A stretch of DNA of 64,000 nt from Variovorax paradoxus (lineage in GTDB: Bacteria > Pseudomonadota > Gammaproteobacteria > Burkholderiales > Burkholderiaceae_C): assembly GCF_018614955.1 (NCBI RefSeq), contig NZ_JAGGNV010000027.1:186001-250000 (forward strand), in the 5' to 3' direction. The position numbers and the translations under genes are program-made. The notes under the pieces were generated by a model. The model saw nothing but the letters and a program-made list of their open reading frames with translations. It had not been told where the DNA came from and did not search any database. Shown one piece after another: positions 1 to 64,000 of the stretch. Each line of letters begins with the position of its first letter. The first letter of the stretch is position 1.

Positions 1-1
1 G

Positions 2-208
2 ATCGGCCTCAAGGGCTTCGTGGCCGCCATCGTCGGCGGCCTGGCCAGCTATCCGCTGGCGCTGGTGGGGGCGCTGATCGTGGGCCAGCTCGAAGCCTTC
101 TCCTCCTTCTGGGCCAGCGCGTTCAAGGAGGTCTTCGTCTTCACGCTGATCATCCCGGTGCTCTGGTGGCGCTCGCTCAGCAGCCGCCATGTGGAGGAGG
201 AAGAATGA
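2..208 (+). CDS. livH: branched-chain amino-acid ABC transporter permease LivH, C-terminal end
   Basis: This is the 3' end of a gene whose start lies left of the window. The visible 68 residues hold a Gly/Ala-rich membrane stretch (AAIVGGLASYPLALVGALIVGQ), a loop with EAFSSFWASAFKE and a last hydrophobic helix ending in WWRS, which is the usual C-terminus of LivH-type permeases. LivH is an inner-membrane channel subunit of high-affinity Leu/Ile/Val-type uptake. Its stop overlaps the next gene's start by four bases (ATGA), so the two are translationally coupled. The family rests on this short end plus the livM/G/F neighbours. Confidence 0.85.
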   Translation: MGLKGFVAAIVGGLASYPLALVGALIVGQLEAFSSFWASAFKEVFVFTLIIPVLWWRSLSSRHVEEEE

Positions 209-2049
209 CGCGCCGGCACCTGACCCTGGCCTTCGTCGTCCTGCTCGCGGCGGTGTGGGGTTTTCTGCCGGACTTCTCGGTCACCGTGCTCAGCTACATC
301 GGCCTCTACGCGCTGGTCGCCGCCGGCCTCGTGATGCTGACCGGCGTGGGCGGCATGACCTCCTTCGGCCAGGCCGCCTTCGTCGGCACCGGCGCCTACG
401 CGACCGCCTGGGTCTGCACCTCGCCGATGGTGGCCGCCGCGATCGGCACGGTGGTGAATCCCGCGCTGCTGCCGTGGATCGGGCTCTTGTTCGGCATCGC
501 CGTGACCTTCGTCGTGGCCTGGGGATTGGGCGCGATCACGCTGCGGCTCTCGGGCCACTACCTGCCGCTGTGCACCATCGCCTGGGGCCTGAGCTTCTAT
601 TTCCTGTTCGGCAACCTCGAGTTCCTGGGCGGCCACACGGGGGTGGCCGGCGTGCCGCCGATCGTGGTGACCGGCCTGTCCTTCGCGTCGCCGCGCTCGC
701 TGGGCCTGGTGATCTGGGGCGTGCTGCTGCTCGCGCTGTGGGCGCTGCACAACCTGCTGGATTCGCGCGAAGGCCGCGCCATCCGCGCGCTGAAGGGCGG
801 CCGCGTGATGGCCGAGTCGATGGGCGTGGACACCGGGCGCTACCGCATCAAGGTCTTCGTGCTGGCAGCGCTGCTGGCGGCCGTGTCGGGTTGGCTCTAT
901 GCGCACATGCAGCGCTTCATCAACCCGACGCCCTTCAACCTCAACATCGGCATCGAGTATCTGTTCATGGCGGTGGTCGGCGGCGCCGGCCATCTCTGGG
1001 GCGCGGTGCTCGGCGCCGCGCTGATCACCTTGTTGAAAGAGCAGCTGCAGGACATCCTGCCGCGCCTGCTGGGCTCCAGCGGCAACTTCGAGGTGATCGT
1101 GTTCGGCCTCCTGATGCTGGTGGTGCTGCAGCGCTTTGCCGACGGCCTGTGGCCGACCGCGGCGCGCCTGGGCGGGCGCTTCCTGAAGCCGGTGAAGGCG
1201 CGCGCTCCGCGCCAGACCCTCACGCTGCCGGAGGCCACCCTGCCGGCGCGCGGGCAGATCGTTCTGCAGGCGGATGCCGTGACCAAGCGCTTCGGCGGTC
1301 TGGTCGCCAACGATGCGGTCAGCATGGATGTGAAGGCCGGCGAGATCCATGCGCTGATCGGCCCCAACGGCGCGGGCAAGAGCACCTTCTTCAACATGAT
1401 CTCGGGCGTGGACGATCCCAGCTCGGGCGAGGTGCGGCTGATGGACCGGCCGATGACCGGCCAGCCCTCGCGCGCCTTCGCCGCGCTGGGCCTGGGCCGG
1501 ACCTTCCAGCATGTGCGCCTGCTGGGCCAGCGCCGCGTGATCGAGAACGTCGCGCTCGGCGCGCACCGCCGCGGACAGCGCGGATGGATCGCCTCCATGC
1601 TGCGGCTCGACCGCGCGGAAGAGGCCGCCTTGCTCGCGCAGGCGCGGCACCAGCTCGAGCGCTGCGGGCTCGGCGAGTTCGCGGAGGTGCCGGCAGGCTC
1701 GCTGGCGCTGGGGCAGCAGCGCGTGATCGAGATCGCACGCGCGCTGGCGGGCCATCCGGCGGTGCTGCTGCTCGACGAGCCGGCCGCGGGCCTGCGCCAC
1801 CTGGAAAAACGCGCGCTCGCCACCTTGCTCGACCAGTTGCGTGCCGAGGGGCTGGCGATCCTGGTGGTGGAGCACGACATGGAGTTCGTCATGAACCTGG
1901 CCGATCGCGTGACCGTGCTGGAGTTCGGCGCCGTCATCGCGCGCGGAACGCCGCTCGAAGTGCAGGCCGATCCGAAGGTGCTCGACGCCTACCTCGGCGG
2001 CGTCGACGAGCCGGCGGAAGCAGGCCACTTGGTGGAGCAAGCCGGATGA
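205..2049 (+). CDS. fused branched-chain amino-acid ABC permease and ATPase (LivM-LivG)
   Basis: One 614-residue protein joins two subunits that are usually separate. Residues 1 to about 325 form the LivM permease with multiple membrane helices and the segment SGHYLPLCTIAWGLSFYFLF. After a short linker an ABC ATPase begins near residue 350. It has Walker A GPNGAGKS near 387, a LivG-style signature LALGQQRVIEIARAL near 500 in place of LSGGQ, and Walker B AVLLLDEP near 518. The start at 205 overlaps the livH stop (ATGA); an in-frame ATG at 166 would lie inside livH. Permease-ATPase fusions of this type are known in beta- and alphaproteobacteria. The substrate may be another hydrophobic or amide compound, because no binding protein is visible here. 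Confidence 0.92.
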   Translation: MTRRHLTLAFVVLLAAVWGFLPDFSVTVLSYIGLYALVAAGLVMLTGVGGMTSFGQAAFVGTGAYATAWVCTSPMVAAAIGTVVNPALLPWIGLLFGIAVTFVVAWGLGAITLRLSGHYLPLCTIAWGLSFYFLFGNLEFLGGHTGVAGVPPIVVTGLSFASPRSLGLVIWGVLLLALWALHNLLDSREGRAIRALKGGRVMAESMGVDTGRYRIKVFVLAALLAAVSGWLYAHMQRFINPTPFNLNIGIEYLFMAVVGGAGHLWGAVLGAALITLLKEQLQDILPRLLGSSGNFEVIVFGLLMLVVLQRFADGLWPTAARLGGRFLKPVKARAPRQTLTLPEATLPARGQIVLQADAVTKRFGGLVANDAVSMDVKAGEIHALIGPNGAGKSTFFNMISGVDDPSSGEVRLMDRPMTGQPSRAFAALGLGRTFQHVRLLGQRRVIENVALGAHRRGQRGWIASMLRLDRAEEAALLAQARHQLERCGLGEFAEVPAGSLALGQQRVIEIARALAGHPAVLLLDEPAAGLRHLEKRALATLLDQLRAEGLAILVVEHDMEFVMNLADRVTVLEFGAVIARGTPLEVQADPKVLDAYLGGVDEPAEAGHLVEQAG

Positions 2050-2783
2050 GCAAGGCGTTGCTGCAACTCGAAGACTTCTGCGTGTCCTATGGCGCGGTGG
2101 AAGCGGTGCACCACATCGACCTGCGCGTCGACGCGGGCGAGATCGTCACGGTGATCGGGCCCAACGGCGCGGGCAAGACCACGCTGCTGTGCGCCGCGAT
2201 GGGCCTCTTGCCTTCGCGCGGCGGCGTGCTGCTCGACGGCGAGCGCATGGCGCGCACCAGCGTGGAAGCGATGGTGGCGCGCGGCGTCGGGCTGGTGCCG
2301 GAAAAGCGCGAGCTCTTCGGCGAGATGTCGGTTGAGGACAACCTGCTCCTGGGCGGCTTCTCGCGCTGGTGGCGCGGCGAGCGCGACCAGCGCCAGCGCA
2401 TGACGGAGGTCTTCGCCATCTTCCCGCGCCTGCAGGAGCGCCGCGCGCAGCTCGCGTCCACGCTGTCCGGCGGCGAGCGGCAGATGCTCGCGATCGGCCG
2501 CGCGCTGATGGCGCGGCCGCGCCTTCTGATGCTCGACGAGCCCTCGCTCGGCCTCGCGCCGCGGATCGTGCGCGAGGTGCTGCAGGTGGTCTCCTCGCTG
2601 CGCCAGCACGGCGTCTCGGTGCTGCTGGTGGAGCAGAACGCCCGCGCCGCGCTGCAGGTGGCGGACCGCGCCTACGTGCTCGAAATGGGCGCGGTCGCGC
2701 TGCAGGGGTCGGCCAAGGAACTGCTGCACGACCGACGCATCATCGACACCTACCTGGGGCTGGGCGCGCGTACCGAAGCCTAG
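2046..2783 (+). CDS. livF: branched-chain amino-acid ABC transporter ATP-binding protein LivF
   Basis: This 245-residue cytoplasmic ATPase powers the Liv importer. Walker A GPNGAGKT is at residues 38-45, signature LSGGERQML near 139 and Walker B LLMLDEPSLGLAP near 160, followed by the switch region VLLVEQNA, which uses Gln where other ABC proteins have His, as is typical of LivF. The ATG at 2046 overlaps the livM-G stop (ATGA). It is the last gene of the transporter operon. Confidence 0.93.
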   Translation: MSKALLQLEDFCVSYGAVEAVHHIDLRVDAGEIVTVIGPNGAGKTTLLCAAMGLLPSRGGVLLDGERMARTSVEAMVARGVGLVPEKRELFGEMSVEDNLLLGGFSRWWRGERDQRQRMTEVFAIFPRLQERRAQLASTLSGGERQMLAIGRALMARPRLLMLDEPSLGLAPRIVREVLQVVSSLRQHGVSVLLVEQNARAALQVADRAYVLEMGAVALQGSAKELLHDRRIIDTYLGLGARTEA

Positions 2784-2896
2784 GGCCAGCAGCGCCTTCA
2801 CTTCGATTGATCATCAGCCCGCAGCCGTCGGGCCGGGTTGATGACGAATCCTTTCTGGCTAATACCTTTGTAGCCCGCATCGAACATGCGTTCGCT

Positions 2897-2913
2897 GCTA
2901 TCGATTCGATAGC
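2897..2913. promoter_or_regulatory. 17-bp palindrome upstream of the DUF3592-like gene
   Basis: GCTATCGATTCGATAGC has two perfect 8-base arms around one central base, in the 194-bp gap between livF and the next gene and about 65 bp before its start. It could be an operator or a short hairpin in the leader. No regulator sits beside it. The remainder of the gap (2784-2977) is more AT-rich than its surroundings and shows no gene. Confidence 0.3.
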
Positions 2914-2977
2914 CAATTTGTCATCGACTCGTCTTACCATCGGCCGGGTTTTTCAACTCGCAAGAAAGGCGAACAAC

Positions 2978-3574
2978 ATGAGTGAATGGCTCTATCAGGT
3001 CACCGGCAAGGCTTGGCTCGCGCTTCTGTTCGGCATCGGCATCCTCGGGTGGGCCGGCTATGCGCACTGGAAGGCCTCCGCCGACACGCACGGCGCTGCG
3101 GTCGAAGATCTGGTCGTGCGCAGCGGCATGGTCACCGGCGGCAGCGAGGTCACCGAAACATCCAAGCGCCGCCGCGGCGGCTCGACCACCCGCCGCTATT
3201 TCGTGCTCGATGCCAAGCTGGCCAATGGCAGCACCGAGAAATGGCGCGTCGACAATGCGGTCGGCCGCAGCAAGCTGGAACCGCTGATCGACGAGGCGGT
3301 CGAGGTCAGGCTCGATCCGTCGGACGACAACACGGTCTACGAGATCAAGCACAAGGGCCGCACCGTGGTCGCGCTGGCCGACGTGCAGAAGATCATGGAA
3401 TCGAAGGACATGGTGGCCGCCACGCTGGCCACCGACAAGATGACGCTGGTCATCGGCTTGGTCGCCTTGCTGCTGGGCATCGTGGGCCTGGTGATCCGCC
3501 AGCGCCTGAACAAGGGCCTCGCCGCGGCGCAGGCCGCTGCCGTGCCCACGCCCGTCATCGGCGAGAAGACCTAG
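2978..3574 (+). CDS. DUF3592-like membrane protein, function unknown
   Basis: This 198-residue protein has a membrane helix at about residues 12-30, a soluble central part, and a second helix at about 155-180 (MTLVIGLVALLLGIVGLVI). The topology and the mid-region pattern, a Tyr-Phe-Val beta strand followed by LDPSDDNTVYEIK, resemble DUF3592-type proteins, whose function is not known. The ATG at 2978 is preceded by a purine-rich AAGAAAGGCGAA leader. Its last 20 bases overlap the convergent end of the tungstate regulator gene. Confidence 0.7.
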   Translation: MSEWLYQVTGKAWLALLFGIGILGWAGYAHWKASADTHGAAVEDLVVRSGMVTGGSEVTETSKRRRGGSTTRRYFVLDAKLANGSTEKWRVDNAVGRSKLEPLIDEAVEVRLDPSDDNTVYEIKHKGRTVVALADVQKIMESKDMVAATLATDKMTLVIGLVALLLGIVGLVIRQRLNKGLAAAQAAAVPTPVIGEKT

Positions 3575-4661
3575 GCAGCTTGAAGCTCCACCACGGCAGC
3601 AGGGCGTTCAGCGACTGCACCTCGCCGCTGCCGGCGCTTTCGTAGCCCGCGAGCGTGCCGAGGCGGTGTTGCCACGCGGCGCCGCGCAGCAGCGCGAGCA
3701 GGGCCAGGATCGCGGGCTGGTCGAGCGCCGACTTGAGGCAGGCCAGGTGGTAGCGCTCGTGAACCAGCGGCACGAAGCCCAGGCCTGCGTTGCGCGCGGC
3801 GGATTCGATCCCCAGTCCTGCATCGGCCTGGCCGGCCGCCACCGCGTGCGCGACGGCGGCGTGCGAGGGTTCGCAGTGCGCGTAGCCTTCGAGCGCGTCT
3901 GCGTCGAGTTGCTGTTCCTCGAGCAGTTCGTCGAGCAGCACCCGTGTGCCGGTGCCGAGCGCGCGGTTCACGTAGCGCACGCGCCGGCTCGCGGCATCGG
4001 CCAGGCCGCGCAGGTCCAGCGGATTGCCGGGCGCGACGATCAACCCCTGCGTACGGCGGGCGAAGCCGATGATCTTGTGCAGTCCGGGCTTGAGCAGCGG
4101 CTTGTAGGTGCGCTGCGCCAGCGAGCCGCGCGGCGGCCGCTCCCGCGTGTGGAAGCCCGCCATCACGCAGCGCCCCTGGTTGAGCGCACTGATCGCGTCC
4201 ACGCTGCCGGTGAAGCGGATGTCGAGTTGCAGGTGCGCGCTCTCGGCCGCGTGCGCGCGCAGCAGCACCAGCGCATCGTCATGGCTCGCATGCAGGCTCA
4301 GCACGTGGATGCTGTCGTCGAAGGCGAGCGCAAAGGCGCGTTCGAGATCGGCATGCAGCGCCTCGATCTGCGGCGCGAGCCGAGCCTGCGCCTGGCGCTC
4401 GGCCCACAGGAGCTTGTCGCCGAACTCGGAGAGCTGCGCCGAGCGGCCCTGCTCGCCGGTCACCAGCGGATGGCCCAGCGTCTGCTCCCAGCGCTTGAGC
4501 TCGCCCCACACATGCCGATACGACAGGCCCAGCACCCGTGACGCGGCCGAGATGGAGCCGTGCTCGCGCACCGCGTGCAGCAGCTCCATGAGCGGATTGC
4601 GAATCAGCGTCCGGCCGTTGCGGCGCGGTGCGATGGCGTAGGAGAGTTCGATCTGTTGCAC
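3555..4661 (-). CDS. ModE-type HTH regulator with periplasmic-binding-protein-like domain, beside tup genes
   Basis: The protein is about 368 residues. Residues 10-100 are a ModE/LysR-like winged helix (LMELLHAVREHGSISAASRVLGLSYRHVW and a wing with GRSAQLS). From about 120 onward it is a PBP-like sensor domain (IRFTGSVDAISALNQGRCVMAGFH) of the kind fused to such HTHs in molybdate/tungstate regulators. It lies head to head with tupBCA, 129 bp away, so tungstate- or molybdate-dependent control of that operon is the natural inference. The start is uncertain. GTG at 4661 (VQQIELSYAI) gives the family's usual N-terminus; an ATG about 90 bp upstream would lengthen it into the promoter. Confidence 0.82.
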   Translation of the reverse strand: MQQIELSYAIAPRRNGRTLIRNPLMELLHAVREHGSISAASRVLGLSYRHVWGELKRWEQTLGHPLVTGEQGRSAQLSEFGDKLLWAERQAQARLAPQIEALHADLERAFALAFDDSIHVLSLHASHDDALVLLRAHAAESAHLQLDIRFTGSVDAISALNQGRCVMAGFHTRERPPRGSLAQRTYKPLLKPGLHKIIGFARRTQGLIVAPGNPLDLRGLADAASRRVRYVNRALGTGTRVLLDELLEEQQLDADALEGYAHCEPSHAAVAHAVAAGQADAGLGIESAARNAGLGFVPLVHERYHLACLKSALDQPAILALLALLRGAAWQHRLGTLAGYESAGSGEVQSLNALLPWWSFKLPRSSRR

Positions 4662-4696
4662 GAGGGAAAGAGGGAAGGCGGGATGCCGCGAAGGAT

Positions 4697-4736
4697 TATG
4701 CAGAGGCCGACCCCAACCTATGCACGCGATTGCATA
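4697..4736. promoter_or_regulatory. probable operator for tungstate regulator/tupB divergent promoters
   Basis: Within the 129-bp gap between the regulator and tupB is a perfect inverted repeat, TATGCA at 4719-4724 and TGCATA at 4731-4736, six bases apart. A third TATGCA copy lies at 4697-4702, and TTGCAT recurs immediately at the tupB start (4787-4792). The symmetry and position suggest the binding site of the divergent HTH regulator. That assignment is inference. Confidence 0.5.
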
Positions 4737-4790
4737 AGCCAGCTCCCGGCCTTTGCCCATACTGCGCCGGCTTCCGATTCCAACCTTTGC

Positions 4791-5540
4791 ATGAACACCT
4801 TCACCGACAGCGCCGTCGCTGCCTGGCAGCTCGTCGTCTCGGCCGATCCGGTGCTGCTCGCCATCGTCGGGCGCTCGCTGGCCGTCAGCGGCACCGCCTG
4901 CGCGCTGGCCTGCGGCTTCGGCCTGCTGCTGGGGGCCTGGCTCGCGGTGGCCCGCTTTCCCGGCCGCGGCCTGCTGCTCACGCTGCTCAACACGCTGCTG
5001 GCGCTGCCCTCGGTGGTGGTGGGGCTGGTGATCTACCTGCTGCTCTCGCGCTCGGGGCCGCTGGGCTTCCTGGGCTGGCTGTTCTCCTTCAAGGCCATGG
5101 TGCTGGCGCAGACGCTGCTGGTGCTGCCGGTGGTCACGGCCCTGACGCGGCAGACCATCGAGGATGCCGACCGCGCGCATGGCGAGCAGCTGCGCTCGCT
5201 CGGCGCCGGCGGGCTGGTGCGCGCGCTGCTGCTGGTGTGGGACGAGCGCTATGCGTTGATCACGGTGCTGATCGCCGCCTTCGGCCGCGCCGTATCCGAG
5301 GTCGGTGCGGTGATGATCGTCGGCGGCAACATCGACGGCTTCACGCGCGTGATGACCACCGCGATCGCGCTCGAAACCAGCAAAGGCGACCTGCCGCTCG
5401 CGCTCGCGCTCGGGCTGGTGCTGCTGGGCGTGGTGCTCTTGCTCAACCTTGCGATCACGGCGCTGCGCGGCTGGCGCGAGCGCGTCGATGGTGGCGCGGT
5501 CGATGCGGCTGCGGCGCGGCGGGTGGAGGTGCTGTCGTGA
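4791..5540 (+). CDS. tupB: tungstate ABC transporter permease TupB
   Basis: This 249-residue inner-membrane permease has about five or six hydrophobic helices. The EAA-type loop (LRSLGAGGLVRALLLVW) and the downstream AAFGRAVSEVGAVMIVGGNI stretch are characteristic of TupB/WtpB permeases. It forms the channel for tungstate carried by TupA. No Shine-Dalgarno sequence precedes the ATG (CCAACCTTTGC), which is unusual next to the well-marked genes nearby, so translation may be leaderless or weak. The end overlaps tupC (GTGA). Confidence 0.92.
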   Translation: MNTFTDSAVAAWQLVVSADPVLLAIVGRSLAVSGTACALACGFGLLLGAWLAVARFPGRGLLLTLLNTLLALPSVVVGLVIYLLLSRSGPLGFLGWLFSFKAMVLAQTLLVLPVVTALTRQTIEDADRAHGEQLRSLGAGGLVRALLLVWDERYALITVLIAAFGRAVSEVGAVMIVGGNIDGFTRVMTTAIALETSKGDLPLALALGLVLLGVVLLLNLAITALRGWRERVDGGAVDAAAARRVEVLS

Positions 5541-6229
5541 GCGAAGCGCTTTTCAGCCTGCACGAGATCGACGTGCACTACGGCCGCGTGCCGGCGCTGG
5601 TCAGCGCCACGCTGTCCATCCATGCCGGCGAGCGCGTTGCGCTGATCGGCGCCAATGGCAGCGGCAAGAGCACGCTGCTGCGCGTGCTGCACGGCCTGGT
5701 GCCGCATGCGTCCGGCGCCTTCGTGGGCACGGTGCCGCTGCGCGCGCAGGCCATGCTGTTCCAGCGGCCGCACATGCTGCGCATGAGCGTGCGCAACAAC
5801 GTCGCGCTCGCGCTCTGGCTGCACGGCGCGCCGTGGCGCAGCGCGCAGCGCGAGGCCACGGCGGCGCTCGGGCGCGTCGGCATCGCGGCGCTGGCCGGCC
5901 GCAATGCACGCACGCTGTCGGGCGGCCAGCAGCAGCGCCTGGCACTGGCGCGTGCCTGGGCGCTGAAGCCGGCCGTGCTGCTGCTCGATGAACCCACCGC
6001 GAGCCTGGACCCGACCGCCAAGCGCGAGGTCGAAACCCTGATCGCCGACGCGGCGCACGGCCGCACGCTGGTGTTCGCGAGCCACAACCTCGGACAGGTC
6101 AAGCGGCTCGCGAGCCGCGTCGTCTATCTGGAGCGCGGCCGGGTGCTGGCCGACCTGCCGGTCGACGATTTCTTCAATGGGCCGTTGCCGGAAGAGGCCC
6201 GTCTGTTCGTCAAAGGAGAGTTGGTATGA
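5537..6229 (+). CDS. tupC: tungstate ABC transporter ATP-binding protein TupC
   Basis: This 230-residue ATPase has Walker A GANGSGKS at residues 38-45, signature LSGGQQQRLALARA near 127, Walker B LLLLDEPTASLDP near 148 and the switch His in ASHN. It has no C-terminal TOBE domain, unlike the ModC in this window, as is common for TupC. A GTG start overlaps the tupB stop, and its own stop overlaps tupA, so the order B-C-A is one coupled operon. Confidence 0.92.
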   Translation: MSEALFSLHEIDVHYGRVPALVSATLSIHAGERVALIGANGSGKSTLLRVLHGLVPHASGAFVGTVPLRAQAMLFQRPHMLRMSVRNNVALALWLHGAPWRSAQREATAALGRVGIAALAGRNARTLSGGQQQRLALARAWALKPAVLLLDEPTASLDPTAKREVETLIADAAHGRTLVFASHNLGQVKRLASRVVYLERGRVLADLPVDDFFNGPLPEEARLFVKGELV

Positions 6230-7056
6230 GGTCATTCAAGTTTCTTGCGCTCGCGCTCGTCCTCTCGGCCGGCGCCTTCTCGGCGAATGCCGAGACCATC
6301 ACCATGGCGTCGACCACCTCGACCGAGCAGTCGGGCCTGTTCTCGCACCTGCTGCCGGCCTTCAAGCAGGCCAGCAACATCGACATCAAGGTGGTCGCGG
6401 TCGGCACGGGCCAGGCGATCGACATGGCCAAGCGCGGCGATGCCGACGTGCTCTTCGTGCACGACGCGGCGGCCGAGGAGAAGTTCGTTGCCGAGGGCTT
6501 TGCGGCGAAGCGCTTCCCGGTCATGTACAACGACTTCGTGCTGGTCGGGCCGAAGAACGACCCGGCCGCGGTGAAAGGCAAGGACATCGCCGCCGCGCTC
6601 AAGAAGGTCGCGACCGCCAATGCTGCCTTCGTCTCGCGCGGCGACAAGAGCGGCACCGACGCCGCCGAGCGCCGTCTCTGGGCGCAGGCGGGCGTGGCCG
6701 ACGCGGGCCAGTCCGTGCCCAGCGACAGGAAGGGCACCGGCTACAAGGAATGCGGCTGCGGCATGGGCCCCGCGCTCAACATCGCCGCCTCGAGCAACGC
6801 CTACGTGCTGGCGGACCGCGGCACCTGGCTCAGCTTCAAGAACCGCGCCGACCTGGCGGTGCTGGTGGAAGGCGACAAGCGCCTCTTCAACCAGTACGGC
6901 GTGATGGTCGTGAGCCCGGCGAAGTTTCCGCAACTGAACAGCGCCGGCGCGCAGAAGTTCGTCGACTGGGTGATTTCGCCGGCTGGGCAATCGACCATCG
7001 CGAGCTACAGGATCGGCGGCGAGCAACTGTTCTTTCCCAATGCGGGCAGCCAGTAA
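6226..7056 (+). CDS. tupA: tungstate-binding periplasmic protein TupA
   Basis: This 276-residue secreted protein has a signal peptide of about 22 residues (cleavage after SANA). It carries the TupA landmarks: TMASTTSTEQSG just after the signal, VGTGQAIDMAKRGDADVLFVHD, and SRGDKSGTDAAERRLW, which supply the oxyanion ligands in the family. It captures tungstate in the periplasm for TupB/C. Molybdate binding cannot be excluded from sequence alone. The gene is last in its operon. Confidence 0.94.
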   Translation: MRSFKFLALALVLSAGAFSANAETITMASTTSTEQSGLFSHLLPAFKQASNIDIKVVAVGTGQAIDMAKRGDADVLFVHDAAAEEKFVAEGFAAKRFPVMYNDFVLVGPKNDPAAVKGKDIAAALKKVATANAAFVSRGDKSGTDAAERRLWAQAGVADAGQSVPSDRKGTGYKECGCGMGPALNIAASSNAYVLADRGTWLSFKNRADLAVLVEGDKRLFNQYGVMVVSPAKFPQLNSAGAQKFVDWVISPAGQSTIASYRIGGEQLFFPNAGSQ

Positions 7057-7166
7057 GCGCTTCTCCATCGAGGCGGATTTTTCGCTTCAGGACTGTGCGT
7101 TTCCGTCTTACAGCAAAGGCGGCGGTCCGGCTCTAGCCTGAGCCTTTCAATGTTGGGGAGGTATGG

Positions 7167-7415
7167 ATGGTCACCATCGATGGCGAACACGTGCAGGCGG
7201 TCACCGGCAAGCTGATTACCTACAAGGTGGACTCAGACCCGGGTCCGGAGTCCACCTACTACGCGGCCCGCGTGTTGCTCTCGGGTGCGACTTGGCACGA
7301 ACTCGAAGGAGGAACGGTTACCGGACCCGACCAGAACGCGCGCACGCCCCAGGTCTTGCAGGCCGTGTTCGCCCAAATCGATCGCCTGGATTTCGACGCG
7401 CTCAATCGCGGCTGA
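7167..7415 (+). CDS. small protein of unknown function
   Basis: This 82-residue acidic, probably cytoplasmic protein begins MVTIDGEHVQAVTGKL. It has no signal peptide, membrane segment or motif I recognise. GGGGAGG at 7155-7161 lies five bases before this ATG, and the frame shows strong GC at third positions, which favours it over the overlapping frame that starts at 7163. It stands alone between tupA and a convergent lipoprotein gene. Confidence 0.65.
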   Translation: MVTIDGEHVQAVTGKLITYKVDSDPGPESTYYAARVLLSGATWHELEGGTVTGPDQNARTPQVLQAVFAQIDRLDFDALNRG

Positions 7416-7439
7416 TGTTGCCCGTCTAGCTGCTCTGCC

Positions 7440-8024
7440 TTACAGCTGGACCTCGGTGATCTTCGCGCCCTGCAGCGAGACGCCGGCCTCCAGGCCGACA
7501 TTGGTCAGCACGAAGCCGACCATGGGCTGGCGGATCGTGTTGGTATCGACACGGCCATTGGCCCCTATGGTCGCCACGGCCACCGTCGCGTCCGCCCCCA
7601 CCGTCCAGCCCTTGCTGTTGCGGAACTTGTCCAGGGCTTCCTGGGTGGTGAACAGGTAGATCACTGCCTTCGATTGCGCGCCGGCCTGGAAGCCGATCGA
7701 GCCCGCGGTCGTGCTGTAGTAGGCCTGCGTGCGGCCGCCCGTACGCAGCGCGCCGCGTCCGTACTCGGCGCCGATTCCCAAACTGGCACCAACCACCGCC
7801 GGAAACACAAGCACCCCTCTGGAATTGGCAACCATCTCGCGTGAACCCGCGACGGAGTCATACAGCTTGGACAACGAGGCATCGACCTGCGCGTCGATGG
7901 AGGCACGCGAGGACGTGCTGCTCGCGCGGTCCGTCGGACGTGTGGTGGTGCAGCCGACGAAGGCTACGCCGCAAGCTGCAACAGCCGCCGCTGCGCAGAA
8001 GGTTCGGAGTTTTGTCGAGTTCAT
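7440..8024 (-). CDS. SYLF/Ysc84-domain lipoprotein
   Basis: This is a 194-residue predicted lipoprotein. A hydrophobic leader ends in AFVGC, placing the lipidated Cys at residue 25. The mature part has the SYLF/Ysc84 pattern: SRGVLVFPAVVGASLGIGAEYGRGAL, then SIGFQAGAQSKAVIYLFTTQEALDKF and a glycine/valine-rich C-terminus. Bacterial SYLF lipoproteins are periplasm-facing and of unclear role; lipid binding is suggested for the domain. It is divergent from the large lipoprotein gene at 8313. Confidence 0.85.
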   Translation of the reverse strand: MNSTKLRTFCAAAAVAACGVAFVGCTTTRPTDRASSTSSRASIDAQVDASLSKLYDSVAGSREMVANSRGVLVFPAVVGASLGIGAEYGRGALRTGGRTQAYYSTTAGSIGFQAGAQSKAVIYLFTTQEALDKFRNSKGWTVGADATVAVATIGANGRVDTNTIRQPMVGFVLTNVGLEAGVSLQGAKITEVQL

Positions 8025-8212
8025 CAGACCCCCTTCCTTTGACGAAGCAGGCTGGTAGGACCAGCCAAGATCACATGCTAGATCGTTGCCAGTGTGGTTG
8101 AGGCGACAAGAGAAGACGGCCTACGCAACATCGCGCCGTCGAGGAAAGCGAGGGACTCCAACGGAACTCCATGTAAGCATTTGCGTTTAACAGGTTACCA
8201 AGTGCAACAAAC

Positions 8213-8248
8213 GTAACGCAAACGGTGAAAAAAGCGGGTAACGGAAAC
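8213..8248. repeat. direct repeat GTAACGsAAAC in divergent promoter region
   Basis: GTAACGCAAAC (8213-8223) and GTAACGGAAAC (8238-8248) are spaced 25 bp apart. An inverted GTTAC element lies at 8194-8198. They sit in the 288-bp, relatively AT-rich gap (8025-8312) between the two divergent lipoprotein genes. The gap holds no gene that I can see. The repeats may be regulator sites. Confidence 0.3.
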
Positions 8249-8312
8249 AAAATGCAAACGTTGTTGAAACACGTATCGACCCGCTCCTGCAACTCCGTTC
8301 GCGAGGTATTGG

Positions 8313-10850
8313 ATGAAATTCACTGGCAAAGGCGCGCTTCTGCTTGCTACTGCAGCGGGCGCGCTCGCAGGTTGTGGGGGCGGAGGAGGCGGTGGTGGAG
8401 GATTCCCAGTCATGCAAGCGACGGCGCCGGATTCGGCCCCGGCATCGTCCAGCCCTGCTGCATCCACCGACCCTGCCGTCGAAAAAGAAGCGGCAGCGGT
8501 CGAGAAGGCGCTTGATTCGAGCTGGACCAAGGTCGCTGTCGAGAATCAACGGTTCGCACTGGCTGCGACGACGACCGTGCAGTACGGGGCCAACTCGACC
8601 TTCAGGAAGAGATTGCTCTCGGGTTCGGTCGAGTGCAGCAATGCGACCTTTGGCGATCCGCTGCCCTATGTGGTGAAGGCGTGCTACATCCAAGGCGCCG
8701 CGCCCGCGCCCGCGCCCGCGCCTGCGCCTGCGCCCACCGCGCCTGCAGCAGGCACGCTGCTCGCGGGCGAGGGCTCGTCGTTCACCGTCGTCGCTGCCAC
8801 GCTCGTGAAGTACGGATCTGGGTCATCGTGGATCCAAAAGACGGTCACCGGCACCGGAAGCTGCACGAATGAATTCTTCGGCAAAGACCCTTCGCCATTT
8901 GTCGTGAAGGCTTGTTATTCCCTCGGCGCAGCACCCGGCACCGCCCCGGCCCCGGCACCGGCACCCGCGCCTGCTCCGGCACCCGCGCCTGCTCCGGCAT
9001 CTGCACCTGCACCTGCTCCCGCTCCCGCTCCTGCTCCCGCTCCCGCTCCCGTCTCCGGCGATGTCGTCGACAGCACCGGCCGACTGGTGGCCGATAGCTA
9101 CCGCGCCCTGGCGCTGAAGTTGGCCAAGGCGGAGGGCATCGCCTACCGCTACGGCAATGCGCCGTCCGTGAACAACACCGGCATCCCCACGCTGTTCAAG
9201 CGCTCGGACCAGACCATGGGCTACCACGGAGGCACCTGGCAGGTGGGAGGACCTCTTCTCGAAGATCCCGGCCTCTACATGACCAACCAGGCCCATGTGG
9301 GCTTCGTCGCCGACAACACCGCGGTGCGCATGGGGGTGGGCGACCTGCAGATCTCCGCCGTCGATCACAACACCTTCTCGCAAGCGCCGCAGCTGCCCTG
9401 GCAGGAAGCGGCCGCGTGGGACGGCAGCGCCGGGCGCAACAACTACAACGTCAGCACCTACAAGACCGCCGCCCTCACCACCGGCGAGCCGGTGGCGGTG
9501 GCGCGTTGCGGCGGCCGCGTGGGCTTCTGCGCGACCTCGCTGGTGGCCTTCAACAACGGCCTGATCGGCACCGCCGGCAGCAACACGGCGAACAACCGGA
9601 CCACTGTGCAACTGCCCGCCAACAAGGTGCCGACCGGCATCGCCCTCACCAACACCAGCGAATACGCGCTGGTGACGGTGTGGGACACGACGGCGCTGAA
9701 GGGCGAGGTGGCAGTGATCTCGCTGGCGGGGCTGTGCAACAACTGCAACCCGTACAACCCGGCGAAGAACGGCACCTACGACGCCTGGTACGACTGGTGG
9801 CATGAGTGGATGGGCGTGTACCCCGGCCTGCCGAACATGGGCAACATCGCCTTCATGAAGGTGCTGGGCTACATCGACCTGCCGGGCATGAATGCGCCGA
9901 CCGAAATCGCAGTGACCACGGGCTTCGACCAGTTCCAGACGGCGCTGCCGGAGAAGTACGGCGAGTTCATGGGCCAGACCTATTCGCCGCTGACGGACGC
10001 CGCCAAGCGCGCCAGTTTCAGCGGCTCGGGCAGCAATGCCAACCGGTACGCGAAGTCGGGCGTGGCAGTGGTCATCTCCAAGTCGGAGAAGAAGGCCGCC
10101 TTCATCGACCTGAAGCCGCTGTTCAGCTACGTCAACAGCGTCTACTTCGGCACCGGCCCGACGGAGTTCACCAACCTGGGCCAGGCCGACAACCAGTGGC
10201 CGTACACCTTCGCGTACAAGCCGCAGCAGATGCCGACGGTGATCACGACGGTGGCGCTGGACAGTAAGCCGACTGCAGTGAAGACCACCATCTTCGGGCC
10301 GACTCACCGCGCCTGGATCGCCACCGAAGAGGGTTCGCTGCGCATCTACGGCCTGGGCAACGTGCCCACCGGCACCACCGCGACGGACGTCGTCGAGAAG
10401 AGCCGTGTCGCGATCGGGAAGAACCCAACCTCGCTGGCGATCTCGAAGATCGATCCGGACAACCGCAGCATCGAGCCGCTGAACCAGCAGGTGCTGGTGG
10501 CCTCGCGCGGCGATCGCAAGATCCAGTGGGTGCGCTTCGCCGCCGACGGCAACAGCGGCAGCGTGGTTCGCAGCTTGCAGGACTCGCGCATCGTCGACCC
10601 GATCGCGGTGGAGGATGCCGACAACTTCGCGAACGACAACATGGTCTTGAGCATTGCCGACTACACGGGCAAGCAGGTGTCGAACTACCGCTACGGCTCG
10701 GTGGTCTTCGCGAGCCGCGGCGGCTCCTGGGCCTGCCAGCCGCCGGGCGGCTGCCCGGTGCAGGGCACCAACGGCATGAACATGGAGTTCGGCGGCAGCT
10801 TCGCGATGGAGGGCAAGCCCTTCACGCTCAGGACGGCGAACGTGCCCTGA
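8313..10850 (+). CDS. large Ala-Pro-rich lipoprotein, function unknown
   Basis: This is an 845-residue predicted lipoprotein. The leader ends ALAGC (Cys21) and is followed by nine glycines. Two related modules of about 45 residues follow, at about 86-130 and 150-200. Each starts with TTVQYG- or TLVKYG-like sequence and ends YVVKACY or FVVKACY with a conserved Cys pair. Alanine-proline linkers separate them from each other and from a C-terminal domain of about 600 residues that contains repeated beta-type stretches (VAVARCGGRVGF, VLVASRGDRKIQWVRF). The C-terminal part may be a beta-propeller-like surface domain, but I do not recognise the family. GAGGT lies shortly before the ATG. It has its own promoter region and no operon partner. 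Confidence 0.85.
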   Translation: MKFTGKGALLLATAAGALAGCGGGGGGGGGFPVMQATAPDSAPASSSPAASTDPAVEKEAAAVEKALDSSWTKVAVENQRFALAATTTVQYGANSTFRKRLLSGSVECSNATFGDPLPYVVKACYIQGAAPAPAPAPAPAPTAPAAGTLLAGEGSSFTVVAATLVKYGSGSSWIQKTVTGTGSCTNEFFGKDPSPFVVKACYSLGAAPGTAPAPAPAPAPAPAPAPAPASAPAPAPAPAPAPAPAPVSGDVVDSTGRLVADSYRALALKLAKAEGIAYRYGNAPSVNNTGIPTLFKRSDQTMGYHGGTWQVGGPLLEDPGLYMTNQAHVGFVADNTAVRMGVGDLQISAVDHNTFSQAPQLPWQEAAAWDGSAGRNNYNVSTYKTAALTTGEPVAVARCGGRVGFCATSLVAFNNGLIGTAGSNTANNRTTVQLPANKVPTGIALTNTSEYALVTVWDTTALKGEVAVISLAGLCNNCNPYNPAKNGTYDAWYDWWHEWMGVYPGLPNMGNIAFMKVLGYIDLPGMNAPTEIAVTTGFDQFQTALPEKYGEFMGQTYSPLTDAAKRASFSGSGSNANRYAKSGVAVVISKSEKKAAFIDLKPLFSYVNSVYFGTGPTEFTNLGQADNQWPYTFAYKPQQMPTVITTVALDSKPTAVKTTIFGPTHRAWIATEEGSLRIYGLGNVPTGTTATDVVEKSRVAIGKNPTSLAISKIDPDNRSIEPLNQQVLVASRGDRKIQWVRFAADGNSGSVVRSLQDSRIVDPIAVEDADNFANDNMVLSIADYTGKQVSNYRYGSVVFASRGGSWACQPPGGCPVQGTNGMNMEFGGSFAMEGKPFTLRTANVP
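8942..9050 (+). repeat. Ala-Pro dipeptide codon repeat (linker)
   Basis: About 18 consecutive Ala-Pro pairs, interrupted once by Ala-Ser, are encoded by alternating GCN-CCN codons inside the 845-residue lipoprotein gene. A shorter run of the same kind lies near 8697-8738. Such runs form extended periplasmic or surface spacers and can change length by slippage without breaking the frame. Confidence 0.85.
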
Positions 10851-10863
10851 TCCGTCCGAAGCC

Positions 10864-11331
10864 TCAGCGATCCAGCGGCATGTAGAGACTCTCCTTGACC
10901 TCTTCCATCACGACGTAGCTGTGCGACTCGGCCGTCACCGGCAGCTTCTTCAGCAGGTCGCCCAGGAGGTTGCGGTAGTCGCTCATCGCGCGCAGGCGCG
11001 CCTTCACCAGGTAATCGAAGCCGCCAGACACCAGGTGGCATTCCATCACCTCGGGCACGTGCAGCAGCTCCTTCCTCACCTTGTCGAAGACGTCGGCCGA
11101 CTTGGAGGACAGCGTGATCTCCACGAACACCAGCAGCGTCTTGCCTATCGCCTGCGGATCGATGCGCGCGTGGTAGCCGGTGATCACGCCCTCGCGCTCC
11201 ATGCGCCGCACGCGCTCGGAGCAGGGCGAGGTCGAAAGGCCGATCTGCTCGGCCAGTTCGGTCATCGAGATGCGGCCCTGGCGCTGCAGGATGTCGAGGA
11301 TCTTGCGGTCGGTGCGGTCGAGTTCGGTCAT
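10864..11331 (-). CDS. Lrp/AsnC-family regulator of D-amino-acid dehydrogenase (DadR-like)
   Basis: This 155-residue protein has an N-terminal AsnC-type HTH (LDRTDRKILDILQRQGRISMTELAEQIGLSTSPCSERVRRME) and a C-terminal RAM effector domain (VMECHLVSGGFDYLVKARL). It is divergent from dadA, the arrangement known for DadR, which activates dadA in response to alanine. A palindrome lies in the 99-bp gap between the two starts. Confidence 0.9.
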   Translation of the reverse strand: MTELDRTDRKILDILQRQGRISMTELAEQIGLSTSPCSERVRRMEREGVITGYHARIDPQAIGKTLLVFVEITLSSKSADVFDKVRKELLHVPEVMECHLVSGGFDYLVKARLRAMSDYRNLLGDLLKKLPVTAESHSYVVMEEVKESLYMPLDR

Positions 11332-11344
11332 GGGCAGTAAAAAA

Positions 11345-11370
11345 CACTGAGATGTGTCGCTATTTCAGTG
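11345..11370. promoter_or_regulatory. probable Lrp/DadR operator in the lrp-dadA gap
   Basis: CACTGA (11345-11350) and TCAGTG (11365-11370) form a perfect 6-base inverted repeat. The symmetry extends inward to eight of nine positions (CACTGAGAT against CACTGAAAT read on the other strand). It lies between the divergent starts of the Lrp-type regulator and dadA, where control of both is expected. The assignment is inferred from position and symmetry. Confidence 0.5.
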
Positions 11371-11430
11371 GAGTTTATGGCAAATGAATGAATACGCTTG
11401 ACTCTTCTTTCGCAACGAAGGTGTCTTGCC

Positions 11431-12741
11431 ATGAAAGTGATCGTTCTGGGCGGTGGTGCCATCGGCGTCACGACCGCCTACTACCTGGCGCGTGCCGGCG
11501 CGGAGGTGACGCTCGTCGACCGTCAAAGCGGCCCCGCCGAGGAGACCAGCTTCGCCAACGCCGGCCAGGTGTCGCCCGGCTATTCCACGCCGTGGGCCGC
11601 GCCGGGCATTCCCTTCAAAGCGCTCAAGTGGATGTTCCAGAAGCACGCGCCGCTCTCGATCCGGCCCGACGGCAGCCTGTTCCAGCTGCGCTGGATGGCA
11701 GCCATGCTGAAGAACTGCTCGCCCGAGCGCTATGCGGTCAACAAGGAACGCATGATGCGCGTGGCCGAATACAGCCGCGACTGCCTGCGCGAGCTGCGCG
11801 CCGAAACCGGCATCCGCTACGAGCATCGCACCCAGGGCACGCTGCAGCTGTTCCGCACCCAGGCGCAACTCGATGGCGTGCAGCGCGACGTGGCCGTGCT
11901 GCAGGAATGCGGCGTGCCTTACCAACTGCTCGATCGCGGCCAGCTGGCGACGGTCGAGCCGGCTCTGGCGCGCACGGGCGATCTGCTGGCCGGCGGCCTG
12001 CGTCTGCCCAATGACGAAACCGGCGACTGCCACCTGTTCACGCGCGGCCTGGCCGAATTCGCGCGCGGGCTCGGCGTGGATTTCCGTTTCGACCAGAGCG
12101 TCGACGAGCTCGTCACCGAAGGGGGCCGCATCACCGGCGTGCGCCTGGGCGGCGCGGCGCGCGAAGTGCTCAAGGCCGACCGCTACGTGCTCGCCTTCGG
12201 CAGCTATTCGCGCGACTTCGCTGCCCAGCTGGGACTGGACATCCCGGTCTACCCGGTCAAGGGCTATTCGATGACCATCCCGCTCATCGACCCCGCCGCG
12301 GCACCGCAGTCCACCGTGCTCGACGAGACCTACAAGGTCGCGGTCACGCGTTTCGACGACCGCATCCGCGTTGGCGGCATGGCCGAGCTCGGCGGCTTCG
12401 ACCTGCGCCTGAATCCGCGCCGGCGCGAGACGCTGGAGCGCGTGATCACCGACCTGTTCCCCTGCGGCGACCTGCCGCGCGCCAGCTTCTGGACCGGCCT
12501 GCGGCCGATGACGCCGGACAGCACGCCGATCGTCGGCGCCACGCCCTACGCCAACCTGTTCCTCAATACCGGCCACGGCACCCTGGGCTGGACCATGGCC
12601 TGCGGCTCTGCCAAGGTGGTGGCCGACCAGGTGATGGGTCGGCGACCCGATATCCGCACCGACGGCCTGGCGATGGACCGCTACCTGTCGCCCGCACCGC
12701 GCCGTCCCCTCGGTGCGTTGCCGAGCGGCGCCTCGGCCTAG
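11431..12741 (+). CDS. dadA: D-amino-acid dehydrogenase DadA
   Basis: This 436-residue FAD enzyme oxidises D-amino acids, mainly D-alanine, to 2-oxo acids and passes electrons to the membrane quinone pool. The N-terminus has the dinucleotide fold [21 protein letters not shown], followed by the DadA hallmarks [32 protein letters not shown] and [15 protein letters not shown] near the C-terminus. The length matches the family. It is alone in its transcription unit (no alanine racemase beside it) and ends in a hairpin. Confidence 0.95.
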
Positions 12742-12760
12742 GGCCTGTTGACAGGCCCTA
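12739..12760. terminator. hairpin at end of dadA
   Basis: TAGGGCCTG and CAGGCCCTA pair perfectly (9 bp) around the loop TTGA. The dadA stop codon lies in the left arm. No T-run follows on the + strand, so it is at best a weak or Rho-assisted terminator. The rest of the gap to 12961 shows no clear gene; a short minus-strand frame ending in the right arm (AALLEAGERLLAE then stop) may be the tail of a lost gene. Confidence 0.45.
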
Positions 12761-12961
12761 CTCGGCCAGCAGGCGTTCCCCGGCCTCGAGCAGCGCGGCG
12801 GCCCTGCGGCGTCCGTGCCGTCCGAGCGCCCGGAACGCCACACGCCCTTCTGCCGAGAAGAAGCGCTCCGTCCATCAGCACCAGCCCATCGATGCAGGAA
12901 TAGGCCTGCGTGCGGGTTTTTCCCCAGAGGGATAGTCCGGGATGCGCCTTGGTTTCGCCAC

Positions 12962-12972
12962 TGGTAAAACCA
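12962..12972. promoter_or_regulatory. GntR/FadR-type operator at the start of the GntR gene
   Basis: TGGTAAAACCA is a perfect TGGT-N3-ACCA palindrome, the core recognised by many FadR-subfamily (FCD) GntR regulators. It ends four bases before the ATG of the GntR gene, so bound protein would block initiation of the whole operon. Autorepression relieved by the pathway substrate is the expected logic. Confidence 0.6.
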
Positions 12973-12976
12973 CGGC

Positions 12977-13756
12977 ATGACAAGAAAGATCCAAGCCCCC
13001 GCGATCACGCGCACGCAGGAAGCCGAAGGCACGGGCTTCTCCAAGGTGTTCGCCTTTTTGCGCGACAAGCTGCTCGAGGGCAGCATCCGCTCGGGGGATC
13101 GGCTGGTGGCCGAACGGGAGCTCGCGCTGCAGCTGGGCGTCAGCCGGCCCATCGTGCGCGAGGCGCTGCGCGCGCTGTCGATGATGGGCGTGGTCGAGAT
13201 CCGCGAGCGCGTGGGCACCATCGTGCGCAAGCCCGACGTGTCGGTGCTGGGCGACTTCTTCGCGTTTTCGATGGCGCAGCAGGCCGATATCGTGGACGAC
13301 GTGATGCAGGCACGCATTGCGATCGAGGTGCAGGCCGTGCGCCTGTCCTGCCGGCATGCCTCGACTTCCGACCTGGAGCGCATTGCCGCGGCAGTCGACC
13401 GCATCGAGGCGACGGTCGACGATTCCGAAGAGGGCAGCCGCGCCGACTACGAGTTCCACACTGCCTTGGTGCGGGCGAGCCGCTCCGAAACCCTGATGCA
13501 GCTCTATGCCGCGATGTCGACGCTCCTGATGCGCTCGCACCACGAGCGCCGCGACGTGGTCGGCGGCGATCCGGCGGTCAAGCAGTACCTGGTCGAAGAC
13601 CACGCACGCATCTTCCAGGCGCTGGTCTCGCGCGACGAAGACCTGGCCGACCAGGTGCTGCGCAAGCACTTCAGCATCGGCGACGAATACCGGCGCAAGG
13701 CGGCCACCGGGCCGGCCGCCCGCGGCCGGCCGCCGAAGCGCGAGGAGGTGGCGTGA
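12977..13756 (+). CDS. GntR-family regulator (FadR/FCD type), first gene of transport-catabolic operon
   Basis: This 259-residue protein has a winged helix at about residues 22-90 (GDRLVAERELALQLGVSRPIVREALRALSMMGVVEIRERVGTIVR, the GntR pattern) and a helical FCD effector domain at about 105-235, with the metal-site Asp and His pattern (YEFHTALVRAS, EDHARIFQAL). The C-terminus RGRPPKRE resembles an AT-hook. It leads an operon with an ABC transporter, RpiB and a sugar kinase, so its effector is probably the transported substrate or a phosphorylated product. The stop overlaps the next GTG. Confidence 0.9.
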   Translation: MTRKIQAPAITRTQEAEGTGFSKVFAFLRDKLLEGSIRSGDRLVAERELALQLGVSRPIVREALRALSMMGVVEIRERVGTIVRKPDVSVLGDFFAFSMAQQADIVDDVMQARIAIEVQAVRLSCRHASTSDLERIAAAVDRIEATVDDSEEGSRADYEFHTALVRASRSETLMQLYAAMSTLLMRSHHERRDVVGGDPAVKQYLVEDHARIFQALVSRDEDLADQVLRKHFSIGDEYRRKAATGPAARGRPPKREEVA

Positions 13757-14433
13757 TCGATTTCGACTTCGGGGTCGTGCTCGAACGCTGGCCGCTGTTC
13801 GTCGAGGGCGCATGGCTGACCGTGCGCCTGGCGCTGGTCGCCACGCTGTCGGGCTTTGCGATCGGAACCCTCTGCGCCGCCGGAAGGCGAAGCAGCCATC
13901 GGCTGCTGGCGCGTGCCTGCGGCGCCTATGTGGAACTGATCCGCAACACGCCGCTGCTGGTCCAGATCTTTCTCGTCTATTTCGGGCTGTCGAGCCTCGG
14001 GCTTTCGCTGTCGGCGTTCACCGTCGCGGTGATCGCGCTCGCGGTCAATGCCGGCGCCTATGCGACGGAAATCATGCGCGCCGGCTTCGACTCGGTGAAC
14101 CGCAGCCAGATCGAAGCCGCCGAATGCCTCGGGCTCTCGCGGCTGCAGGTGTACTGGCATGTCGTGCTGCTGCCCGCGATGGAACGCGTTTACCCGGCGC
14201 TCACCAGCCAGTTCGTGCTGCTGATGCTGGCCTCTTCGATCTGCTCGCAGATCTCGGCCGAGGAACTTACCGCGATCGCCAACCACGTGCAGTCGGACAC
14301 CTACCGTCCCTTCGAGACCTTCATCCTGGTCGGCGCGGCCTACATCCTGCTGTCGCTGCTGATGCGCCTCGGTTTCTGGGGATTGGGCGCGCTGCTGTTC
14401 CCGCGCCGCCGCAGGCTGAGGACCGCGCTGTGA
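13753..14433 (+). CDS. polar amino-acid-type ABC transporter permease 1
   Basis: This 226-residue HisM/GlnP-type inner-membrane permease has five predicted helices. It shows YVELIRNTPLLVQIFLVYFGL and the EAA loop QIEAAECLGLSRLQVYWHVVLPPAM-like segment. The GTG start is preceded by GAGGAGG and overlaps the GntR stop by four bases. It pairs with the next permease to form the channel. Family members carry amino acids, but also opines and related polar molecules. Confidence 0.9.
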   Translation: MIDFDFGVVLERWPLFVEGAWLTVRLALVATLSGFAIGTLCAAGRRSSHRLLARACGAYVELIRNTPLLVQIFLVYFGLSSLGLSLSAFTVAVIALAVNAGAYATEIMRAGFDSVNRSQIEAAECLGLSRLQVYWHVVLLPAMERVYPALTSQFVLLMLASSICSQISAEELTAIANHVQSDTYRPFETFILVGAAYILLSLLMRLGFWGLGALLFPRRRRLRTAL

Positions 14434-15134
14434 TGACCGGCACCGCGTTCAACGCCAACCACCTGCTGTTCCTGCTGCAGGGCGCCGGATGGACCGCGAT
14501 CCTCTCGCTCATCGCCTTCGTCGGCGGCGGCCTGTGCGCGTTCATCGTCGCGCTGGCGCGGGTCTCGCCGCATCGCTGGGTGCGCGCGGCGACGGGGCTG
14601 TGGGTCCAGCTGGTGCAGGGCTCGCCGCTCCTGGTGATCATGTTCCTGGCCTTCTTCGGCCTGCCGACGCTGGGCATCAAGGTCTCCGCGCTCGCTGCGG
14701 CCGGCGTCTCGCTGACGATCTACGTGTCGGCCTATCTGGGCGAGATCTGGCGCGGCGCCATCCAGGCCGTGCCGCGCGCGCAGTGGGAGGCGGCCGAATG
14801 CCTCGCATTGAGCCGCACGCAACGCATGTTCAAGGTCGTGCTGCCGCAGGCCGTGCGGCTGGCCACGCCGCCCACGGTCGGCTTCATGGTGCAGATCGTG
14901 AAGAACACCTCGCTGGCGTCGGTGGTCGGCTTCGTCGAACTCGCGCGCTCGGGGCAGATCATCAACAACTCGATCTTCGAGCCCTTCATCGTCTACCTCG
15001 TCATCGCGGCGATCTACTTCGCGCTGTGCTATCCGCTCTCGGTCTGGAGCCGGCGGCTCGAGCGCAGGGCCGCGGCGTCTCCCACTGCGGCGAAAGCCGT
15101 CTTCACCCATGAACCAGTCCTCGCCCAATCCTGA
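14433..15134 (+). CDS. polar amino-acid-type ABC transporter permease 2
   Basis: This 233-residue permease of the HisM/GlnP family has WVQLVQGSPLLVIMFLAFFGLP and the EAA loop QWEAAECLALSRTQRMFKVVLP. The start shares one base with the preceding stop (TGATG), and the 3' end overlaps the ATPase gene by 26 bp. Together with permease 1 it makes a heterodimeric channel. Confidence 0.9.
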   Translation: MTGTAFNANHLLFLLQGAGWTAILSLIAFVGGGLCAFIVALARVSPHRWVRAATGLWVQLVQGSPLLVIMFLAFFGLPTLGIKVSALAAAGVSLTIYVSAYLGEIWRGAIQAVPRAQWEAAECLALSRTQRMFKVVLPQAVRLATPPTVGFMVQIVKNTSLASVVGFVELARSGQIINNSIFEPFIVYLVIAAIYFALCYPLSVWSRRLERRAAASPTAAKAVFTHEPVLAQS

Positions 15135-15870
15135 GCGCGCTTCGGCGCCGGTCGTGCGCCTGCACGACGTGCACAAGAGCTTCGGCGCGCTGAAGGTGCT
15201 CGAAGGCGTCGGCTTCGAAGTCGGCCGCGGCGAGGTCACGGCGATCATCGGCCGCAGCGGCTCGGGCAAGAGCACGGCCTTGCGCTGCATCGATCGCCTC
15301 GAGCGCATCGACAGCGGCGAGATCGTGGTCTGCGGCCACCGCGTCGACGACGCCGGCATCGATCTCAAGGCGCTGCGGCTCGATGTCGGCATCGTGTTCC
15401 AGAGCTACAACCTCTTTCCGCACCTTACCATCGAGCAGAACATCATGCTTGCGCCGCGCTCGGCCAAGGGCCTGGCCAAGCCGGCGGCGCGCGCGCTGGC
15501 GCACGAAGTGCTGGCCAAGGTCGGCCTGGCGGAGAAGGCATCCTGCTATCCCGAGCAGCTGTCGGGCGGCCAGCAGCAGCGGGTCGCCATCGCGCGCTCG
15601 CTGGCGATGCAGCCGAAGGTGATGCTGTTCGACGAAGTGACTTCGGCGCTCGACCCCGAGCTCACCGGCGAAGTGCTGCACGTCATCGAGGATCTCGCGG
15701 CCGGCGGCATGACCATGGTCATGGTCACCCACGAGATGGCGTTCGCACGCAAGGTCGCGGACCAGGTGCTGTTCATGCACCGCGGCAAGGTCTGGGAGCG
15801 TGGCGGCCCGGAGATCCTTTCCACCCCCCAAACCGCCGAGCTTCGGCAGTTCGTGGCCAGTGAGCTCTGA
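15109..15870 (+). CDS. polar amino-acid-type ABC transporter ATP-binding protein (GlnQ-like)
   Basis: This 253-residue cytoplasmic ATPase has Walker A GRSGSGKS near 46-53, the Q-loop in VFQSYNLFPHLT, signature LSGGQQQRVAIARSL near 146, Walker B KVMLFDEVTSALDPE near 166 and the switch His in VTHEM. VTSALDPEL is typical of the GlnQ/HisP/OccP group. Start and length fit the family. It overlaps permease 2. Confidence 0.92.
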   Translation: MNQSSPNPERASAPVVRLHDVHKSFGALKVLEGVGFEVGRGEVTAIIGRSGSGKSTALRCIDRLERIDSGEIVVCGHRVDDAGIDLKALRLDVGIVFQSYNLFPHLTIEQNIMLAPRSAKGLAKPAARALAHEVLAKVGLAEKASCYPEQLSGGQQQRVAIARSLAMQPKVMLFDEVTSALDPELTGEVLHVIEDLAAGGMTMVMVTHEMAFARKVADQVLFMHRGKVWERGGPEILSTPQTAELRQFVASEL

Positions 15871-15909
15871 AGGCTGGCCTTCTTTCGAAAACATGGAGAC
15901 AACACCGTC

Positions 15910-16701
15910 ATGAAACTTTTCCGTTCACTGCCCACCCTGTTGGCCGCCTCCTGCCTCACGCTGGCGGCTGCCGCGCATGCCGACGTGCTCGACGACGTCA
16001 TGAAGGCGAAGAAGATCCGCATCGCGACGGACTTCTCGATCCCACCCTCGGGCATGCTCGACAAGGACCTCAAGCCGACCGGCTCCGACGTCGAAACCGC
16101 GCAGCTGCTCGCCAAGGACTGGGGGCTCGAGCTGGAGTTCGTGCAGACCACCGGCGCGACGCGCATCCCGAACCTGCAGACCGGCAAAGCCGACATCGTG
16201 GTCTCGACGCTGTCGGTGACCCCGGAGCGCCAGAAGGTCATCGACTTCTCGAAGCCGTATGCGGCGCTGGTCTCGGTGATCGGCGCACGCAAGGACCTGC
16301 CGATCAAGGACTGGCCCGACCTGAAGGGCAAGTCGGTCACCGTCACGCGCGGCACCACGCAGGACACCGAGCTCACCCAGCTGGCGAAAGACCGGGACTT
16401 CAAGGTGGTGCGCTACGACGACGATGCGACCATGGTCACGGCCGGCGTCAGCGGCCAGGCCGACATCGTCTCCACCTCGGTGACGATCATGAACCAGATC
16501 ACCGCGAAGAACCCCCAGCGCCCGTTCGAGCAGAAGATCGTGCTGCGCAATCTCGACCTCGCCATCGGCGTCAAGAAAGGCGAGGAGCGCATGGTTGCCA
16601 AGCTCAACGAGTGGGTCACGGCCAATCTCCAGAACGGCAAGCTCAACGCCATCTACAAGAAGTTCCACGGCAGCGACCTGCCCGCGAACATGCGTCCCTG
16701 A
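15910..16701 (+). CDS. polar amino-acid-type ABC transporter substrate-binding protein
   Basis: This 263-residue periplasmic binding protein has a signal peptide cleaved after AAHA (about residue 24). The mature part is family-3 SBP: IRIATDFSIPPSGMLDKDLKPTGSDVETAQLLAKD, then VVSTLSVTPERQKVIDFSKPY. The usual amino-acid-carboxylate Arg region appears as VSTLSVTPERQKVIDFS. The substrate is not evident. With RpiB and a sugar kinase downstream, an amino sugar, sugar acid or sugar-amino-acid conjugate is as plausible as an amino acid. Confidence 0.9.
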   Translation: MKLFRSLPTLLAASCLTLAAAAHADVLDDVMKAKKIRIATDFSIPPSGMLDKDLKPTGSDVETAQLLAKDWGLELEFVQTTGATRIPNLQTGKADIVVSTLSVTPERQKVIDFSKPYAALVSVIGARKDLPIKDWPDLKGKSVTVTRGTTQDTELTQLAKDRDFKVVRYDDDATMVTAGVSGQADIVSTSVTIMNQITAKNPQRPFEQKIVLRNLDLAIGVKKGEERMVAKLNEWVTANLQNGKLNAIYKKFHGSDLPANMRP

Positions 16702-16727
16702 ATCATTCACAACCCGAAGAGGAATTC

Positions 16728-17177
16728 ATGCGTCTCGTCATCGGTTCGGACCACGCCGGCTGGGTGCTGAAAAGCGCCGTCGTCGAACACATCAGAAAGC
16801 TCGGCCACGAGGTCGTCGACGTCGGCTGCCATGACGACAAGCCGGTCGACTTTCCAGATGTGGCTCGCGCGGTGGCCGCGAAGATCGTCGCCGGCGAGGT
16901 CGAACGCGGCATCATGGTGTGCGGCACCGGCGTCGGTGCGTCGATCGCCGCCAACAAGATGAAGGGCATCCGCGCCGCGGTCTGCCACGACGTGCATTCG
17001 GCGCACCAGTCGGTCGAGCACGACGACGTGAACGTCATGTGCATCGGCGCGCAGATCGTCGGGCCCTGGCTCGCCGCCGACCTCATCACGTCCTATCTGG
17101 GCGCGCGCTTCGCGGTGGAGGACGAGGACTTTCGGCGCCGCGTCGAGAAGCTTCACCAGATGGATGCCGAGTCTTGA
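16728..17177 (+). CDS. rpiB: RpiB/LacAB-family sugar-phosphate isomerase
   Basis: This 149-residue isomerase has the family landmarks GSDHAG (residues 6-11), the catalytic Cys in CGTGVG (65-70), AANKMKGIRAA and NVMCIGAQIVG. RpiB interconverts ribose-5-phosphate and ribulose-5-phosphate. Close homologues act on allose-6-P, galactose-6-P or tetrose phosphates, so the true substrate is open here. The operon setting, not housekeeping, suggests a catabolic role. AGAGGA lies before the ATG, and the stop overlaps the kinase's TTG start. Confidence 0.88.
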   Translation: MRLVIGSDHAGWVLKSAVVEHIRKLGHEVVDVGCHDDKPVDFPDVARAVAAKIVAGEVERGIMVCGTGVGASIAANKMKGIRAAVCHDVHSAHQSVEHDDVNVMCIGAQIVGPWLAADLITSYLGARFAVEDEDFRRRVEKLHQMDAES

Positions 17178-18130
17178 ACCCCGAGCACGCCACGCCCGAG
17201 GTCGTGGTGTTCGGCAGCCTCAACATGGACCTCGTGTTCCGTGTGCCGCGCGTGCCGGATGCCGGCGAGACCCTGCAGGCCCGTTCCTTCATGAGCAATC
17301 CGGGCGGCAAGGGGGCCAACCAGGCCGTGGCCTGCGCGCGGCAGGGCGCCCGTGTCGCCATGGTCGGGCGCGTGGGCGACGACGCCTTCGGGCTTGCGCT
17401 GAAGGCCTCGCTCGAAGCCGACGGCGTGGATGCTCGCCATGTGGCCACCGATGCGGCGTCGACCGGCGTGGCCTTGATCATGGTCGACGACGGCGCGCAG
17501 AACCGCATTGCGCTGAGTCCCGGCGCGAACGCGTCCGTCGGCACCGAAGACATCGGCCGGCTGCGCAGCGCTCTCGCGGCGGCGCGCATCGTGTCGCTGC
17601 AGCTCGAAGTGCCCATGCCGGCGGTGTGCGAAGCGGCGGCGGTCGCGCATGCCGCCGGTTGCACGGTGGTGCTGAATCCTGCTCCCGCCCAGCCGTTGCC
17701 TGACACGCTGTGGCCGCTGGTGGGCATCCTGGTGCTGAACGAGACCGAGGCCGCGATGCTGAGCGGCATGACCGTCTGCGACACGGCGAGTGCCGCCCGC
17801 GCGGCCGATGCCCTGCGACAACGCGGGCCCGCTCACGTGATCCTCACGATGGGCGGCGACGGCGTCGTGGTCGCCAACGCCGAGGGCTGCCGCCACTTCG
17901 CGGCCTTGGCGGTCCGGGCGGTCGACACCACGGCGGCCGGCGACACCTTCATCGGCGCGTTGTGTGCTGCGCTCGCGAAGGAAGAATCCATCGATGCCGG
18001 CATCGCGCTCGGCGTCCAGGCCGCGGCGCTCAGCGTGACGAAGGCGGGCGCGCAGGTGTCGATGCCGCATCGGGAAGACCTCGCGGCACTGCCTGCGGTG
18101 CCGCAGCCGAGCCCGGTGGTGCCGGGCTGA
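17174..18130 (+). CDS. rbsK: PfkB/ribokinase-family sugar kinase
   Basis: This 318-residue kinase has VFGSLNMDLVFRVPRVPDAGETL near the N-terminus, the first PfkB signature in NPGGKGANQAVACARQGA, and the second in VDTTAAGDTFIGAL near 253-265, containing the anion hole and catalytic Asp. Ribokinase phosphorylates D-ribose at O5; other PfkB kinases use different pentoses or keto-acids. The TTG start overlaps the rpiB stop (TTGA), and no better start precedes the first beta strand. It is the last gene of the GntR operon and converges on the PanE-like gene six bases on. Confidence 0.87.
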   Translation: MNPEHATPEVVVFGSLNMDLVFRVPRVPDAGETLQARSFMSNPGGKGANQAVACARQGARVAMVGRVGDDAFGLALKASLEADGVDARHVATDAASTGVALIMVDDGAQNRIALSPGANASVGTEDIGRLRSALAAARIVSLQLEVPMPAVCEAAAVAHAAGCTVVLNPAPAQPLPDTLWPLVGILVLNETEAAMLSGMTVCDTASAARAADALRQRGPAHVILTMGGDGVVVANAEGCRHFAALAVRAVDTTAAGDTFIGALCAALAKEESIDAGIALGVQAAALSVTKAGAQVSMPHREDLAALPAVPQPSPVVPG

Positions 18131-18136
18131 AGCGGC

Positions 18137-19036
18137 TCAGGCCTCGGGCGACCGTCCCTCGATCAGCTTGACCAGCGTGTGCAGCACGCGGTTGGCCGGC
18201 GTCGGAACGCCCAGCGCATCGCCCTTGCGCAGCACGTACCCGTTGAGGTGGTCGATCTCGCTGGGCTTGCCGCGCGCCAGGTCTTGCGCGGTGGAGGAGA
18301 ACTGCGTGGGCATGCTCTGCGCGATGCGCTCGACGGCGGCCCAGCTGTCGCCGGGCACGGTCACGCCGCTGGCCTCCGCCACGGCCAGGCATTCCTGCAC
18401 CACGTCACGCATCACGGCGGCCACGCCGGCGCCCTGCACGAGCCGGCCATAGGGCAGCTGCGAAATCGCCGACAGCGCGTTGTAGGCGCAGTTGAGGATC
18501 AGCTTGGCCCACAGCGCGCCCGCCACGTTGTCGGAGATCTGCGTCGGCACGCCGGCCTCGATGAAGAGGCGCGCGGCCTCGTCGCTGCGGGGCGATAGCG
18601 CGATGACCAGCTCGCCGCGCCCGTGGTGCTTGACATGGCCCGGCCCCGCCATCTCGGTGGCGACATACACCACCGTCGCCGCGACCTGCTGGCGCAGCGC
18701 CGCCTGCAGCCGGTCGGCGTTGTCGACGCCGTTCTGCAGTGTGAGCACGAGCGCATCCGGCATCAGGTGCGGACCCATCTGCGCGGCGGCGCTCTCGGTG
18801 TCGGTGGACTTGACGCAGAACAGCACCAGCTGCGCGCCCTGCACGGCGCTGACTTCCGTGCTGGCCTCGATCGGCACATGCGCCTGGAAGGACTGCGTAT
18901 CGAGCAGCAGGCCGTCGCGCCGGATCGCCTCGACGTGTTGCGGCCTGCCGATCAGCACCACCGAGTGGCCGGCGCGCGCCAGCATGCCGCCGTAGTAGCA
19001 ACCCACCGCGCCCGCACCCATCACCGCGATCTTCAT
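18137..19036 (-). CDS. 2-dehydropantoate 2-reductase-family protein (PanE/ApbA-like)
   Basis: This 299-residue protein has an N-terminal Rossmann fold (MKIAVMGAGAVGCYYGGMLARAG), VLFCVKSTDTESAA and LQNGVDN, then the helical C-terminal domain with the family's catalytic Lys region (LWAKLILNCAYNALSAI). PanE reduces ketopantoate with NADPH for coenzyme A synthesis. Genomes of this group carry several paralogues, so a different 2-oxo acid substrate is possible. It stands alone. Confidence 0.87.
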   Translation of the reverse strand: MKIAVMGAGAVGCYYGGMLARAGHSVVLIGRPQHVEAIRRDGLLLDTQSFQAHVPIEASTEVSAVQGAQLVLFCVKSTDTESAAAQMGPHLMPDALVLTLQNGVDNADRLQAALRQQVAATVVYVATEMAGPGHVKHHGRGELVIALSPRSDEAARLFIEAGVPTQISDNVAGALWAKLILNCAYNALSAISQLPYGRLVQGAGVAAVMRDVVQECLAVAEASGVTVPGDSWAAVERIAQSMPTQFSSTAQDLARGKPSEIDHLNGYVLRKGDALGVPTPANRVLHTLVKLIEGRSPEA

Positions 19037-19174
19037 GACCTGCTCCGCAAATGTCTTCCCTGCATGGTAGTGCCGTTGCGCACATGACCTCCCACGTCAT
19101 CGACCCGCGGCGCGCTCGCGGCGACCATTCGTTCACCCCGCGACGTTGCGGGTCGTGAACAGAAAGGAAACGCC

Positions 19175-19552
19175 ATGAACACCGCCGCCCCCGATGCCGC
19201 CCGCATCGCCGATCACTACATCGCCGTCTGGAACGAGACCGACGCCGAGCGCCGCCTGGCACTGCTCGAAACCCACTGGACCGCCGACGCGCGCTACGTC
19301 GATCCGATCATGCAGGGCAGCGGCCGCACGCAGATCAGCGCACTGGTCGGCGGCGTGCACCAGCGCTATCCGGGCTTCCGCTTCAAGCTCAAGGGCCAGG
19401 CCGATGCGCACGGTGACCACCTGCGCTTCTCGTGGACCCTGGGCCCGAGCGGCGCCGAAGACCTCATCGAGGGCACCGACTTCGTCCAGCTCGAAGCGGG
19501 CAAGCTGCAGTCGGTCACGGGCTTTCTCGACAAGGTGCCGGTCGGCGCCTGA
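19175..19552 (+). CDS. SnoaL/NTF2-like domain protein
   Basis: This 125-residue cytoplasmic protein has the alpha+beta cone fold of SnoaL-like polyketide-cyclase relatives: YIAVWNETDAERRLALLETHW, ARYVDPIMQGSGRTQISALVGGVHQRYPGFRFKL and a C-terminal FVQLEAGKLQSVTGFLDKVP strand. The family has many unrelated small-molecule roles, so no substrate can be assigned. AGAAAGGAAA lies before the ATG. It converges on modC with a three-base gap. Confidence 0.8.
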   Translation: MNTAAPDAARIADHYIAVWNETDAERRLALLETHWTADARYVDPIMQGSGRTQISALVGGVHQRYPGFRFKLKGQADAHGDHLRFSWTLGPSGAEDLIEGTDFVQLEAGKLQSVTGFLDKVPVGA

Positions 19553-19555
19553 ACC

Positions 19556-20629
19556 CTATTCGAGGATCGCGACGCCCTTGACCTGCGCATGCACGGCCGA
19601 GCCCACGCCAAGCCGCAACAGCTCGGCCGATTTGCGCGTGAGGCGCGCGAGCATGCGCGCGCCGCCGACGTCCAGCCCCACCATCACTTGCGCCGGGCCG
19701 TCTTCGGCGAGGTCGGCCACGGTCGCGGGCAGGATGTTGAGCACGCTGGTCTCGGCCTGGTGCTGCAGCGTGAGGCTCACATCGCGCGCCTGGATGCGCA
19801 CCCGCACCTGCTGGCCCACGCGCGCGCCGCTGTGCGGCAGGCAGAGCGTGCCGCCCGCGAACGCGAGCTGCGTCAGGCCGTAGGCGGCTTCGTAGCCCGT
19901 CACCACCGCGGCGATCACGGCACCCGCCGCATCGCCATGGGCCAGCGGCAGGTCGAGCCGCGTCATCAACGCGTTGGCCGGGCCGCTCGCAGTCACGCGT
20001 CCGGCATCGAGCAGCACCAGGTGGTCGGCCAGGCGTGCCACCTCGTCGGGCGCGTGGCTCACGTAGATCACCGGCATGTCGAGCTCGACATGCAGCCGCT
20101 CGAGGTAGGGCAGCACCTCGCGCTTGCGCTGCAGGTCCAGCGAGGCGAGCGGCTCGTCCATCAGCAGCAGCCTGGGGCTGGTGGCGAGCGCACGCGCGAT
20201 GCCCACGCGCTGGCGTTCGCCGCCCGAAAGCGTGTCGGGCCGGCGCACGAGCAGGTGGCCGATGCCCAGCAGGTCCACCGCCTGCGCGAGCGACACGCGC
20301 CGCTGGCCGGGCGCGACGCGCTTCATGCCGTATTCGAGGTTGCGCCGAACGTCCAGGTGCGCGAAAAGCCGCGTCTCCTGGAACACATAGCCCAGCGGCC
20401 GCCGGTGCGTGGGCAGGAACGTGTCGCCGTCCTGCCAGACCTCGCCGTTGATCGTCACCTGCGCGCCAGGCGCGTGCTGCAGCCCCGCGATGGCACGCAG
20501 GCAAGTGGTCTTGCCGCAGCCCGAAGGACCGAAGAGCGCGCTCACGCCGCGGCCCGGCAAGTCCAGCGCGACCTGGAGCGAGAAGCCGGGGTGGTCGACC
20601 TTCAGCTGCGCACGGACGCCATCGCTCAT
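19556..20629 (-). CDS. modC: molybdate ABC transporter ATP-binding protein ModC
   Basis: This 357-residue ATPase has Walker A GPSGCGKT (34-41), the Q-loop in [13 protein letters not shown], signature [15 protein letters not shown], Walker [13 protein letters not shown] and the switch His in [10 protein letters not shown]-terminal TOBE (molybdate-sensing) domain covers about 290-357 ([16 protein letters not shown] and [29 protein letters not shown]). The start overlaps the modB stop (ATGA). It is the last gene of modABC. Confidence 0.94.
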
Positions 20630-21300
20630 CGCCGCTGCCCCGTCGGATTGAGCGCATAGAGCGCCAGCAGCACGAGGAAGGAGAAGGCCACCATGCCGGC
20701 TGCCAGCCAGTGCGCCTGCACGTACTCGAGCGCTTCGACATGGTCGTAGATCTGCACCGACATCACGCGCGTCTTGTCGGGGATGTTGCCGCCGATCATC
20801 AGCACTACGCCGAACTCGCCCACCGTGTGGGCGAAGCCCATCACGATCGCGGTGAGGTAGCCCGGCCGCGCGAGCGGCAGCACCACGCTGAAGAAGGTGT
20901 CGAGCGGCGAGGCCCTGAGCGTTGCCGCCGCTTCGAGCGGCTCCTGGCCGATGGCCTCGAAGGCGTTCTGGATCGGCTGCACCACGAAAGGCATTGAATA
21001 GACCACCGAGCCGGCTACCAGCCCGGCGAAGGTGAAGGGCAGCACGCCGATGCCGAGCCATTGCGTCAACGCGCCGATCGGCCCGTTGGGCCCCATCGTC
21101 ACCAGGAAGTAGAAGCCCAGCACGGTGGGCGGCAGCACCAGCGGCAGCGCCACCAGCGCGCCGACCGGCCCTTTCCATGCCGAGCGCGTGCGCGCCAGCC
21201 ACCAGGCGAGCGGCGTGCCCACGAGCAGCAGGATCAGCGTGGTCAGCGCCGCCAGCTTCAGCGTGAGGGCGATGGCGCCGAGGTCGGAGGCGGTGGGCAT
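20626..21300 (-). CDS. modB: molybdate ABC transporter permease ModB
   Basis: This 224-residue inner-membrane permease has about five helices, with [16 protein letters not shown] and the EAA-type loop [32 protein letters not shown] followed by [18 protein letters not shown], all typical of ModB. It lies 12 bp downstream of modA and is coupled to modC. Confidence 0.94.
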
Positions 21301-21312
21301 GCAGGTCTGCGC

Positions 21313-22102
<790 letters not shown>

Positions 22103-22131
22103 GAGTGTAGAGCCAACGGCACAATCCGCGC

Positions 22132-22887
22132 ATGGCATCTCCCCGTTTCGGCGACGCGCTCGGCCATGGCATGAGCGACAAGCGCATCGACATCCTGCGC
22201 GGCATCGGCCGCACGGGCAGCATCTCCCAGGCCGCGCGCGAGGCGGCCGTGAGCTACAAGGCCGCGTGGCAAGCGGTCGCCACGCTCACCAACCTGGCCG
22301 GCGTCTCGCTGGTGGAGCGCGCGGTCGGCGGCGCGGGCGGCGGCGGCGCCGTGCTCACCGCGCACGGCGCGCAGCTGCTCGAACTGGCGGATGCGCTCGA
22401 TGCGGCGCGCCGTGCCGTGCAGTCGCGCGCTGGCGCGAGCGCCGGCACCGCAGCGGCGCGGCTCTCGATCCGCACCAGCATGCGCAACCAGCTGCCGGCC
22501 ACCGTCGGCGCGATCGAATCCACCGGCCGCATCGTGCGCGTGCACATGCGGCTCGGCGGCGATGCGCAGCAGCCCATCACCGCGCGCATCACGCAGGAGA
22601 GCGCGGAACTGCTGGGCCTGGCGGAAGGCATGGCGGCGATCGCGCTGTGCAAGGCGACCGCGGTGCGCGTGGAGCGCGCTGCGGCGCCGCGAAAGACCCG
22701 GGGCAACCAGCTCGGCGGGGTGGCCCAGGGCGTGGCGCGCGGCGAGGACGGCGACGAGATCGCGATCATGCTCGACAGCGGCCTGCAGCTGGTCGGCTTC
22801 GCGCCGGCCGGCTCCGGGCTGCGCACGCGGCAGCGCGTGGTGGCTGCCATCGACGAAGCGTCGGTGGTGGTGGCGCTGCCGGGCTGA
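22132..22887 (+). CDS. modE: molybdate-responsive regulator ModE
   Basis: This 251-residue protein has a winged helix at about residues 15-95 (KRIDILRGIGRTGSISQAAREAAVSYKAAWQAV, then the Gly-rich wing GGAGGGGAVLTAHG) and two C-terminal molbindin/TOBE units (about 115-180 and 185-250) that bind molybdate. Molybdate-loaded ModE dimers repress modABC and adjust molybdoenzyme genes. An alternative ATG 39 bases downstream (MSDKRID) gives a tighter N-terminus. It is divergent from modABC. Confidence 0.93.
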   Translation: MASPRFGDALGHGMSDKRIDILRGIGRTGSISQAAREAAVSYKAAWQAVATLTNLAGVSLVERAVGGAGGGGAVLTAHGAQLLELADALDAARRAVQSRAGASAGTAAARLSIRTSMRNQLPATVGAIESTGRIVRVHMRLGGDAQQPITARITQESAELLGLAEGMAAIALCKATAVRVERAAAPRKTRGNQLGGVAQGVARGEDGDEIAIMLDSGLQLVGFAPAGSGLRTRQRVVAAIDEASVVVALPG

Positions 22888-22897
22888 GTGCGAGGGC

Positions 22898-23365
22898 CTA
22901 GAGTCCCAGATCGCTCAGTCCGGGATGATCGTCCGGCCGCCGCCCCAGCGGCCAGAAGAACTTGCGTTCGCTTTCCTTGATCGGCAGGTCGTTGATGCTC
23001 GCATGGCGATGCGTCATCAGGCCGTGCTCGTCGAACTCCCAGTTCTCGTTGCCGTAGCTGCGGAACCAGTTGCCGGCATCGTCGTGCCACTCGTAGGCGA
23101 AGCGAACGGCGATGCGTGGGCCGCCGAAGGCCCACAGCTCCTTGATCAGGCGGTAGTCGAGCTCGCGCGCCCACTTGCGCTCGAGCAGCGCCTGCGCGGC
23201 CGCCCGGCCGATCGGGAACTCGGCGCGGTTGCGCCAGCTCGTGTCTTCGCTGTAGGCCAGCGCGACGCGCGCCGGGTCGCGCGAATTCCAGCCGTCTTCG
23301 GCCAAGCGCACTTTCTGGGTCGCGGTTTCGAAGGTGAACGGAGGCAGGGGCGGGCGTGTTTCCAT
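22898..23365 (-). CDS. DUF1348 (NTF2-like) protein
   Basis: This 155-residue protein is of the DUF1348 type, with the family's conserved [33 protein letters not shown] and [27 protein letters not shown] stretches. It is a small soluble cone-fold protein of unknown enzymatic role. It is divergent from the TetR gene; both palindromic operators lie in the gap, so it is almost certainly the TetR protein's target. Confidence 0.88.
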
Positions 23366-23400
23366 GGCGGCGAGTTCCTGAAGGGGATGAACGAGATGAG

Positions 23401-23418
23401 GTAGACAACTCTGTCTAC
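23401..23418. promoter_or_regulatory. TetR operator 1
   Basis: GTAGACAACTCTGTCTAC is an 18-bp palindrome with perfect 7-base arms and a 4-base centre. It sits 36 bp upstream of the DUF1348 start, within the promoter of that gene, and has the same arms as operator 2. Confidence 0.85.
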
Positions 23419-23436
23419 ATGACCAGTCTAACGCAC

Positions 23437-23454
23437 GTAGACAGACCTGTCTAC
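23437..23454. promoter_or_regulatory. TetR operator 2
   Basis: GTAGACAGACCTGTCTAC is a second copy with identical arms, starting exactly 36 bp after operator 1 and ending 9 bp before the TetR ATG. It therefore overlaps the ribosome-binding region of the regulator gene, as expected for autorepression. Confidence 0.85.
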
Positions 23455-23463
23455 AATGGCTTC

Positions 23464-24051
23464 ATGCCAAGCCCCACGACCCCCGAGCTCAAGGACCGCC
23501 CCGCCAGCGAGCGCATCCTGCTGACCGCGCACGAGCTGTTCTACCGCGAAGGCATTCGCGCCACCGGCATCGACCGCGTGATCGCCGAGTCGGGCGTGAC
23601 CAAGGTCACCTTCTACCGCCACTTCCCGAGCAAGAACGAGCTGATCCGCGCCTTCCTGGCCTACCGCCACGAGCGCTGGATGAAATGGTTCGTCGATGCG
23701 CTTGAGCGCCACGGCGCGCAGCGCGGCAAGGGCATCGATGCGCTGGTGCCCGCGCTGCGCGACTGGTTCGCGGATGCGGGTTATCGCGGCTGCGCCTTCC
23801 TCAACAGCGTGAGCGAGCTCGGCGCTGCCTTGCCCGAAGTAGTGGAGATGGCCCGCAGCCACAAGCGCGAGATGACGGCGGAGATCGAGAAGCTGCTGCC
23901 GCCGTCGCGCCAGCGCGCGAAGGATGCGCAGCTCATCGCACTGGCGGTCGACGGCGCCATCGTTCACGCGCAGTTCGACGAAACGCCGGACGCAGCGCTG
24001 AAGACGCTGGACCGGCTGGTGAAGCTGCTGCGAAGCAGCAGCGAAGCCTGA
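23464..24051 (+). CDS. TetR-family transcriptional repressor
   Basis: This 195-residue repressor has the N-terminal TetR HTH (ERILLTAHELFYREGIRATGIDRVIAESGVTKVTFYRHFPSK, about residues 14-58) and a helical C-terminal ligand domain (YRGCAFLNSVSELG) of the type common in regulators of detoxification or NTF2-like genes. It is divergent from the DUF1348 gene with two identical operators between them. An upstream in-frame ATG exists, but it would place the operators inside the coding region. Confidence 0.9.
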   Translation: MPSPTTPELKDRPASERILLTAHELFYREGIRATGIDRVIAESGVTKVTFYRHFPSKNELIRAFLAYRHERWMKWFVDALERHGAQRGKGIDALVPALRDWFADAGYRGCAFLNSVSELGAALPEVVEMARSHKREMTAEIEKLLPPSRQRAKDAQLIALAVDGAIVHAQFDETPDAALKTLDRLVKLLRSSSEA

Positions 24052-24052
24052 T

Positions 24053-24403
24053 TTACAGGCCGGCCTGGCGCGTGAACGAGATCCTCGGCTTCTTGTAGGC
24101 GGCCGGCACCTCGTCGCGATAGAAGGCGCGGCGATCAAGGCTCGCGAACGGGTCGTGCGCCTTGGCGACCGCTTCCGCGCGAATCGTGGCGCGGTCGGCG
24201 GTGGACGTGAAGGTCTGCGCGCCGGCGCTGGCGCCATCGGCGTAGGGGTTGCCGGCGCGTGCGACAGCGACGCCCTCGGCGGCCACTTCCGAGCGGCTGG
24301 CCGCCGAGGTCAGGGTGTGCACGCCGTCATAGGTTTCCGCTTGCGCGCCGGCGGCGGCCACGAGCGAGAAGGCAGCAGCGGCGATGAGCTTCGAGGCATT
24401 CAT
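24053..24403 (-). CDS. small secreted protein of unknown function
   Basis: This 116-residue protein has a signal peptide (MNASKLIAAAAFSLVAAAGAQA, cleavage about residue 22). The mature region holds two similar units, each a Thr/Ser-Ala stretch followed by an Arg-rich helix (HTLTSAASRSEVAAEGVAVARAGNPYADG and QTFTSTADRATIRAEAVAKAHDPF), and ends in KKPRISFTRQAGL. This architecture recurs in Comamonadaceae as small exported proteins with no assigned role. GAAGGAA lies before the ATG. Confidence 0.8.
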   Translation of the reverse strand: MNASKLIAAAAFSLVAAAGAQAETYDGVHTLTSAASRSEVAAEGVAVARAGNPYADGASAGAQTFTSTADRATIRAEAVAKAHDPFASLDRRAFYRDEVPAAYKKPRISFTRQAGL

Positions 24404-24460
24404 TTCGGTTCCTTCAAATCGGTTTGTTGGTGAGATGAAGTTTGGGTGCGAAGGCCCTCG

Positions 24461-24491
24461 AAAAAACGCCGCGAAAAGAACCGCGGCGTTT
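24461..24491 (-). terminator. Rho-independent terminator of the zinc-ribbon gene
   Basis: On the minus strand a 10-bp perfect stem (AAACGCCGCG pairing with CGCGGCGTTT) with an 8-base loop runs directly into six T residues. It lies about 40 bp past the stop of the zinc-ribbon repeat protein and before the secreted-protein gene, separating the two transcripts. Confidence 0.85.
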
Positions 24492-24531
24492 GCGACTTGG
24501 AAACAATGGGACGCGCCGTCCCTCGACGGCG

Positions 24532-25488
24532 CTACCTCGTGCGAGGCGCGCGAACCGGATTGACCAGCGGTCCGGGGCCGATGGCGATCGGCGGTCCTGC
24601 GTCGTCGGCGGTCCATGCGGGCGAGCGCGACGAGCTGACCAGCGGACCCGGACCCGGAATGATCGGCGGGCCCGGGTCGTCCAGGCTCGATGCGGGCGTG
24701 CGCGCGGAACTGACCAGCGGCCCGGGACCCGGCACGATCGGCGGCCCCGGATCGTCGCGCATCCATGCCTGCGCGCGCGCAGAGCCGACCAGCGGCCCCG
24801 GACCGGGCGCGATTGGTGGCCCCGAGTCGCCGCGGGCCCATGCGGGCGTGTACGCCTGCTGCGGCGCTGGCGGTGGGTCCACACGAATACGCTCCGTGGA
24901 CGCGGTGGAGCGGCGACTCGCGGCGGGTGCCGCCGCGGATTTCTCCGCGCTGGGCTGAGAAGGCTTCGCAGCGAGTGTTGCAGGTGCAGGTGTAGGCGCG
25001 GGTGCAGGCGCAGGCACCGCGGGCGCGGCCACGACGGGCACAGCAGGTGCGGGCGCTGCGGCTGGCGGTGGTGTCGACGCGGGCTTGGGCACTGCCACCG
25101 CAGCTTTTTCCGACGATGGCATTCTGGCTTCAGGTGCCGGTTCCATCGTGTTCAGTTTCGGCCACCACGACGACTCGCCGACATCGCGCGTGACGTACAC
25201 ATACCAGCCGATGAAAGCGATGCTCATGGCGACGGCCGACAACCCCAGACGAAGCCAGAAGGCCGGCGTCTCGGCCGGCAGCAGAGCGAGAGAAGGGTTC
25301 CTGCGTCGCGACGGGCCGTCCAGGGACGGGATGGAGTCTTCGAATCCTGTTGTCCTTGGGGTCGGCCTTATCGCTTCGAGTGCCGACGGGCCGGTCGGGG
25401 CAAAGCCGGGCAGCCGGCCGGCGCAGCCGCTGCAGAACATGGCTTTCTCGCGGTTGGGGGCCCCGCAAATCGGACAAGCGACGGACAT
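24532..25488 (-). CDS. zinc-ribbon membrane protein with Gly-Pro tandem repeats
   Basis: This 318-residue protein has an N-terminal zinc ribbon (CPICGAPN and, nine residues later, FCSGC), a membrane helix near residue 95 (LRLGLSAVAMSIAFIGWYVYV), a long Ala-Pro-rich linker, and four C-terminal tandem repeats of exactly 25 residues with the core GPPIxPGPGPLV. The topology suggests the ribbon faces the cytoplasm and the repeat tail the periplasm. I do not recognise a named family for the whole. The start at 25488 puts the ribbon at the N-terminus. Confidence 0.78.
   Translation of the reverse strand: MSVACPICGAPNREKAMFCSGCAGRLPGFAPTGPSALEAIRPTPRTTGFEDSIPSLDGPSRRRNPSLALLPAETPAFWLRLGLSAVAMSIAFIGWYVYVTRDVGESSWWPKLNTMEPAPEARMPSSEKAAVAVPKPASTPPPAAAPAPAVPVVAAPAVPAPAPAPTPAPATLAAKPSQPSAEKSAAAPAASRRSTASTERIRVDPPPAPQQAYTPAWARGDSGPPIAPGPGPLVGSARAQAWMRDDPGPPIVPGPGPLVSSARTPASSLDDPGPPIIPGPGPLVSSSRSPAWTADDAGPPIAIGPGPLVNPVRAPRTR
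24535..24834 (-). repeat. four 75-bp tandem repeats encoding GPPIxPGPGPLV units
   Basis: Four consecutive in-frame 75-bp units at the 3' end of the zinc-ribbon gene each encode 25 residues: an acidic D-D/S-P pair, GPPI, PGPGPLV, then a Ser/Ala-Arg-rich tail. The last unit ends exactly at the stop. Unit-number changes would keep the frame. Confidence 0.9.
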
Positions 25489-25616
25489 GAACAAACTTCC
25501 TGCGTAAAAAACCAAGTATTTGCGTACTGTCCACGTGCAGCGGCGTCTGTCTGTCAGCCGTTTCCCACGTCGTGCTGCGCAACGCGCGCGTCCTGGCCGC
25601 ACTATTTGCGCAGCTT

Positions 25617-25721
25617 ATGGATCAGGAAGGATTCAACGACTGCGGGCACCTGATGGCCGAGGAGGCGCCCGAGGAGGTGCTCGCTGCCGTGCTTCCCTTT
25701 CTGCAGCGCCACGCCGTGTGA
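25617..25721 (+). pseudogene. C-terminal relic of an alpha/beta hydrolase
   Basis: A 34-codon frame encodes NDCGHLMAEEAPEEVL followed by AAVLPFLQRHAV and a stop. This is the typical C-terminal end of alpha/beta-hydrolase-fold enzymes, with the catalytic-His motif CGHLMAEEAPEEV and final helix. Upstream the frame stays open but shows no hydrolase core, and it runs into the divergent zinc-ribbon start. It is most simply the tail of a gene lost by deletion. The rest of the gap 25489-25740 shows nothing else. Confidence 0.5.
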
Positions 25722-25743
25722 TCGGCAGCCGGCTGCGGGCGTG

Positions 25744-26103
25744 TCAACTGAACAGCGCAAACAGCGCGTAGAGCCCCGCGAGAAACCAGTTCACGGCCTT
25801 TGCTGCGTCCGCGTTCTCCTTCGGAATCGGCGTCAACTCGGCGCGTCTCCAGGCCCAGATGTTGTACGCGACCGCGAGGCAGGCACCGGGCACGACGACG
25901 AGAAAAGTCTGCAGGCCTGCCGCGGCGATCACGGAGACCACGAGTATCAAGACCCCGACGAACCCGATGCCGCCGGAGGTGCTCGCCAGCACGTGGGAAA
26001 GCCCGCCGCAGAATTCGCATGTCGCCGGATTGGCGCGATCCGACCACCGCTTCGCCAAGCCGGAGATGCCGGGCTTCCGGCAGCTTGGGCAGCTGTGTTT
26101 CAC
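25744..26103 (-). CDS. small zinc-ribbon two-helix membrane protein
   Basis: This 119-residue protein has an N-terminal zinc ribbon with CPSC at residues 5-8 and a second CEFCG pair about 24 residues later, then two hydrophobic helices (GFVGVLILVVSVIAAAGLQTFLVVV and WFLAGLYALFAL). The GTG start overlaps the hydrolase stop by four bases (GTGA), so it is translated with that gene. Function unknown. Confidence 0.75.
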   Translation of the reverse strand: MKHSCPSCRKPGISGLAKRWSDRANPATCEFCGGLSHVLASTSGGIGFVGVLILVVSVIAAAGLQTFLVVVPGACLAVAYNIWAWRRAELTPIPKENADAAKAVNWFLAGLYALFALFS

Positions 26104-26984
26104 CTCTCGCCCCCAAGATGGCGCGCGAGAAAGGTCCCGACCTTCTGCTCGTATTCGCGCTGCGCAAGCGCATGCAGGTCGACGTGCGCAGCGCCATCCA
26201 CGATCCACAGCTGCTTCGGCTCGACCGCCATGCCGAAGAGCTGGCGCGACTCGTCCGCCGTGGTGCTGCGATCCTCGGCGCCGGAGATGATGAAGACGGC
26301 GGCGCCGATGCCGCCGACCCGCTCGATCGGCCGCAGCCGCGCCGCAGACACGCCGGCGCGCAGCGGCAGCTGCCACAGCAGCAGCGGCGACAGCAGTCCG
26401 CCCGCCGGGCCCAGGTAGGTCGTCAAGCGGTTTCGCACCGCCTCGTCGACCGTGGGATACATCGATTCGAGAATCACCGCCCGGACCTGCGCATCGGGCT
26501 CGCCCAGCGCGAACGCCGCCGCGCCCAGCGACACGCCGATGACGCCGATCGGCTCCAACGGCATCTCGTGTCGGAGGTGGGCCAGCGCGGCCTTCACCCC
26601 CTCGGCTTCCCGCGCGCCGAAGGTGATCCGATCGCCAGTGCTCTCGCCATGTGCGGGCAGGTCGATCAACAGGACCGAATAACCGAGCCGACGCAGGAAC
26701 TGCGCGCGTCCGATCATCTGGCGGCGATCGGATCGCACGCCGTGCAGGAGCAGGATGGCGCCGGCACCGGCACCGGCACCGGCACCGGCACCGGCACCGG
26801 CATGGCCGCGGATTTGCCAGCCCGACAGACGTTCCCGGTCGGCATAGGGTATTTGCACGGCCGCCGCCGGCAGGTCCGGCGGCAAGATGCCGATGGCCGA
26901 GCGCACAGGGCGCTCAGCAATTCGCCGACGGCGGCGGTGCACAAAGCTCCAAGCACGATGGCGGCAAGAACGAGGTAGGACCAT
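26100..26984 (-). CDS. alpha/beta hydrolase with frameshifted N-terminus
   Basis: The intact frame encodes a hydrolase core: LLLHGVRSD (oxyanion loop), DLPAHGEST, nucleophile GVSLG, acid in SGAEDRSTT and His in DGAAHVDLH. The N-terminus of this frame (Arg-rich) looks wrong. The -1 frame from ATG 26992 instead encodes a membrane anchor (MPGWSYLVLAAIVLGALC TAAVGELLSA) that would join the core at PVRSAIGILPPDL if one C were restored near 26919. So it is an anchored hydrolase with a one-base deletion, either real or a sequence error. A seven-unit CCGGCA repeat gives a Gly-Ala run just before LLLHG. Confidence 0.75.
   Translation of the reverse strand: MVLPRSCRHRAWSFVHRRRRRIAERPVRSAIGILPPDLPAAAVQIPYADRERLSGWQIRGHAGAGAGAGAGAGAGAILLLHGVRSDRRQMIGRAQFLRRLGYSVLLIDLPAHGESTGDRITFGAREAEGVKAALAHLRHEMPLEPIGVIGVSLGAAAFALGEPDAQVRAVILESMYPTVDEAVRNRLTTYLGPAGGLLSPLLLWQLPLRAGVSAARLRPIERVGGIGAAVFIISGAEDRSTTADESRQLFGMAVEPKQLWIVDGAAHVDLHALAQREYEQKVGTFLARHLGGER
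26761..26802. repeat. (CCGGCA)7 hexanucleotide microsatellite in hydrolase gene
   Basis: Seven perfect tandem copies of CCGGCA encode an alternating Ala-Gly run on the minus strand directly before the oxyanion-hole strand of the hydrolase. Units of six bases change length without a frameshift, so slippage would vary a surface loop. Confidence 0.92.
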
Positions 26985-27136
26985 CCGGGCATGGTTGCGG
27001 AGTATGCGACGGCGGCGCGCCCTGTAGGCTGCCGCTGCTCGCTGGCCGACGGTATCGTCCTACGCCCAAAGACTTCTTTGCAGCGCATTACCCTTCAGCC
27101 GCGATCTCGCGGCGGCCGGAAAGAAGGAGGCACGCC

Positions 27137-28966
27137 ATGCAGAGGAATTGCCGGTTCGATCTTCGGGTGCTGATCCGCATGGCGTGCATCGCGGCCGCGG
27201 CCGGGCTTGCGGCATGCGGCGGCGGAGGCGGCGGCCATGGCGGTGTCGCGGTGCCGCCCCCCAGCCAGACGAAACTGAGCTGCGACGACTCGATCAAGAG
27301 CGGCTTCAAACCGGACGCCAACACCACCGTGCTGCTGGTCAAGGCCTTCAAGACCGGCGACCCGCTGCTCCTGACCGGAACGCCGACGCCCACAACGCCC
27401 ACGGCGACCACCGACGTCTGCGTCGTGAAGCTTCTGGTCGGGCCAGGCAATCCCGGCCCGGCGGATGCCCCGTCGACATCGCCCGGCGTAGGCATCGAGG
27501 TTTGGCTGCCCAATGAGGCGAAGTGGAACCAGCGGGTGCATGTGAAGGGCGGCGGCGGCTGGGCCGGCGGCGTCCACACCTCGCTCACGGCGCTCGCGGG
27601 CCTCACCGGCGGCACCGCCGGCGCACCGGCGCAAACCGCGATGGTCGAAGGCGCGGTCTCGGCCAGCACCGACACCGGCCATGCCAATACCGCCAACGGC
27701 GGTTCCTTCGCGATGAGGCCTGACGGGACCATCAACATCCTGCTGTGGAACGACTTCGCGCAGCGCGGCATCCACGAGATGGCGGTCAAGACCAAGGCGC
27801 TGGCCGCTGCCTTCTATGGCACGCCCGCCAAGTTCGCGTACTGGAACGGCTTCTCCACCGGCGGTCGCCAGGGCCACATGGAAGCGCAGGCGAATCCGGC
27901 CGACTTCGACGGCATCCTGGCCGGCGCGCCGGCCATCAACTGGACCAAGTTCATCACCGCCGAGCTCTATCCGCAGATCGTCTACCAGCGCGACCTGGGC
28001 GGCGTGCCACTCACGCCGGCCCAGCTCACGCTGATGGGCAACGCCGCCATCAACGCCTGCGACGTGGTGAACAGCCAGCATCTCGGCTACATCCCCGACC
28101 CATCGCAATGCCGCTACGACCCATTGCTGGACGCCAGCGTGCTGTGCGCGAGCAGCGGCGGAACGGGGCCCGCCGGCAGCTGCGTCACGGCCGCCCAGGC
28201 GCTGGCGATGAACAAGATCTGGTACGGCCAGACCGCCGACGGCTCCGTGCCTTCGCCCTCGGCGGACAACGGCTTCGCGACCTCGCCCTCGGTCTCGGCC
28301 AACCAGCGCTGGTACGGGCTCACGCGCGGCACCAATCAGAGCGGGCTCGCCGGTCCCACACCCTTCAGCATCGCGACCGACATGGTGGCGCTCGAGCTGC
28401 AGGACCCGACCTGGGCCCAGCCCAACTTCATCAACGCGACGGGCAATGGCATCGATCGCTGGAAGACGCTGTCCTATGCGGCTCTCTCGAACGCCTACGA
28501 CCAGGGCGTCGCCCTCCAATCCGCGTTCGCCAACATCAACACGGACGAACCGGACCTCGGCCGCTTCGCGGCGCGCGGCGCCAAGATGCTGGTCTACCAC
28601 GGCCTGTCGGACACGCTGATCCCGCCGCAGGGCACGACCCACTACTACACGCGCCTGTCGGACCGCATGGGCGGCGATGCGGTCGTGCGCAACTTCTACC
28701 GGCTCTTCCTGGTGCCGGGCATGGCCCACGGCTTCAGCAACGGCACCACCAATCCGGCCGCGAATCCGCCGCTGCCGACGATCAATCTGCTCTACACGGC
28801 GCTCACGGCCTGGGTGGAAGGCGGCAATTCGCCGGAGCGCATCGACATCTCGGCCGCCGCCAGCGGCAGCTCGCCGGCCAGTTCGCGGCCGATCTGCATG
28901 TATCCGACCAAGGCCACGCTGACCGGCGGCGATCCGCGCGTGGCGGCATCGTACGTCTGCTCCTGA
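27137..28966 (+). CDS. tannase/feruloyl-esterase-family lipoprotein
   Basis: This 609-residue predicted lipoprotein (leader ending GLAAC, Cys27, then a glycine run) carries a tannase/feruloyl esterase domain: VHVKGGGGWAGGV, nucleophile GFSTGGRQGH (Ser near 238), DFDGILAGAPAINW, Asp in GLSDTLIPPQGTTHYY and His in VPGMAHGF. Paired cysteines flank the catalytic region, as in the family. It probably hydrolyses phenolic or plant-derived esters at the cell surface. AAGGAGG at 27124-27130 fixes the start. Confidence 0.88.
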   Translation: MQRNCRFDLRVLIRMACIAAAAGLAACGGGGGGHGGVAVPPPSQTKLSCDDSIKSGFKPDANTTVLLVKAFKTGDPLLLTGTPTPTTPTATTDVCVVKLLVGPGNPGPADAPSTSPGVGIEVWLPNEAKWNQRVHVKGGGGWAGGVHTSLTALAGLTGGTAGAPAQTAMVEGAVSASTDTGHANTANGGSFAMRPDGTINILLWNDFAQRGIHEMAVKTKALAAAFYGTPAKFAYWNGFSTGGRQGHMEAQANPADFDGILAGAPAINWTKFITAELYPQIVYQRDLGGVPLTPAQLTLMGNAAINACDVVNSQHLGYIPDPSQCRYDPLLDASVLCASSGGTGPAGSCVTAAQALAMNKIWYGQTADGSVPSPSADNGFATSPSVSANQRWYGLTRGTNQSGLAGPTPFSIATDMVALELQDPTWAQPNFINATGNGIDRWKTLSYAALSNAYDQGVALQSAFANINTDEPDLGRFAARGAKMLVYHGLSDTLIPPQGTTHYYTRLSDRMGGDAVVRNFYRLFLVPGMAHGFSNGTTNPAANPPLPTINLLYTALTAWVEGGNSPERIDISAAASGSSPASSRPICMYPTKATLTGGDPRVAASYVCS

Positions 28967-28976
28967 TGCTCGACGC

Positions 28977-30200
28977 CTAGGGCGGCGGCAGCTCCGCCGC
29001 CCTGCGCATCGCCGGCCAGGCGCCGACCGTCAGCGCGCGCAGCGCCCACTCCACAGGCCCGTAGCTGAAGCGGCGCAGCCACAGGCGGCTGGCGGCCAGC
29101 TGGCCCGCGAAGATGATCGATGCGATCAGCATGCAGGCCGCCGGCGAGACGCGGCCCATCCAGCCCAGCCCGTAGGCCGTGAAGATCAGCGCGCAGACGA
29201 GCGACTGCATGAGGTAGTTGCTCAGGGCCATGCGCCCCGCTGGCGCCAGCAGCCGGGCGATGCGCATGCCGCGTGCGCGCTCGAACAGCATCATCGCGAG
29301 CCCGACATAGGCGGCGCTCAGGAAGGGCGCGCTCAAGAGGCTCACGGCCAGGCCCACGATCTCCCAGCCGGAGCCGATCCGGTAGACCGTGGCCGTCGCA
29401 TAGACCAGCGCGCCGGGCAGGCCCACCGCCAGGCCCCAGCCGGCCAGGCGTCGCCAAAGTCCGCGGTAGCGGTCGAGCCGCGCGAACATGCGGCGCTTGC
29501 CGGCCATGAAGCCGAGCATGAACATGGCGAGCGCGCAGGGGCCCTGGATCAGCACCACGATCCACCAGGTCTGGCCGAGTTCCTGCAGGCGCTGGGCGAC
29601 CACCGTCGCCGGCGTGCCCAGCCAGGCCATTTGCGCGGCGCTCGCGCGCGCCGCGGCGCCGGCGACGTCAACGGTCTCGCCGGCGTGGATGCGGAGCCCG
29701 CCGAGCACGGCCATGACGGCCGCGGGCATCAGCGTGAGTACGCAGGCGCGCCAGGCCGCCTGGGCATCGGTCTGCTGGCGCAGCCAGAGCAGGACCAGGC
29801 CCAGCACGGCATAGGTGCCGAGGATGTCGCCGTGAAACAGCCACACCGCATGTGCGGCGCCGATGAGCCAGAGCCCGAGCAGGCGGCGCAGCATCCTCGG
29901 CTCGAAGGCTTTGCCGCTGCGCTCGGCCGCATTCATCTGCAGCGTGAAGCTGTAGCCGAACAGGAAGGAGAAGAGCAGGTAGAACTTGGTCTCGAACAGG
30001 AAGGCCACGAGCCAGCGCACGGCGCGGTCCACGGGCCGGGCGAAGGCCGGGTCGGGCGCGGCCATCCCGAAGTATGCCGAGGCGAAGGCCGCGATGTTGA
30101 CCATCAGGATGCCCAGGAGCGCAAAGCCGCGCAGCGCATCCAGGTGCAGCAGCCGCGTCGGCTGAAGCGCGCGGGCCCCGTGCGGAGAAGCGTCGTTCAT
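28977..30200 (-). CDS. DUF418-family integral membrane protein
   Basis: This 407-residue protein has about nine to ten membrane helices. The N-terminus (RLLHLDALRGFALLGILMVNI) and the C-terminal DUF418 block (PAGRMALSNYLMQSLVCALIF with GPVEWALRALT) place it in the YeiB/DUF418 family, related to acyltransferase-3-type membrane proteins, with unknown activity. It converges on the esterase gene, ten bases apart. Confidence 0.9.
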   Translation of the reverse strand: MNDASPHGARALQPTRLLHLDALRGFALLGILMVNIAAFASAYFGMAAPDPAFARPVDRAVRWLVAFLFETKFYLLFSFLFGYSFTLQMNAAERSGKAFEPRMLRRLLGLWLIGAAHAVWLFHGDILGTYAVLGLVLLWLRQQTDAQAAWRACVLTLMPAAVMAVLGGLRIHAGETVDVAGAAARASAAQMAWLGTPATVVAQRLQELGQTWWIVVLIQGPCALAMFMLGFMAGKRRMFARLDRYRGLWRRLAGWGLAVGLPGALVYATATVYRIGSGWEIVGLAVSLLSAPFLSAAYVGLAMMLFERARGMRIARLLAPAGRMALSNYLMQSLVCALIFTAYGLGWMGRVSPAACMLIASIIFAGQLAASRLWLRRFSYGPVEWALRALTVGAWPAMRRAAELPPP

Positions 30201-30230
30201 GACGCATCGTAGGGCCCGCGCGTGACCGGG

Positions 30231-30683
30231 CTATGCCTTCTCGGGAATCGGGTTGCGGAAGCTCACGTTGAGAAGGTTCCAGGCATTGATGACTGCGATC
30301 GTGAAGCCGAGCTCGACGATCTCGACGTCTGTGAAGTGCGGCTTCAGCCGCGCGAACTCCTCGTCGCTCGCATCGCTGTGCGGCGTGGCGTTGACGAGCT
30401 CCGCCCAGCGCAGCGCGGCGCGCTCGCGTTCGCTGAAGAAGGGCGCCTCGCGCCAGCCTGCGAGGGCGTTGAGATGGCGAGGATCGACCTCCAGCCGGAT
30501 CAGGTCGCGCCAGTGCATGTCGATGCAGTAGCCGCAGCCGTTGATCTGCGAGAGCCGCAGCAGCACGAGGTCGACGAGACGGCTGCCGAGCGAGCCTTTA
30601 TGGACGGCAGCGGAGGTGTCGAGCAGCCCCTGGAAAGCCTTGGGAGCGAGCTGATAGTAGGGAAGACGGGCGGTGTGTGCCAT
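30231..30683 (-). CDS. AhpD-like carboxymuconolactone decarboxylase-family protein
   Basis: This 150-residue protein has the alkylhydroperoxidase motif CGYC-x3-H (Cys50, Cys53, His57) within LSQINGCGYCIDMHWRD, consistent with a thiol-peroxidase-type all-helical protein. The start at 30683 gives the family's usual MAHTARLPYYQL opening; a longer frame adds unlikely residues. The 162-bp gap to aspA holds both promoters. Confidence 0.87.
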   Translation of the reverse strand: MAHTARLPYYQLAPKAFQGLLDTSAAVHKGSLGSRLVDLVLLRLSQINGCGYCIDMHWRDLIRLEVDPRHLNALAGWREAPFFSERERAALRWAELVNATPHSDASDEEFARLKPHFTDVEIVELGFTIAVINAWNLLNVSFRNPIPEKA

Positions 30684-30845
30684 GAAAAAGTCCTTGGTTG
30701 CATCAGGACGGCCGCCCCATGCGGCCTTCCATGCACTCAAGACGCGACAGGGCCCGCGTTTGTGACAGCGGCGGGAGTACGCTGTTGCGGGCACGGGCCG
30801 ATCCGCCGACCATAGCCTTCAATTTCATTCACCGAGGAACAAGCC

Positions 30846-32270
30846 ATGAGCCAGAAGATGCGCATCGAACACGACCTGCTGGGTGACCGCGAGGTGCCCG
30901 ACGAGGTCTACTACGGCGTGCACACGCTGCGCGCCAAGGAGAACTTCCAGATCTCGGGCACGACCATCTCGTCCTACCCGGAGCTGGTGGTGGCGCTTGC
31001 CTCGGTCAAGCAGGCGGCCGCCGAGGCCAACACCGAGCTGGGCCTGCTGCCCGCCGAGCTGCGCGACGCGATCGTCGCTGCCTGCAAGGAAATCCGCGGC
31101 GGCGCGCTGCACGAGCAGTTCGTGGTCGACGTGATCCAGGGCGGCGCCGGCACCTCGACCAACATGAACGCCAACGAGGTGGTCTGCAACCGCGCGCTCG
31201 AGATCATGGGCCACCGCAGGGGCGAGTACCAGTACCTGCATCCCAACGAGCACGTCAACATGGCGCAGAGCACCAACGACGTCTATCCGACCGCGATCCG
31301 CATCGCCACCTGCTTCGCGATCGAAGAGCTGCTCGCGGCCATGGACTATCTTCGCGAAGCCTTCGATGCCAAGGCCAAGGAGTTCGCGCACCTGCTGAAG
31401 ATCGGCCGCACCCAGCTGCAGGACGCGGTGCCGATGACGCTGGGCCAGGAGTTCTCGACCTACGCGGTCATGCTGGAGGAAGACATCGCGCGCCTGACCG
31501 AGGCCTCGGCCCTGATCCGCGAAGTCAACCTCGGCGCCACGGCCATCGGCACCGGCATCACCGCGCATCCCGAGTACGCGGGCAAGGCGCTGGCCGCGCT
31601 GCGCGGCATCACCGGCCTCGATCTTTCCACCGCGCCCAACCTGATCGAGGCGACCCAGGATTGCGGCGCCTTCGTGCAGTTGTCGGGCGTGTTGAAGCGC
31701 ATCGCGGTCAAGCTGTCGAAAACCTGCAACGACCTGCGGCTGCTCTCCAGCGGCCCGCGCTCGGGCTTCGGCGAGATCAACCTGCCGCCGATGCAGGCCG
31801 GCTCGTCGATCATGCCGGGCAAGGTCAACCCGGTGATTCCGGAGGTCGTCAACCAGGTCGCCTTCGAGGTGTTCGGCAACGACCTGACCGTGACCTTCGC
31901 GGCCGAGGCCGGGCAGCTGCAGTTGAACGCTTTCGAGCCGATCATCGCGAGCGCGCTGTTCCGCAGCTTCAAGCACCTGACCAACGGCTGCATGACGCTG
32001 GCCGACCTGTGCGTGAAAGGCATCACCGCCAATCCGGACCGGCTGCGCGAGAGCATCGAGCGCTCGATTTCGCTGGTGACGGCGCTGAATCCGATCATCG
32101 GCTACAAGGAAGCGACCGAGGTCGCGGCCGAGGCCTTCGCCAACGGCACCAACGTGCGCGAGGTGGTGCTGCGCCGCAAGCTGATGACCGAGGCCGAACT
32201 CGAAGACGCGCTGCGCCACGAGGTGCTGACGCAGCCGCGCGCCTACGAGAAGGCGCAGAAGGCCGGCTGA
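30846..32270 (+). CDS. aspA: aspartate ammonia-lyase
   Basis: This 474-residue cytoplasmic enzyme of the fumarase/aspartase superfamily converts L-aspartate to fumarate and ammonia. It has the N-terminal GAGTSTNMNANEV, TNDVYPTAIRIA, and the signature loop GSSIMPGKVNPV (about 319-330) with the catalytic Ser. Aspartase rather than fumarase is supported by the N-terminal MRIEHDLLGDREVP and by KIGRTQLQDAVPMTLGQEF. It stands alone, converging on the GYD gene. Confidence 0.93.
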   Translation: MSQKMRIEHDLLGDREVPDEVYYGVHTLRAKENFQISGTTISSYPELVVALASVKQAAAEANTELGLLPAELRDAIVAACKEIRGGALHEQFVVDVIQGGAGTSTNMNANEVVCNRALEIMGHRRGEYQYLHPNEHVNMAQSTNDVYPTAIRIATCFAIEELLAAMDYLREAFDAKAKEFAHLLKIGRTQLQDAVPMTLGQEFSTYAVMLEEDIARLTEASALIREVNLGATAIGTGITAHPEYAGKALAALRGITGLDLSTAPNLIEATQDCGAFVQLSGVLKRIAVKLSKTCNDLRLLSSGPRSGFGEINLPPMQAGSSIMPGKVNPVIPEVVNQVAFEVFGNDLTVTFAAEAGQLQLNAFEPIIASALFRSFKHLTNGCMTLADLCVKGITANPDRLRESIERSISLVTALNPIIGYKEATEVAAEAFANGTNVREVVLRRKLMTEAELEDALRHEVLTQPRAYEKAQKAG

Positions 32271-32292
32271 AGCGGCTTGCTTCGCGCAGGCC

Positions 32293-32583
32293 TCACGGCA
32301 TCAGGCCGATGATCTTCTTGATCTCCGAGGCCGAGTAGGCGCGCAGCGTTTGCGAACGCACATTGCCGAGCGAGCCGACGCTGAGCAGCGTGGCCATCGC
32401 CGCTTCGTCGCTGCCTTCGGTCGTGACCACCAGGTCGTAGCTGCCGGTGGTCCAGTGAATGCTCTTGACGGCGAGGCCCAGCTTGCTCGCCAGGGCCGCG
32501 AACGCCTCGGCGCGGCTCGGCGACTCCTTGACATTGCGGATGCCCTGGTCCGTGAAGTTGATGAGCGAGATATAGGTGGCCAT
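32293..32583 (-). CDS. GYD-domain protein
   Basis: This 96-residue protein has the ferredoxin-like GYD domain pattern: YISLINFTDQGIRNVKESPSRAEAF, then WTTGSYDLVVTTEGSDEAAM and SLGNVRSQTLRAYS. The family is widespread and uncharacterised. The start at 32583, preceded by AGGGAAG, gives the canonical MATYISL beginning. Confidence 0.88.
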   Translation of the reverse strand: MATYISLINFTDQGIRNVKESPSRAEAFAALASKLGLAVKSIHWTTGSYDLVVTTEGSDEAAMATLLSVGSLGNVRSQTLRAYSASEIKKIIGLMP

Positions 32584-32734
32584 GGTGCTTCCCTCGTTGC
32601 AGGTGGAGGCCTGGCCGCCGCGGCCGCGGCACAAAGCCCTGGAGGGGATGACATCGAGCCGCGATCCCCGGAGACGGATCGCTCAAACTCAATATAGGCG
32701 GCGTGCCCGCCGAATTCCATTCGGCGGCCGTTCG

Positions 32735-33064
32735 CTACCGGACGGAGTCGAGGAGTTCCCCGAGCTCGCGCCGGATCTCGTCCGCGCTGCCGGGCCGCAC
32801 CAGGCGGCCCAGCTCCTTGCCGTCGCGCATGAAGATCAGCGTCGGCCACAGCTTGATGCCGAAGGAGCGGCCCAGCGGCCGTCCGCTGGCGTCTTCGATC
32901 TTGAGATGGCGCAGCGGCGGCACCTCGGCCAGCGCCTTGGCGAGCAGCGGCTGCGCCGCCTTGCAGATGCCGCACCAGGGGGCGCCGAATTCGAGGAGCG
33001 TGGGGCCGGAGAGCGTGTCGACTTCGCTGCGCGAAGGCTCGACCGGGGCGTAGGAATCGTTCAT
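32735..33064 (-). CDS. thioredoxin-family protein
   Basis: This 109-residue cytoplasmic protein has the redox motif WCGIC (Cys31, Cys34), where GI replaces the GP of classic thioredoxin, and the cis-Pro region KLWPTLIFMRDG. It likely reduces or oxidises a specific partner. It follows the GAF/Fis regulator by 26 bp on the same strand, so the two probably share a transcript divergent from the cox genes. Confidence 0.88.
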   Translation of the reverse strand: MNDSYAPVEPSRSEVDTLSGPTLLEFGAPWCGICKAAQPLLAKALAEVPPLRHLKIEDASGRPLGRSFGIKLWPTLIFMRDGKELGRLVRPGSADEIRRELGELLDSVR

Positions 33065-33090
33065 CGCTCCATTCTGCGTTGGGCTGCGAT

Positions 33091-34197
33091 TTATTGCCGG
33101 CGCCGGGCCAGTTTGCGGTAGACGGTGGCACGGCTGATGCCGAGCGTGCGCGCGGCCTCGGCCACGTTGCCGCGCGCGTCGTCCACCGCGCGGCGGATCA
33201 GCGCGGTTTCGAGGTCGCGCAGCTGCGGGCGCTCCTGGCTTGCGCCACGCGGTGCGCGGTGCGCGAGCTGCGGATGGGCCTGCACGCGCAGGCCTGACCA
33301 CAGCGGCACTTCGAGCGCAGTGTCGCCGCGCCGCGCCGCATCGAAGAGCATCTGCGGCGGCAGCGCGAACAGATCGTTGCAGTGCAGCGTCGGGTCGGTG
33401 CCCAGCGGCTGGTGAAGCATCTGGCGCGCGGCGGTATTGGCGCCGGTCACGCGGCCGTCGGCGTCGATGCACAGCAGGCCCTCGGTGGCCGGCCCTGCGG
33501 CATAGCCCGGCCAATCGATGCGCAGCAGCAGTTCGCAGGGCAAGGCGAGCATCAGCGCGTTCTCGATGCTGCGCGCCGAGAGCGCGGCCAGGTGCCGCAG
33601 CTCGGGGCGTTCGACCACCTGCACGCCGGTCAGGTCCAGCATGCCGATGCATTGGCCCTGCGGTCCGAACAGCGGCGCACCGGCGCAGCTGTAGATGCCG
33701 GTGTCATCGAAGAAATGCTCGTTGCGGTGCAGCCATACCGATTCGCGTTCGGCCAGCGCCGCGCCGATGGCGGTGGTGCCGACCGCGCGCTCGGAAAGAT
33801 CGACGCCGATGCGCGCGATGTCGCGCGCGTGGCGGACCGCGGGATCGCTGCCGCCGGGCAGGGCGCCGACGTCGATTACGACGCCTTCGGCATCGGTCAG
33901 GACGGCGAAGTAGTGCGTATCGGCGATCGCGCGCGACAGCTTGTCGAGCACCGGACGCGCGGCCGAGACCAGGGCCCGGTTGCGCTCCGCGACATGCCGG
34001 GCAGCCGCCGCCGAGACCGGATCGAAGCAGACGCGCTGCTGCGGCCGGTGGCCGGCCGCCAGGCAGCGTTGCCACGAGCGGATGAGCCAGGGTTCGATGC
34101 GGGCGCCGCGCGGATCCGCGGCTTCACCTTCGATCCATTCGCGCCGCGCTTGTGCGATGGAGAAGGAGCGTTCGGGCGCGGCGGAGTAGGTGGTCAT
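33091..34197 (-). CDS. AcoR-like GAF/Fis-HTH regulator lacking the AAA+ domain
   Basis: This 368-residue protein starts with the AcoR-type N-terminus (ARREWIEGEAADPRGARIEPWLIRSWQRCLAAGH), has a GAF domain at about 75-220 (THYFAVLTDAEGVVIDVG, GTTAIGAALAERESVWLHRNEHFFDD) and a PAS-like stretch, and goes straight to a Fis-type HTH (VAEAARTLGISRATVYRKLAR). The sigma-54-activating AAA+ ATPase between them is absent, so it cannot act as an ordinary enhancer-binding protein. It faces the cox operon across a 126-bp gap and is its likely regulator. Confidence 0.87.
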   Translation of the reverse strand: MTTYSAAPERSFSIAQARREWIEGEAADPRGARIEPWLIRSWQRCLAAGHRPQQRVCFDPVSAAAARHVAERNRALVSAARPVLDKLSRAIADTHYFAVLTDAEGVVIDVGALPGGSDPAVRHARDIARIGVDLSERAVGTTAIGAALAERESVWLHRNEHFFDDTGIYSCAGAPLFGPQGQCIGMLDLTGVQVVERPELRHLAALSARSIENALMLALPCELLLRIDWPGYAAGPATEGLLCIDADGRVTGANTAARQMLHQPLGTDPTLHCNDLFALPPQMLFDAARRGDTALEVPLWSGLRVQAHPQLAHRAPRGASQERPQLRDLETALIRRAVDDARGNVAEAARTLGISRATVYRKLARRRQ

Positions 34198-34237
34198 CGT
34201 GTTTCATTTTGAGAATTTCAAGCGCGCACTGCAAGCG

Positions 34238-34255
34238 CCTAGGGTTTTGCCTAGG
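34238..34255. promoter_or_regulatory. CCTAGG-N6-CCTAGG element upstream of cox operon
   Basis: Two copies of the self-complementary hexamer CCTAGG are separated by six bases (GTTTTG) in the gap between the GAF/Fis regulator and coxS, 68 bp before coxS. It is a candidate binding site for that regulator. No convincing sigma-54 -24/-12 promoter is seen. Confidence 0.45.
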
Positions 34256-34323
34256 ATGGTGCCCTTGCCCGGCGTCCAAGATTCCAGTTGCCCAGCCATC
34301 TCACCCACAACGGAGACAGCCAC

Positions 34324-34818
34324 ATGCAGGTTCCATTCACGGTCAACGGCCGCGAGGTCACGGTCGACGCGCCCCCCAACACCTTTCTCGTGCAGGCGCT
34401 GCGCGAGCATCTCCACCTGACCGGAACGCACGTGGGATGCGACACCGCCCAGTGCGGCGCCTGCACCGTCCAAGTCAACGGCCGCGCGGTCAAGTCATGC
34501 AACGTGCTGGTGGCGCAGGTGAGCGGCGCGAAGATCACGACCATCGAAGGCATCGCCCAGCCCGACGGCACCATGCACCCGATGCAGGCGGCCTTCAAGG
34601 AGTGCCACGGCCTGCAATGCGGCTTCTGCACACCGGGCATGGTGATGAGCGCCATCGACCTGTGCACGCACCATCCCAAGGCCAGCGAAACCGAGATCCG
34701 CGAGCTGCTGGACGGCAACATGTGCCGCTGCACCGGCTACCAGAACATCGTCAAGGCAGTGCAGATGGGCGGCGAGGCCATGGCCGCCGCACCGGCCAAA
34801 GCCGCTGCCACGGCATAA
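34324..34818 (+). CDS. coxS: molybdenum hydroxylase small (2Fe-2S) subunit, form-II CoxS-like
   Basis: This 164-residue electron-transfer subunit has a plant-type 2Fe-2S cluster (GCDTAQCGACTV and, later, Cys in VKSCN) and the C-terminal 2Fe-2S pattern GFCTPGM / MCRCTGY. It passes electrons from the Mo site to the FAD subunit. The start at 34324 gives the usual length. It is the first gene of the operon, with an 11-bp gap to coxL. Confidence 0.93.
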   Translation: MQVPFTVNGREVTVDAPPNTFLVQALREHLHLTGTHVGCDTAQCGACTVQVNGRAVKSCNVLVAQVSGAKITTIEGIAQPDGTMHPMQAAFKECHGLQCGFCTPGMVMSAIDLCTHHPKASETEIRELLDGNMCRCTGYQNIVKAVQMGGEAMAAAPAKAAATA

Positions 34819-34829
34819 GGAGCAGCATC

Positions 34830-37274
<2,445 letters not shown>

Positions 37275-37293
37275 CCATCGAAGGAACCACACC

Positions 37294-38085
37294 ATGTACG
37301 CCTTCACCCTCGAACGTCCCGCCAACGTCGCCGACGCAGCCAAGCTGGCCGCGGCCGGCGGCAAGGTGCTCGCCGGCGGCCAGACGCTGCTGGCCTCGAT
37401 GAAGCTGCGCCTGTCGGCGCCCGAACAACTGGTCGACCTCGGCGGCATCAAGGAACTCGCCGGCATCAAGAAGGAAGGCAATGCCTTCGTGATCGGTGCG
37501 ATGACGCGGCACCTCGATGTCGGCAGCCATGCCGAGATCAAGGCGGCTTTTCCCGCGCTGGCCTGGCTGGCCGACCACATCGGCGACCGGCAGGTGCGTG
37601 CCATGGGCACCATCGGCGGTTCGGTGGCCAACAACGATCCGGCGGCCTGCTACCCGAGCGCGGTGCTGGCCTCGGGCGCGACCGTCGTCACCAGCAAGCG
37701 CGAGATCGCGGCCGACGATTTCTTCCTCGGCCTCTTCACCACCGCGCTGGAAGAGGACGAGCTCATCACCGCGATCCGCTTCCCGATCCCGAAGCGCGCC
37801 GCCTACGAGAAGCTGCGCCAGAAGGCCTCGAACTTCCCGTTGGTCGGCGTGTTCGTCACGCAAGGCGACAGCGGCGTGCGCGTCGCGGTCACCGGCGCGG
37901 GCAACGGCGTGTTCCGGCACAAGGGGCTGGAAGATGCGCTTACGAAGAGTTTCTCCCCCGAAGCAGCGGCCGGCGTGAAGATCGACTCGAGCGATCTCAA
38001 CAGCGACCTGCATGCCTCGGCGGCCTACCGCGCCAACCTGATCAACGTACTCACACAGCGCGCTGTGAAAAAGGCGTTGGGCTAA
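37294..38085 (+). CDS. coxM: molybdenum hydroxylase FAD subunit, CoxM-like
   Basis: This 263-residue FAD-binding subunit has the nucleotide-binding pattern AGGQTLLASMKLRL near residue 27 and GTIGGSVANNDPAACYPSA near 105. It accepts electrons from CoxS. It lies 19 bp after coxL and 9 bp before the MoxR gene. Confidence 0.92.
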   Translation: MYAFTLERPANVADAAKLAAAGGKVLAGGQTLLASMKLRLSAPEQLVDLGGIKELAGIKKEGNAFVIGAMTRHLDVGSHAEIKAAFPALAWLADHIGDRQVRAMGTIGGSVANNDPAACYPSAVLASGATVVTSKREIAADDFFLGLFTTALEEDELITAIRFPIPKRAAYEKLRQKASNFPLVGVFVTQGDSGVRVAVTGAGNGVFRHKGLEDALTKSFSPEAAAGVKIDSSDLNSDLHASAAYRANLINVLTQRAVKKALG

Positions 38086-38094
38086 GCTGGCGAG

Positions 38095-39020
<926 letters not shown>

Positions 39021-39024
<4 letters not shown>

Positions 39025-40220
39025 GCGTTCCACAGTTAGGGGACGCGCGCCGGGGCAAGCTGGCCGGCAACATGATGGGTTTCGGCCGGGCGCTGCGCCG
39101 CGCCGGCGTGCGGACCGATTCGGCGCGCATCGCGCTCGCTGCCGATGCCGCGACGCTGGTCGGCGTCGACAGCCGGCTCGACCTGGCGGCCGCGATGGAG
39201 GCCGTGATGATCAGCCGCGAGCAGGACCGCCTGGTGTTTCGCGAACTCTTCGATGCCTGGTTCCGCGACCCCGAACTCGCCAACAAGCTGCTCGCCCAGA
39301 TGCTGCCGAGCGCCGAAGGCAAGGCCGAGCCTTCGATGCGCCGGCCGCGCGTGCGCGAGGCGCTCGCGGCGCCGCGCGATCCGGTCAAGCCCGCACAAAC
39401 CGAGCGCGAGATCGACTTCGACGCCGCGATGACGGCGAGCGATCGCCGGCGGGTGCACCACGCCGACTTCAACGCGCTGGGCGCCGCCGAGTACCGCCTG
39501 GTGGAGCGGCTGGCCCGCGACATTGCGCTGCCGGTGCCGGCGCTGCCCTCGCGCCGCCTGCGCGTGACCGGCGATGCCGGCGCGCATTCGCGCATGCACT
39601 GGCCCGGCGTCTGGCACGAGGCCGGGCGCACCGGCGGCGAGATGCTGCGCCTGCCGCGGCTCTCGCGGCGCAAGCAGCCGCTGCCCTTGCTGGTGCTGGT
39701 CGACGTCTCCGGATCGATGGAGCGCTATGCGCGCCTGCTGCTGGCCTTTCTGCATGCGGCGACGCGCCGCGCCGGCCGCCGCGACGTGTTCGCCTTCGGC
39801 ACCCAGTTGACCGACCTGACGCCGGCCTTCCGCATCGCCGACACCGACGCGATGCTGGCGGCAGCCGGCGAGGCCATCGCCGATTTCGCCGGCGGCACGC
39901 GCTTCGGCGCATCGCTCGGCGAACTGCGCGAGCGCCATGCGCGCCGCCTGACCGGCCGTCGCACGCTGGTGCTGGTGATCAGCGACGGCCTGGACACCGG
40001 CGAGCCCGAAACGCTGGAGCGCGAGCTGCTGTGGCTCAAGCGCCATTCGCGGCGCGTGCTGTGGCTCAACCCGCTGCTGCGCTACGAAGGCTATGCGCCG
40101 CTCGCGCGCGGCGCGGCCGTTCTGCACCGCCATGCAGATGCGATGCTCGCGGTTCACAATCTCAATGCACTCGAACAACTGGCCACGAGCCTCGCCGCCT
40201 TGATGCGCTCCGGCCGATAG
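39021..40220 (+). CDS. coxE: VWA-domain protein, CoxE-like
   Basis: This 399-residue protein has a C-terminal von Willebrand A domain with the MIDAS motif DVSGSMERYARLLL near residue 228, the Thr in GGTRFGASL and Asp in SDGLDTGEPE. CoxE-type VWA proteins pair with MoxR ATPases in metallo-enzyme maturation. The GTG start overlaps coxD. Confidence 0.92.
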
Positions 40221-40239
40221 ACAACACAAGGAAACCACC

Positions 40240-40851
40240 ATGGAAATGCTTGGCAACCGCCGGCTCGGCATCACGCAGCAGCAGGCCTGGGAGGCGCTCA
40301 ACGATCCCGAGACGCTGAAGAAATGCATTCCCGGCTGCGACAAGTTCGAGGCCGTAGGCGACAACCAGTACGCGGTGGCGCTCGCCGTCAAGATCGGACC
40401 GGTGTCGGCCAAGTTCAACGGCAAGGTCGCGCTGGCCGAGATCATGCCGCCCGACAGCTACCGTCTCTCCTTCGAAGGGCAGGGCGGCGTGGCGGGCTTT
40501 GCCAAGGGTTCGTCGAGCGTGACGCTCAAGCCGGTCGCTGAGGGAACTCCCGGCTGCGAGCTCGACTACACGGTGCAGGCGCAGGTGGGCGGCAAGATCG
40601 CGCAGCTCGGGCAGCGCCTGATCGACGGCGCCGCCAAGTCGACGGCCGACGATTTCTTCAAGCGCTTCGAGGCCGAGATGCAGAGCCGCTACGGCCCACC
40701 GCCGGCCGAGGCGGCCGAGAGTGCCGAAGGATCGGCTGCGGCAGAGCCCGCCGAGAAAACCGGTGCGATGGCCGGCCTGATGCGCAAGATCGGCATCGGC
40801 AGAAAGTCCGACAAGCCGGCAGACGGCGCGGACGACAAGACGGACGCCTAA
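40240..40851 (+). CDS. coxG: SRPBCC-domain protein, CoxG-like
   Basis: This 203-residue protein has a CoxG/SRPBCC domain at about residues 1-145 (QQQAWEALNDPETLKKCIPGCDKF, VGGKIAQLGQRLIDGAAKSTADDFFKRFE) and a charged Ala/Lys-rich tail. CoxG is thought to recruit the enzyme complex to the membrane in true CO oxidisers. Here no membrane anchor is evident, so the role may be assembly. AAGGAAA lies before the ATG. Confidence 0.9.
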   Translation: MEMLGNRRLGITQQQAWEALNDPETLKKCIPGCDKFEAVGDNQYAVALAVKIGPVSAKFNGKVALAEIMPPDSYRLSFEGQGGVAGFAKGSSSVTLKPVAEGTPGCELDYTVQAQVGGKIAQLGQRLIDGAAKSTADDFFKRFEAEMQSRYGPPPAEAAESAEGSAAAEPAEKTGAMAGLMRKIGIGRKSDKPADGADDKTDA

Positions 40852-40856
40852 GGACC

Positions 40857-41873
40857 ATGGAAAACCTCGACGTGATGGTCCTGCGCACGCTGCGCGACTG
40901 GCGGCTCGCGGGACGGCGCGCGCTGCTCACGACCGTGGTGCGCACCTGGGGATCCTCGCCGCGGCCGATCGGTTCGATCATGGCGCTGGCGGAAGACGGC
41001 GCCGTCATCGGATCGGTCTCGGGTGGCTGCATCGAAGACGACCTGATCGCGCGCTACAGCCGCGCGCACGGCGCACCGGGCGAGATGCCTTCGGGTGCGC
41101 CGGCGCTGGTCAAGTACGGCATCACGGCGGATGAGGCGCACCGCTTCGGCCTGCCCTGCGGCGGCACGCTGGAACTGCTGCTCGAATACGACCCCGACGC
41201 TGCCTCGCTCGAAACGCTGGTGGCCGCGCTCGAAAAAGGTCGCCTGATGCAGCGCGCCGTGTCGCTGGCCGATGGCGCGGTCAGCGTGGCCGAGGCGAGC
41301 GCGCCGGCCGAGCTCACGATCAGCGACACCGAGCTGGTGAACACCTTCGGCCCCGAGTACCGCATGCTGCTGATCGGTGCCGGCCAGCTGGCCGAGTACC
41401 TGTCGACGATGGCGAAGTTCAGCGGCTTCGCGGTGACGCTGTGCGATCCGCGCACCGAGTACCGCACGGCCTGGTCGGTGCCGGGCGTAACGCTGAGCAC
41501 CGAGATGCCCGACGATGCGGTGAGCGCCTTCAAGCCCGACCGCCGCAGTTGCGTGGTCGCGCTCACGCACGACCCGAAGCTCGACGACCTGGCCCTGCTC
41601 GAGGCCCTGCAGAGCGAGGCCTTCTACGTCGGCGCGATCGGCTCGCGCCGCAATGCCCAGGCGCGGCGCGAACGCATGATCGAGCACTTCGAGCAGACCG
41701 AGGCATCGCTTTCGCGCCTGCGCGGCCCGATCGGCATCTACATCGGCAGCAAGACGCCGCCCGAGATCGCGGTGAGCGTGATGGCCGAGATCCTGGCGGT
41801 GAAGAACGGGGTCAGGCTGCCGCGCGAGACCGAGGTCGCACACGCCAAGGAGGCCGCGGGCGCCGGCAAGTAG
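40857..41873 (+). CDS. XdhC/CoxF-family molybdoenzyme maturation protein
   Basis: This 338-residue protein has the XdhC_CoxI N-terminal domain (TTVVRTWGSSPRPIGSIMAL, VSGGCIEDDL) and a C-terminal Rossmann XdhC_C domain (LLIGAGQLAEYLSTMAKFSGFAVTLCDPR, YVGAIGSRRNAQARRERM, IGSKTPPEIAVSVMAEIL). XdhC proteins bind molybdenum cofactor, protect it, and help its sulfuration and insertion. It ends the operon, five bases after coxG. Confidence 0.9.
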   Translation: MENLDVMVLRTLRDWRLAGRRALLTTVVRTWGSSPRPIGSIMALAEDGAVIGSVSGGCIEDDLIARYSRAHGAPGEMPSGAPALVKYGITADEAHRFGLPCGGTLELLLEYDPDAASLETLVAALEKGRLMQRAVSLADGAVSVAEASAPAELTISDTELVNTFGPEYRMLLIGAGQLAEYLSTMAKFSGFAVTLCDPRTEYRTAWSVPGVTLSTEMPDDAVSAFKPDRRSCVVALTHDPKLDDLALLEALQSEAFYVGAIGSRRNAQARRERMIEHFEQTEASLSRLRGPIGIYIGSKTPPEIAVSVMAEILAVKNGVRLPRETEVAHAKEAAGAGK

Positions 41874-41900
41874 AAGAAGAGCGAGAAGAGAGGAGGGCCG

Positions 41901-42119
41901 TCAGTGCCTGCGCAGGCCGGCGAGGATGGTGGTGCTGCGGCCGAAGGCGCGTTGCATGTCCTTGGATTCGCGCGCTTCCTTGCGAGCCCTGGAGAAGACG
42001 AAGCTCGCGGCCGCCAGTGCGAAGCAGGCCCCGACCGCGATCATCAATCCGACGAAGGATCCCAGCCACCAGGCGAGGCCCAGGATCACGATGCTGGCGA
42101 GAAGAAGAATGGCGCGCAT
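41901..42119 (-). CDS. small two-helix membrane protein
   Basis: This 72-residue protein has two close hydrophobic helices (ILLLASIVILGLAWWLG and LMIAVGACFALAAASFVF) and a basic cytoplasmic tail. No family recognised. It converges on the XdhC gene 27 bp away and lies alone. Confidence 0.68.
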   Translation of the reverse strand: MRAILLLASIVILGLAWWLGSFVGLMIAVGACFALAAASFVFSRARKEARESKDMQRAFGRSTTILAGLRRH

Positions 42120-42192
42120 GGAGAGAAGGCTAGCAGAGCCCGGGCCGAACCAGGTATGAACTATTGCTCGGAAGCTGTGGGCGCTGCAGCTT

Positions 42193-43827
42193 TCATTCTG
42201 CGTTGCCCAAGGGTGCGTTTGCAGTCCCCTCGAATGCGGCGAGCAGCACCGGCGTCAGCTCATGCATGCCCGCGGTCGAAGGCCGCATCGGCAGCAGGCC
42301 CGGCGTGAAGCCGAGGGCCTCGAAGCGTTTCAGCAATTGCGTGTCCGCGCTGATGATGTGGACCGGCACGTCCCACGATGCGCCCGCGCCGCTCACGCTG
42401 GCCATCGGCTGGTGGTCGCCGATCACGATGGTGAGCAGCTGCCGCGGCGCGCGGCCCGACAGGTAGTCGCCCAGCCAGCGGAAGGTGTAGGCCAGCGATT
42501 CGACGTACGCGGGCATCGGCTGCAGCCATGAGGCCGGCGCGGCCAGGGCCTGCGCGACTTCGCCCGGCGTGTAGGCGTCGGCGCGCAGCAGGCGCTGCCA
42601 GTCGGGCACATAGGGCGCGATCGGACGGAAAGGCGCATGGCTCGTCAGGGTCGGGAAGACGATGAAGCGCGGCGCGCGTTGCCCGGGCGGCTCCGCCAGT
42701 TCCTGCGCGTGCAGCAGCGCCATCGAGGCCTGGTCGGGAACGCGCCAATAGCCGAAGGGCGGGCCGCGGTAGCCGATGCGGTTGGCGTCGGCATAGCGGT
42801 CGAAGCCGTAGAAGCTGCCTTCGGGCCAGGGCTTGTGCAGGCCCGGCATCCAGTTCACCGTGCGCCAGCCGTGGGCCTTGAAATGGCGCACCAGCGTCGG
42901 CCGGTCGGTGGTCAGCAGCAGTTCGTAGGCGCCGGGGTCCCGCGTGTCCACGCCGGAGAGCAGCGCCGCATGGGCCAGCCAGGAGGCGCCGCCGAAAGTG
43001 GGGGAGCGCACGCGCGCCGAGACGACCCGCCTTCCGCCGGACACGAGCGACTGTGCGAGCAGTGCGCGTGCCGGCGCGAGCGCGGCGGCCTGCTGCGGAT
43101 CGTCGAGCGCCGTGACGCCATAGGACTCGGCAAAGATCAGCAGCACGTCCGCGCCGCGCAGGCCTGCGAGCGAGCTGTGCTCGAAGGCCGGGCTGGGCGA
43201 AAGCTGCGAAGCCGCCTGGCCGGGCATCAGCTGGCCGGCCAGGATCTCCGCCTGCTGCGCAAGAATGGGCGCGACCGGCATCGAGAAGAACCAGCGCGTG
43301 TCGCGCCCGCCGAGGCCATGCGCGGCAAAGCTCGCGAAGAGCAGCAGGCCGATGAGGCCGATCGCGGGCCGCGGCCGCGGCCAGGCCAGTTCGCGTGCGA
43401 TCGCACGCCAGCATCGCCATGCCAAGCCGTACAGCAGCACAGGGATGGCCAGCGCGGCGAGCGCTGCCATGCCGATCTGCCACGCGGCGAGCTCGCCCAT
43501 GCGCAGCACGTCGAGCGCGTGCCTGCTGTCCCAGTAGAGATTGATCTGCCGGCCGAACACAGCCGACACCGTCACGTCGAAATAGCGCGCGACGATCCAG
43601 AAAGCGGTGACGCCCGCCAGCAGGCGCAACATGCGCGCGCCAGGCTGCCCGCGCCAGGACACCCAGGCCGTGAGCGCGAGCAGCGCCATGGCGAGCTCGA
43701 AGGACAGGCGCAGCGCCGGACGCGGCCACAGCCCCGGTCCGTGGTTCTCCATCGTCAGCAGCGCATTGAGCAGCAGCAGCGGCAGGGCGAAGCGCGGCAG
43801 CCACCCGCCCCATGCGACGGGCCTCAT
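42193..43827 (-). CDS. sulfatase-fold membrane hydrolase/phosphotransferase (LTA-synthase/EptA-like)
   Basis: This 544-residue protein has about five N-terminal membrane helices followed by an alkaline-phosphatase-superfamily domain: VLLIFAESYGVTA, TFGGASWLAHAALLSG (probable nucleophile region), FPTLTSHAPFRP and the metal motif IGDHQPM. It resembles sulfatase-like phosphoethanolamine or glycerol-phosphate transferases. The start overlaps the YceI stop (ATGA), tying it to the CDP-alcohol phosphotransferase operon. A phospholipid-head or polyol-phosphate acceptor is plausible, but the substrate is unknown. Confidence 0.85.
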   Translation of the reverse strand: MRPVAWGGWLPRFALPLLLLNALLTMENHGPGLWPRPALRLSFELAMALLALTAWVSWRGQPGARMLRLLAGVTAFWIVARYFDVTVSAVFGRQINLYWDSRHALDVLRMGELAAWQIGMAALAALAIPVLLYGLAWRCWRAIARELAWPRPRPAIGLIGLLLFASFAAHGLGGRDTRWFFSMPVAPILAQQAEILAGQLMPGQAASQLSPSPAFEHSSLAGLRGADVLLIFAESYGVTALDDPQQAAALAPARALLAQSLVSGGRRVVSARVRSPTFGGASWLAHAALLSGVDTRDPGAYELLLTTDRPTLVRHFKAHGWRTVNWMPGLHKPWPEGSFYGFDRYADANRIGYRGPPFGYWRVPDQASMALLHAQELAEPPGQRAPRFIVFPTLTSHAPFRPIAPYVPDWQRLLRADAYTPGEVAQALAAPASWLQPMPAYVESLAYTFRWLGDYLSGRAPRQLLTIVIGDHQPMASVSGAGASWDVPVHIISADTQLLKRFEALGFTPGLLPMRPSTAGMHELTPVLLAAFEGTANAPLGNAE

Positions 43828-44420
43828 TTGCGCTTGGCCTCGAACTCGATGATGAGCGGTACCTCGTCGCCGACCCAGCCGTTGCTAACGGCGTAGTTCA
43901 TCCCGTAGCTGCTGCGCTTGAAGCTGCCGCGCGCCGACACGCCCATCACGTAGCTCTTCTCGATCGGCGAGGGCCCGCTCTTGTTCCAGGTCGCGGCGAG
44001 CGTCAGCGGCTGGGAGCGGCCCAGCAGCTCGAGCTGGCCGGCGACCTCGAAGGTGCGCTCGCCGGTGCGCTTGGCGCCGGCCGCGGTGAATACCATGCGC
44101 GGGAACTCGGCGGTGTTGAGGAAGTCGGCGCTCTTCAGGTGCTGGTCGCGCTTGGCGAAATTGCTGAAGACGCTCTGGGTGTCGACCTCGATGCGCACAC
44201 TGCTGAGCGTGGCCGTGGCTTCGTCGAAGCTGTAGCTGCCGCGCGCGGCGCGGAACATGCCGAGCACCTTGGCGTAGCCGATGTGATCGGCGAGGAAGGC
44301 GACGGTGAGATGTTCCGGGTCGAGCTCATAGCGTGCGGCCTCCGCGCGCGCGGGCATGGCCTGCGCCATGAGGAAGGACACGATGAGGGCATACGGCAAG
44401 CGGGTCGCGAGTGGGTTCAT
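43824..44420 (-). CDS. YceI-family periplasmic protein
   Basis: This 198-residue protein has a signal peptide ending ARAEA (about residue 26) and a YceI lipocalin-like domain with YELDPEHLTVAFLADHIG, SVRIEVDTQSVFSNFAKRDQHLKSADFLNTAEFP and VMGVSARGSFKRSSYGMNYAV. YceI proteins bind long polyprenyl-type lipids. It is coupled by overlap to the sulfatase gene (downstream) and to the CDP-alcohol gene (upstream). Confidence 0.9.
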   Translation of the reverse strand: MNPLATRLPYALIVSFLMAQAMPARAEAARYELDPEHLTVAFLADHIGYAKVLGMFRAARGSYSFDEATATLSSVRIEVDTQSVFSNFAKRDQHLKSADFLNTAEFPRMVFTAAGAKRTGERTFEVAGQLELLGRSQPLTLAATWNKSGPSPIEKSYVMGVSARGSFKRSSYGMNYAVSNGWVGDEVPLIIEFEAKRK

Positions 44421-45205
44421 GAGGCGGGTTCCAGTGAGGACGCGCGATGGCGGATCAGCCACGCGATGTCGATCGCGAAAGATGCGGTGAGCGCGGCCAG
44501 GCTCGCGGCCGCGATGGCGCGGCTCCAGGGCAGCGCGATGATCGGGCCGAGGCAGACGAGCAAGCTGGTGATCTGCGCCACGCAGACAGCCTTGCGCCGC
44601 TGGCTCGGCGCGAGCGGCCGCGCCAGCCAGGGCCAGGGCTTCATCGCCAGCACGAACGCGTAGCGCATCAGGCCGGCCGCGAGGATCCATGCGCCGGCCT
44701 TGTCGAAATGAAAGACCAGCAGGCAGAGCACGAAGGTCAGCAACGCATCGGTTTCCATGTCGAAGCGCGCGCCGAACTCGCTGGCCAGCCCGTTGCGGCG
44801 CGCGATCGGGCCATCGACGGCATCGAGCAGCGCGGCGGTGGTTCCCGCCACGATGACGCACCAGGCCATCGCTTCGGCATCCGCCAGCGGCTCGCCGATG
44901 CAGGCCGCGAGCAATGCGACGAGCACGAGGCGCGCCAGCGTCACCCGGTTGGCGGCGCCGAAGTGCGCGTTCGGCGCATGGGCCGGCAGGCCGTGCAGCA
45001 CCCACGCGAAGGCTGCCGCAAAGAGGGCGGCTGCCTTGAGCTTGAACCAGGGGCTGAGTTCGCCCAGCACCGAGAGCCCGCCGGCCGCCACGGCCAGCAG
45101 CAGGAAGCAGGGCGCGGCCGCGCGCCAGGCATCGCGCCGCAGCGCCGCGAGCCGGCCCGCGCTGAGTGCGGGGCCATCGGCAGGAGGATGGGTGAGCATC
45201 GTCAT
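44417..45205 (-). CDS. CDP-alcohol phosphatidyltransferase-family membrane enzyme
   Basis: This 262-residue integral membrane protein has a perfect catalytic motif D-x2-DG-x2-AR-x8-G-x3-D-x3-D ([10 protein letters not shown], then GARFDMETD) near the middle and about six helices. Enzymes of this class swap CMP on a CDP-alcohol, commonly CDP-diacylglycerol, for another alcohol, making phospholipids. The length differs from PgsA and PssA, and the cluster suggests a dedicated acceptor. Starts at 45205 or 45199 are both possible. It is divergent from the dehydrogenase gene with only 12 bp between the starts. Confidence 0.88.
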
Positions 45206-45217
45206 AAGATCCGTTGC

Positions 45218-46216
45218 ATGCCAGCATATCCCTCCCGTGCCGCTCCTGCCGAGTCCTGGGCCTGCTGGATCGAAGCGCCGGGCCGGGCCGGCATCCGGCG
45301 CGCGGCGTTCGATGCGCCCGGTCCCGAAGAAGTGCAGGTTCGGGCGCTGCACAGCGGGATCAGCCGCGGCACCGAGCTGCTGGTGTTCGGCGGCGAGGTG
45401 CCCGCCAGCGAATTCGAACGCATGCGCGCCCCTTTCCAGGAAGGCGAATTTCCAGCGCCGGTGAAGTACGGCTATGCGAGCGTCGGCACGGTCGAGCAAG
45501 GACCCGAGGCGCTTCGGGGCCGCGAGGTGTTCTGCCTCTATCCGCACCAGACCCGCTACGTGGTGCCGGCCGACGCCGTGCACCTGCTGCCCGAGGGCCT
45601 GCCGCCCGCACGCGCGGTGCTTGCGGCCAACATGGAGAGCGCCGTCAATGCACTGTGGGATGCGGCCCCGCGGGTCGGCGACCGCATCGCCGTCGTGGGC
45701 GCGGGCGTGGTGGGCCTGCTCGTGGCATGGCTGGCCGCGCGCATGCCGGGTTGCGCGGTCGAGGTGATCGACACCAATCCCGCGCGCCGCGTGGTGGCAG
45801 AACGGCTGGGCGTGGCTTTCGCTAGTCCGCAGGCTGCGAGTCCCGATGCCGACCTGGTGCTGCATGCCAGCGGCAGCGCAGCGGGCCTGGCCACGGCGCT
45901 GCGCCTGGCCGCCTTCGAGGCCACGGTGCTGGAGCTGAGCTGGTACGGACGGCGCGCAGTGACGCTGCCGCTGGGCGAAGCCTTCCATTCGCGGCGCCTC
46001 ACGCTCAAGAGCTCGCAGGTCGGCCAGGTGGCCGCGGCGCAGCGCGCGCGCTGGAGCCATCGGCGGCGCATGGCGCTGACGCTCTCGCTGTTGCGCGATC
46101 CGGTGCTCGATGCGCTCATCACCGACAGCGCGCCCTTCGCCGAACTGCCTGCCGTGCTCAATCGGCTCGCCGCGGGCGCGCCGGACACCTTGTGCCACCG
46201 CATCGACTATCCCTGA
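45218..46216 (+). CDS. MDR-family dehydrogenase, BchC-like, without zinc ligands
   Basis: This 332-residue medium-chain dehydrogenase resembles bacteriochlorophyllide-type (BchC) members: [43 protein letters not shown] and the nucleotide fold [20 protein letters not shown]. The catalytic-zinc Cys of alcohol dehydrogenases is replaced (SGISRGTE), so a zinc-dependent alcohol oxidation is unlikely. No photosynthesis genes are near. It leads the + strand half of the PTPS cluster. Confidence 0.85.
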
Positions 46217-46241
46217 CCTCTTCACCCTGGAAAGACTTCGC

Positions 46242-46640
46242 ATGTACAGCGTCAACGTCCGCGACCATTTCATGATTGCCCACAGCTTTCGCGGCCAAGT
46301 CTTCGGCCCCGCGCAGCGCCTGCATGGCGCGACCTATGTGGTCGATCTCGAACTGCGCCGCGCCGAGCTCGATGCCGACGGCGTGGTGGTCGACATCGCG
46401 CTCGCCACCGAGGTGCTGCGCAGCGTGCTGGGCGAGCTCAACTTGCGCAACCTCGACGACGACCCGGCCTTCGAGGGGCGCAACACCACCACGGAATTCA
46501 TGGCGCGCGTGATCTTCGATCGCGTCGCTGCGCGCATCGCGGCCGGCGAACTCGGCCCGCACGCCAGCGGCCTCGCGAGCATGCGCGTGAAGTTGAACGA
46601 ATCGCATGTGGCCTGGGCGGCCTACGAGGGCGCACTTTGA
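46242..46640 (+). CDS. non-canonical 6-pyruvoyl tetrahydropterin synthase/QueD homologue
   Basis: This 132-residue PTPS-fold protein has MIAHSF and RLHGATY at the metal site, [13 protein letters not shown] and the substrate-anchoring Glu in LNESHVAW. Canonical PTPS/QueD has a catalytic Cys shortly before LHGHxY and three Zn-binding His residues. Here the Cys position is Ala (GPAQRLHG) and the HGH is HGA, so one ligand and the nucleophile are missing. It may bind a pterin or act on a different substrate, rather than make sepiapterin or preQ0 precursors. The 3' end overlaps the glycosyltransferase start (TTGA). Confidence 0.85.
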
Positions 46641-47707
46641 CGATCAAGCGTTGCAGCTTCCTGGTGCCGGGTGACCTGAACACGCGCACCGGCGGCTACA
46701 CCTACGACCGCCACATCATCGACGGCCTGCGCGCGCAGCAGTGGGAGGTCGAGATCCTGACCTTGGGCGAAGGCTATCCGGCACCCGATGCGGCAGCGCT
46801 GGCGCAGGCCGGCCGCGCGGCCGATGCCTTGCCCGATGGCGCGCTGGCGGTGGTCGACGGCCTCGGCTTCGGCGTGCTGCCCGATCTGGCGCAAAGGCAT
46901 GCGGAGCGGCTTTGCTGGATCGCGCTGGTGCACCACCCGCTGTCGCTGGAGACCGGCCTCGACGCGGCGCAGCAGCGCGCCTTGTTCGAGAGCGAGCGGC
47001 GCGCGCTGGCCAGCGCGCGCGGTGTGATCGTCACCAGCCCTTCCACGGCGCGAGCGCTGGCAGCCTTCGACGTCCCGCAGTCGCGCATCGTCGTGGTCGA
47101 GCCCGGCACCGAGCCCGCCCCCTTGGCCGCAGGCTCGGGCACCGATGCCTTGTCGCTGTTGTGCGTGGCGACCGTGACGCCGCGCAAGGGGCATGCCCTG
47201 CTGATCGAAGCGCTGGCCGGGTTGAAGAACAGGCGCTGGACGCTGCATTGCGCCGGCAGTCTGGTCATGGACACCGCATGCGCAGCGGCATTGATCCAGG
47301 CCGTCGATCATCACGGCCTGCGCGAACGCGTCGTGCTGCACGGCGAGCAGGATGAGGCGGGCCTGCGCGCGCTCTATGCGAAGGCCGATGCCTTCGTGCT
47401 GCCCTCGTTCCATGAAGGCTACGGAATGGCCCTGGCCGAGGCGCTGGCGCACGGCCTGCCGGTGATCAGCACCCGCGCGGGCGCCATTCCGGACACCGTG
47501 CCGGCCGACGCGGGGATGCTGGTGCCGCCCGGCGACGCGATCGCGCTGCGTGCCGCGTTGCAGCGGCTGATGGACGATGCGGCGCGGCGCGCCCAACTGA
47601 GTGCTGGCGCGCAAAGGGCGCGAGGCCGTCTGCCGACCTGGTCTCAGAGCAGCACGCGCTTCGCATCGGCGCTTGCCGATTTCCGGCAGCAGGCAGGAGG
47701 CGCATGA
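46637..47707 (+). CDS. family-4 glycosyltransferase
   Basis: This 356-residue GT-B glycosyltransferase has an N-terminal glycine-rich acceptor loop ([20 protein letters not shown]) and the C-terminal donor site with [17 protein letters not shown] and the EX7E pattern [16 protein letters not shown]. It transfers a sugar from a nucleotide donor. Being coupled to the PTPS homologue and the methyltransferase, it probably glycosylates their shared product or its lipid carrier. A TTG start overlaps the PTPS gene. Confidence 0.87.
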
Positions 47708-48507
47708 CAGGCTTCAGCGCCGACTGGCTCGCGCTGCGCGAGCCCTTCGACCGCGCGGCGCGCAGTGCGTCGGCGGCGCTTCTGGATCTGCAGGCTGCGG
47801 CGGTCCGGCTGCGCGACGATCCGGTCTTGCGCGTGATCGACCTGGGCTGCGGCACCGGCGCCAATCTGCGCGAGCTGGCACCGCGACTCGGCGGCGCCCA
47901 GCAGTGGCTGATGATCGACGACGATCCGCACCTGCTGGCGGCGCTGCCGGAGGCGCTCGAAGCTCCGGGATGGCATGCGAGCGTGCGTCCGCTCCCTCTC
48001 GATCTCGCGCTGGCGCTGGCTGCCGTGCCCTACTTAGAAGCCCGGCTCGTCACCGCCTCCGCGCTGCTGGACCTCGTGTCCGCCTCGTGGCTCGATGCGC
48101 TGCTGGCGCATGTGCGGGCGGCGAACGCGGCCGCGCTCTTCGCGCTGAACGTCGATGGGCGCGTTGCGTGGGAGCCCGGCCTTGCAGGCGACGTGGAGGT
48201 CCATGAACTGTTCGCCGCCCATCAACGGCGCGACAAGGGTTTCGGACCCGCGCTCGGCGCTGAAGCAGCGGCGCTGGCCGTCGCTCGCCTCGATGCGCTG
48301 GGTTACCGCGTCACGCAGGCGCAGAGCGACTGGTGCATCGAAGAGCCGGCCATGCTGCGAGCGATGATCGAAGGTATGGCCGACGCGGCGCTGGAACAGG
48401 ATCCGGCTGCGGAGGAGCGCGTCGGCGCATGGACGGCGCGGCGGCTTGAGCTTGTCGATCGCACCTGCTTGCGCGTGGGGCACGTGGATCTTCTGGCGAT
48501 GCCCTAG
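47704..48507 (+). CDS. SAM-dependent methyltransferase
   Basis: This 267-residue class-I methyltransferase has motif [17 protein letters not shown] near residue 43 and an acidic motif-II region (MIDDDPHLL). The C-terminal half is unlike small-molecule O-methyltransferases I know. It is coupled to the glycosyltransferase (ATGA) and ends the + strand operon; its last four bases overlap the convergent ORF6N gene. Confidence 0.85.
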
Positions 48508-49091
48508 CTCGGCTTTCTTGTCTTGGGAGCAACGAAACCGATCGGGCGTTTGGCCGGCTCGAGTGGGGTCATCAGCTCTCGCAGTGCGTCGAACACCTGC
48601 CGCAGCTGGTTGCGCGTGTTGCTGCTGAAGGTCTCCTGCTGCATTGCCACGAGTTCCGTCTTCTTCTCGAGTTCGGCCAGCCGCATTGCCAAGTCCTGAT
48701 GCGTGACGGCTAACTCGCGAATGCGCACGAAGGTACGCATGATCTCGATATTGACCGCCACTGCGCGTTCGCTGCTGAGCACCGAGGACAGCATCGCGAC
48801 ACCTTGCTCGGTGAAGGCGTAGGGGGCTGTACGCCTGCCGCCCCGGCCACTGTTTGAGGTCACAGTTTGTGACCTCAAAGCTGAAAACTCTTCCGTCGAC
48901 AACTGGAACATGAAGTCGCCCGGGAACCGTTCCAGGTTGCGTTTGACCGCTTGCACCAATACCTTGGTCTGTACGTCATAGAGCTCCGCCAGATCGGCAT
49001 CGAGCATCACGCGTTGGCCGCGCAGCGTAAGAATGCGAGTCTGAATGAGCGGCTGCAGGAGTGGCGCGTTCACGGCCGGCTCCGCCGGCAT
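48504..49091 (-). CDS. ORF6N-domain (phage antirepressor-like) protein
   Basis: This roughly 195-residue protein has an N-terminal ORF6N domain: [48 protein letters not shown], and [36 protein letters not shown], then a coiled-coil-like tail. ORF6N proteins are common on phages and genomic islands and probably bind DNA. It breaks the otherwise functionally related PTPS cluster, so recent insertion is likely. The start at 49091 is a choice; the frame is open further upstream. Confidence 0.82.
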
Positions 49092-49123
49092 GTTCTCGGC
49101 CTCATGTTGAGATGCAGACTCAT

Positions 49124-49146
49124 TGATCACTCCCTGATCATTTTTT
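49124..49146. promoter_or_regulatory. paired TGATCA palindromes upstream of ORF6N gene
   Basis: TGATCA at 49124-49129 and again at 49135-49140 with five bases between, followed by TTTTTT (49141-49146). Each half is itself a palindrome. It may be the ORF6N protein's operator; on the + strand it also resembles a weak terminator (6-bp stem). The remainder of 49092-49180 shows nothing else. Confidence 0.35.
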
Positions 49147-49180
49147 GGAGCCGTGAATGTAGAGGAGGGTCGAAGGACGG

Positions 49181-50023
49181 TCAATGTCGTTGCGGGCCCA
49201 AATCCAGATCCCACATCACATCCGCCCCCATGCGAAAAACCCGGCTCGCGGGGCGCGCGCAATCCCGCATCGCTGCGCTTTGCGGCAGCAGCAGGCCGGG
49301 GCGCCCACCGCCGATCAGCACCGGCGCGACGCTGAGGTGCAGCCGGTCCATGCAGCCCTGCGCGATGAAGTGCGAGACCGTGACGCCGCCCCCTTCGACG
49401 AAGAGCACGCGCAGGCCGCGCTGCTGCAGCGCCGGAAGCAGTGCGCGCAAGTCCATCGCGCCCTTGGCGTCCACCAGGCCCGGCACGCCCAGCACCTGAT
49501 CGGCAACTACGCGCTGCGCCGCTTCGGCCTCACGTGCTGCGTCGCAGACGAGCAGGGTCGGCGCCTGGCGATCGGTGAAGACGCGCAGCGTCGGCGCCAG
49601 GCGCAGGCCCGGGTCGAGCACGACGCGTACCGGGTTCGCACCCGCCACGCGGCGCGTCGTGAGCTGCGGGTTGTCGATGGCCGCGCTGCCGGCGCCCACG
49701 ATGACCGCATCGCTGAGTGCGCGCAGCCGGTGGAGATGCAGCAGCACCTGCTCGCCGTTCACGTAGTTGGAATCGCCGCCGCGGGTGGCGATGCAGCCGT
49801 CGAGGCTTTGGCCCAGCTGGCCGATCACCCAGGGCACGCCGTCGGGCGGCCGATAGAGCAGGGGTTGAAGCAGCGCGAGGAGCTCGACCGCTTCGTCGTC
49901 CCACTCGTCGTCCGGCACCAGCTGCGTCGCCTGCGGCTCGCCGCTGCGGCGACGCCGGGCGATGTCCAGGCACAGCGGCCACAGCGCTTGCACGCCGAAC
50001 CTGCGGGGCTGGGTCGAGCTCAT
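49181..50023 (-). CDS. RibD C-terminal (dihydrofolate-reductase-like) reductase
   Basis: This 280-residue protein has an N-terminal region of about 60 residues of its own and then the RibD reductase domain: [94 protein letters not shown]. The deaminase domain of bifunctional RibD is absent. Such stand-alone domains reduce pyrimidine, pterin or deazaflavin-type substrates with NADPH. Beside a PTPS homologue, a pterin reductase role is attractive. An in-frame GTG at 50053 adds ten residues. Confidence 0.85.
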
Positions 50024-50046
50024 GAGGGGGCGCGGGTTGTGGACAT

Positions 50047-50901
50047 TCACCACCTGGGCTTGTAGTAAGGGTCGTCCATGTTAGCGGCGGGCGTGTCGAC
50101 CCCGCCCCAGTAGGCCAGTGCCAGCGCGGCGGCCACCCACAAGGCGGCCACCGCGGCGACGATCAGCGTTTCGACCCACGGACGGCCCTCGCCGCGCCGC
50201 AGGCGCCGATGCCCCCATCGCACCAGCGAGCCGGAAGTGAAGCACGCGGCCAGCAGCAGCAAGGCGCCCGGCCGGGCCGGCGTCAGCAGTGCCGTGGCCT
50301 GCGCCAGCGCCAGCCAGGCCAGCAGCGCGACGACGGCGCCGCTGGCGCCGAAAGCGATGCGCCCCACAGGCCAGAGCCACAGCGCGCAGCCCGCGAGCGC
50401 GGCGCCGAGCGCGAGGCTCAACTCGAACAGCAGGGCGGAGCCTGACATCATCGCGAGCGCTGCCAGCCCGAAGCTCGCGAGCACGAGCATCGCGATCGCA
50501 TCGGCACGCCGCGGGGCTTCCTTCAACGCGGCGCGGATCACCGCCAGGCCCAGCAGCCAGACACCGATCTTGAGCGGGAGCGGCTGCCAGGCCAGGATCG
50601 CCAGCACCAGCGCCCACAGGATGCCGGCTGCCAGCCACTGCACGCGCCGGCCGGCGCGCATGGCTTCCAGGCCGAGGCCCAGCAGCGCAGCCGCCGCATA
50701 GACCCACGGCAGCTTTTCGGTCAGCGCGCCCGGCATCAGCCGCCAGCCCAGCACCCACAGCACGGTGCCGACGATCGCTACCGCAACGCCCGCCGCCGCA
50801 CCCTGGACCGGGCCGAGCGCGCCGCGCAGAAGCCCCGTCGCCGCGAATGCGATGCAAAGCGGCAGCGCCAGGCTCTGGAACAGCGGGTGGTGGAAGTCCA
50901 T
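50047..50901 (-). CDS. multi-helix membrane protein of unknown function
   Basis: This 284-residue protein is made almost wholly of about eight hydrophobic helices (LCIAFAATGLLRGALG, WVYAAAALLGLGLEAM and others), with a short charged C-terminal tail ending DDPYYKPRW. No family recognised. It lies 23 bp upstream of the RibD-type gene on the same strand and so probably shares its transcript. Start is ATG 50901; a GTG two codons upstream is possible. Confidence 0.75.
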   Translation of the reverse strand: MDFHHPLFQSLALPLCIAFAATGLLRGALGPVQGAAAGVAVAIVGTVLWVLGWRLMPGALTEKLPWVYAAAALLGLGLEAMRAGRRVQWLAAGILWALVLAILAWQPLPLKIGVWLLGLAVIRAALKEAPRRADAIAMLVLASFGLAALAMMSGSALLFELSLALGAALAGCALWLWPVGRIAFGASGAVVALLAWLALAQATALLTPARPGALLLLAACFTSGSLVRWGHRRLRRGEGRPWVETLIVAAVAALWVAAALALAYWGGVDTPAANMDDPYYKPRW

Positions 50902-50930
50902 TCCCACGGTTATGCAGGTGCAATGCCGAT

Positions 50931-51602
50931 TCAGTCAACGCTGGCATCTTGGGGCGAAACGCCCTGTGCCAGTGCCGCATCGTGCTGCGCGACGAGGGCG
51001 CGGCCAAAGGCCTCGCGCTGCTGCAGGCGTTGCCAGTAGGCGGCCACGGCGGCGGGAAACTGCGCAGCTAGGCCCAGCTTGTTGGCCAGCATCAGCGCAT
51101 AGCCGACCGAGATGTCGGCGGCAGTGAAACGTCCCGCGCTGAGGAAGTCTTGCTGCTGCAGCACCGCATCGATGCCGCGCAGCCGTGCCAGGAACCATCG
51201 CGTGTAGTCCTCGGCCGCCTGCGGCAGCTTGCGCTCGTCGGGCTCGAAGCGGGCGTAGCGCAGCACGATGGTCTGGGGGAAGGTCAGCGTGGCCTCGCCC
51301 TGGTGCAATCCGTTGAGCCAGGCACCGAAGCCGGGCTCGTGCGGCCGCACGGCCAGGCCGTGCAGGTTGTCGGGGTCGAAGCGCTCAGCCAGGTACTGGC
51401 AGATCGCGGCCGACTCCGTCATCCGCGTCTCGCCGTCGATGAGGTAGGGAATGGTGCCGAGCGGATTGATCTCCAGATAGCTGCGTTGCAGCGCGCGCGG
51501 CGGGAAGGGCAGCATGCGCAGCTCGTAGGGCGCGCCCAGCTCTTCGAGCATCCACAGCGGGCGGAAGGAACGGGCGCTGACGCAGTGGTAGAGGACGACC
51601 AT
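50931..51602 (-). CDS. glutathione S-transferase
   Basis: This 223-residue protein has an N-terminal thioredoxin-fold GST domain with ARSFRPLWMLEELGAPYELRMLPF and the glutathione-binding GTIPYLIDGETRMTESAAICQYLAERF, and a helical C-terminal domain (FTAADISVGYAL). The Ser in the VSARS opening could be the catalytic residue. Stand-alone gene. Confidence 0.9.
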   Translation of the reverse strand: MVVLYHCVSARSFRPLWMLEELGAPYELRMLPFPPRALQRSYLEINPLGTIPYLIDGETRMTESAAICQYLAERFDPDNLHGLAVRPHEPGFGAWLNGLHQGEATLTFPQTIVLRYARFEPDERKLPQAAEDYTRWFLARLRGIDAVLQQQDFLSAGRFTAADISVGYALMLANKLGLAAQFPAAVAAYWQRLQQREAFGRALVAQHDAALAQGVSPQDASVD

Positions 51603-51633
51603 CGGGCCGACTCTACCCGTGTCCGCAGCCCAT

Positions 51634-51702
51634 TCAATCGAGCGTTGCTCCCGATTGCTTTACCAGCTTCCGGTGCTTGCTCAGCTCGGCCTGGAAGAAG
51701 GC
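51634..51702 (-). pseudogene. C-terminal relic of a TctC/Bug-type solute receptor
   Basis: A short frame encodes AFFQAELSKHRKLVKQSGAT and ends LD-stop. This is the characteristic C-terminal helix of tripartite-tricarboxylate (Bug family) binding proteins. Upstream the frame gives no recognisable receptor, so only the tail remains. It sits between the GST gene and the ferredoxin-reductase-type gene, in a 197-bp gap with no other gene. Confidence 0.5.
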
Positions 51703-51799
51703 CGGCGCAGGCTGTAGGCGTCGATGCGGCGGGTCATGGCGCGCATCCCAAGGGCGCCGCTTGCCGAGCGAGAATCTGCAGCATCAACGAAAGCCATCC

Positions 51800-53029
51800 A
51801 TGAATTCAAGCAGAGACATCGTGATCATCGGCGGCGGCCACGCCGCCGCACAGCTGTGCGCCGGCCTGGCGGAGGCGGGGCAGGGCGCCCGCGTGCATCT
51901 GGTGTGCGAGGAGAGCTCAATTCCCTATCACCGGCCGCCGCTGTCCAAGACCTTCCTCAAGAGTCCGGACGAGGCGCCGCAGCTCCATCGCGCCGAGGCG
52001 TGGTATGCCGAAGCCGGGATCACGATGCACCTGGGCGACCCAGCGCTTGCGATCGATCGCGCGGCGCGCACCGTCACGCTGCGTTCGGGCACCGTGCTCG
52101 GCTGGGAGCGGCTGGTGCTCGCAACGGGCACGCGCGCACGCCGCCTGCCGGCGCTGGTGGGGCTGGAGAACGTGGCGCTGCTGCGCGCCGCCGACGAAGC
52201 CGCGCAGCTGCGTTCGATGTTGATGGCGGCGCAGCAGGTCACGGTGCTCGGAGGCGGCTTCATCGGCCTCGAGGTGGCGGCGACGGCACTGGCGCTCCGC
52301 AAGCGAGTGAGCGTGCTGGAGAGCGCGCCGCGGCTCTTGAGCCGTGCCGTGTCGCCCGCGCTGTCAGAGCATGTGCTCGCGACCCATCGCGCCGCGGGCA
52401 TGGACATCCGGATCGGCGTGCAATGCGGCGCCTGGCAGACCGAGGGCCGGCGCCTCGCGGCGATCGAGGTCGACGGCGCGGCGCAGCCGGTCGACCTGCT
52501 GATGCTCGGCATTGGCGCCGTGCCCGAGACCGCGCTTGCGCAGGCCGCCGGGCTCGAATGCGCCGACGGCATCGTTGTCGATGCCTACATGCAGACCAGC
52601 GACGAGGCCGTGCTCGCGGTCGGCGACTGCACGCGCTTTCCGGATCGGCGCGCGGGCCAGGCCTTGCGGCTGGAGTCGGTGCAGAACGCCAACGACCAGG
52701 CGCGCACGGCGGTCGCGACGCTGACCGGCGCGGCCCGACCGCACGATGCGGTGCCGTGGTTCTGGTCGGATCAGGGCAGCCTGCGCTTGCAGATGGCCGG
52801 GCTGGTCCCGGCCGAAGGCACGGCCGGCGCAAGCATGGTGCGGCGTCCGGGCGCCAATCCGGCTTCGTTCTCGCTGCTGCACTACGTGGATGGCGTGCTG
52901 CGCTGCGTGGAGTCGGTCAACGCGCCGGTGGACCACATGATGAGCCGCAAGCTGCTGGAGGCTGGACGCAGCCCGGACCCGGCGGTTGCAGCTGACCCCG
53001 CCGTGCCCTTGAAGACGCACCTGGGCTAG
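51800..53029 (+). CDS. ferredoxin/rubredoxin-type NAD(P)H reductase (FAD-dependent)
   Basis: This 409-residue flavoprotein has an N-terminal FAD fold (DIVIIGGGHAAAQLCAGLAEAG), SIPYHRPPLSKTFLKS, an NAD fold (VTVLGGGFIGLEVAATALALRKRVSVLE, about 148) and a second FAD signature VLAVGDCTRFPD, matching the AlkT/PdR/ThcD-type ferredoxin reductases. No ferredoxin or P450 gene is adjacent. It converges on a small gene by four bases. Confidence 0.9.
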   Translation: MNSSRDIVIIGGGHAAAQLCAGLAEAGQGARVHLVCEESSIPYHRPPLSKTFLKSPDEAPQLHRAEAWYAEAGITMHLGDPALAIDRAARTVTLRSGTVLGWERLVLATGTRARRLPALVGLENVALLRAADEAAQLRSMLMAAQQVTVLGGGFIGLEVAATALALRKRVSVLESAPRLLSRAVSPALSEHVLATHRAAGMDIRIGVQCGAWQTEGRRLAAIEVDGAAQPVDLLMLGIGAVPETALAQAAGLECADGIVVDAYMQTSDEAVLAVGDCTRFPDRRAGQALRLESVQNANDQARTAVATLTGAARPHDAVPWFWSDQGSLRLQMAGLVPAEGTAGASMVRRPGANPASFSLLHYVDGVLRCVESVNAPVDHMMSRKLLEAGRSPDPAVAADPAVPLKTHLG

Positions 53030-53247
53030 CTCGTCATGCTGCGGCGCCGTGCAGGCGCGGCGCTCCTGCGCAGCTCGGCGTCCATCACGCGGGTTCCGGC
53101 CGCGAGCGCGGCCTCATAGGTGTCGGCGCCGTATTCCGCCGATTTCAGAACCTTCCGCGGCGCGCCTTCGGTGTCGGTTTCGAGCAGCGTCCAGACGAAG
53201 GATCCGGGCGCCGGCTCATCGATGGTGAGTTTGATCGGATTTTTCAT
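53026..53247 (-). CDS. small soluble protein of unknown function
   Basis: This 73-residue protein has a beta-rich start (KNPIKLTIDEPAPGSFVWTLLETDTEG), a helix and a basic tail. Similar small proteins occur in Variovorax relatives, with no known role. Its frame has high GC at third positions. It converges on the reductase gene and lies upstream of nothing else on its strand. Confidence 0.65.
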   Translation of the reverse strand: MKNPIKLTIDEPAPGSFVWTLLETDTEGAPRKVLKSAEYGADTYEAALAAGTRVMDAELRRSAAPARRRSMTS

Positions 53248-53322
53248 GGCCCACTCATCCTGGGCGCCGGGGTCCTCGATTTCTGTAGGCGAAGGCCGAT
53301 CGTCGCGCCGGTTACATCGTCC

Positions 53323-54765
53323 TCACGCCCTGGCCGGTTCTTCTTCCGCCGAGCGGCTTGGCGACGCGGTACGCAGCAGCAGCACCCCGAGCAGGCCTGC
53401 TGCCGCCGCGAAGACGGCACCGACGATGAAAGCCACGTGATAGCCGCCGTTGAGCGCGGCCAGCGCCTGCGCGCCGGAGACCGTGAGCCGCTCGGTGCGC
53501 GCCGAGGCAAGGCTGGCGAGCACCGCGAGCCCCAACGCGCCGCCCATCATGAAAGACGTGTTGACGATGCCCGAAGCAAGGCCCGATTCGCTTGGCGCGA
53601 CATCGCTCATCGCGACCAGCAGCATCGGGTTGAGCGCAATGCCGGCGCCGAGGCCGAGCAGCGTCATGCCGGGCATCACGTCGAGCAGGAAGCTGCCGTC
53701 CACCGGCGCGCGGGCGAACAGCGCCAGTCCCGCGGCCGCCAGCAGCAGCCCGAACGCGAGCGGCCCGCGGTTGCCGAAGCGCATCACCAGCTTGGCCGAG
53801 AGGCCGAGCGAGAAGGCCGCCATGATGAGGTTGGCCGGCAGGAAGGCGAGGCCCACCTGCATCGGGCTATAGCCCAGCACCAGTTGCAGGTAGAGCGCCG
53901 AGATGAAGAACCACGCGAACATGGCGGCAGCCCACAGCACGCCCATCACGTTGGCGACGGACACGTTGCGCAGGCGGAACAGGCGCAACGGCATCAGCGG
54001 ATGGCGCACGCGCGCCTCGATGGCGATGAAGACCGCCAGCAGTGCCGCCGCGATGCCGAGCAGGCCCAGCGTCTGCGTCGAAGTCCAGCCGATCTCGTTG
54101 CCGTTGACGATCGCATACACCGCCAGCATCAACGAAAGCGTGACGCTCACCGCGCCGCCGACGTCGAGCTTCTCGCCGGCCGCATGCCCGGGCAGGTGCG
54201 GCAGCAGCGCGAGGCACAGCGCATAGACCGCCACGCCGATCGGCAGGTTGACGAGAAAGATCCAGTGCCAGCTGAGCACGTCGGTCAGCAGCCCGCCCAG
54301 CAGCACGCCGATGCTGCCGCCGCCGGCGCACACGAAGCCATAGACGCCCATCGCCTTGGCGCGTTCGGCCGGTTCGGTGAACAGGTTCATGATGAGCGAC
54401 AGCGCGACCGCCGAGACCACCGCGCCGCCCAGGCCCTGCACCGCGCGCGCGGCGATCAGCAGGGCTTGCGAGTTCGAGAGACCGCAGGCCAGCGAGGCCA
54501 GGGTGAACAGCGTGATGCCGAGCAGGAATAGCCGCCGATGCCCGAACAGGTCGCCCAGCCGGCCGCCCAGGAGCAGGAAGCCGCCGAAGGTGAGCATGTA
54601 GGCGTTCACCACCCAGACCAGCGAGGTCTCGGTGAAGCCGAGGTCGGTGCGGATCGAGGGCAGCGCCACGTTCACGATCGTGGTGTCGAGCACGATCATC
54701 AGCACGCCGAGACAGAGGACCATGAGTGCCAGCCAGCGCCGGCGGCCTTCGATGTGCTGGCTCAT
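53323..54765 (-). CDS. DHA2-family MFS drug/H+ exporter
   Basis: This 480-residue transporter has about 14 membrane helices. It has the DHA2 signature VLDTTIVNVALPSIRTDLGF in helix 1 and LGGRLGDLFGHRRLFLLG in the loop between helices 2 and 3, typical of EmrB-like 14-helix exporters. It is coupled to the SRPBCC gene (ATGA) and follows the SDR gene, so it may export a product or toxic analogue handled by them. Confidence 0.9.
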   Translation of the reverse strand: MSQHIEGRRRWLALMVLCLGVLMIVLDTTIVNVALPSIRTDLGFTETSLVWVVNAYMLTFGGFLLLGGRLGDLFGHRRLFLLGITLFTLASLACGLSNSQALLIAARAVQGLGGAVVSAVALSLIMNLFTEPAERAKAMGVYGFVCAGGGSIGVLLGGLLTDVLSWHWIFLVNLPIGVAVYALCLALLPHLPGHAAGEKLDVGGAVSVTLSLMLAVYAIVNGNEIGWTSTQTLGLLGIAAALLAVFIAIEARVRHPLMPLRLFRLRNVSVANVMGVLWAAAMFAWFFISALYLQLVLGYSPMQVGLAFLPANLIMAAFSLGLSAKLVMRFGNRGPLAFGLLLAAAGLALFARAPVDGSFLLDVMPGMTLLGLGAGIALNPMLLVAMSDVAPSESGLASGIVNTSFMMGGALGLAVLASLASARTERLTVSGAQALAALNGGYHVAFIVGAVFAAAAGLLGVLLLRTASPSRSAEEEPARA

Positions 54766-55295
54766 CCTTGCTTCTCCGCAGCCGTCTTGAGGTTGGCGAG
54801 GCCGGTCTCGAAGTCCTTGCCGACCATCGTGTCCATGTCGAAGAACAACTGCATGAGCTTCGCCATGTAAGGGTTGGGCCCGTACATCGCCCAGGTCAGC
54901 TTGGTGGCGCCGCCCTCGGGCTGCATCGTGAATTCGGCCGTGTTGTGAGATTCGAAGGGCTTGCTGAAGTCGAGCTGGATCGTGACCCGGGACGCCGGCG
55001 CGACCTCGGTGATCTCCATGCGTCCGGCGCCGGCCTTGCCCTCGCCTTCCCATGCGTAGATGGCGCCCTTGCCGCTGGGTGGGCCGCTCAGGGTTCTCTT
55101 CATCCCCGGCTCCAGGTTCTCGTAGGGCGACCAGGCGCGCCAATTGCGGAAGTCGCTGAGGAGCGGAAGGATTTTTTCCGGCGGCGCCTTGATGGTGGCG
55201 CTGCGCTCGACGCGGAAGGTTTCGGGCTTGGTGGCTGCCCACCCGAGCAATGCGGCCAGCAGGACAACGATGGCGATGACGATGGTCTTGAGCAT
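54762..55295 (-). CDS. SRPBCC-family membrane-anchored protein
   Basis: This 177-residue protein has an N-terminal membrane helix (MLKTIVIAIVVLLAALLGWA) and a START/SRPBCC domain (VERSATIKAPPEKILPLLSDFRNWRAWSPYENLEPGM, FDMDTMVGKDFETGLANLK), a hydrophobic-ligand-binding fold. It lies between the SDR and MFS genes in one operon. Confidence 0.87.
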   Translation of the reverse strand: MLKTIVIAIVVLLAALLGWAATKPETFRVERSATIKAPPEKILPLLSDFRNWRAWSPYENLEPGMKRTLSGPPSGKGAIYAWEGEGKAGAGRMEITEVAPASRVTIQLDFSKPFESHNTAEFTMQPEGGATKLTWAMYGPNPYMAKLMQLFFDMDTMVGKDFETGLANLKTAAEKQG

Positions 55296-55311
55296 GAAAA
55301 AGAATCTCCGT

Positions 55312-56106
55312 TCAGTCGACGAGAAAGCCGCAGCTGAGGTTGGCGACGGTGCCGGTGATGGCGCCGGCATAGCCGGAGGCCAGGAACACCGCCGTGTTCG
55401 CCACCTCGTCCAGCGTCGGCAGACGTTTTAGCAGCGTGCCGGCGGCGGCGCCTGCGAGCATCTGGTCGATGCCGAGGCCGGCGCGTTCGGCGATCGGACG
55501 GAACACCTCTCGCGTGTGTGAAGTCGCCACCGCCTCCGGAATCGCATGGGGTCGCATGCAGACGACGCGGATGCCGTGCGCACCGAGCTCGCCTGCCAGG
55601 TGGCGCGACATCGCCTCGACCGCTGCGCTCGCCACGCAGTTTCCCATGTAGCCGGGTCCCGGCAGGCGGGCGCCTGGCGTCGAGAGAGTGAGGATCACGC
55701 CAGAACCCTTTTTGGCCATGTGTCGTGCCACGGCCTGCGCGGTGATGAAGTTGCTGCGCGTGTAGACGCTGATCGGGTACTCGTAGTCCTGCAGCGAGAG
55801 GTTTGCGAAAGGCCTGCCCTGGACATGGGCGACGCCGATGGCATTCAACGCGATGTCGATGCCGCCCGCCTTCTGCGCCACGGCATCGGCATGCCGGTCG
55901 AGCGCTTGCGCGTCGAGCGCATCGACCGCCGCGCTTTCCGCCGCGCCGCCCGCGGCCTCGATGTCCGCTGCCACAGCCTCGAGCCGGGCCATCGTGCGGC
56001 CGGCGAGAAACACCTTGGCACCTTCTCGGGCGAAGGCGCGTGCGACCGCACCGCCGATGGCGCCCCCGGCGCCGTGGATCACTGCAACCTTTTCGGCGAG
56101 CAGCAT
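55312..56106 (-). CDS. SDR-family oxidoreductase, atypical active site
   Basis: This 264-residue Rossmann protein has VAVIHGAGGAIGGAVARAFAREG at the N-terminus, IALNAIGVAHV and the Ser-Tyr region TLSTPGARLPGPGYMGNCVASAAVEAMSR. In classical SDRs the Tyr is followed after three residues by Lys; here it is GYMGNC, so the catalytic Lys is missing. A different mechanism or a non-catalytic role is possible. First gene of the SDR-SRPBCC-MFS operon, preceded by a GACGGTG inverted repeat. Confidence 0.85.
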   Translation of the reverse strand: MLLAEKVAVIHGAGGAIGGAVARAFAREGAKVFLAGRTMARLEAVAADIEAAGGAAESAAVDALDAQALDRHADAVAQKAGGIDIALNAIGVAHVQGRPFANLSLQDYEYPISVYTRSNFITAQAVARHMAKKGSGVILTLSTPGARLPGPGYMGNCVASAAVEAMSRHLAGELGAHGIRVVCMRPHAIPEAVATSHTREVFRPIAERAGLGIDQMLAGAAAGTLLKRLPTLDEVANTAVFLASGYAGAITGTVANLSCGFLVD

Positions 56107-56159
56107 GCGTATCTCCTCAGGTTTGTGTACACCATCCACAAACCATAGCAGAGATACTG

Positions 56160-56181
56160 GACGGTGTCCACATGCACCGTC
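56160..56181. promoter_or_regulatory. inverted repeat upstream of SDR operon
   Basis: GACGGTG (56160-56166) and CACCGTC (56175-56181) are perfect 7-base arms with an 8-base spacer, 54 bp before the SDR start. No regulator gene adjoins it. The arrangement SDR-SRPBCC-MFS commonly has a divergent TetR-type regulator, which is absent here; the sequence from 56172 to 56230 shows no convincing gene. Confidence 0.4.
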
Positions 56182-56229
56182 TACGAGTATTCGGAATGCC
56201 GTCGAGCGCCGTCGCCGGCGCGAGGCTAC

Positions 56230-56556
56230 CTAGTAGCGATAGGGGTTGTTCGGGCGGCGGTCGTAGCGATTGGGCACGCCGTCGTTGTCGCGATCGCGGT
56301 CGTAGCGGTTAGGCACGCCGTCGCGGTCGTTGTCGCCCCAGCCGCGGCGGCGGTGATCCCAGCGATCGTCGCCATGCCCACGGTACGGCTGACCGTAGTA
56401 AGGCTGCCCGTAGTAGACCTCCGGCGGCGGAGGCGGTGCCGGAACCACGATCACGCGGTGCGGATAGCGCTCGCCGTATTCAGCATGGGCCGGGACAGTG
56501 ATCGCGCCGAGCGACAGCAGGGCGGCGGCGCCAAGTGCGAAAGTGATCTTTCTCAT
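56230..56556 (-). CDS. small secreted protein with Asp-rich repeats
   Basis: This 108-residue protein has a signal peptide (cleavage after AHA, about residue 25), a Pro-rich stretch (VVPAPPPPPEVYYGQPYYGQPY), and a C-terminus with two DxDxDGVPNRYD units that resemble thrombospondin-type-3 calcium-binding loops. It is probably periplasmic or surface exposed and could bind calcium. Role unknown. Confidence 0.75.
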   Translation of the reverse strand: MRKITFALGAAALLSLGAITVPAHAEYGERYPHRVIVVPAPPPPPEVYYGQPYYGQPYRGHGDDRWDHRRRGWGDNDRDGVPNRYDRDRDNDGVPNRYDRRPNNPYRY

Positions 56557-56722
56557 GCGAGCTCCTCGTGGTTGGAAGGAGCCTTCATCGTGCTCCCGCC
56601 ATGTGAAGTAGGCGTAAGGCGCAAGCGAAATCTTGTATAGCCCTGTGTCGCCTCGGTGTCGTCCCTGCAACCCTTAATGTTCGCTTTGCAATTTTTGCTT
56701 ACATGTAGTTAAAATGTATTAC

Positions 56723-56911
56723 ATGAACACCGAGCGCGACAATTTCCACGATTGGGCAAGAGACAAGCCGGACACCTCGTTCGACACGCTTGCGCGACCC
56801 GATCTGCACGATGCGCCGGACCATCGTGCGGTGCGTTGGGGACGGCTCGTGGTCCTGGCGCTGCTGGTGGTGGCGCTCGTCGTCGGCTTCAAGTGGCTCG
56901 CCGGACTCTAG
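56723..56911 (+). CDS. small single-helix membrane protein
   Basis: This 62-residue protein has an acidic, hydrophilic N-terminal half and a C-terminal membrane helix ([21 protein letters not shown]), a tail-anchored layout. Third-position GC is high throughout. An in-frame ATG three codons upstream (56714) is an alternative. The region before it (56557-56722) is AT-rich with two TTACATG copies, a likely promoter. Confidence 0.62.
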
Positions 56912-57018
56912 GTCTCCCCAAAGTCATAGAGCGGCATTACTCTTCCTGCGGTTCTTTCGAACCCTGCCAGCGTCTACGCTTGGCAAGGCGTCGCATCACA
57001 AACCCCGGAGAGCAAATC

Positions 57019-57843
57019 ATGAGCCACACCATCACCGTCCAAGACGGCACGCAGATCTACTACAAGGACTGGGGGGCGGGCCAGCCGGTCGTCTTCTCGC
57101 ACGGCTGGCCGCTGACGGCCGACGCCTGGGACGCCCAGATGGTGTTCCTCGGCGAGCGCGGCTATCGCGTCATCGCCCACGACCGGCGCGGCCACGGCCG
57201 CTCCAGCCAGCCCTGGAACGGCAACGACATGGACACCTACGCCGACGACCTGGCCGAGCTGATGAACAAGCTCGACATCAAGGACGCCGTGATGGTGGGC
57301 CATTCGACCGGCGGCGGCGAGGTGACGCGCTACATCGGCCGCCACGGCACGAAGCGCGTCGCCAAGGCCGTGCTGCTGGGCGCCGTGCCGCCGCTGATGC
57401 TGAAGACGGCCGCCAATCCGGGCGGCCTGCCGCTCGAGGTCTTCGACGGCATCCGCGCCGGCGTCACGGCCGACCGCTCGCAATTCTTCAAGGACCTGAC
57501 GGTCCCCTTCTACGGCGCCAACCGGCCGAACGCCAAGGTTTCGCAGGGCCTGCGCGATTCGTTCTGGCTGCAAGGCATGATGGGCGGGCACAAGGGCCTG
57601 CTGGACTGCATCAAGCAGTTCTCTGAAACCGACTTCACCGAAGACCTCAAGAAGATCGACGTGCCGACCCTGATCGCGCATGGCGACGACGACCAGATCG
57701 TGCCGATTGGCGCCTCGGCCATGCTGTCGTCCAAGCTGGTCAAGGGCTCCACGCTGAAGGTCTATCCCGGTGCATCGCACGGCCTGGCCAGCACGCATGC
57801 CGAACAGTTCAACGCCGATCTGCTGGCCTTCATCAAGGGTTGA
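57019..57843 (+). CDS. non-haem chloroperoxidase-type alpha/beta hydrolase
   Basis: This 274-residue hydrolase has the oxyanion segment [28 protein letters not shown], nucleophile GHSTGGGEV, the acid in HGDDDQIVP and His in GASHGLA, the exact pattern of cofactor-free haloperoxidases/esterases of the Cpo family. These act as perhydrolases or esterases on small esters; a stress or detoxification role is possible. GGAG precedes the ATG. Confidence 0.92.
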
Positions 57844-57852
57844 TCCCCCGTG

Positions 57853-58200
57853 CTAGGTGGGCGGCGGTACCTCGCCGTCCTTCTGGCGCTCGCGGAAGAG
57901 CGCAGCGCGCATCAGGAAGATGGTCGTGACCGGCGCCGTGAGGGCGACGAACAGCGCGATCAGCACCGCGTGCAGGAACAGGCTCGCGCCCTGCACCGAG
58001 AAATAGATGATGGTGGCCAACGTGATGCACCACACGCCGAGCGTGGCGCCGAGCGTGGGCGCATGGATGCGGCGAAAGAAGGTCGAAAGCCGCACCAGTC
58101 CGAAGGAGCCGACGGCAGCGAAGGCCGCACCCAGCACGGCGAACACCGCGGTCAGGATCTCGGCCCACAGCGGCAGCGGACCCACGATGAAGTCGTTCAT
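57853..58200 (-). CDS. mrpG: Mrp Na+/H+ antiporter subunit G
   Basis: This 115-residue membrane protein has three helices (WAEILTAVFAVLGAAFAAVGSFG, LGATLGVWCITLATIIYF, LIALFVALTAPVTTIFLM) and the conserved motif GLVRLSTFFRRIHAPTLGAT of MnhG/MrpG. It is the last gene of the Mrp operon, overlapping mrpF (ATGA). Confidence 0.93.
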   Translation of the reverse strand: MNDFIVGPLPLWAEILTAVFAVLGAAFAAVGSFGLVRLSTFFRRIHAPTLGATLGVWCITLATIIYFSVQGASLFLHAVLIALFVALTAPVTTIFLMRAALFRERQKDGEVPPPT

Positions 58201-58475
58201 TCGATCACCTCGCCGCGCAGCAGGAACTTCGCGAGCGCGGTCGAGCCGACGAAGCCGAATAGCGCGATCAGCATCGCCGCCTCGAAGTAGACCTTGCTCG
58301 CATAGACGATGCCGAGCACCAGCATCATCAGCATGCCGTTGATGTAGAGGCAGTCGAGCGCCATCACGCGGTCTTGCGCGGTGGGGCCGACGAGCAGGCG
58401 CGCCAGCGCGCACAGCATGGCCACGGCAAGCAGCAGCAGCGCCAGCTTGAGGGCCCAGAAGAGCACGGGGGTCAT
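58197..58475 (-). CDS. mrpF: Mrp Na+/H+ antiporter subunit F
   Basis: This 92-residue membrane protein has three helices and the MrpF pattern ARLLVGPTAQDRVMALDCLYINGML. It overlaps its neighbours on both sides by four bases. Confidence 0.93.
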   Translation of the reverse strand: MTPVLFWALKLALLLLAVAMLCALARLLVGPTAQDRVMALDCLYINGMLMMLVLGIVYASKVYFEAAMLIALFGFVGSTALAKFLLRGEVIE

Positions 58476-58966
58476 GATTCGAAGATCTCCATCAGCGGGC
58501 GCTCGTAGCGCGACTTGATCGTGGCGACGAAGGCCGCTTCGTCCTCGACGTCGAACGCGTGGATCAGAAGGGTGGAGCGGTCGAGCGCGATCTCGCCCCA
58601 GGCCGTGCCCGGGGTGAGGCACAGGATCATCGCCAGCACCGCCAGAGCGTTGGGATCGCGCAGTTCGAGCGGCACCCGCACGAAGCGCGGCGACATGCCG
58701 CTGCCGCGCCGCGTGAACAGCAGGCGGGCCACGGTCAGGGCCGAATGGACGAGGTCCAGCGCGACGACGCTTGCGAGCCGCAGCGCCAGCCCCGGGCGGC
58801 GCATGCGCACCGTGGCCGGCCGCAGGCTCTGGGTCAGCACCGGGACCGCGATCGCGAGGATGGCCGCCAGCACCAGCGTCGCCGCGTCGAGCGACTGGTT
58901 CAGCAGCAGCCACACGACGAAGAGCGCCAGCGACAGCGGCGGCGAGGGGAGCCAGCGTTTGATCAT
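58472..58966 (-). CDS. mrpE: Mrp Na+/H+ antiporter subunit E
   Basis: This 164-residue membrane protein has two or three helices followed by a cytoplasmic part with LCLTPGTAWGEIALDRSTLLIHAFDV, the MnhE landmark region. It is coupled by overlaps to mrpD and mrpF. Confidence 0.93.
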   Translation of the reverse strand: MIKRWLPSPPLSLALFVVWLLLNQSLDAATLVLAAILAIAVPVLTQSLRPATVRMRRPGLALRLASVVALDLVHSALTVARLLFTRRGSGMSPRFVRVPLELRDPNALAVLAMILCLTPGTAWGEIALDRSTLLIHAFDVEDEAAFVATIKSRYERPLMEIFES

Positions 58967-60669
58967 CGTGCGTTGTCTCCTGCTGGCGCGGCGGGGCCCG
59001 GGAGCTTCGGCGTGCCGAGTACGGCCTCGCGGTAGGCGGTCGGCGAACGCAGGCCTTCTGCCGTGGCGGCGGCATGCCGCATCACCGGCTCGGCCGCGAG
59101 CGTCAGCGCGAGGCAGGCCGCCAGCAGCGCCGCCACCGGCAGCACTTCGAGCGCGGGCAGCGAGGGCAGGGTGGCATGCGGCTGGGTCCAGAAGTGGCGG
59201 ATGCCGGTGCGGCTCAAGGCGATCAGCGAAAGAAAACCGGAGACGATCAGGAGCGCCATGAATGCCCAGCCCGCCGGCGCGATGCCTTGCTCCGCGCCGA
59301 GCAAGCCCGAGAGCATCGCGAACTTGCCGACGAAGCCCGACAGCGGCGGCAGCCCCGCCAATAGCAGCGTGCAGCCGACGAAGCCGAGTCCGAGGAAGGC
59401 GACGCCGGCCGGAATGGCGCGGCCGTAGAGTGCCTGCGCATCGTCGTCGAGATTCACGTTGTCGAGGCCGCTCAAGTCTTCCGAAAGAAAGGGTGCATCG
59501 CCGGCCGCCTCGTGCGGCGCGACGCTCATGCCGGCATTGCGCCAGCGCTCGATCATGTCGATCAGAAGGAAGAAGGCGCTGGCCGCAAGCGTGGAAGTCA
59601 ACAGGTAGTAGAGCGCACCGGCCCAAAGCGCGGGTTGTCCGAGCCCGATGGCAGCCAACAGCGTGCCGGCGGAGATCAGCACGCTGAAGCCCGCGAGGTT
59701 GGACAGCCGCTGCGTGCCGACGATGCCGAGCGCACCGACGAACAGCGTGGCCAGCCCGATGGCGACCAACGCGTCCTGGCCGAACTGCGCCGAGGCGCCG
59801 GTGTCGGGCGCGAAGAGCAGGGTCCAGAGCCTGAGCACCGTGTAGACGCCGAGCTTGGTCAAGAGCGCGAACACCGCGCCCACCGGCGACACGGCGGCGC
59901 TGTAGGCCGGCACCAGCCAGAAGTTGAGCGGCCAGGCCCCGGCCTTGGCGAAGAAGGCGGTCGCGAGGATGGCCGCGGCCGCATGGACCAGTCCGCGGTC
60001 GGCCGGCGCGAGCTGAGCGATGCGCACGCCGAGGTCGGCCATGTTGAGCGTGCCGGTCACGCCGTAGAGAAGTGCGGCGCCCACGAGAAACAGCGAAGAG
60101 GCCGCGAGGTTGATGGCCACGTAATGCAGGCCGGCCTGGACGCGCAGCCGGCCGGAGCCGTGCAGCAGCAAACCGTAGGAGGCGGCGAGCATGACCTCGA
60201 AGAAGACGAAGAGGTTGAACAGGTCGCCGGTCAGGAAAGCGCCGTTGAGTCCCATGAGCTGCAGCTGCAGCAGCGGATGGAAGTGCACGCCCGCCCGGTC
60301 CCAGCGCGAGGTGGAGTAGATCGAGGCGGCGAAGGCGACGACGCCGGTGAGCGCGACCATCATCGTCGAGAGTCGATCGGCCACCAGCACGATGCCGAAG
60401 GGCGCATGCCAGTTGCCCGGCAGGTAGACGCCGATCGAGCCCGCGCCGCCGCCGGTGCCGGCGGCGTTGACCCAGCGAAGCAGGGCGAGCGCGGCCAAGA
60501 GGCCGATCAGGCCCGAGACCACGCTCAGGAAAGACTTGGTGCGCCGGCGCCGTTCGCCCAGGAGCAGCATCAGCGCGGCCGTGAACAGGGGCAGCAGGAT
60601 CGGCACCGCCACGAGATGCGGCATGCCGAGCTCGAGCAGGTGGTCGAGGAAGCGGGAGAGGCCTGTCAT
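58963..60669 (-). CDS. mrpD: Mrp Na+/H+ antiporter subunit D
   Basis: This 568-residue protein has about 14 helices and is homologous to complex-I NuoN/NuoM-type subunits. It has GLNGAFLTGDLFNLFVFFEVMLAASYGLLL and AFFAKAGAWPLNFWLVPAYSAA with the conserved helix Lys. Together with subunit A it forms the ion-translocating core. The N-terminus overlaps the mrpC end. Confidence 0.93.
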   Translation of the reverse strand: MTGLSRFLDHLLELGMPHLVAVPILLPLFTAALMLLLGERRRRTKSFLSVVSGLIGLLAALALLRWVNAAGTGGGAGSIGVYLPGNWHAPFGIVLVADRLSTMMVALTGVVAFAASIYSTSRWDRAGVHFHPLLQLQLMGLNGAFLTGDLFNLFVFFEVMLAASYGLLLHGSGRLRVQAGLHYVAINLAASSLFLVGAALLYGVTGTLNMADLGVRIAQLAPADRGLVHAAAAILATAFFAKAGAWPLNFWLVPAYSAAVSPVGAVFALLTKLGVYTVLRLWTLLFAPDTGASAQFGQDALVAIGLATLFVGALGIVGTQRLSNLAGFSVLISAGTLLAAIGLGQPALWAGALYYLLTSTLAASAFFLLIDMIERWRNAGMSVAPHEAAGDAPFLSEDLSGLDNVNLDDDAQALYGRAIPAGVAFLGLGFVGCTLLLAGLPPLSGFVGKFAMLSGLLGAEQGIAPAGWAFMALLIVSGFLSLIALSRTGIRHFWTQPHATLPSLPALEVLPVAALLAACLALTLAAEPVMRHAAATAEGLRSPTAYREAVLGTPKLPGPAAPAGDNAR

Positions 60670-61019
60670 TCCTGCGGCGCCTTGCGCTCTTCGCCATCCA
60701 CGTGGTCGGTGCCGCTGAGCCCGCGCGAGGCCAGCAGCACGACCAGGAACAGCGCGGTCATCGCGAAGCCGATCACGATCGCGGTGAGCACCAGCGCCTG
60801 CGGCATCGGATCGGCGGTGTTGGCCAGCGTGGCCGCGAAGCCCGGGGTCAGCACCGGTTCGCTGTCGATCTTGACGCGGCCCATGCTGAAGATGAACAGG
60901 TTCACCGCATAGGAGATCAGCGTGAGGCCCATGATCACCTGGAAGGTGCGCGGCCGCAGCAGCAGGTAGACGCCGGATCCGGTGAGCACACCGATGGCGA
61001 TGGCGAGCACGGCTTCCAT
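60666..61019 (-). CDS. mrpC: Mrp Na+/H+ antiporter subunit C
   Basis: This 117-residue NuoK-like membrane protein has three helices, with SGVYLLLRPRTFQVIMGLTLISYAVNLFIFSMG and the later DPMPQALVLTAIVIGFAMTALFL block typical of MnhC. Its ATG shares a base with the mrpA stop (TGATG). Confidence 0.93.
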   Translation of the reverse strand: MEAVLAIAIGVLTGSGVYLLLRPRTFQVIMGLTLISYAVNLFIFSMGRVKIDSEPVLTPGFAATLANTADPMPQALVLTAIVIGFAMTALFLVVLLASRGLSGTDHVDGEERKAPQE

Positions 61020-63958
61020 CAGGCTACGCCTTTCGCATCGGCCGCGACGCGCTCGGCCTCCTTTTCGGCCTGTTCGTCGGCCCAGCGGTGACTGCGGATG
61101 GACTGGTGGGCCAGCGCGGTGAGGATCAGCATGGTCGCGCCCAGCACCAGCGCGAACACGCCGATGTCGAAGAACAGCGCGCTCGGCACATGCACTTCGC
61201 CGAGCACCGGCAGATGCAGGTGCGCGGTGTGCGTGGTGAGGAATGGATAGCCGAACAGCACCGCGCCCGAGCCGGTGGCCAGCGCAAGCAGCAGGCCGAT
61301 CGCGATCCAGCGCCGCGGGTAGATGCGCAGGTGCTCTTCCACCCACTCGGCGCCGGAGACGATGAACTGCAGCACCAGCGCCACCGACATCACCAGCCCG
61401 GCAACGAAGCCGCCGCCCGGCTGGTTGTGGCCGCGCAGGAAGAAGTAGATCGACACCAGCACCGAGAGCGGCAGCAGGAGCCGCACCAGCACGGCCGGCA
61501 CCATGAGGTAGCCGACGGCGGTATCCTTGGCGCGGCGCGGGTTCAGCAGGTCGCTGCTGCCGTCGTCGGTCTGCGCGCGCTGCTGCGCGGGCAGGGCCAT
61601 CGACTCGGGCGCCGGACGGAAGCGGCGCAGCAGCGCATAGACGGCGAGGGCGACGACGCCGAGCACGGTGATCTCGCCGAAGGTGTCGAAGCCGCGGAAG
61701 TCGACCAGCATCACGTTGACCACGTTGGTGCCACCGCCCTCGGACAGCGCGCGCTCGAGAAAGAAGGGCGAGATGCTTTGCGGGAAGGGCCGCGTCATCA
61801 CGGTCCAGGCCAGCGCGGCCATGCCGCATCCGGCCGCGGCTGCGATGGCCAGGTCGCGCCCGCGCCGTCCCCAGAGCCGAATCCGCACGCGTGCGGGCTG
61901 CGGCTGGGCGGTGCGCATCGGCAGCCAGCGCATGCCGAGCAGGATCAGCACCGTGGTCACGGTCTCGACCACCAGCTGCGTGAGCGCGAGGTCGGGCGCC
62001 GAGAACCAGATGTAGGTGGTGCAGCACACCAGGCCCGCGCCCGAGGCCAGCATCAGCGAGGCCAGCCGGTGGAACTTGGCCTGCCAGGCGGCGGCCAGCG
62101 CGCAGATGCCGCCGATGACCCAGGTCATCGCGAACATGGTCGAGAAGGGCAGCAGTTCGCGCGTTCCGCGCTCGGCAGGCGTGAGCCACAGCGATGCCGC
62201 CGCGCCGGCCACGGCGACGACGACCAGCAGCAGCAACTGCATCTGCAGGCGCCGCGTTGCGAAGAGGCGCCGGCTGCGCCGGCCGGCTTCGCTGAGGCGC
62301 GCGAGCAGGTGCTCGAACATGCGCTGGCCGTCGAAGCGATGCAGCAGCGGCGTGTACTCGAGATCGCCTCGTGCGCGTCCGCGCCGCTGCAGCATGTAGA
62401 GCCCCGCGCCGCCCGCGAGTGCGACGAAGCTCATCAGAAGCGGCATGTTGAAGCCGTGCCAGACGGCGAGGCTGTACGCGGGCAGCACGCCGCCGACCAC
62501 GGGCGTCGCTGCCGCGGCGAGAAAGGCGCCCACCGACCAGGCCGGCGCCACGCCGACCACGAGGCAGGTCAGCACCAGCAGCTCGACCGGCACGCGCATC
62601 CAGTGCGGCGGCTCGTGCGGCTGCTTCGGCACGTCCGGGCCGGGGGACGGGCCGAAGAACACGTCGAACACGAAGCGCGCCGAATAGGCCACGCTGAACA
62701 CGCCGGCCAGCGTCGCGATGACCGGCAGGCTCCAGTTGACCCAGGGCGTGGCCCGGATGAACACGGTCTCGGCGAAGAACATCTCCTTGGAGAGGAAGCC
62801 GTTGAGCAGCGGCACGCCGGCCATCGATGCGCTGGCGATGATCGCCAGCGTGCCGGTGATCGGCATCAGCCGGAGCAGGCCGCTCAGCTTGCGGATGTCG
62901 CGCGTGCCGCTCTCGTGGTCGATGATGCCGGCCGCCATGAAGAGCGAGGCCTTGAAGGTCGCGTGGTTCATGACATGGAACACGGCCGCGACGGCGGCCA
63001 GCGGGCTGTTGAGCCCGAGCAGCAGCGTGATGAGCCCGAGGTGCGAAATGGTCGAGTAGGCGAGCAGCGCCTTGAGATCGCGCTGGAACATCGCGACGTA
63101 GCCGCCTAGAAGCAGCGTGACGGCGCCCGCGCCGCTGACGAGCCAGAACCAGGCCTCGGTGCCGGAGAGTACCGGCCACAGGCGCGCCATCAGGAACACG
63201 CCCAGCTTCACCATGGTGGCCGAGTGCAGGTAGGCCGAGACCGGCGTGGGTGCCGCCATCGCGCGCGGCAGCCAGAAATGGAACGGGAACTGCGCGCTCT
63301 TGGTGAAGGCGCCGAGCAGCACCAGCACCAGCGCCAGCGGGTAGAGCCGGTGCGCGCGAATCTCTTCACCCGAGGCCAGCACCGCGTCGAGCTCGTAGCT
63401 GCCCACGATGCGGCCCAGTACCAGCACGCCCGCCAGCAGGCACAGGCCGCCGGCGCCGGTGACCGTGAGCGCCATGCGCGCGCCGCGTCGCGCGTCGCGC
63501 CGGTGGTGCCAGTAGCCGATGAGGAGGAAGGAGAACAGGCTGGTGAGCTCCCAGAACAGCACCATCTGGATCAGGTTGCCCGAGAGCACCACGCCCACCA
63601 TCGCGCCCATGAAGGCGAGGAAGAAGGCGAAGAAGCGCGGCACCGGATCTGAAGGCGACATGTAATAGCGCGCGTAGAGCACGACCAGTGCGCCGATGCC
63701 GAGCACCAGCATGCAGAACAGCCAGGCGAAGCCGTCCATGCGGAACACCAGGTTGAGGCCGAGCGCGGGCAGCCATTCAATCTCTTCGCGGATCACGTCG
63801 CCGTCGGCCAGCTGCGGAAAGAGCCATGCCGCCTGCAGCGCGCAGCCGAGCGCGACCAGGCCCGCCAGCGTCGACTCCCGGTTGCGCGCGTTCGACGGCA
63901 GCAAGGCTGCCAGCACGCTGGCAACGAAGGGGAGCGCGACGAGGAGGACAAGGGGCAT
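61019..63958 (-). CDS. mrpA: fused Mrp Na+/H+ antiporter subunits A and B
   Basis: This 979-residue protein opens the operon. Residues 1 to about 780 are MrpA: a NuoL-like core with LFWELTSLFSFLLIGYWHH, AFTKSAQFPFHFWLPRAMAAPTPVSAYLHSATMVKLG and MNHATFKASLFMAAGIIDHE, then the A-specific C-terminal part. Residues about 800-960 carry the MrpB domain (YFFLRGHNQPGGGFVAGLV). A-B fusions are usual in proteobacterial group-2 Mrp systems. The complex exchanges Na+ (or K+) for H+ and supports pH and salt tolerance. The 42 bp upstream to the window's end holds no gene. Confidence 0.94.
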   Translation of the reverse strand: MPLVLLVALPFVASVLAALLPSNARNRESTLAGLVALGCALQAAWLFPQLADGDVIREEIEWLPALGLNLVFRMDGFAWLFCMLVLGIGALVVLYARYYMSPSDPVPRFFAFFLAFMGAMVGVVLSGNLIQMVLFWELTSLFSFLLIGYWHHRRDARRGARMALTVTGAGGLCLLAGVLVLGRIVGSYELDAVLASGEEIRAHRLYPLALVLVLLGAFTKSAQFPFHFWLPRAMAAPTPVSAYLHSATMVKLGVFLMARLWPVLSGTEAWFWLVSGAGAVTLLLGGYVAMFQRDLKALLAYSTISHLGLITLLLGLNSPLAAVAAVFHVMNHATFKASLFMAAGIIDHESGTRDIRKLSGLLRLMPITGTLAIIASASMAGVPLLNGFLSKEMFFAETVFIRATPWVNWSLPVIATLAGVFSVAYSARFVFDVFFGPSPGPDVPKQPHEPPHWMRVPVELLVLTCLVVGVAPAWSVGAFLAAAATPVVGGVLPAYSLAVWHGFNMPLLMSFVALAGGAGLYMLQRRGRARGDLEYTPLLHRFDGQRMFEHLLARLSEAGRRSRRLFATRRLQMQLLLLVVVAVAGAAASLWLTPAERGTRELLPFSTMFAMTWVIGGICALAAAWQAKFHRLASLMLASGAGLVCCTTYIWFSAPDLALTQLVVETVTTVLILLGMRWLPMRTAQPQPARVRIRLWGRRGRDLAIAAAAGCGMAALAWTVMTRPFPQSISPFFLERALSEGGGTNVVNVMLVDFRGFDTFGEITVLGVVALAVYALLRRFRPAPESMALPAQQRAQTDDGSSDLLNPRRAKDTAVGYLMVPAVLVRLLLPLSVLVSIYFFLRGHNQPGGGFVAGLVMSVALVLQFIVSGAEWVEEHLRIYPRRWIAIGLLLALATGSGAVLFGYPFLTTHTAHLHLPVLGEVHVPSALFFDIGVFALVLGATMLILTALAHQSIRSHRWADEQAEKEAERVAADAKGVA

Positions 63959-64000
63959 CGCGATCGATTCTATCGAGCGCCCCTCGGGCGAAGCCCTCGA

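Follow-up and report, generated by a model that had tools for sequence, protein, structure and literature searches.

Organisation of the gene cluster

The window, a stretch of 64,000 nucleotides from Variovorax paradoxus, harbours the following genes between positions 42193 and 50901.

42193-43827, minus strand: sulfatase-like gene (Pfam Sulfatase 21.6 bits, below the cut-off of 25)
43824-44420, minus strand: YceI-family gene (Pfam 125.8 bits)
44417-45205, minus strand: CDP-alcohol phosphotransferase (Pfam 55.5 bits, cut-off 22)
45218-46216, plus strand: MDR-type, BchC-like dehydrogenase (TIGR01202 52.2 bits, curated cut-off 291.25)
46242-46640, plus strand: PTPS homologue of 132 aa with a T-fold (Pfam PTPS 90 bits)
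46637-47707, plus strand: GT4 glycosyltransferase (Pfam Glyco_trans_1_4 104.3 bits)
47704-48507, plus strand: SAM-dependent methyltransferase (Pfam Methyltransf_25 28.8 bits, cut-off 27)
48504-49091, minus strand: ORF6N-domain gene (Pfam ORF6N 117.6 bits)
49181-50053, minus strand: stand-alone RibD_C reductase (Pfam RibD_C 134.5 bits, gathering cut-off 24.1)
50047-50901, minus strand: membrane protein of no known family (no Pfam match)

Overlaps of 4 bases connect PTPS with GT4 and GT4 with the methyltransferase, and likewise the CDP-alcohol gene with YceI and YceI with the sulfatase-like gene. With the given start codons, the divergent starts of the CDP-alcohol gene (45205) and the dehydrogenase gene (45218) are separated by 12 bases. 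Each gene of the original prediction was recovered as an open frame at or near its place with a family match. The ORF6N gene, located between the methyltransferase and RibD_C, had been omitted there.

Conservation of the gene set

We compared 120 loci from four phyla (at least four counted twice), 20 of which form a Comamonadaceae set while 100 lie outside of it. The locus sets (119 loci) include a phylum sample (26), named Pseudomonadota (43), Actinomycetota (28), Gemmatimonadota (5) and the genus of the window (13). The dehydrogenase is the core partner of the PTPS homologue, which is assigned to subfamily PTPS-IV below. Both occur in one identical set of 27/398 Pseudomonadota genomes (Fisher p 1.7e-42, relatedness ignored) and are adjacent in 120/120 loci, double counts included. 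GT4 follows PTPS in 117/120 loci and the methyltransferase follows GT4 in 108/120; in locus L097 the latter two are fused. Within the genus the cluster is patchy. Here RibD_C and PTPS-IV are present in the same 16/37 genomes, once with RibD_C on another contig, and RibD_C is not near the cluster in 4/26 phylum-sample loci. Of the 119 loci in all sets, 89 have a CDP-alcohol gene no more than 8.5 kb away. For the named loci of four phyla this amounts to 34/43, 25/28, 4/5 and 4/4, and in 58/80 of them it is divergently adjacent to the dehydrogenase gene; in contrast, no such gene is near 14/26 phylum-sample loci. In one scan, at least 589 confirmed stretches carried the gene set.

Co-occurrence across genomes had been named beforehand as the point on which the original prediction could fall, and the identical presence and invariable adjacency given above speak in its favour. 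These genes are found next to each other again and again, across at least four phyla, and we therefore regard the set as a true, conserved pathway and not as a chance neighbourhood. Chance assembly of unrelated genes would agree with flanking genes that vary by lineage, TM8, ORF6N, GST and XdhC being local, yet it is hardly compatible with identical presence and an order conserved in four phyla. It is refuted for the core genes and holds for ORF6N and other local neighbours. Within 10 kb of PTPS, the control neighbours XdhC, ORF6N, FAD reductase and TM8 appear in 0/100 loci outside the Comamonadaceae set and GST in 1/100. The ORF6N gene, near the cluster in 1/120 loci (L069, partial), lies outside the pathway. 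The membrane protein at 50047-50901, which had been noted next to the two operons, is not part of the core: it is present in 13/20 loci of the Comamonadaceae set and 0/100 elsewhere, and none of its members (9/9) has a Pfam match.

The PTPS homologue belongs to PTPS-IV by sequence

Judged by its sequence, the PTPS homologue is a member of PTPS-IV (FGPAQ), a subfamily of COG0720 that is named but unexplained. FGPAQ is present in the window protein and in 117/120 loci. HGA occurs in 120/120 loci, the HGH of the PTPS/QueD motifs in none of them (0/120). At the site placed by alignment to human PTPS, where we take the aligned Asp and His to be the catalytic pair, His is found in 0/120 and Asp in 4/120 loci. 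The PTPS homologue has neither the catalytic Cys nor the Asp-His pair and lacks one zinc His. Four residues, two His and two Glu, do not vary among the PTPS-IV proteins (120/120). The predicted structure (pLDDT 94.8) closely resembles SCO6650 of Streptomyces coelicolor (PDB 3d7j; 63% identity, TM-score 0.96). To our knowledge, SCO6650 has neither zinc nor PTPS activity.

The designation PTPS/QueD homologue is right as to the family, as reflected by the Pfam score, and wrong as to the enzyme, because residues for catalysis and zinc binding are missing. It is extremely improbable that the gene encodes an ordinary enzyme of QueD or folate type within a mixed operon, as weak matches to both models would hint: the window protein scores 46.5 bits with the QueD equivalog TIGR03367 (curated cut-off 89.25) and 34.9 bits with the 6PTHBS model (cut-off 125.5). 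The missing HGH and Asp-His pair argue against it as well, as do the tie to the dehydrogenase and a second, HGH-bearing PTPS-family gene in the same genome.

PTPS-IV was described as cluster-node 62 of an AGeNNT network with the signature FGPAQ and a neighbourhood of PF00925 and RibD_C (PF01872) (PMC5445326, in excerpt). PTPS-I, II and III are defined by CxxxHGH, CxxxxxHGH or ExxHGH (PMC5041015, PMC5445326, in excerpt). Our cluster shares FGPAQ and the RibD_C neighbourhood, in relatives also PF00925, with this description, but PF00925 is not nearby in the genus of the window. Moreover, the excerpt of PMC5445326 names neither a product nor the dehydrogenase, GT4, methyltransferase and CDP-alcohol partners.

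Functional assignment of the partners

The profile of the dehydrogenase matches sugar, polyol and alcohol dehydrogenases, and its TIGR01202 score is far too low for a BchC identity, which was rejected. The best solved matches of GT4 are Tll1590 and a D-inositol 3-phosphate glycosyltransferase. In general, GT4, methyltransferase and MDR families carry little information on the substrate.

RibD_C has its best solved matches in 2azn and 6p8c, and its closest sequence relatives are diaminopyrimidine reductases of the stand-alone kind. A bifunctional RibD was rejected, as RibD_C is the only Pfam match in the window protein, with none to a deaminase domain; the deaminase-like zinc motif PCxxxG-PxC is found in 0/97 RibD_C homologues.

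On the lipid side, the catalytic motif DxxDGxxAR-x(7-9)-GxxxDxxxD is present in the CDP-alcohol protein of the window and in 89/89 homologues. YceI is an optional accessory, near 13/20 loci inside and 12/100 outside the Comamonadaceae set. The sulfatase-like gene is a frequent accessory (13/20 inside, 24/100 outside) and encodes a membrane protein with a sulfatase/LtaS/EptA-type outer domain. This domain aligns with LtaP over 275 residues (Z 20.6, rmsd 4.0), and LtaS/LtaP/GacH, BcsG and EptA/MCR share the fold with Z about 18 to 21, but with only 9-16% identity in those rows. Phospholipid head-group transferases are nearest; sulfatases follow at Z about 18, a separation of only about 2 Z units. 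In an alignment of 21 sequences E234 and H397 are invariant, and T277, D471 and H472 are kept in at least 90%. In LtaS/EptA-type sites Thr is presumably the nucleophile and Glu, Asp and His the metal ligands. The glycosylation, methylation and phospholipid-head chemistry that had been predicted is supported.

Additional partners in relatives

Clusters of relatives additionally contain GTP cyclohydrolase II, creatininase, an LPG_synthase_TM flippase-like protein, an FkbM methyltransferase and MdoG/MdoH. These extra partners indicate a diaminopyrimidine route starting from GTP and a function at the membrane. GTP cyclohydrolase II (PF00925) is near 11/26, 17/43, 21/28, 0/5 and 3/4 loci outside the genus, the flippase-like gene near 61/120 loci. 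Neither these two nor creatininase are found near the window cluster (0/13 genus loci), and genus genomes with the cluster have no extra members of the three families elsewhere.

The first Arg of RQEGR is lost in 39/52 cluster cyclohydrolases, hence cyclohydrolase activity cannot be assumed for them. Creatininase lies beside 30/39 altered-loop cyclohydrolases, is absent with 9/39, and accompanies 0/13 with the usual loop, a pairing in keeping with deformylation after GTP ring opening. In Actinomycetota it is present with 8/8 cyclohydrolases lacking Tyr at 2bz0 residue 105 and with 0/12 keeping it (one row uncounted). Where the cyclohydrolase is changed in this way, the formyl group stays in place; archaea take it off with an enzyme of the creatininase family. 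The cluster creatininase scores nearer to MftE than to ArfB.

The first steps of archaeal and fungal riboflavin synthesis (ArfA/RibA, ArfB, ArfC/Rib7) are alike in combining GTP ring opening, a creatininase-family enzyme and a deaminase-less RibD_C. Enzymes of these types are found together in cluster relatives and even fused (creatininase-RibD_C, GTP cyclohydrolase II-RibD_C). In contrast to that route, no deaminase was found here, and PTPS-IV, GT4 and lipid enzymes follow.

Proposed pathway and alternative products

We propose, with about an even chance of being right, a dedicated operon whose product, a 2-amino-pyrimidinone or pterin-type compound made from GTP, would be glycosylated, methylated and most likely linked to a phospholipid and displayed on the outer face of the inner membrane. 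The comparisons show conservation, linkage, fusions, residue loss or retention and folds; what each enzyme does, in which order, and what results we infer. To begin with, GTP would be opened to 2,5-diamino-6-ribosylamino-pyrimidinone phosphate by an enzyme of the GTP cyclohydrolase II type, assisted where required by a creatininase-family deformylase. In relatives both genes belong to the cluster; the genome of the window would have to rely on its housekeeping enzyme. RibD_C would then reduce ribose to ribityl and, being deaminase-less, presumably leave the 2-amino group in place. PTPS-IV may bind the 2-amino-pyrimidinone or pterin ring and act together with the MDR dehydrogenase, without the PTPS machinery. 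GT4 would add a sugar and the methyltransferase a methyl group, and in the next step the CDP-alcohol phosphotransferase would attach a phosphatidyl group to a hydroxyl. Outside, the lipid form would be handled by the LtaS/EptA-like protein and, in relatives, by the flippase-like one. Of the modified pterin, possibly lipid-linked or exported, that had been suggested originally, the pterin-like core is plausible, while the molecule itself and its lipid link are still what we infer.

A less probable but serious alternative is that the cluster yields a glycoside of pterin or lumazine type, soluble and secreted, and that the CDP-alcohol, YceI and sulfatase-fold genes form a separate lipid module beside it. 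Cyanobacteria and Chlorobium use ordinary pterin synthesis for their pterin glycosides. Published descriptions of such glycosides and of pteridine glycosyltransferases (PMC5683033, PMC13259868, in excerpt) favour this reading, as do the phylum-sample loci with no CDP-alcohol gene near the core; a glycosyltransferase beside pterin-type chemistry is common to both systems, but the excerpts mention no lipid genes. The proximity and divergent position of the CDP-alcohol gene in the named loci and the frequent flippase-like gene argue against it. Decoration of periplasmic glycans (e.g. MdoG/MdoH glucans), whereby the sulfatase-fold protein would transfer to the glycan a phospho-head group for whose synthesis the pterin-like proteins had been recruited, appears improbable. 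Besides the LtaS/BcsG/EptA-like fold, MdoH within 8.5 kb of 10/26 phylum-sample, 12/43 named Pseudomonadota and 1/5 Gemmatimonadota loci points in this direction (divergently beside the dehydrogenase in 7/26), but MdoH and MdoG are near 0/28 Actinomycetota and 0/13 genus loci with the same core. We likewise see little likelihood that the cluster branches off from flavin or deazaflavin (F420-like) biosynthesis. GTP cyclohydrolase II and RibD_C homologues are near, and an unpublished link of PTPS-IV to archaeal F420 is mentioned in a paper of 2016 (PMC5041015, in excerpt); against this stand the missing deaminase domain and zinc motif of RibD_C, and neither lumazine synthase nor FO synthase was found among the annotated recurrent families, some small families being unannotated.

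Returning to the phospholipid-linked product, a rather unlikely, more specific version would be a bacterial membrane lipid of a new class, a phospholipid carrying a glycosylated, methylated pterin as head group and made without GTP cyclohydrolase I. Cyclohydrolase II-kind opening, deformylation if needed and reduction to ribityl by RibD_C would be followed by oxidation of the polyol chain by the MDR dehydrogenase, whose profile matches include polyol dehydrogenases. PTPS-IV, lacking the usual machinery, would then be the place where the ring closes to a dihydropterin. If so, the outward-flipped lipid could serve as a membrane-anchored redox or signalling pterin or as donor for envelope-glycan decoration.

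The original prediction knew of no named pathway with this set. We agree insofar as no product, and no paper on such a lipid-linked membrane component, was found in the literature searched, so that the product is apparently undescribed; PTPS-IV as a subfamily, together with some of its neighbourhood, has nevertheless been published (PMC5445326, PMC5041015, in excerpt). That an orphan set stays together across at least four phyla implies a selected molecule. A lipid-linked product would bear on how pterins cross bacterial membranes, an open question according to a 2026 review (PMC13259868, in excerpt). Solving the pathway would moreover give a role to PTPS-IV, the structure of which (3d7j) was released in 2008, and would correct the misleading names QueD, BchC-like and RibD in these genomes.

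Co-occurrence of the core genes

The cluster is a real, conserved and unsolved pathway. Of 398 Pseudomonadota genomes searched with the dehydrogenase, 27 have a strong match (E ≤ 2.2e-74); the next match, at 1.7e-31, has 35% identity. When the same genomes were searched with a PTPS profile of 26 sequences, again 27 were strong (E ≤ 7.4e-61; next match 1.7e-14), and these are the same 27 as for the dehydrogenase (Fisher p 1.7e-42; relatedness is ignored in this and every other p-value). The profile was built from loci found via the dehydrogenase and thus leans towards that set, but despite this lean the gap from 7.4e-61 to 1.7e-14 still sets the 27 genomes apart.

The surroundings of 26 of the 27 strong genomes, those of 14 nearer relatives and 80 named loci from a genome-contig scan were combined into a sample of 120 loci. 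Dehydrogenase and PTPS are adjacent on the same strand in 120/120 of them, GT4 comes next after PTPS in 117/120 and the methyltransferase follows GT4 in 108/120. Whether the homologues co-occur elsewhere, which the original prediction had named as a test, is thereby answered in its favour. Chance assembly is rejected for the core owing to the identical presence in 27/398 genomes together with the neighbour controls: within 10 kb of the cluster, XdhC, ORF6N, FAD reductase and TM8 were found in 0/100 loci outside the Comamonadaceae set and GST in 1/100. A fixed genomic site is rejected as well, XdhC being located within 10 kb in only 10/20 Comamonadaceae loci.

Within the genus, RibD_C (E < 1e-80) is present in the same 16/37 genomes as PTPS-IV, the PTPS subfamily of the cluster, and in 0/21 others (p 8e-11, relatedness ignored). 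In one genome (G006) the two reside on different contigs, which speaks for a function beyond linkage. A further cluster-bearing genome, G454, is not one of the 37.

In locus L068 the dehydrogenase is present as two overlapping pieces, one with an internal stop (G275:C1:3776773-3777727), beside an intact PTPS-IV. This reflects either decay or a sequencing error.

Gene layout in the window

The genome containing the window has a size of 7 Mb in 124 contigs. On the minus strand the genes for a sulfatase-like membrane protein, YceI and CDP-alcohol phosphotransferase overlap by 4 bases, while the plus strand carries dehydrogenase, PTPS homologue, GT4 and methyltransferase with one 25-base gap and otherwise 4-base overlaps. 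Further minus-strand genes encode an ORF6N-domain protein, a stand-alone RibD_C protein and a membrane protein. Frames and family matches agree with the gene calls of the original prediction. Its title, a candidate pathway for a glycosylated, methylated pterin-like or lipid-linked compound, is broadly right, but the PTPS enzyme name and the role of the membrane gene need correction; likewise, the list of named genes stands except for the omission of one gene:

48504-49091, minus strand, ORF6N-domain gene wedged between methyltransferase and RibD_C

ORF6N is a domain family known from phages. A partial copy of the gene, 93% identical, is found in genome G013 (L069, 11751-11924); near the cluster in the remaining 119 loci the gene was not found. 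No Rfam RNA reaches the gathering score in 36000-56000 of the window. Directly before the cluster (~37294-41873, plus strand) lies an apparent molybdenum-hydroxylase (CO dehydrogenase-like) operon, judged by eye only, whose genes resemble those for FAD subunit, MoxR, VWA, CoxG and XdhC proteins.

Partner genes and fusions

Several recurrent partners do not adjoin the window cluster, namely GTP cyclohydrolase II, creatininase, an LPG_synthase_TM flippase-like protein, an FkbM methyltransferase, MdoG/MdoH and cytochrome b561. A gene was scored as present if tblastn found it at E ≤ 1e-8 no more than 8.5 kb from PTPS (10 kb for the neighbour control). The counting sets total 119/120 loci, L081 lying outside them, and the last four make up the named loci. 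Genus loci represent 13 of the 16 positive genomes, G015, G021 and the window itself not being among them. Loci truncated at contig ends stay in the counts, as do contigs that, judged by their length, are represented twice (L077/L084, L079/L087, L045/L100, L046/L116 and, very probably, L052/L108). One gene-family grouping used a crude frame choice and served only to find further families.

Table. Loci with the partner gene within 8.5 kb of PTPS, per counting set
Gene: phylum sample, genus, Pseudomonadota, Actinomycetota, Gemmatimonadota, Acidobacteriota
CDP-alcohol phosphotransferase: 12/26, 10/13, 34/43, 25/28, 4/5, 4/4
RibD_C: 22/26, 12/13, 37/43, 18/28, 3/5, 4/4
GTP cyclohydrolase II: 11/26, 0/13, 17/43, 21/28, 0/5, 3/4
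Flippase-like: 11/26, 0/13, 21/43, 26/28, 3/5, 0/4
Creatininase: 6/26, 0/13, 18/43, 8/28, 3/5, 2/4
FkbM: 8/26, 0/13, 19/43, 2/28, 3/5, 2/4
Sulfatase-fold: 2/26, 9/13, 11/43, 8/28, 2/5, 4/4
YceI: 4/26, 9/13, 12/43, 0/28, 0/5, 0/4
MdoH: 10/26, 0/13, 12/43, 0/28, 1/5, 0/4

Three fusions were confirmed by Pfam: creatininase is joined to RibD_C in locus L107 of a Gemmatimonadales bin (603 aa), GTP cyclohydrolase II to RibD_C in L157 of Pseudonocardia acidicola (437 aa), and GT4 to the methyltransferase in L097 of a Burkholderiales bin. For locus L105 BLAST indicates a GT4-methyltransferase frame of which Pfam detects the GT4 part only.

Elsewhere in the genus, no extra GTP cyclohydrolase II, flippase or creatininase is tied to the cluster; they occur in 41, 38 and 41 of 41 genomes regardless. 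The idea that the membrane protein at 50047-50901 substitutes for the flippase-like protein was rejected, since comparing their profiles gave a probability of 0.8%.

The PTPS-IV protein

The window PTPS bears FGPAQ, as do the PTPS proteins of 117/120 loci; two papers describe this motif as the signature of subfamily PTPS-IV (PMC5445326, PMC5041015). The subfamily and its PF00925/PF01872 neighbourhood are reported in a paper from 2017, where PF00925 is termed GTP cyclohydrolase I (the Pfam name is GTP cyclohydrolase II; PMC5445326), and a 2016 paper contains a remark on PTPS-IV in archaeal F420 context, marked as unpublished (PMC5041015). For the cluster product, a wording-dependent search of an open-licence library found no paper.

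HGH is replaced by HGA in 120/120 PTPS-IV loci, a Cys up to 8 residues ahead of it occurs in 1/120, and of the Asp-His pair Asp is present in 4/120 and His in 0/120. On these motif counts an ordinary QueD/PTPS enzyme is rejected. Two His and two Glu are invariant (120/120), one Glu being located in the TTTE region aligned with STTEN of human PTPS, where it anchors the pterin. Among solved structures 3d7j (SCO6650) is the closest (E 5.6e-61, TM-score 0.96); it reportedly lacks zinc, the triad and PTPS activity, yet has a site suited to pterin. Judged by the residue losses, the retained His and Glu and the likeness to 3d7j, binding of a 2-amino-4-oxo pyrimidine or pterin is most likely retained in PTPS-IV, with a different reaction carried out on it.

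A second PTPS-family protein of the same genome (L163, G000:C30:160833-161057, minus strand) has HGH, with Ser at the place of the QueD-type catalytic Cys. In small genomes of family f57 and a few others that have no dehydrogenase orthologue, another PTPS-family group is picked up by the PTPS-IV profile with E values of about 1e-14 to 1e-11.

A proposed GTP-derived pyrimidine route

The RibD_C protein of the window shows no deaminase domain. Its best solved matches are 2azn, an archaeal reductase, and 6p8c, named 2,5-diamino-6-ribosylamino-pyrimidinone phosphate reductase. In relatives, RibD_C adjoins or is fused to cyclohydrolase or creatininase.

Chain residue 105 of 2bz0 (GTP cyclohydrolase II) is a Tyr located beyond the Tyr that precedes the RQEGR loop; at the aligned position the Streptomyces cluster enzyme of L104 has Met. 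Among Actinomycetota cyclohydrolases, those with Met, His or Gln at this position have a creatininase nearby in 8/8 loci and those with Tyr in 0/12; L124 has an alignment gap there and no creatininase nearby. Over 52 loci, creatininase is near 30/39 cyclohydrolases whose RQEGR loop lacks the first Arg and near 0/13 that keep it, whereby related lineages render these loci not independent. A Streptomyces paralogue with Met in this position takes the reaction no further than the formyl compound, and in archaea the formyl group is removed by a creatininase-family enzyme. The loop and Tyr pattern would hence fit a cluster creatininase acting as deformylase. However, 9/39 altered-loop cyclohydrolases have no creatininase nearby, which counts against the deformylase reading. 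Against the route itself, GTP cyclohydrolase II and creatininase are both absent near the window cluster and in 13/13 genus loci, cluster-bearing genus genomes hold no extra copies of either, the creatininase is by score closer to MftE than to ArfB, and an altered cyclohydrolase may catalyse a different reaction.

Seven loci of Pseudomonadota and Acidobacteriota (L050, L055, L064, L068, L092, L097, L114) encode a cluster GTP cyclohydrolase II with an N-terminal extra part of ~180 residues, for which no Pfam family was detected in the two scanned (L055, L092).

Putative lipid-side genes

The CDP-alcohol phosphotransferase motif is kept in 89/89 homologues, and the gene is divergent from and adjacent to the dehydrogenase in 58/80 named loci. 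It is missing in 14/26 phylum-sample loci; in 7/26 (L053, L058, L061, L064, L065, L066, L067) an MdoH gene takes its divergent place. The flippase-like gene occurs in 61/120 loci. The model of the sulfatase-like protein (pLDDT 88.9) best matches LtaP (Z 20.6, rmsd 4.0, 275 aligned), LtaS, GacH, BcsG and EptA/MCR; sulfatases match at Z ~18. The protein has conserved Glu, Thr, Asp and His residues, and together with the model these would fit an enzyme moving a unit from phospholipid outside the membrane.

Distribution across phyla

The genome-contig scan gave at least 594 pattern matches, at least 589 of them confirmed. The 80 loci kept among the matches listed comprise 43 Pseudomonadota, 28 Actinomycetota, 5 Gemmatimonadota and 4 Acidobacteriota. 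A tree built from dehydrogenase and PTPS places the Actinomycetota in a single supported group and shows the remaining phyla intermixed; some transfer of the cluster between lineages is likely. The window groups with Variovorax, Xenophilus and Pseudorhodoferax, and among the matches listed the named relative nearest to it for the cluster, with 83% across dehydrogenase and PTPS, is Variovorax sp. J22R133.
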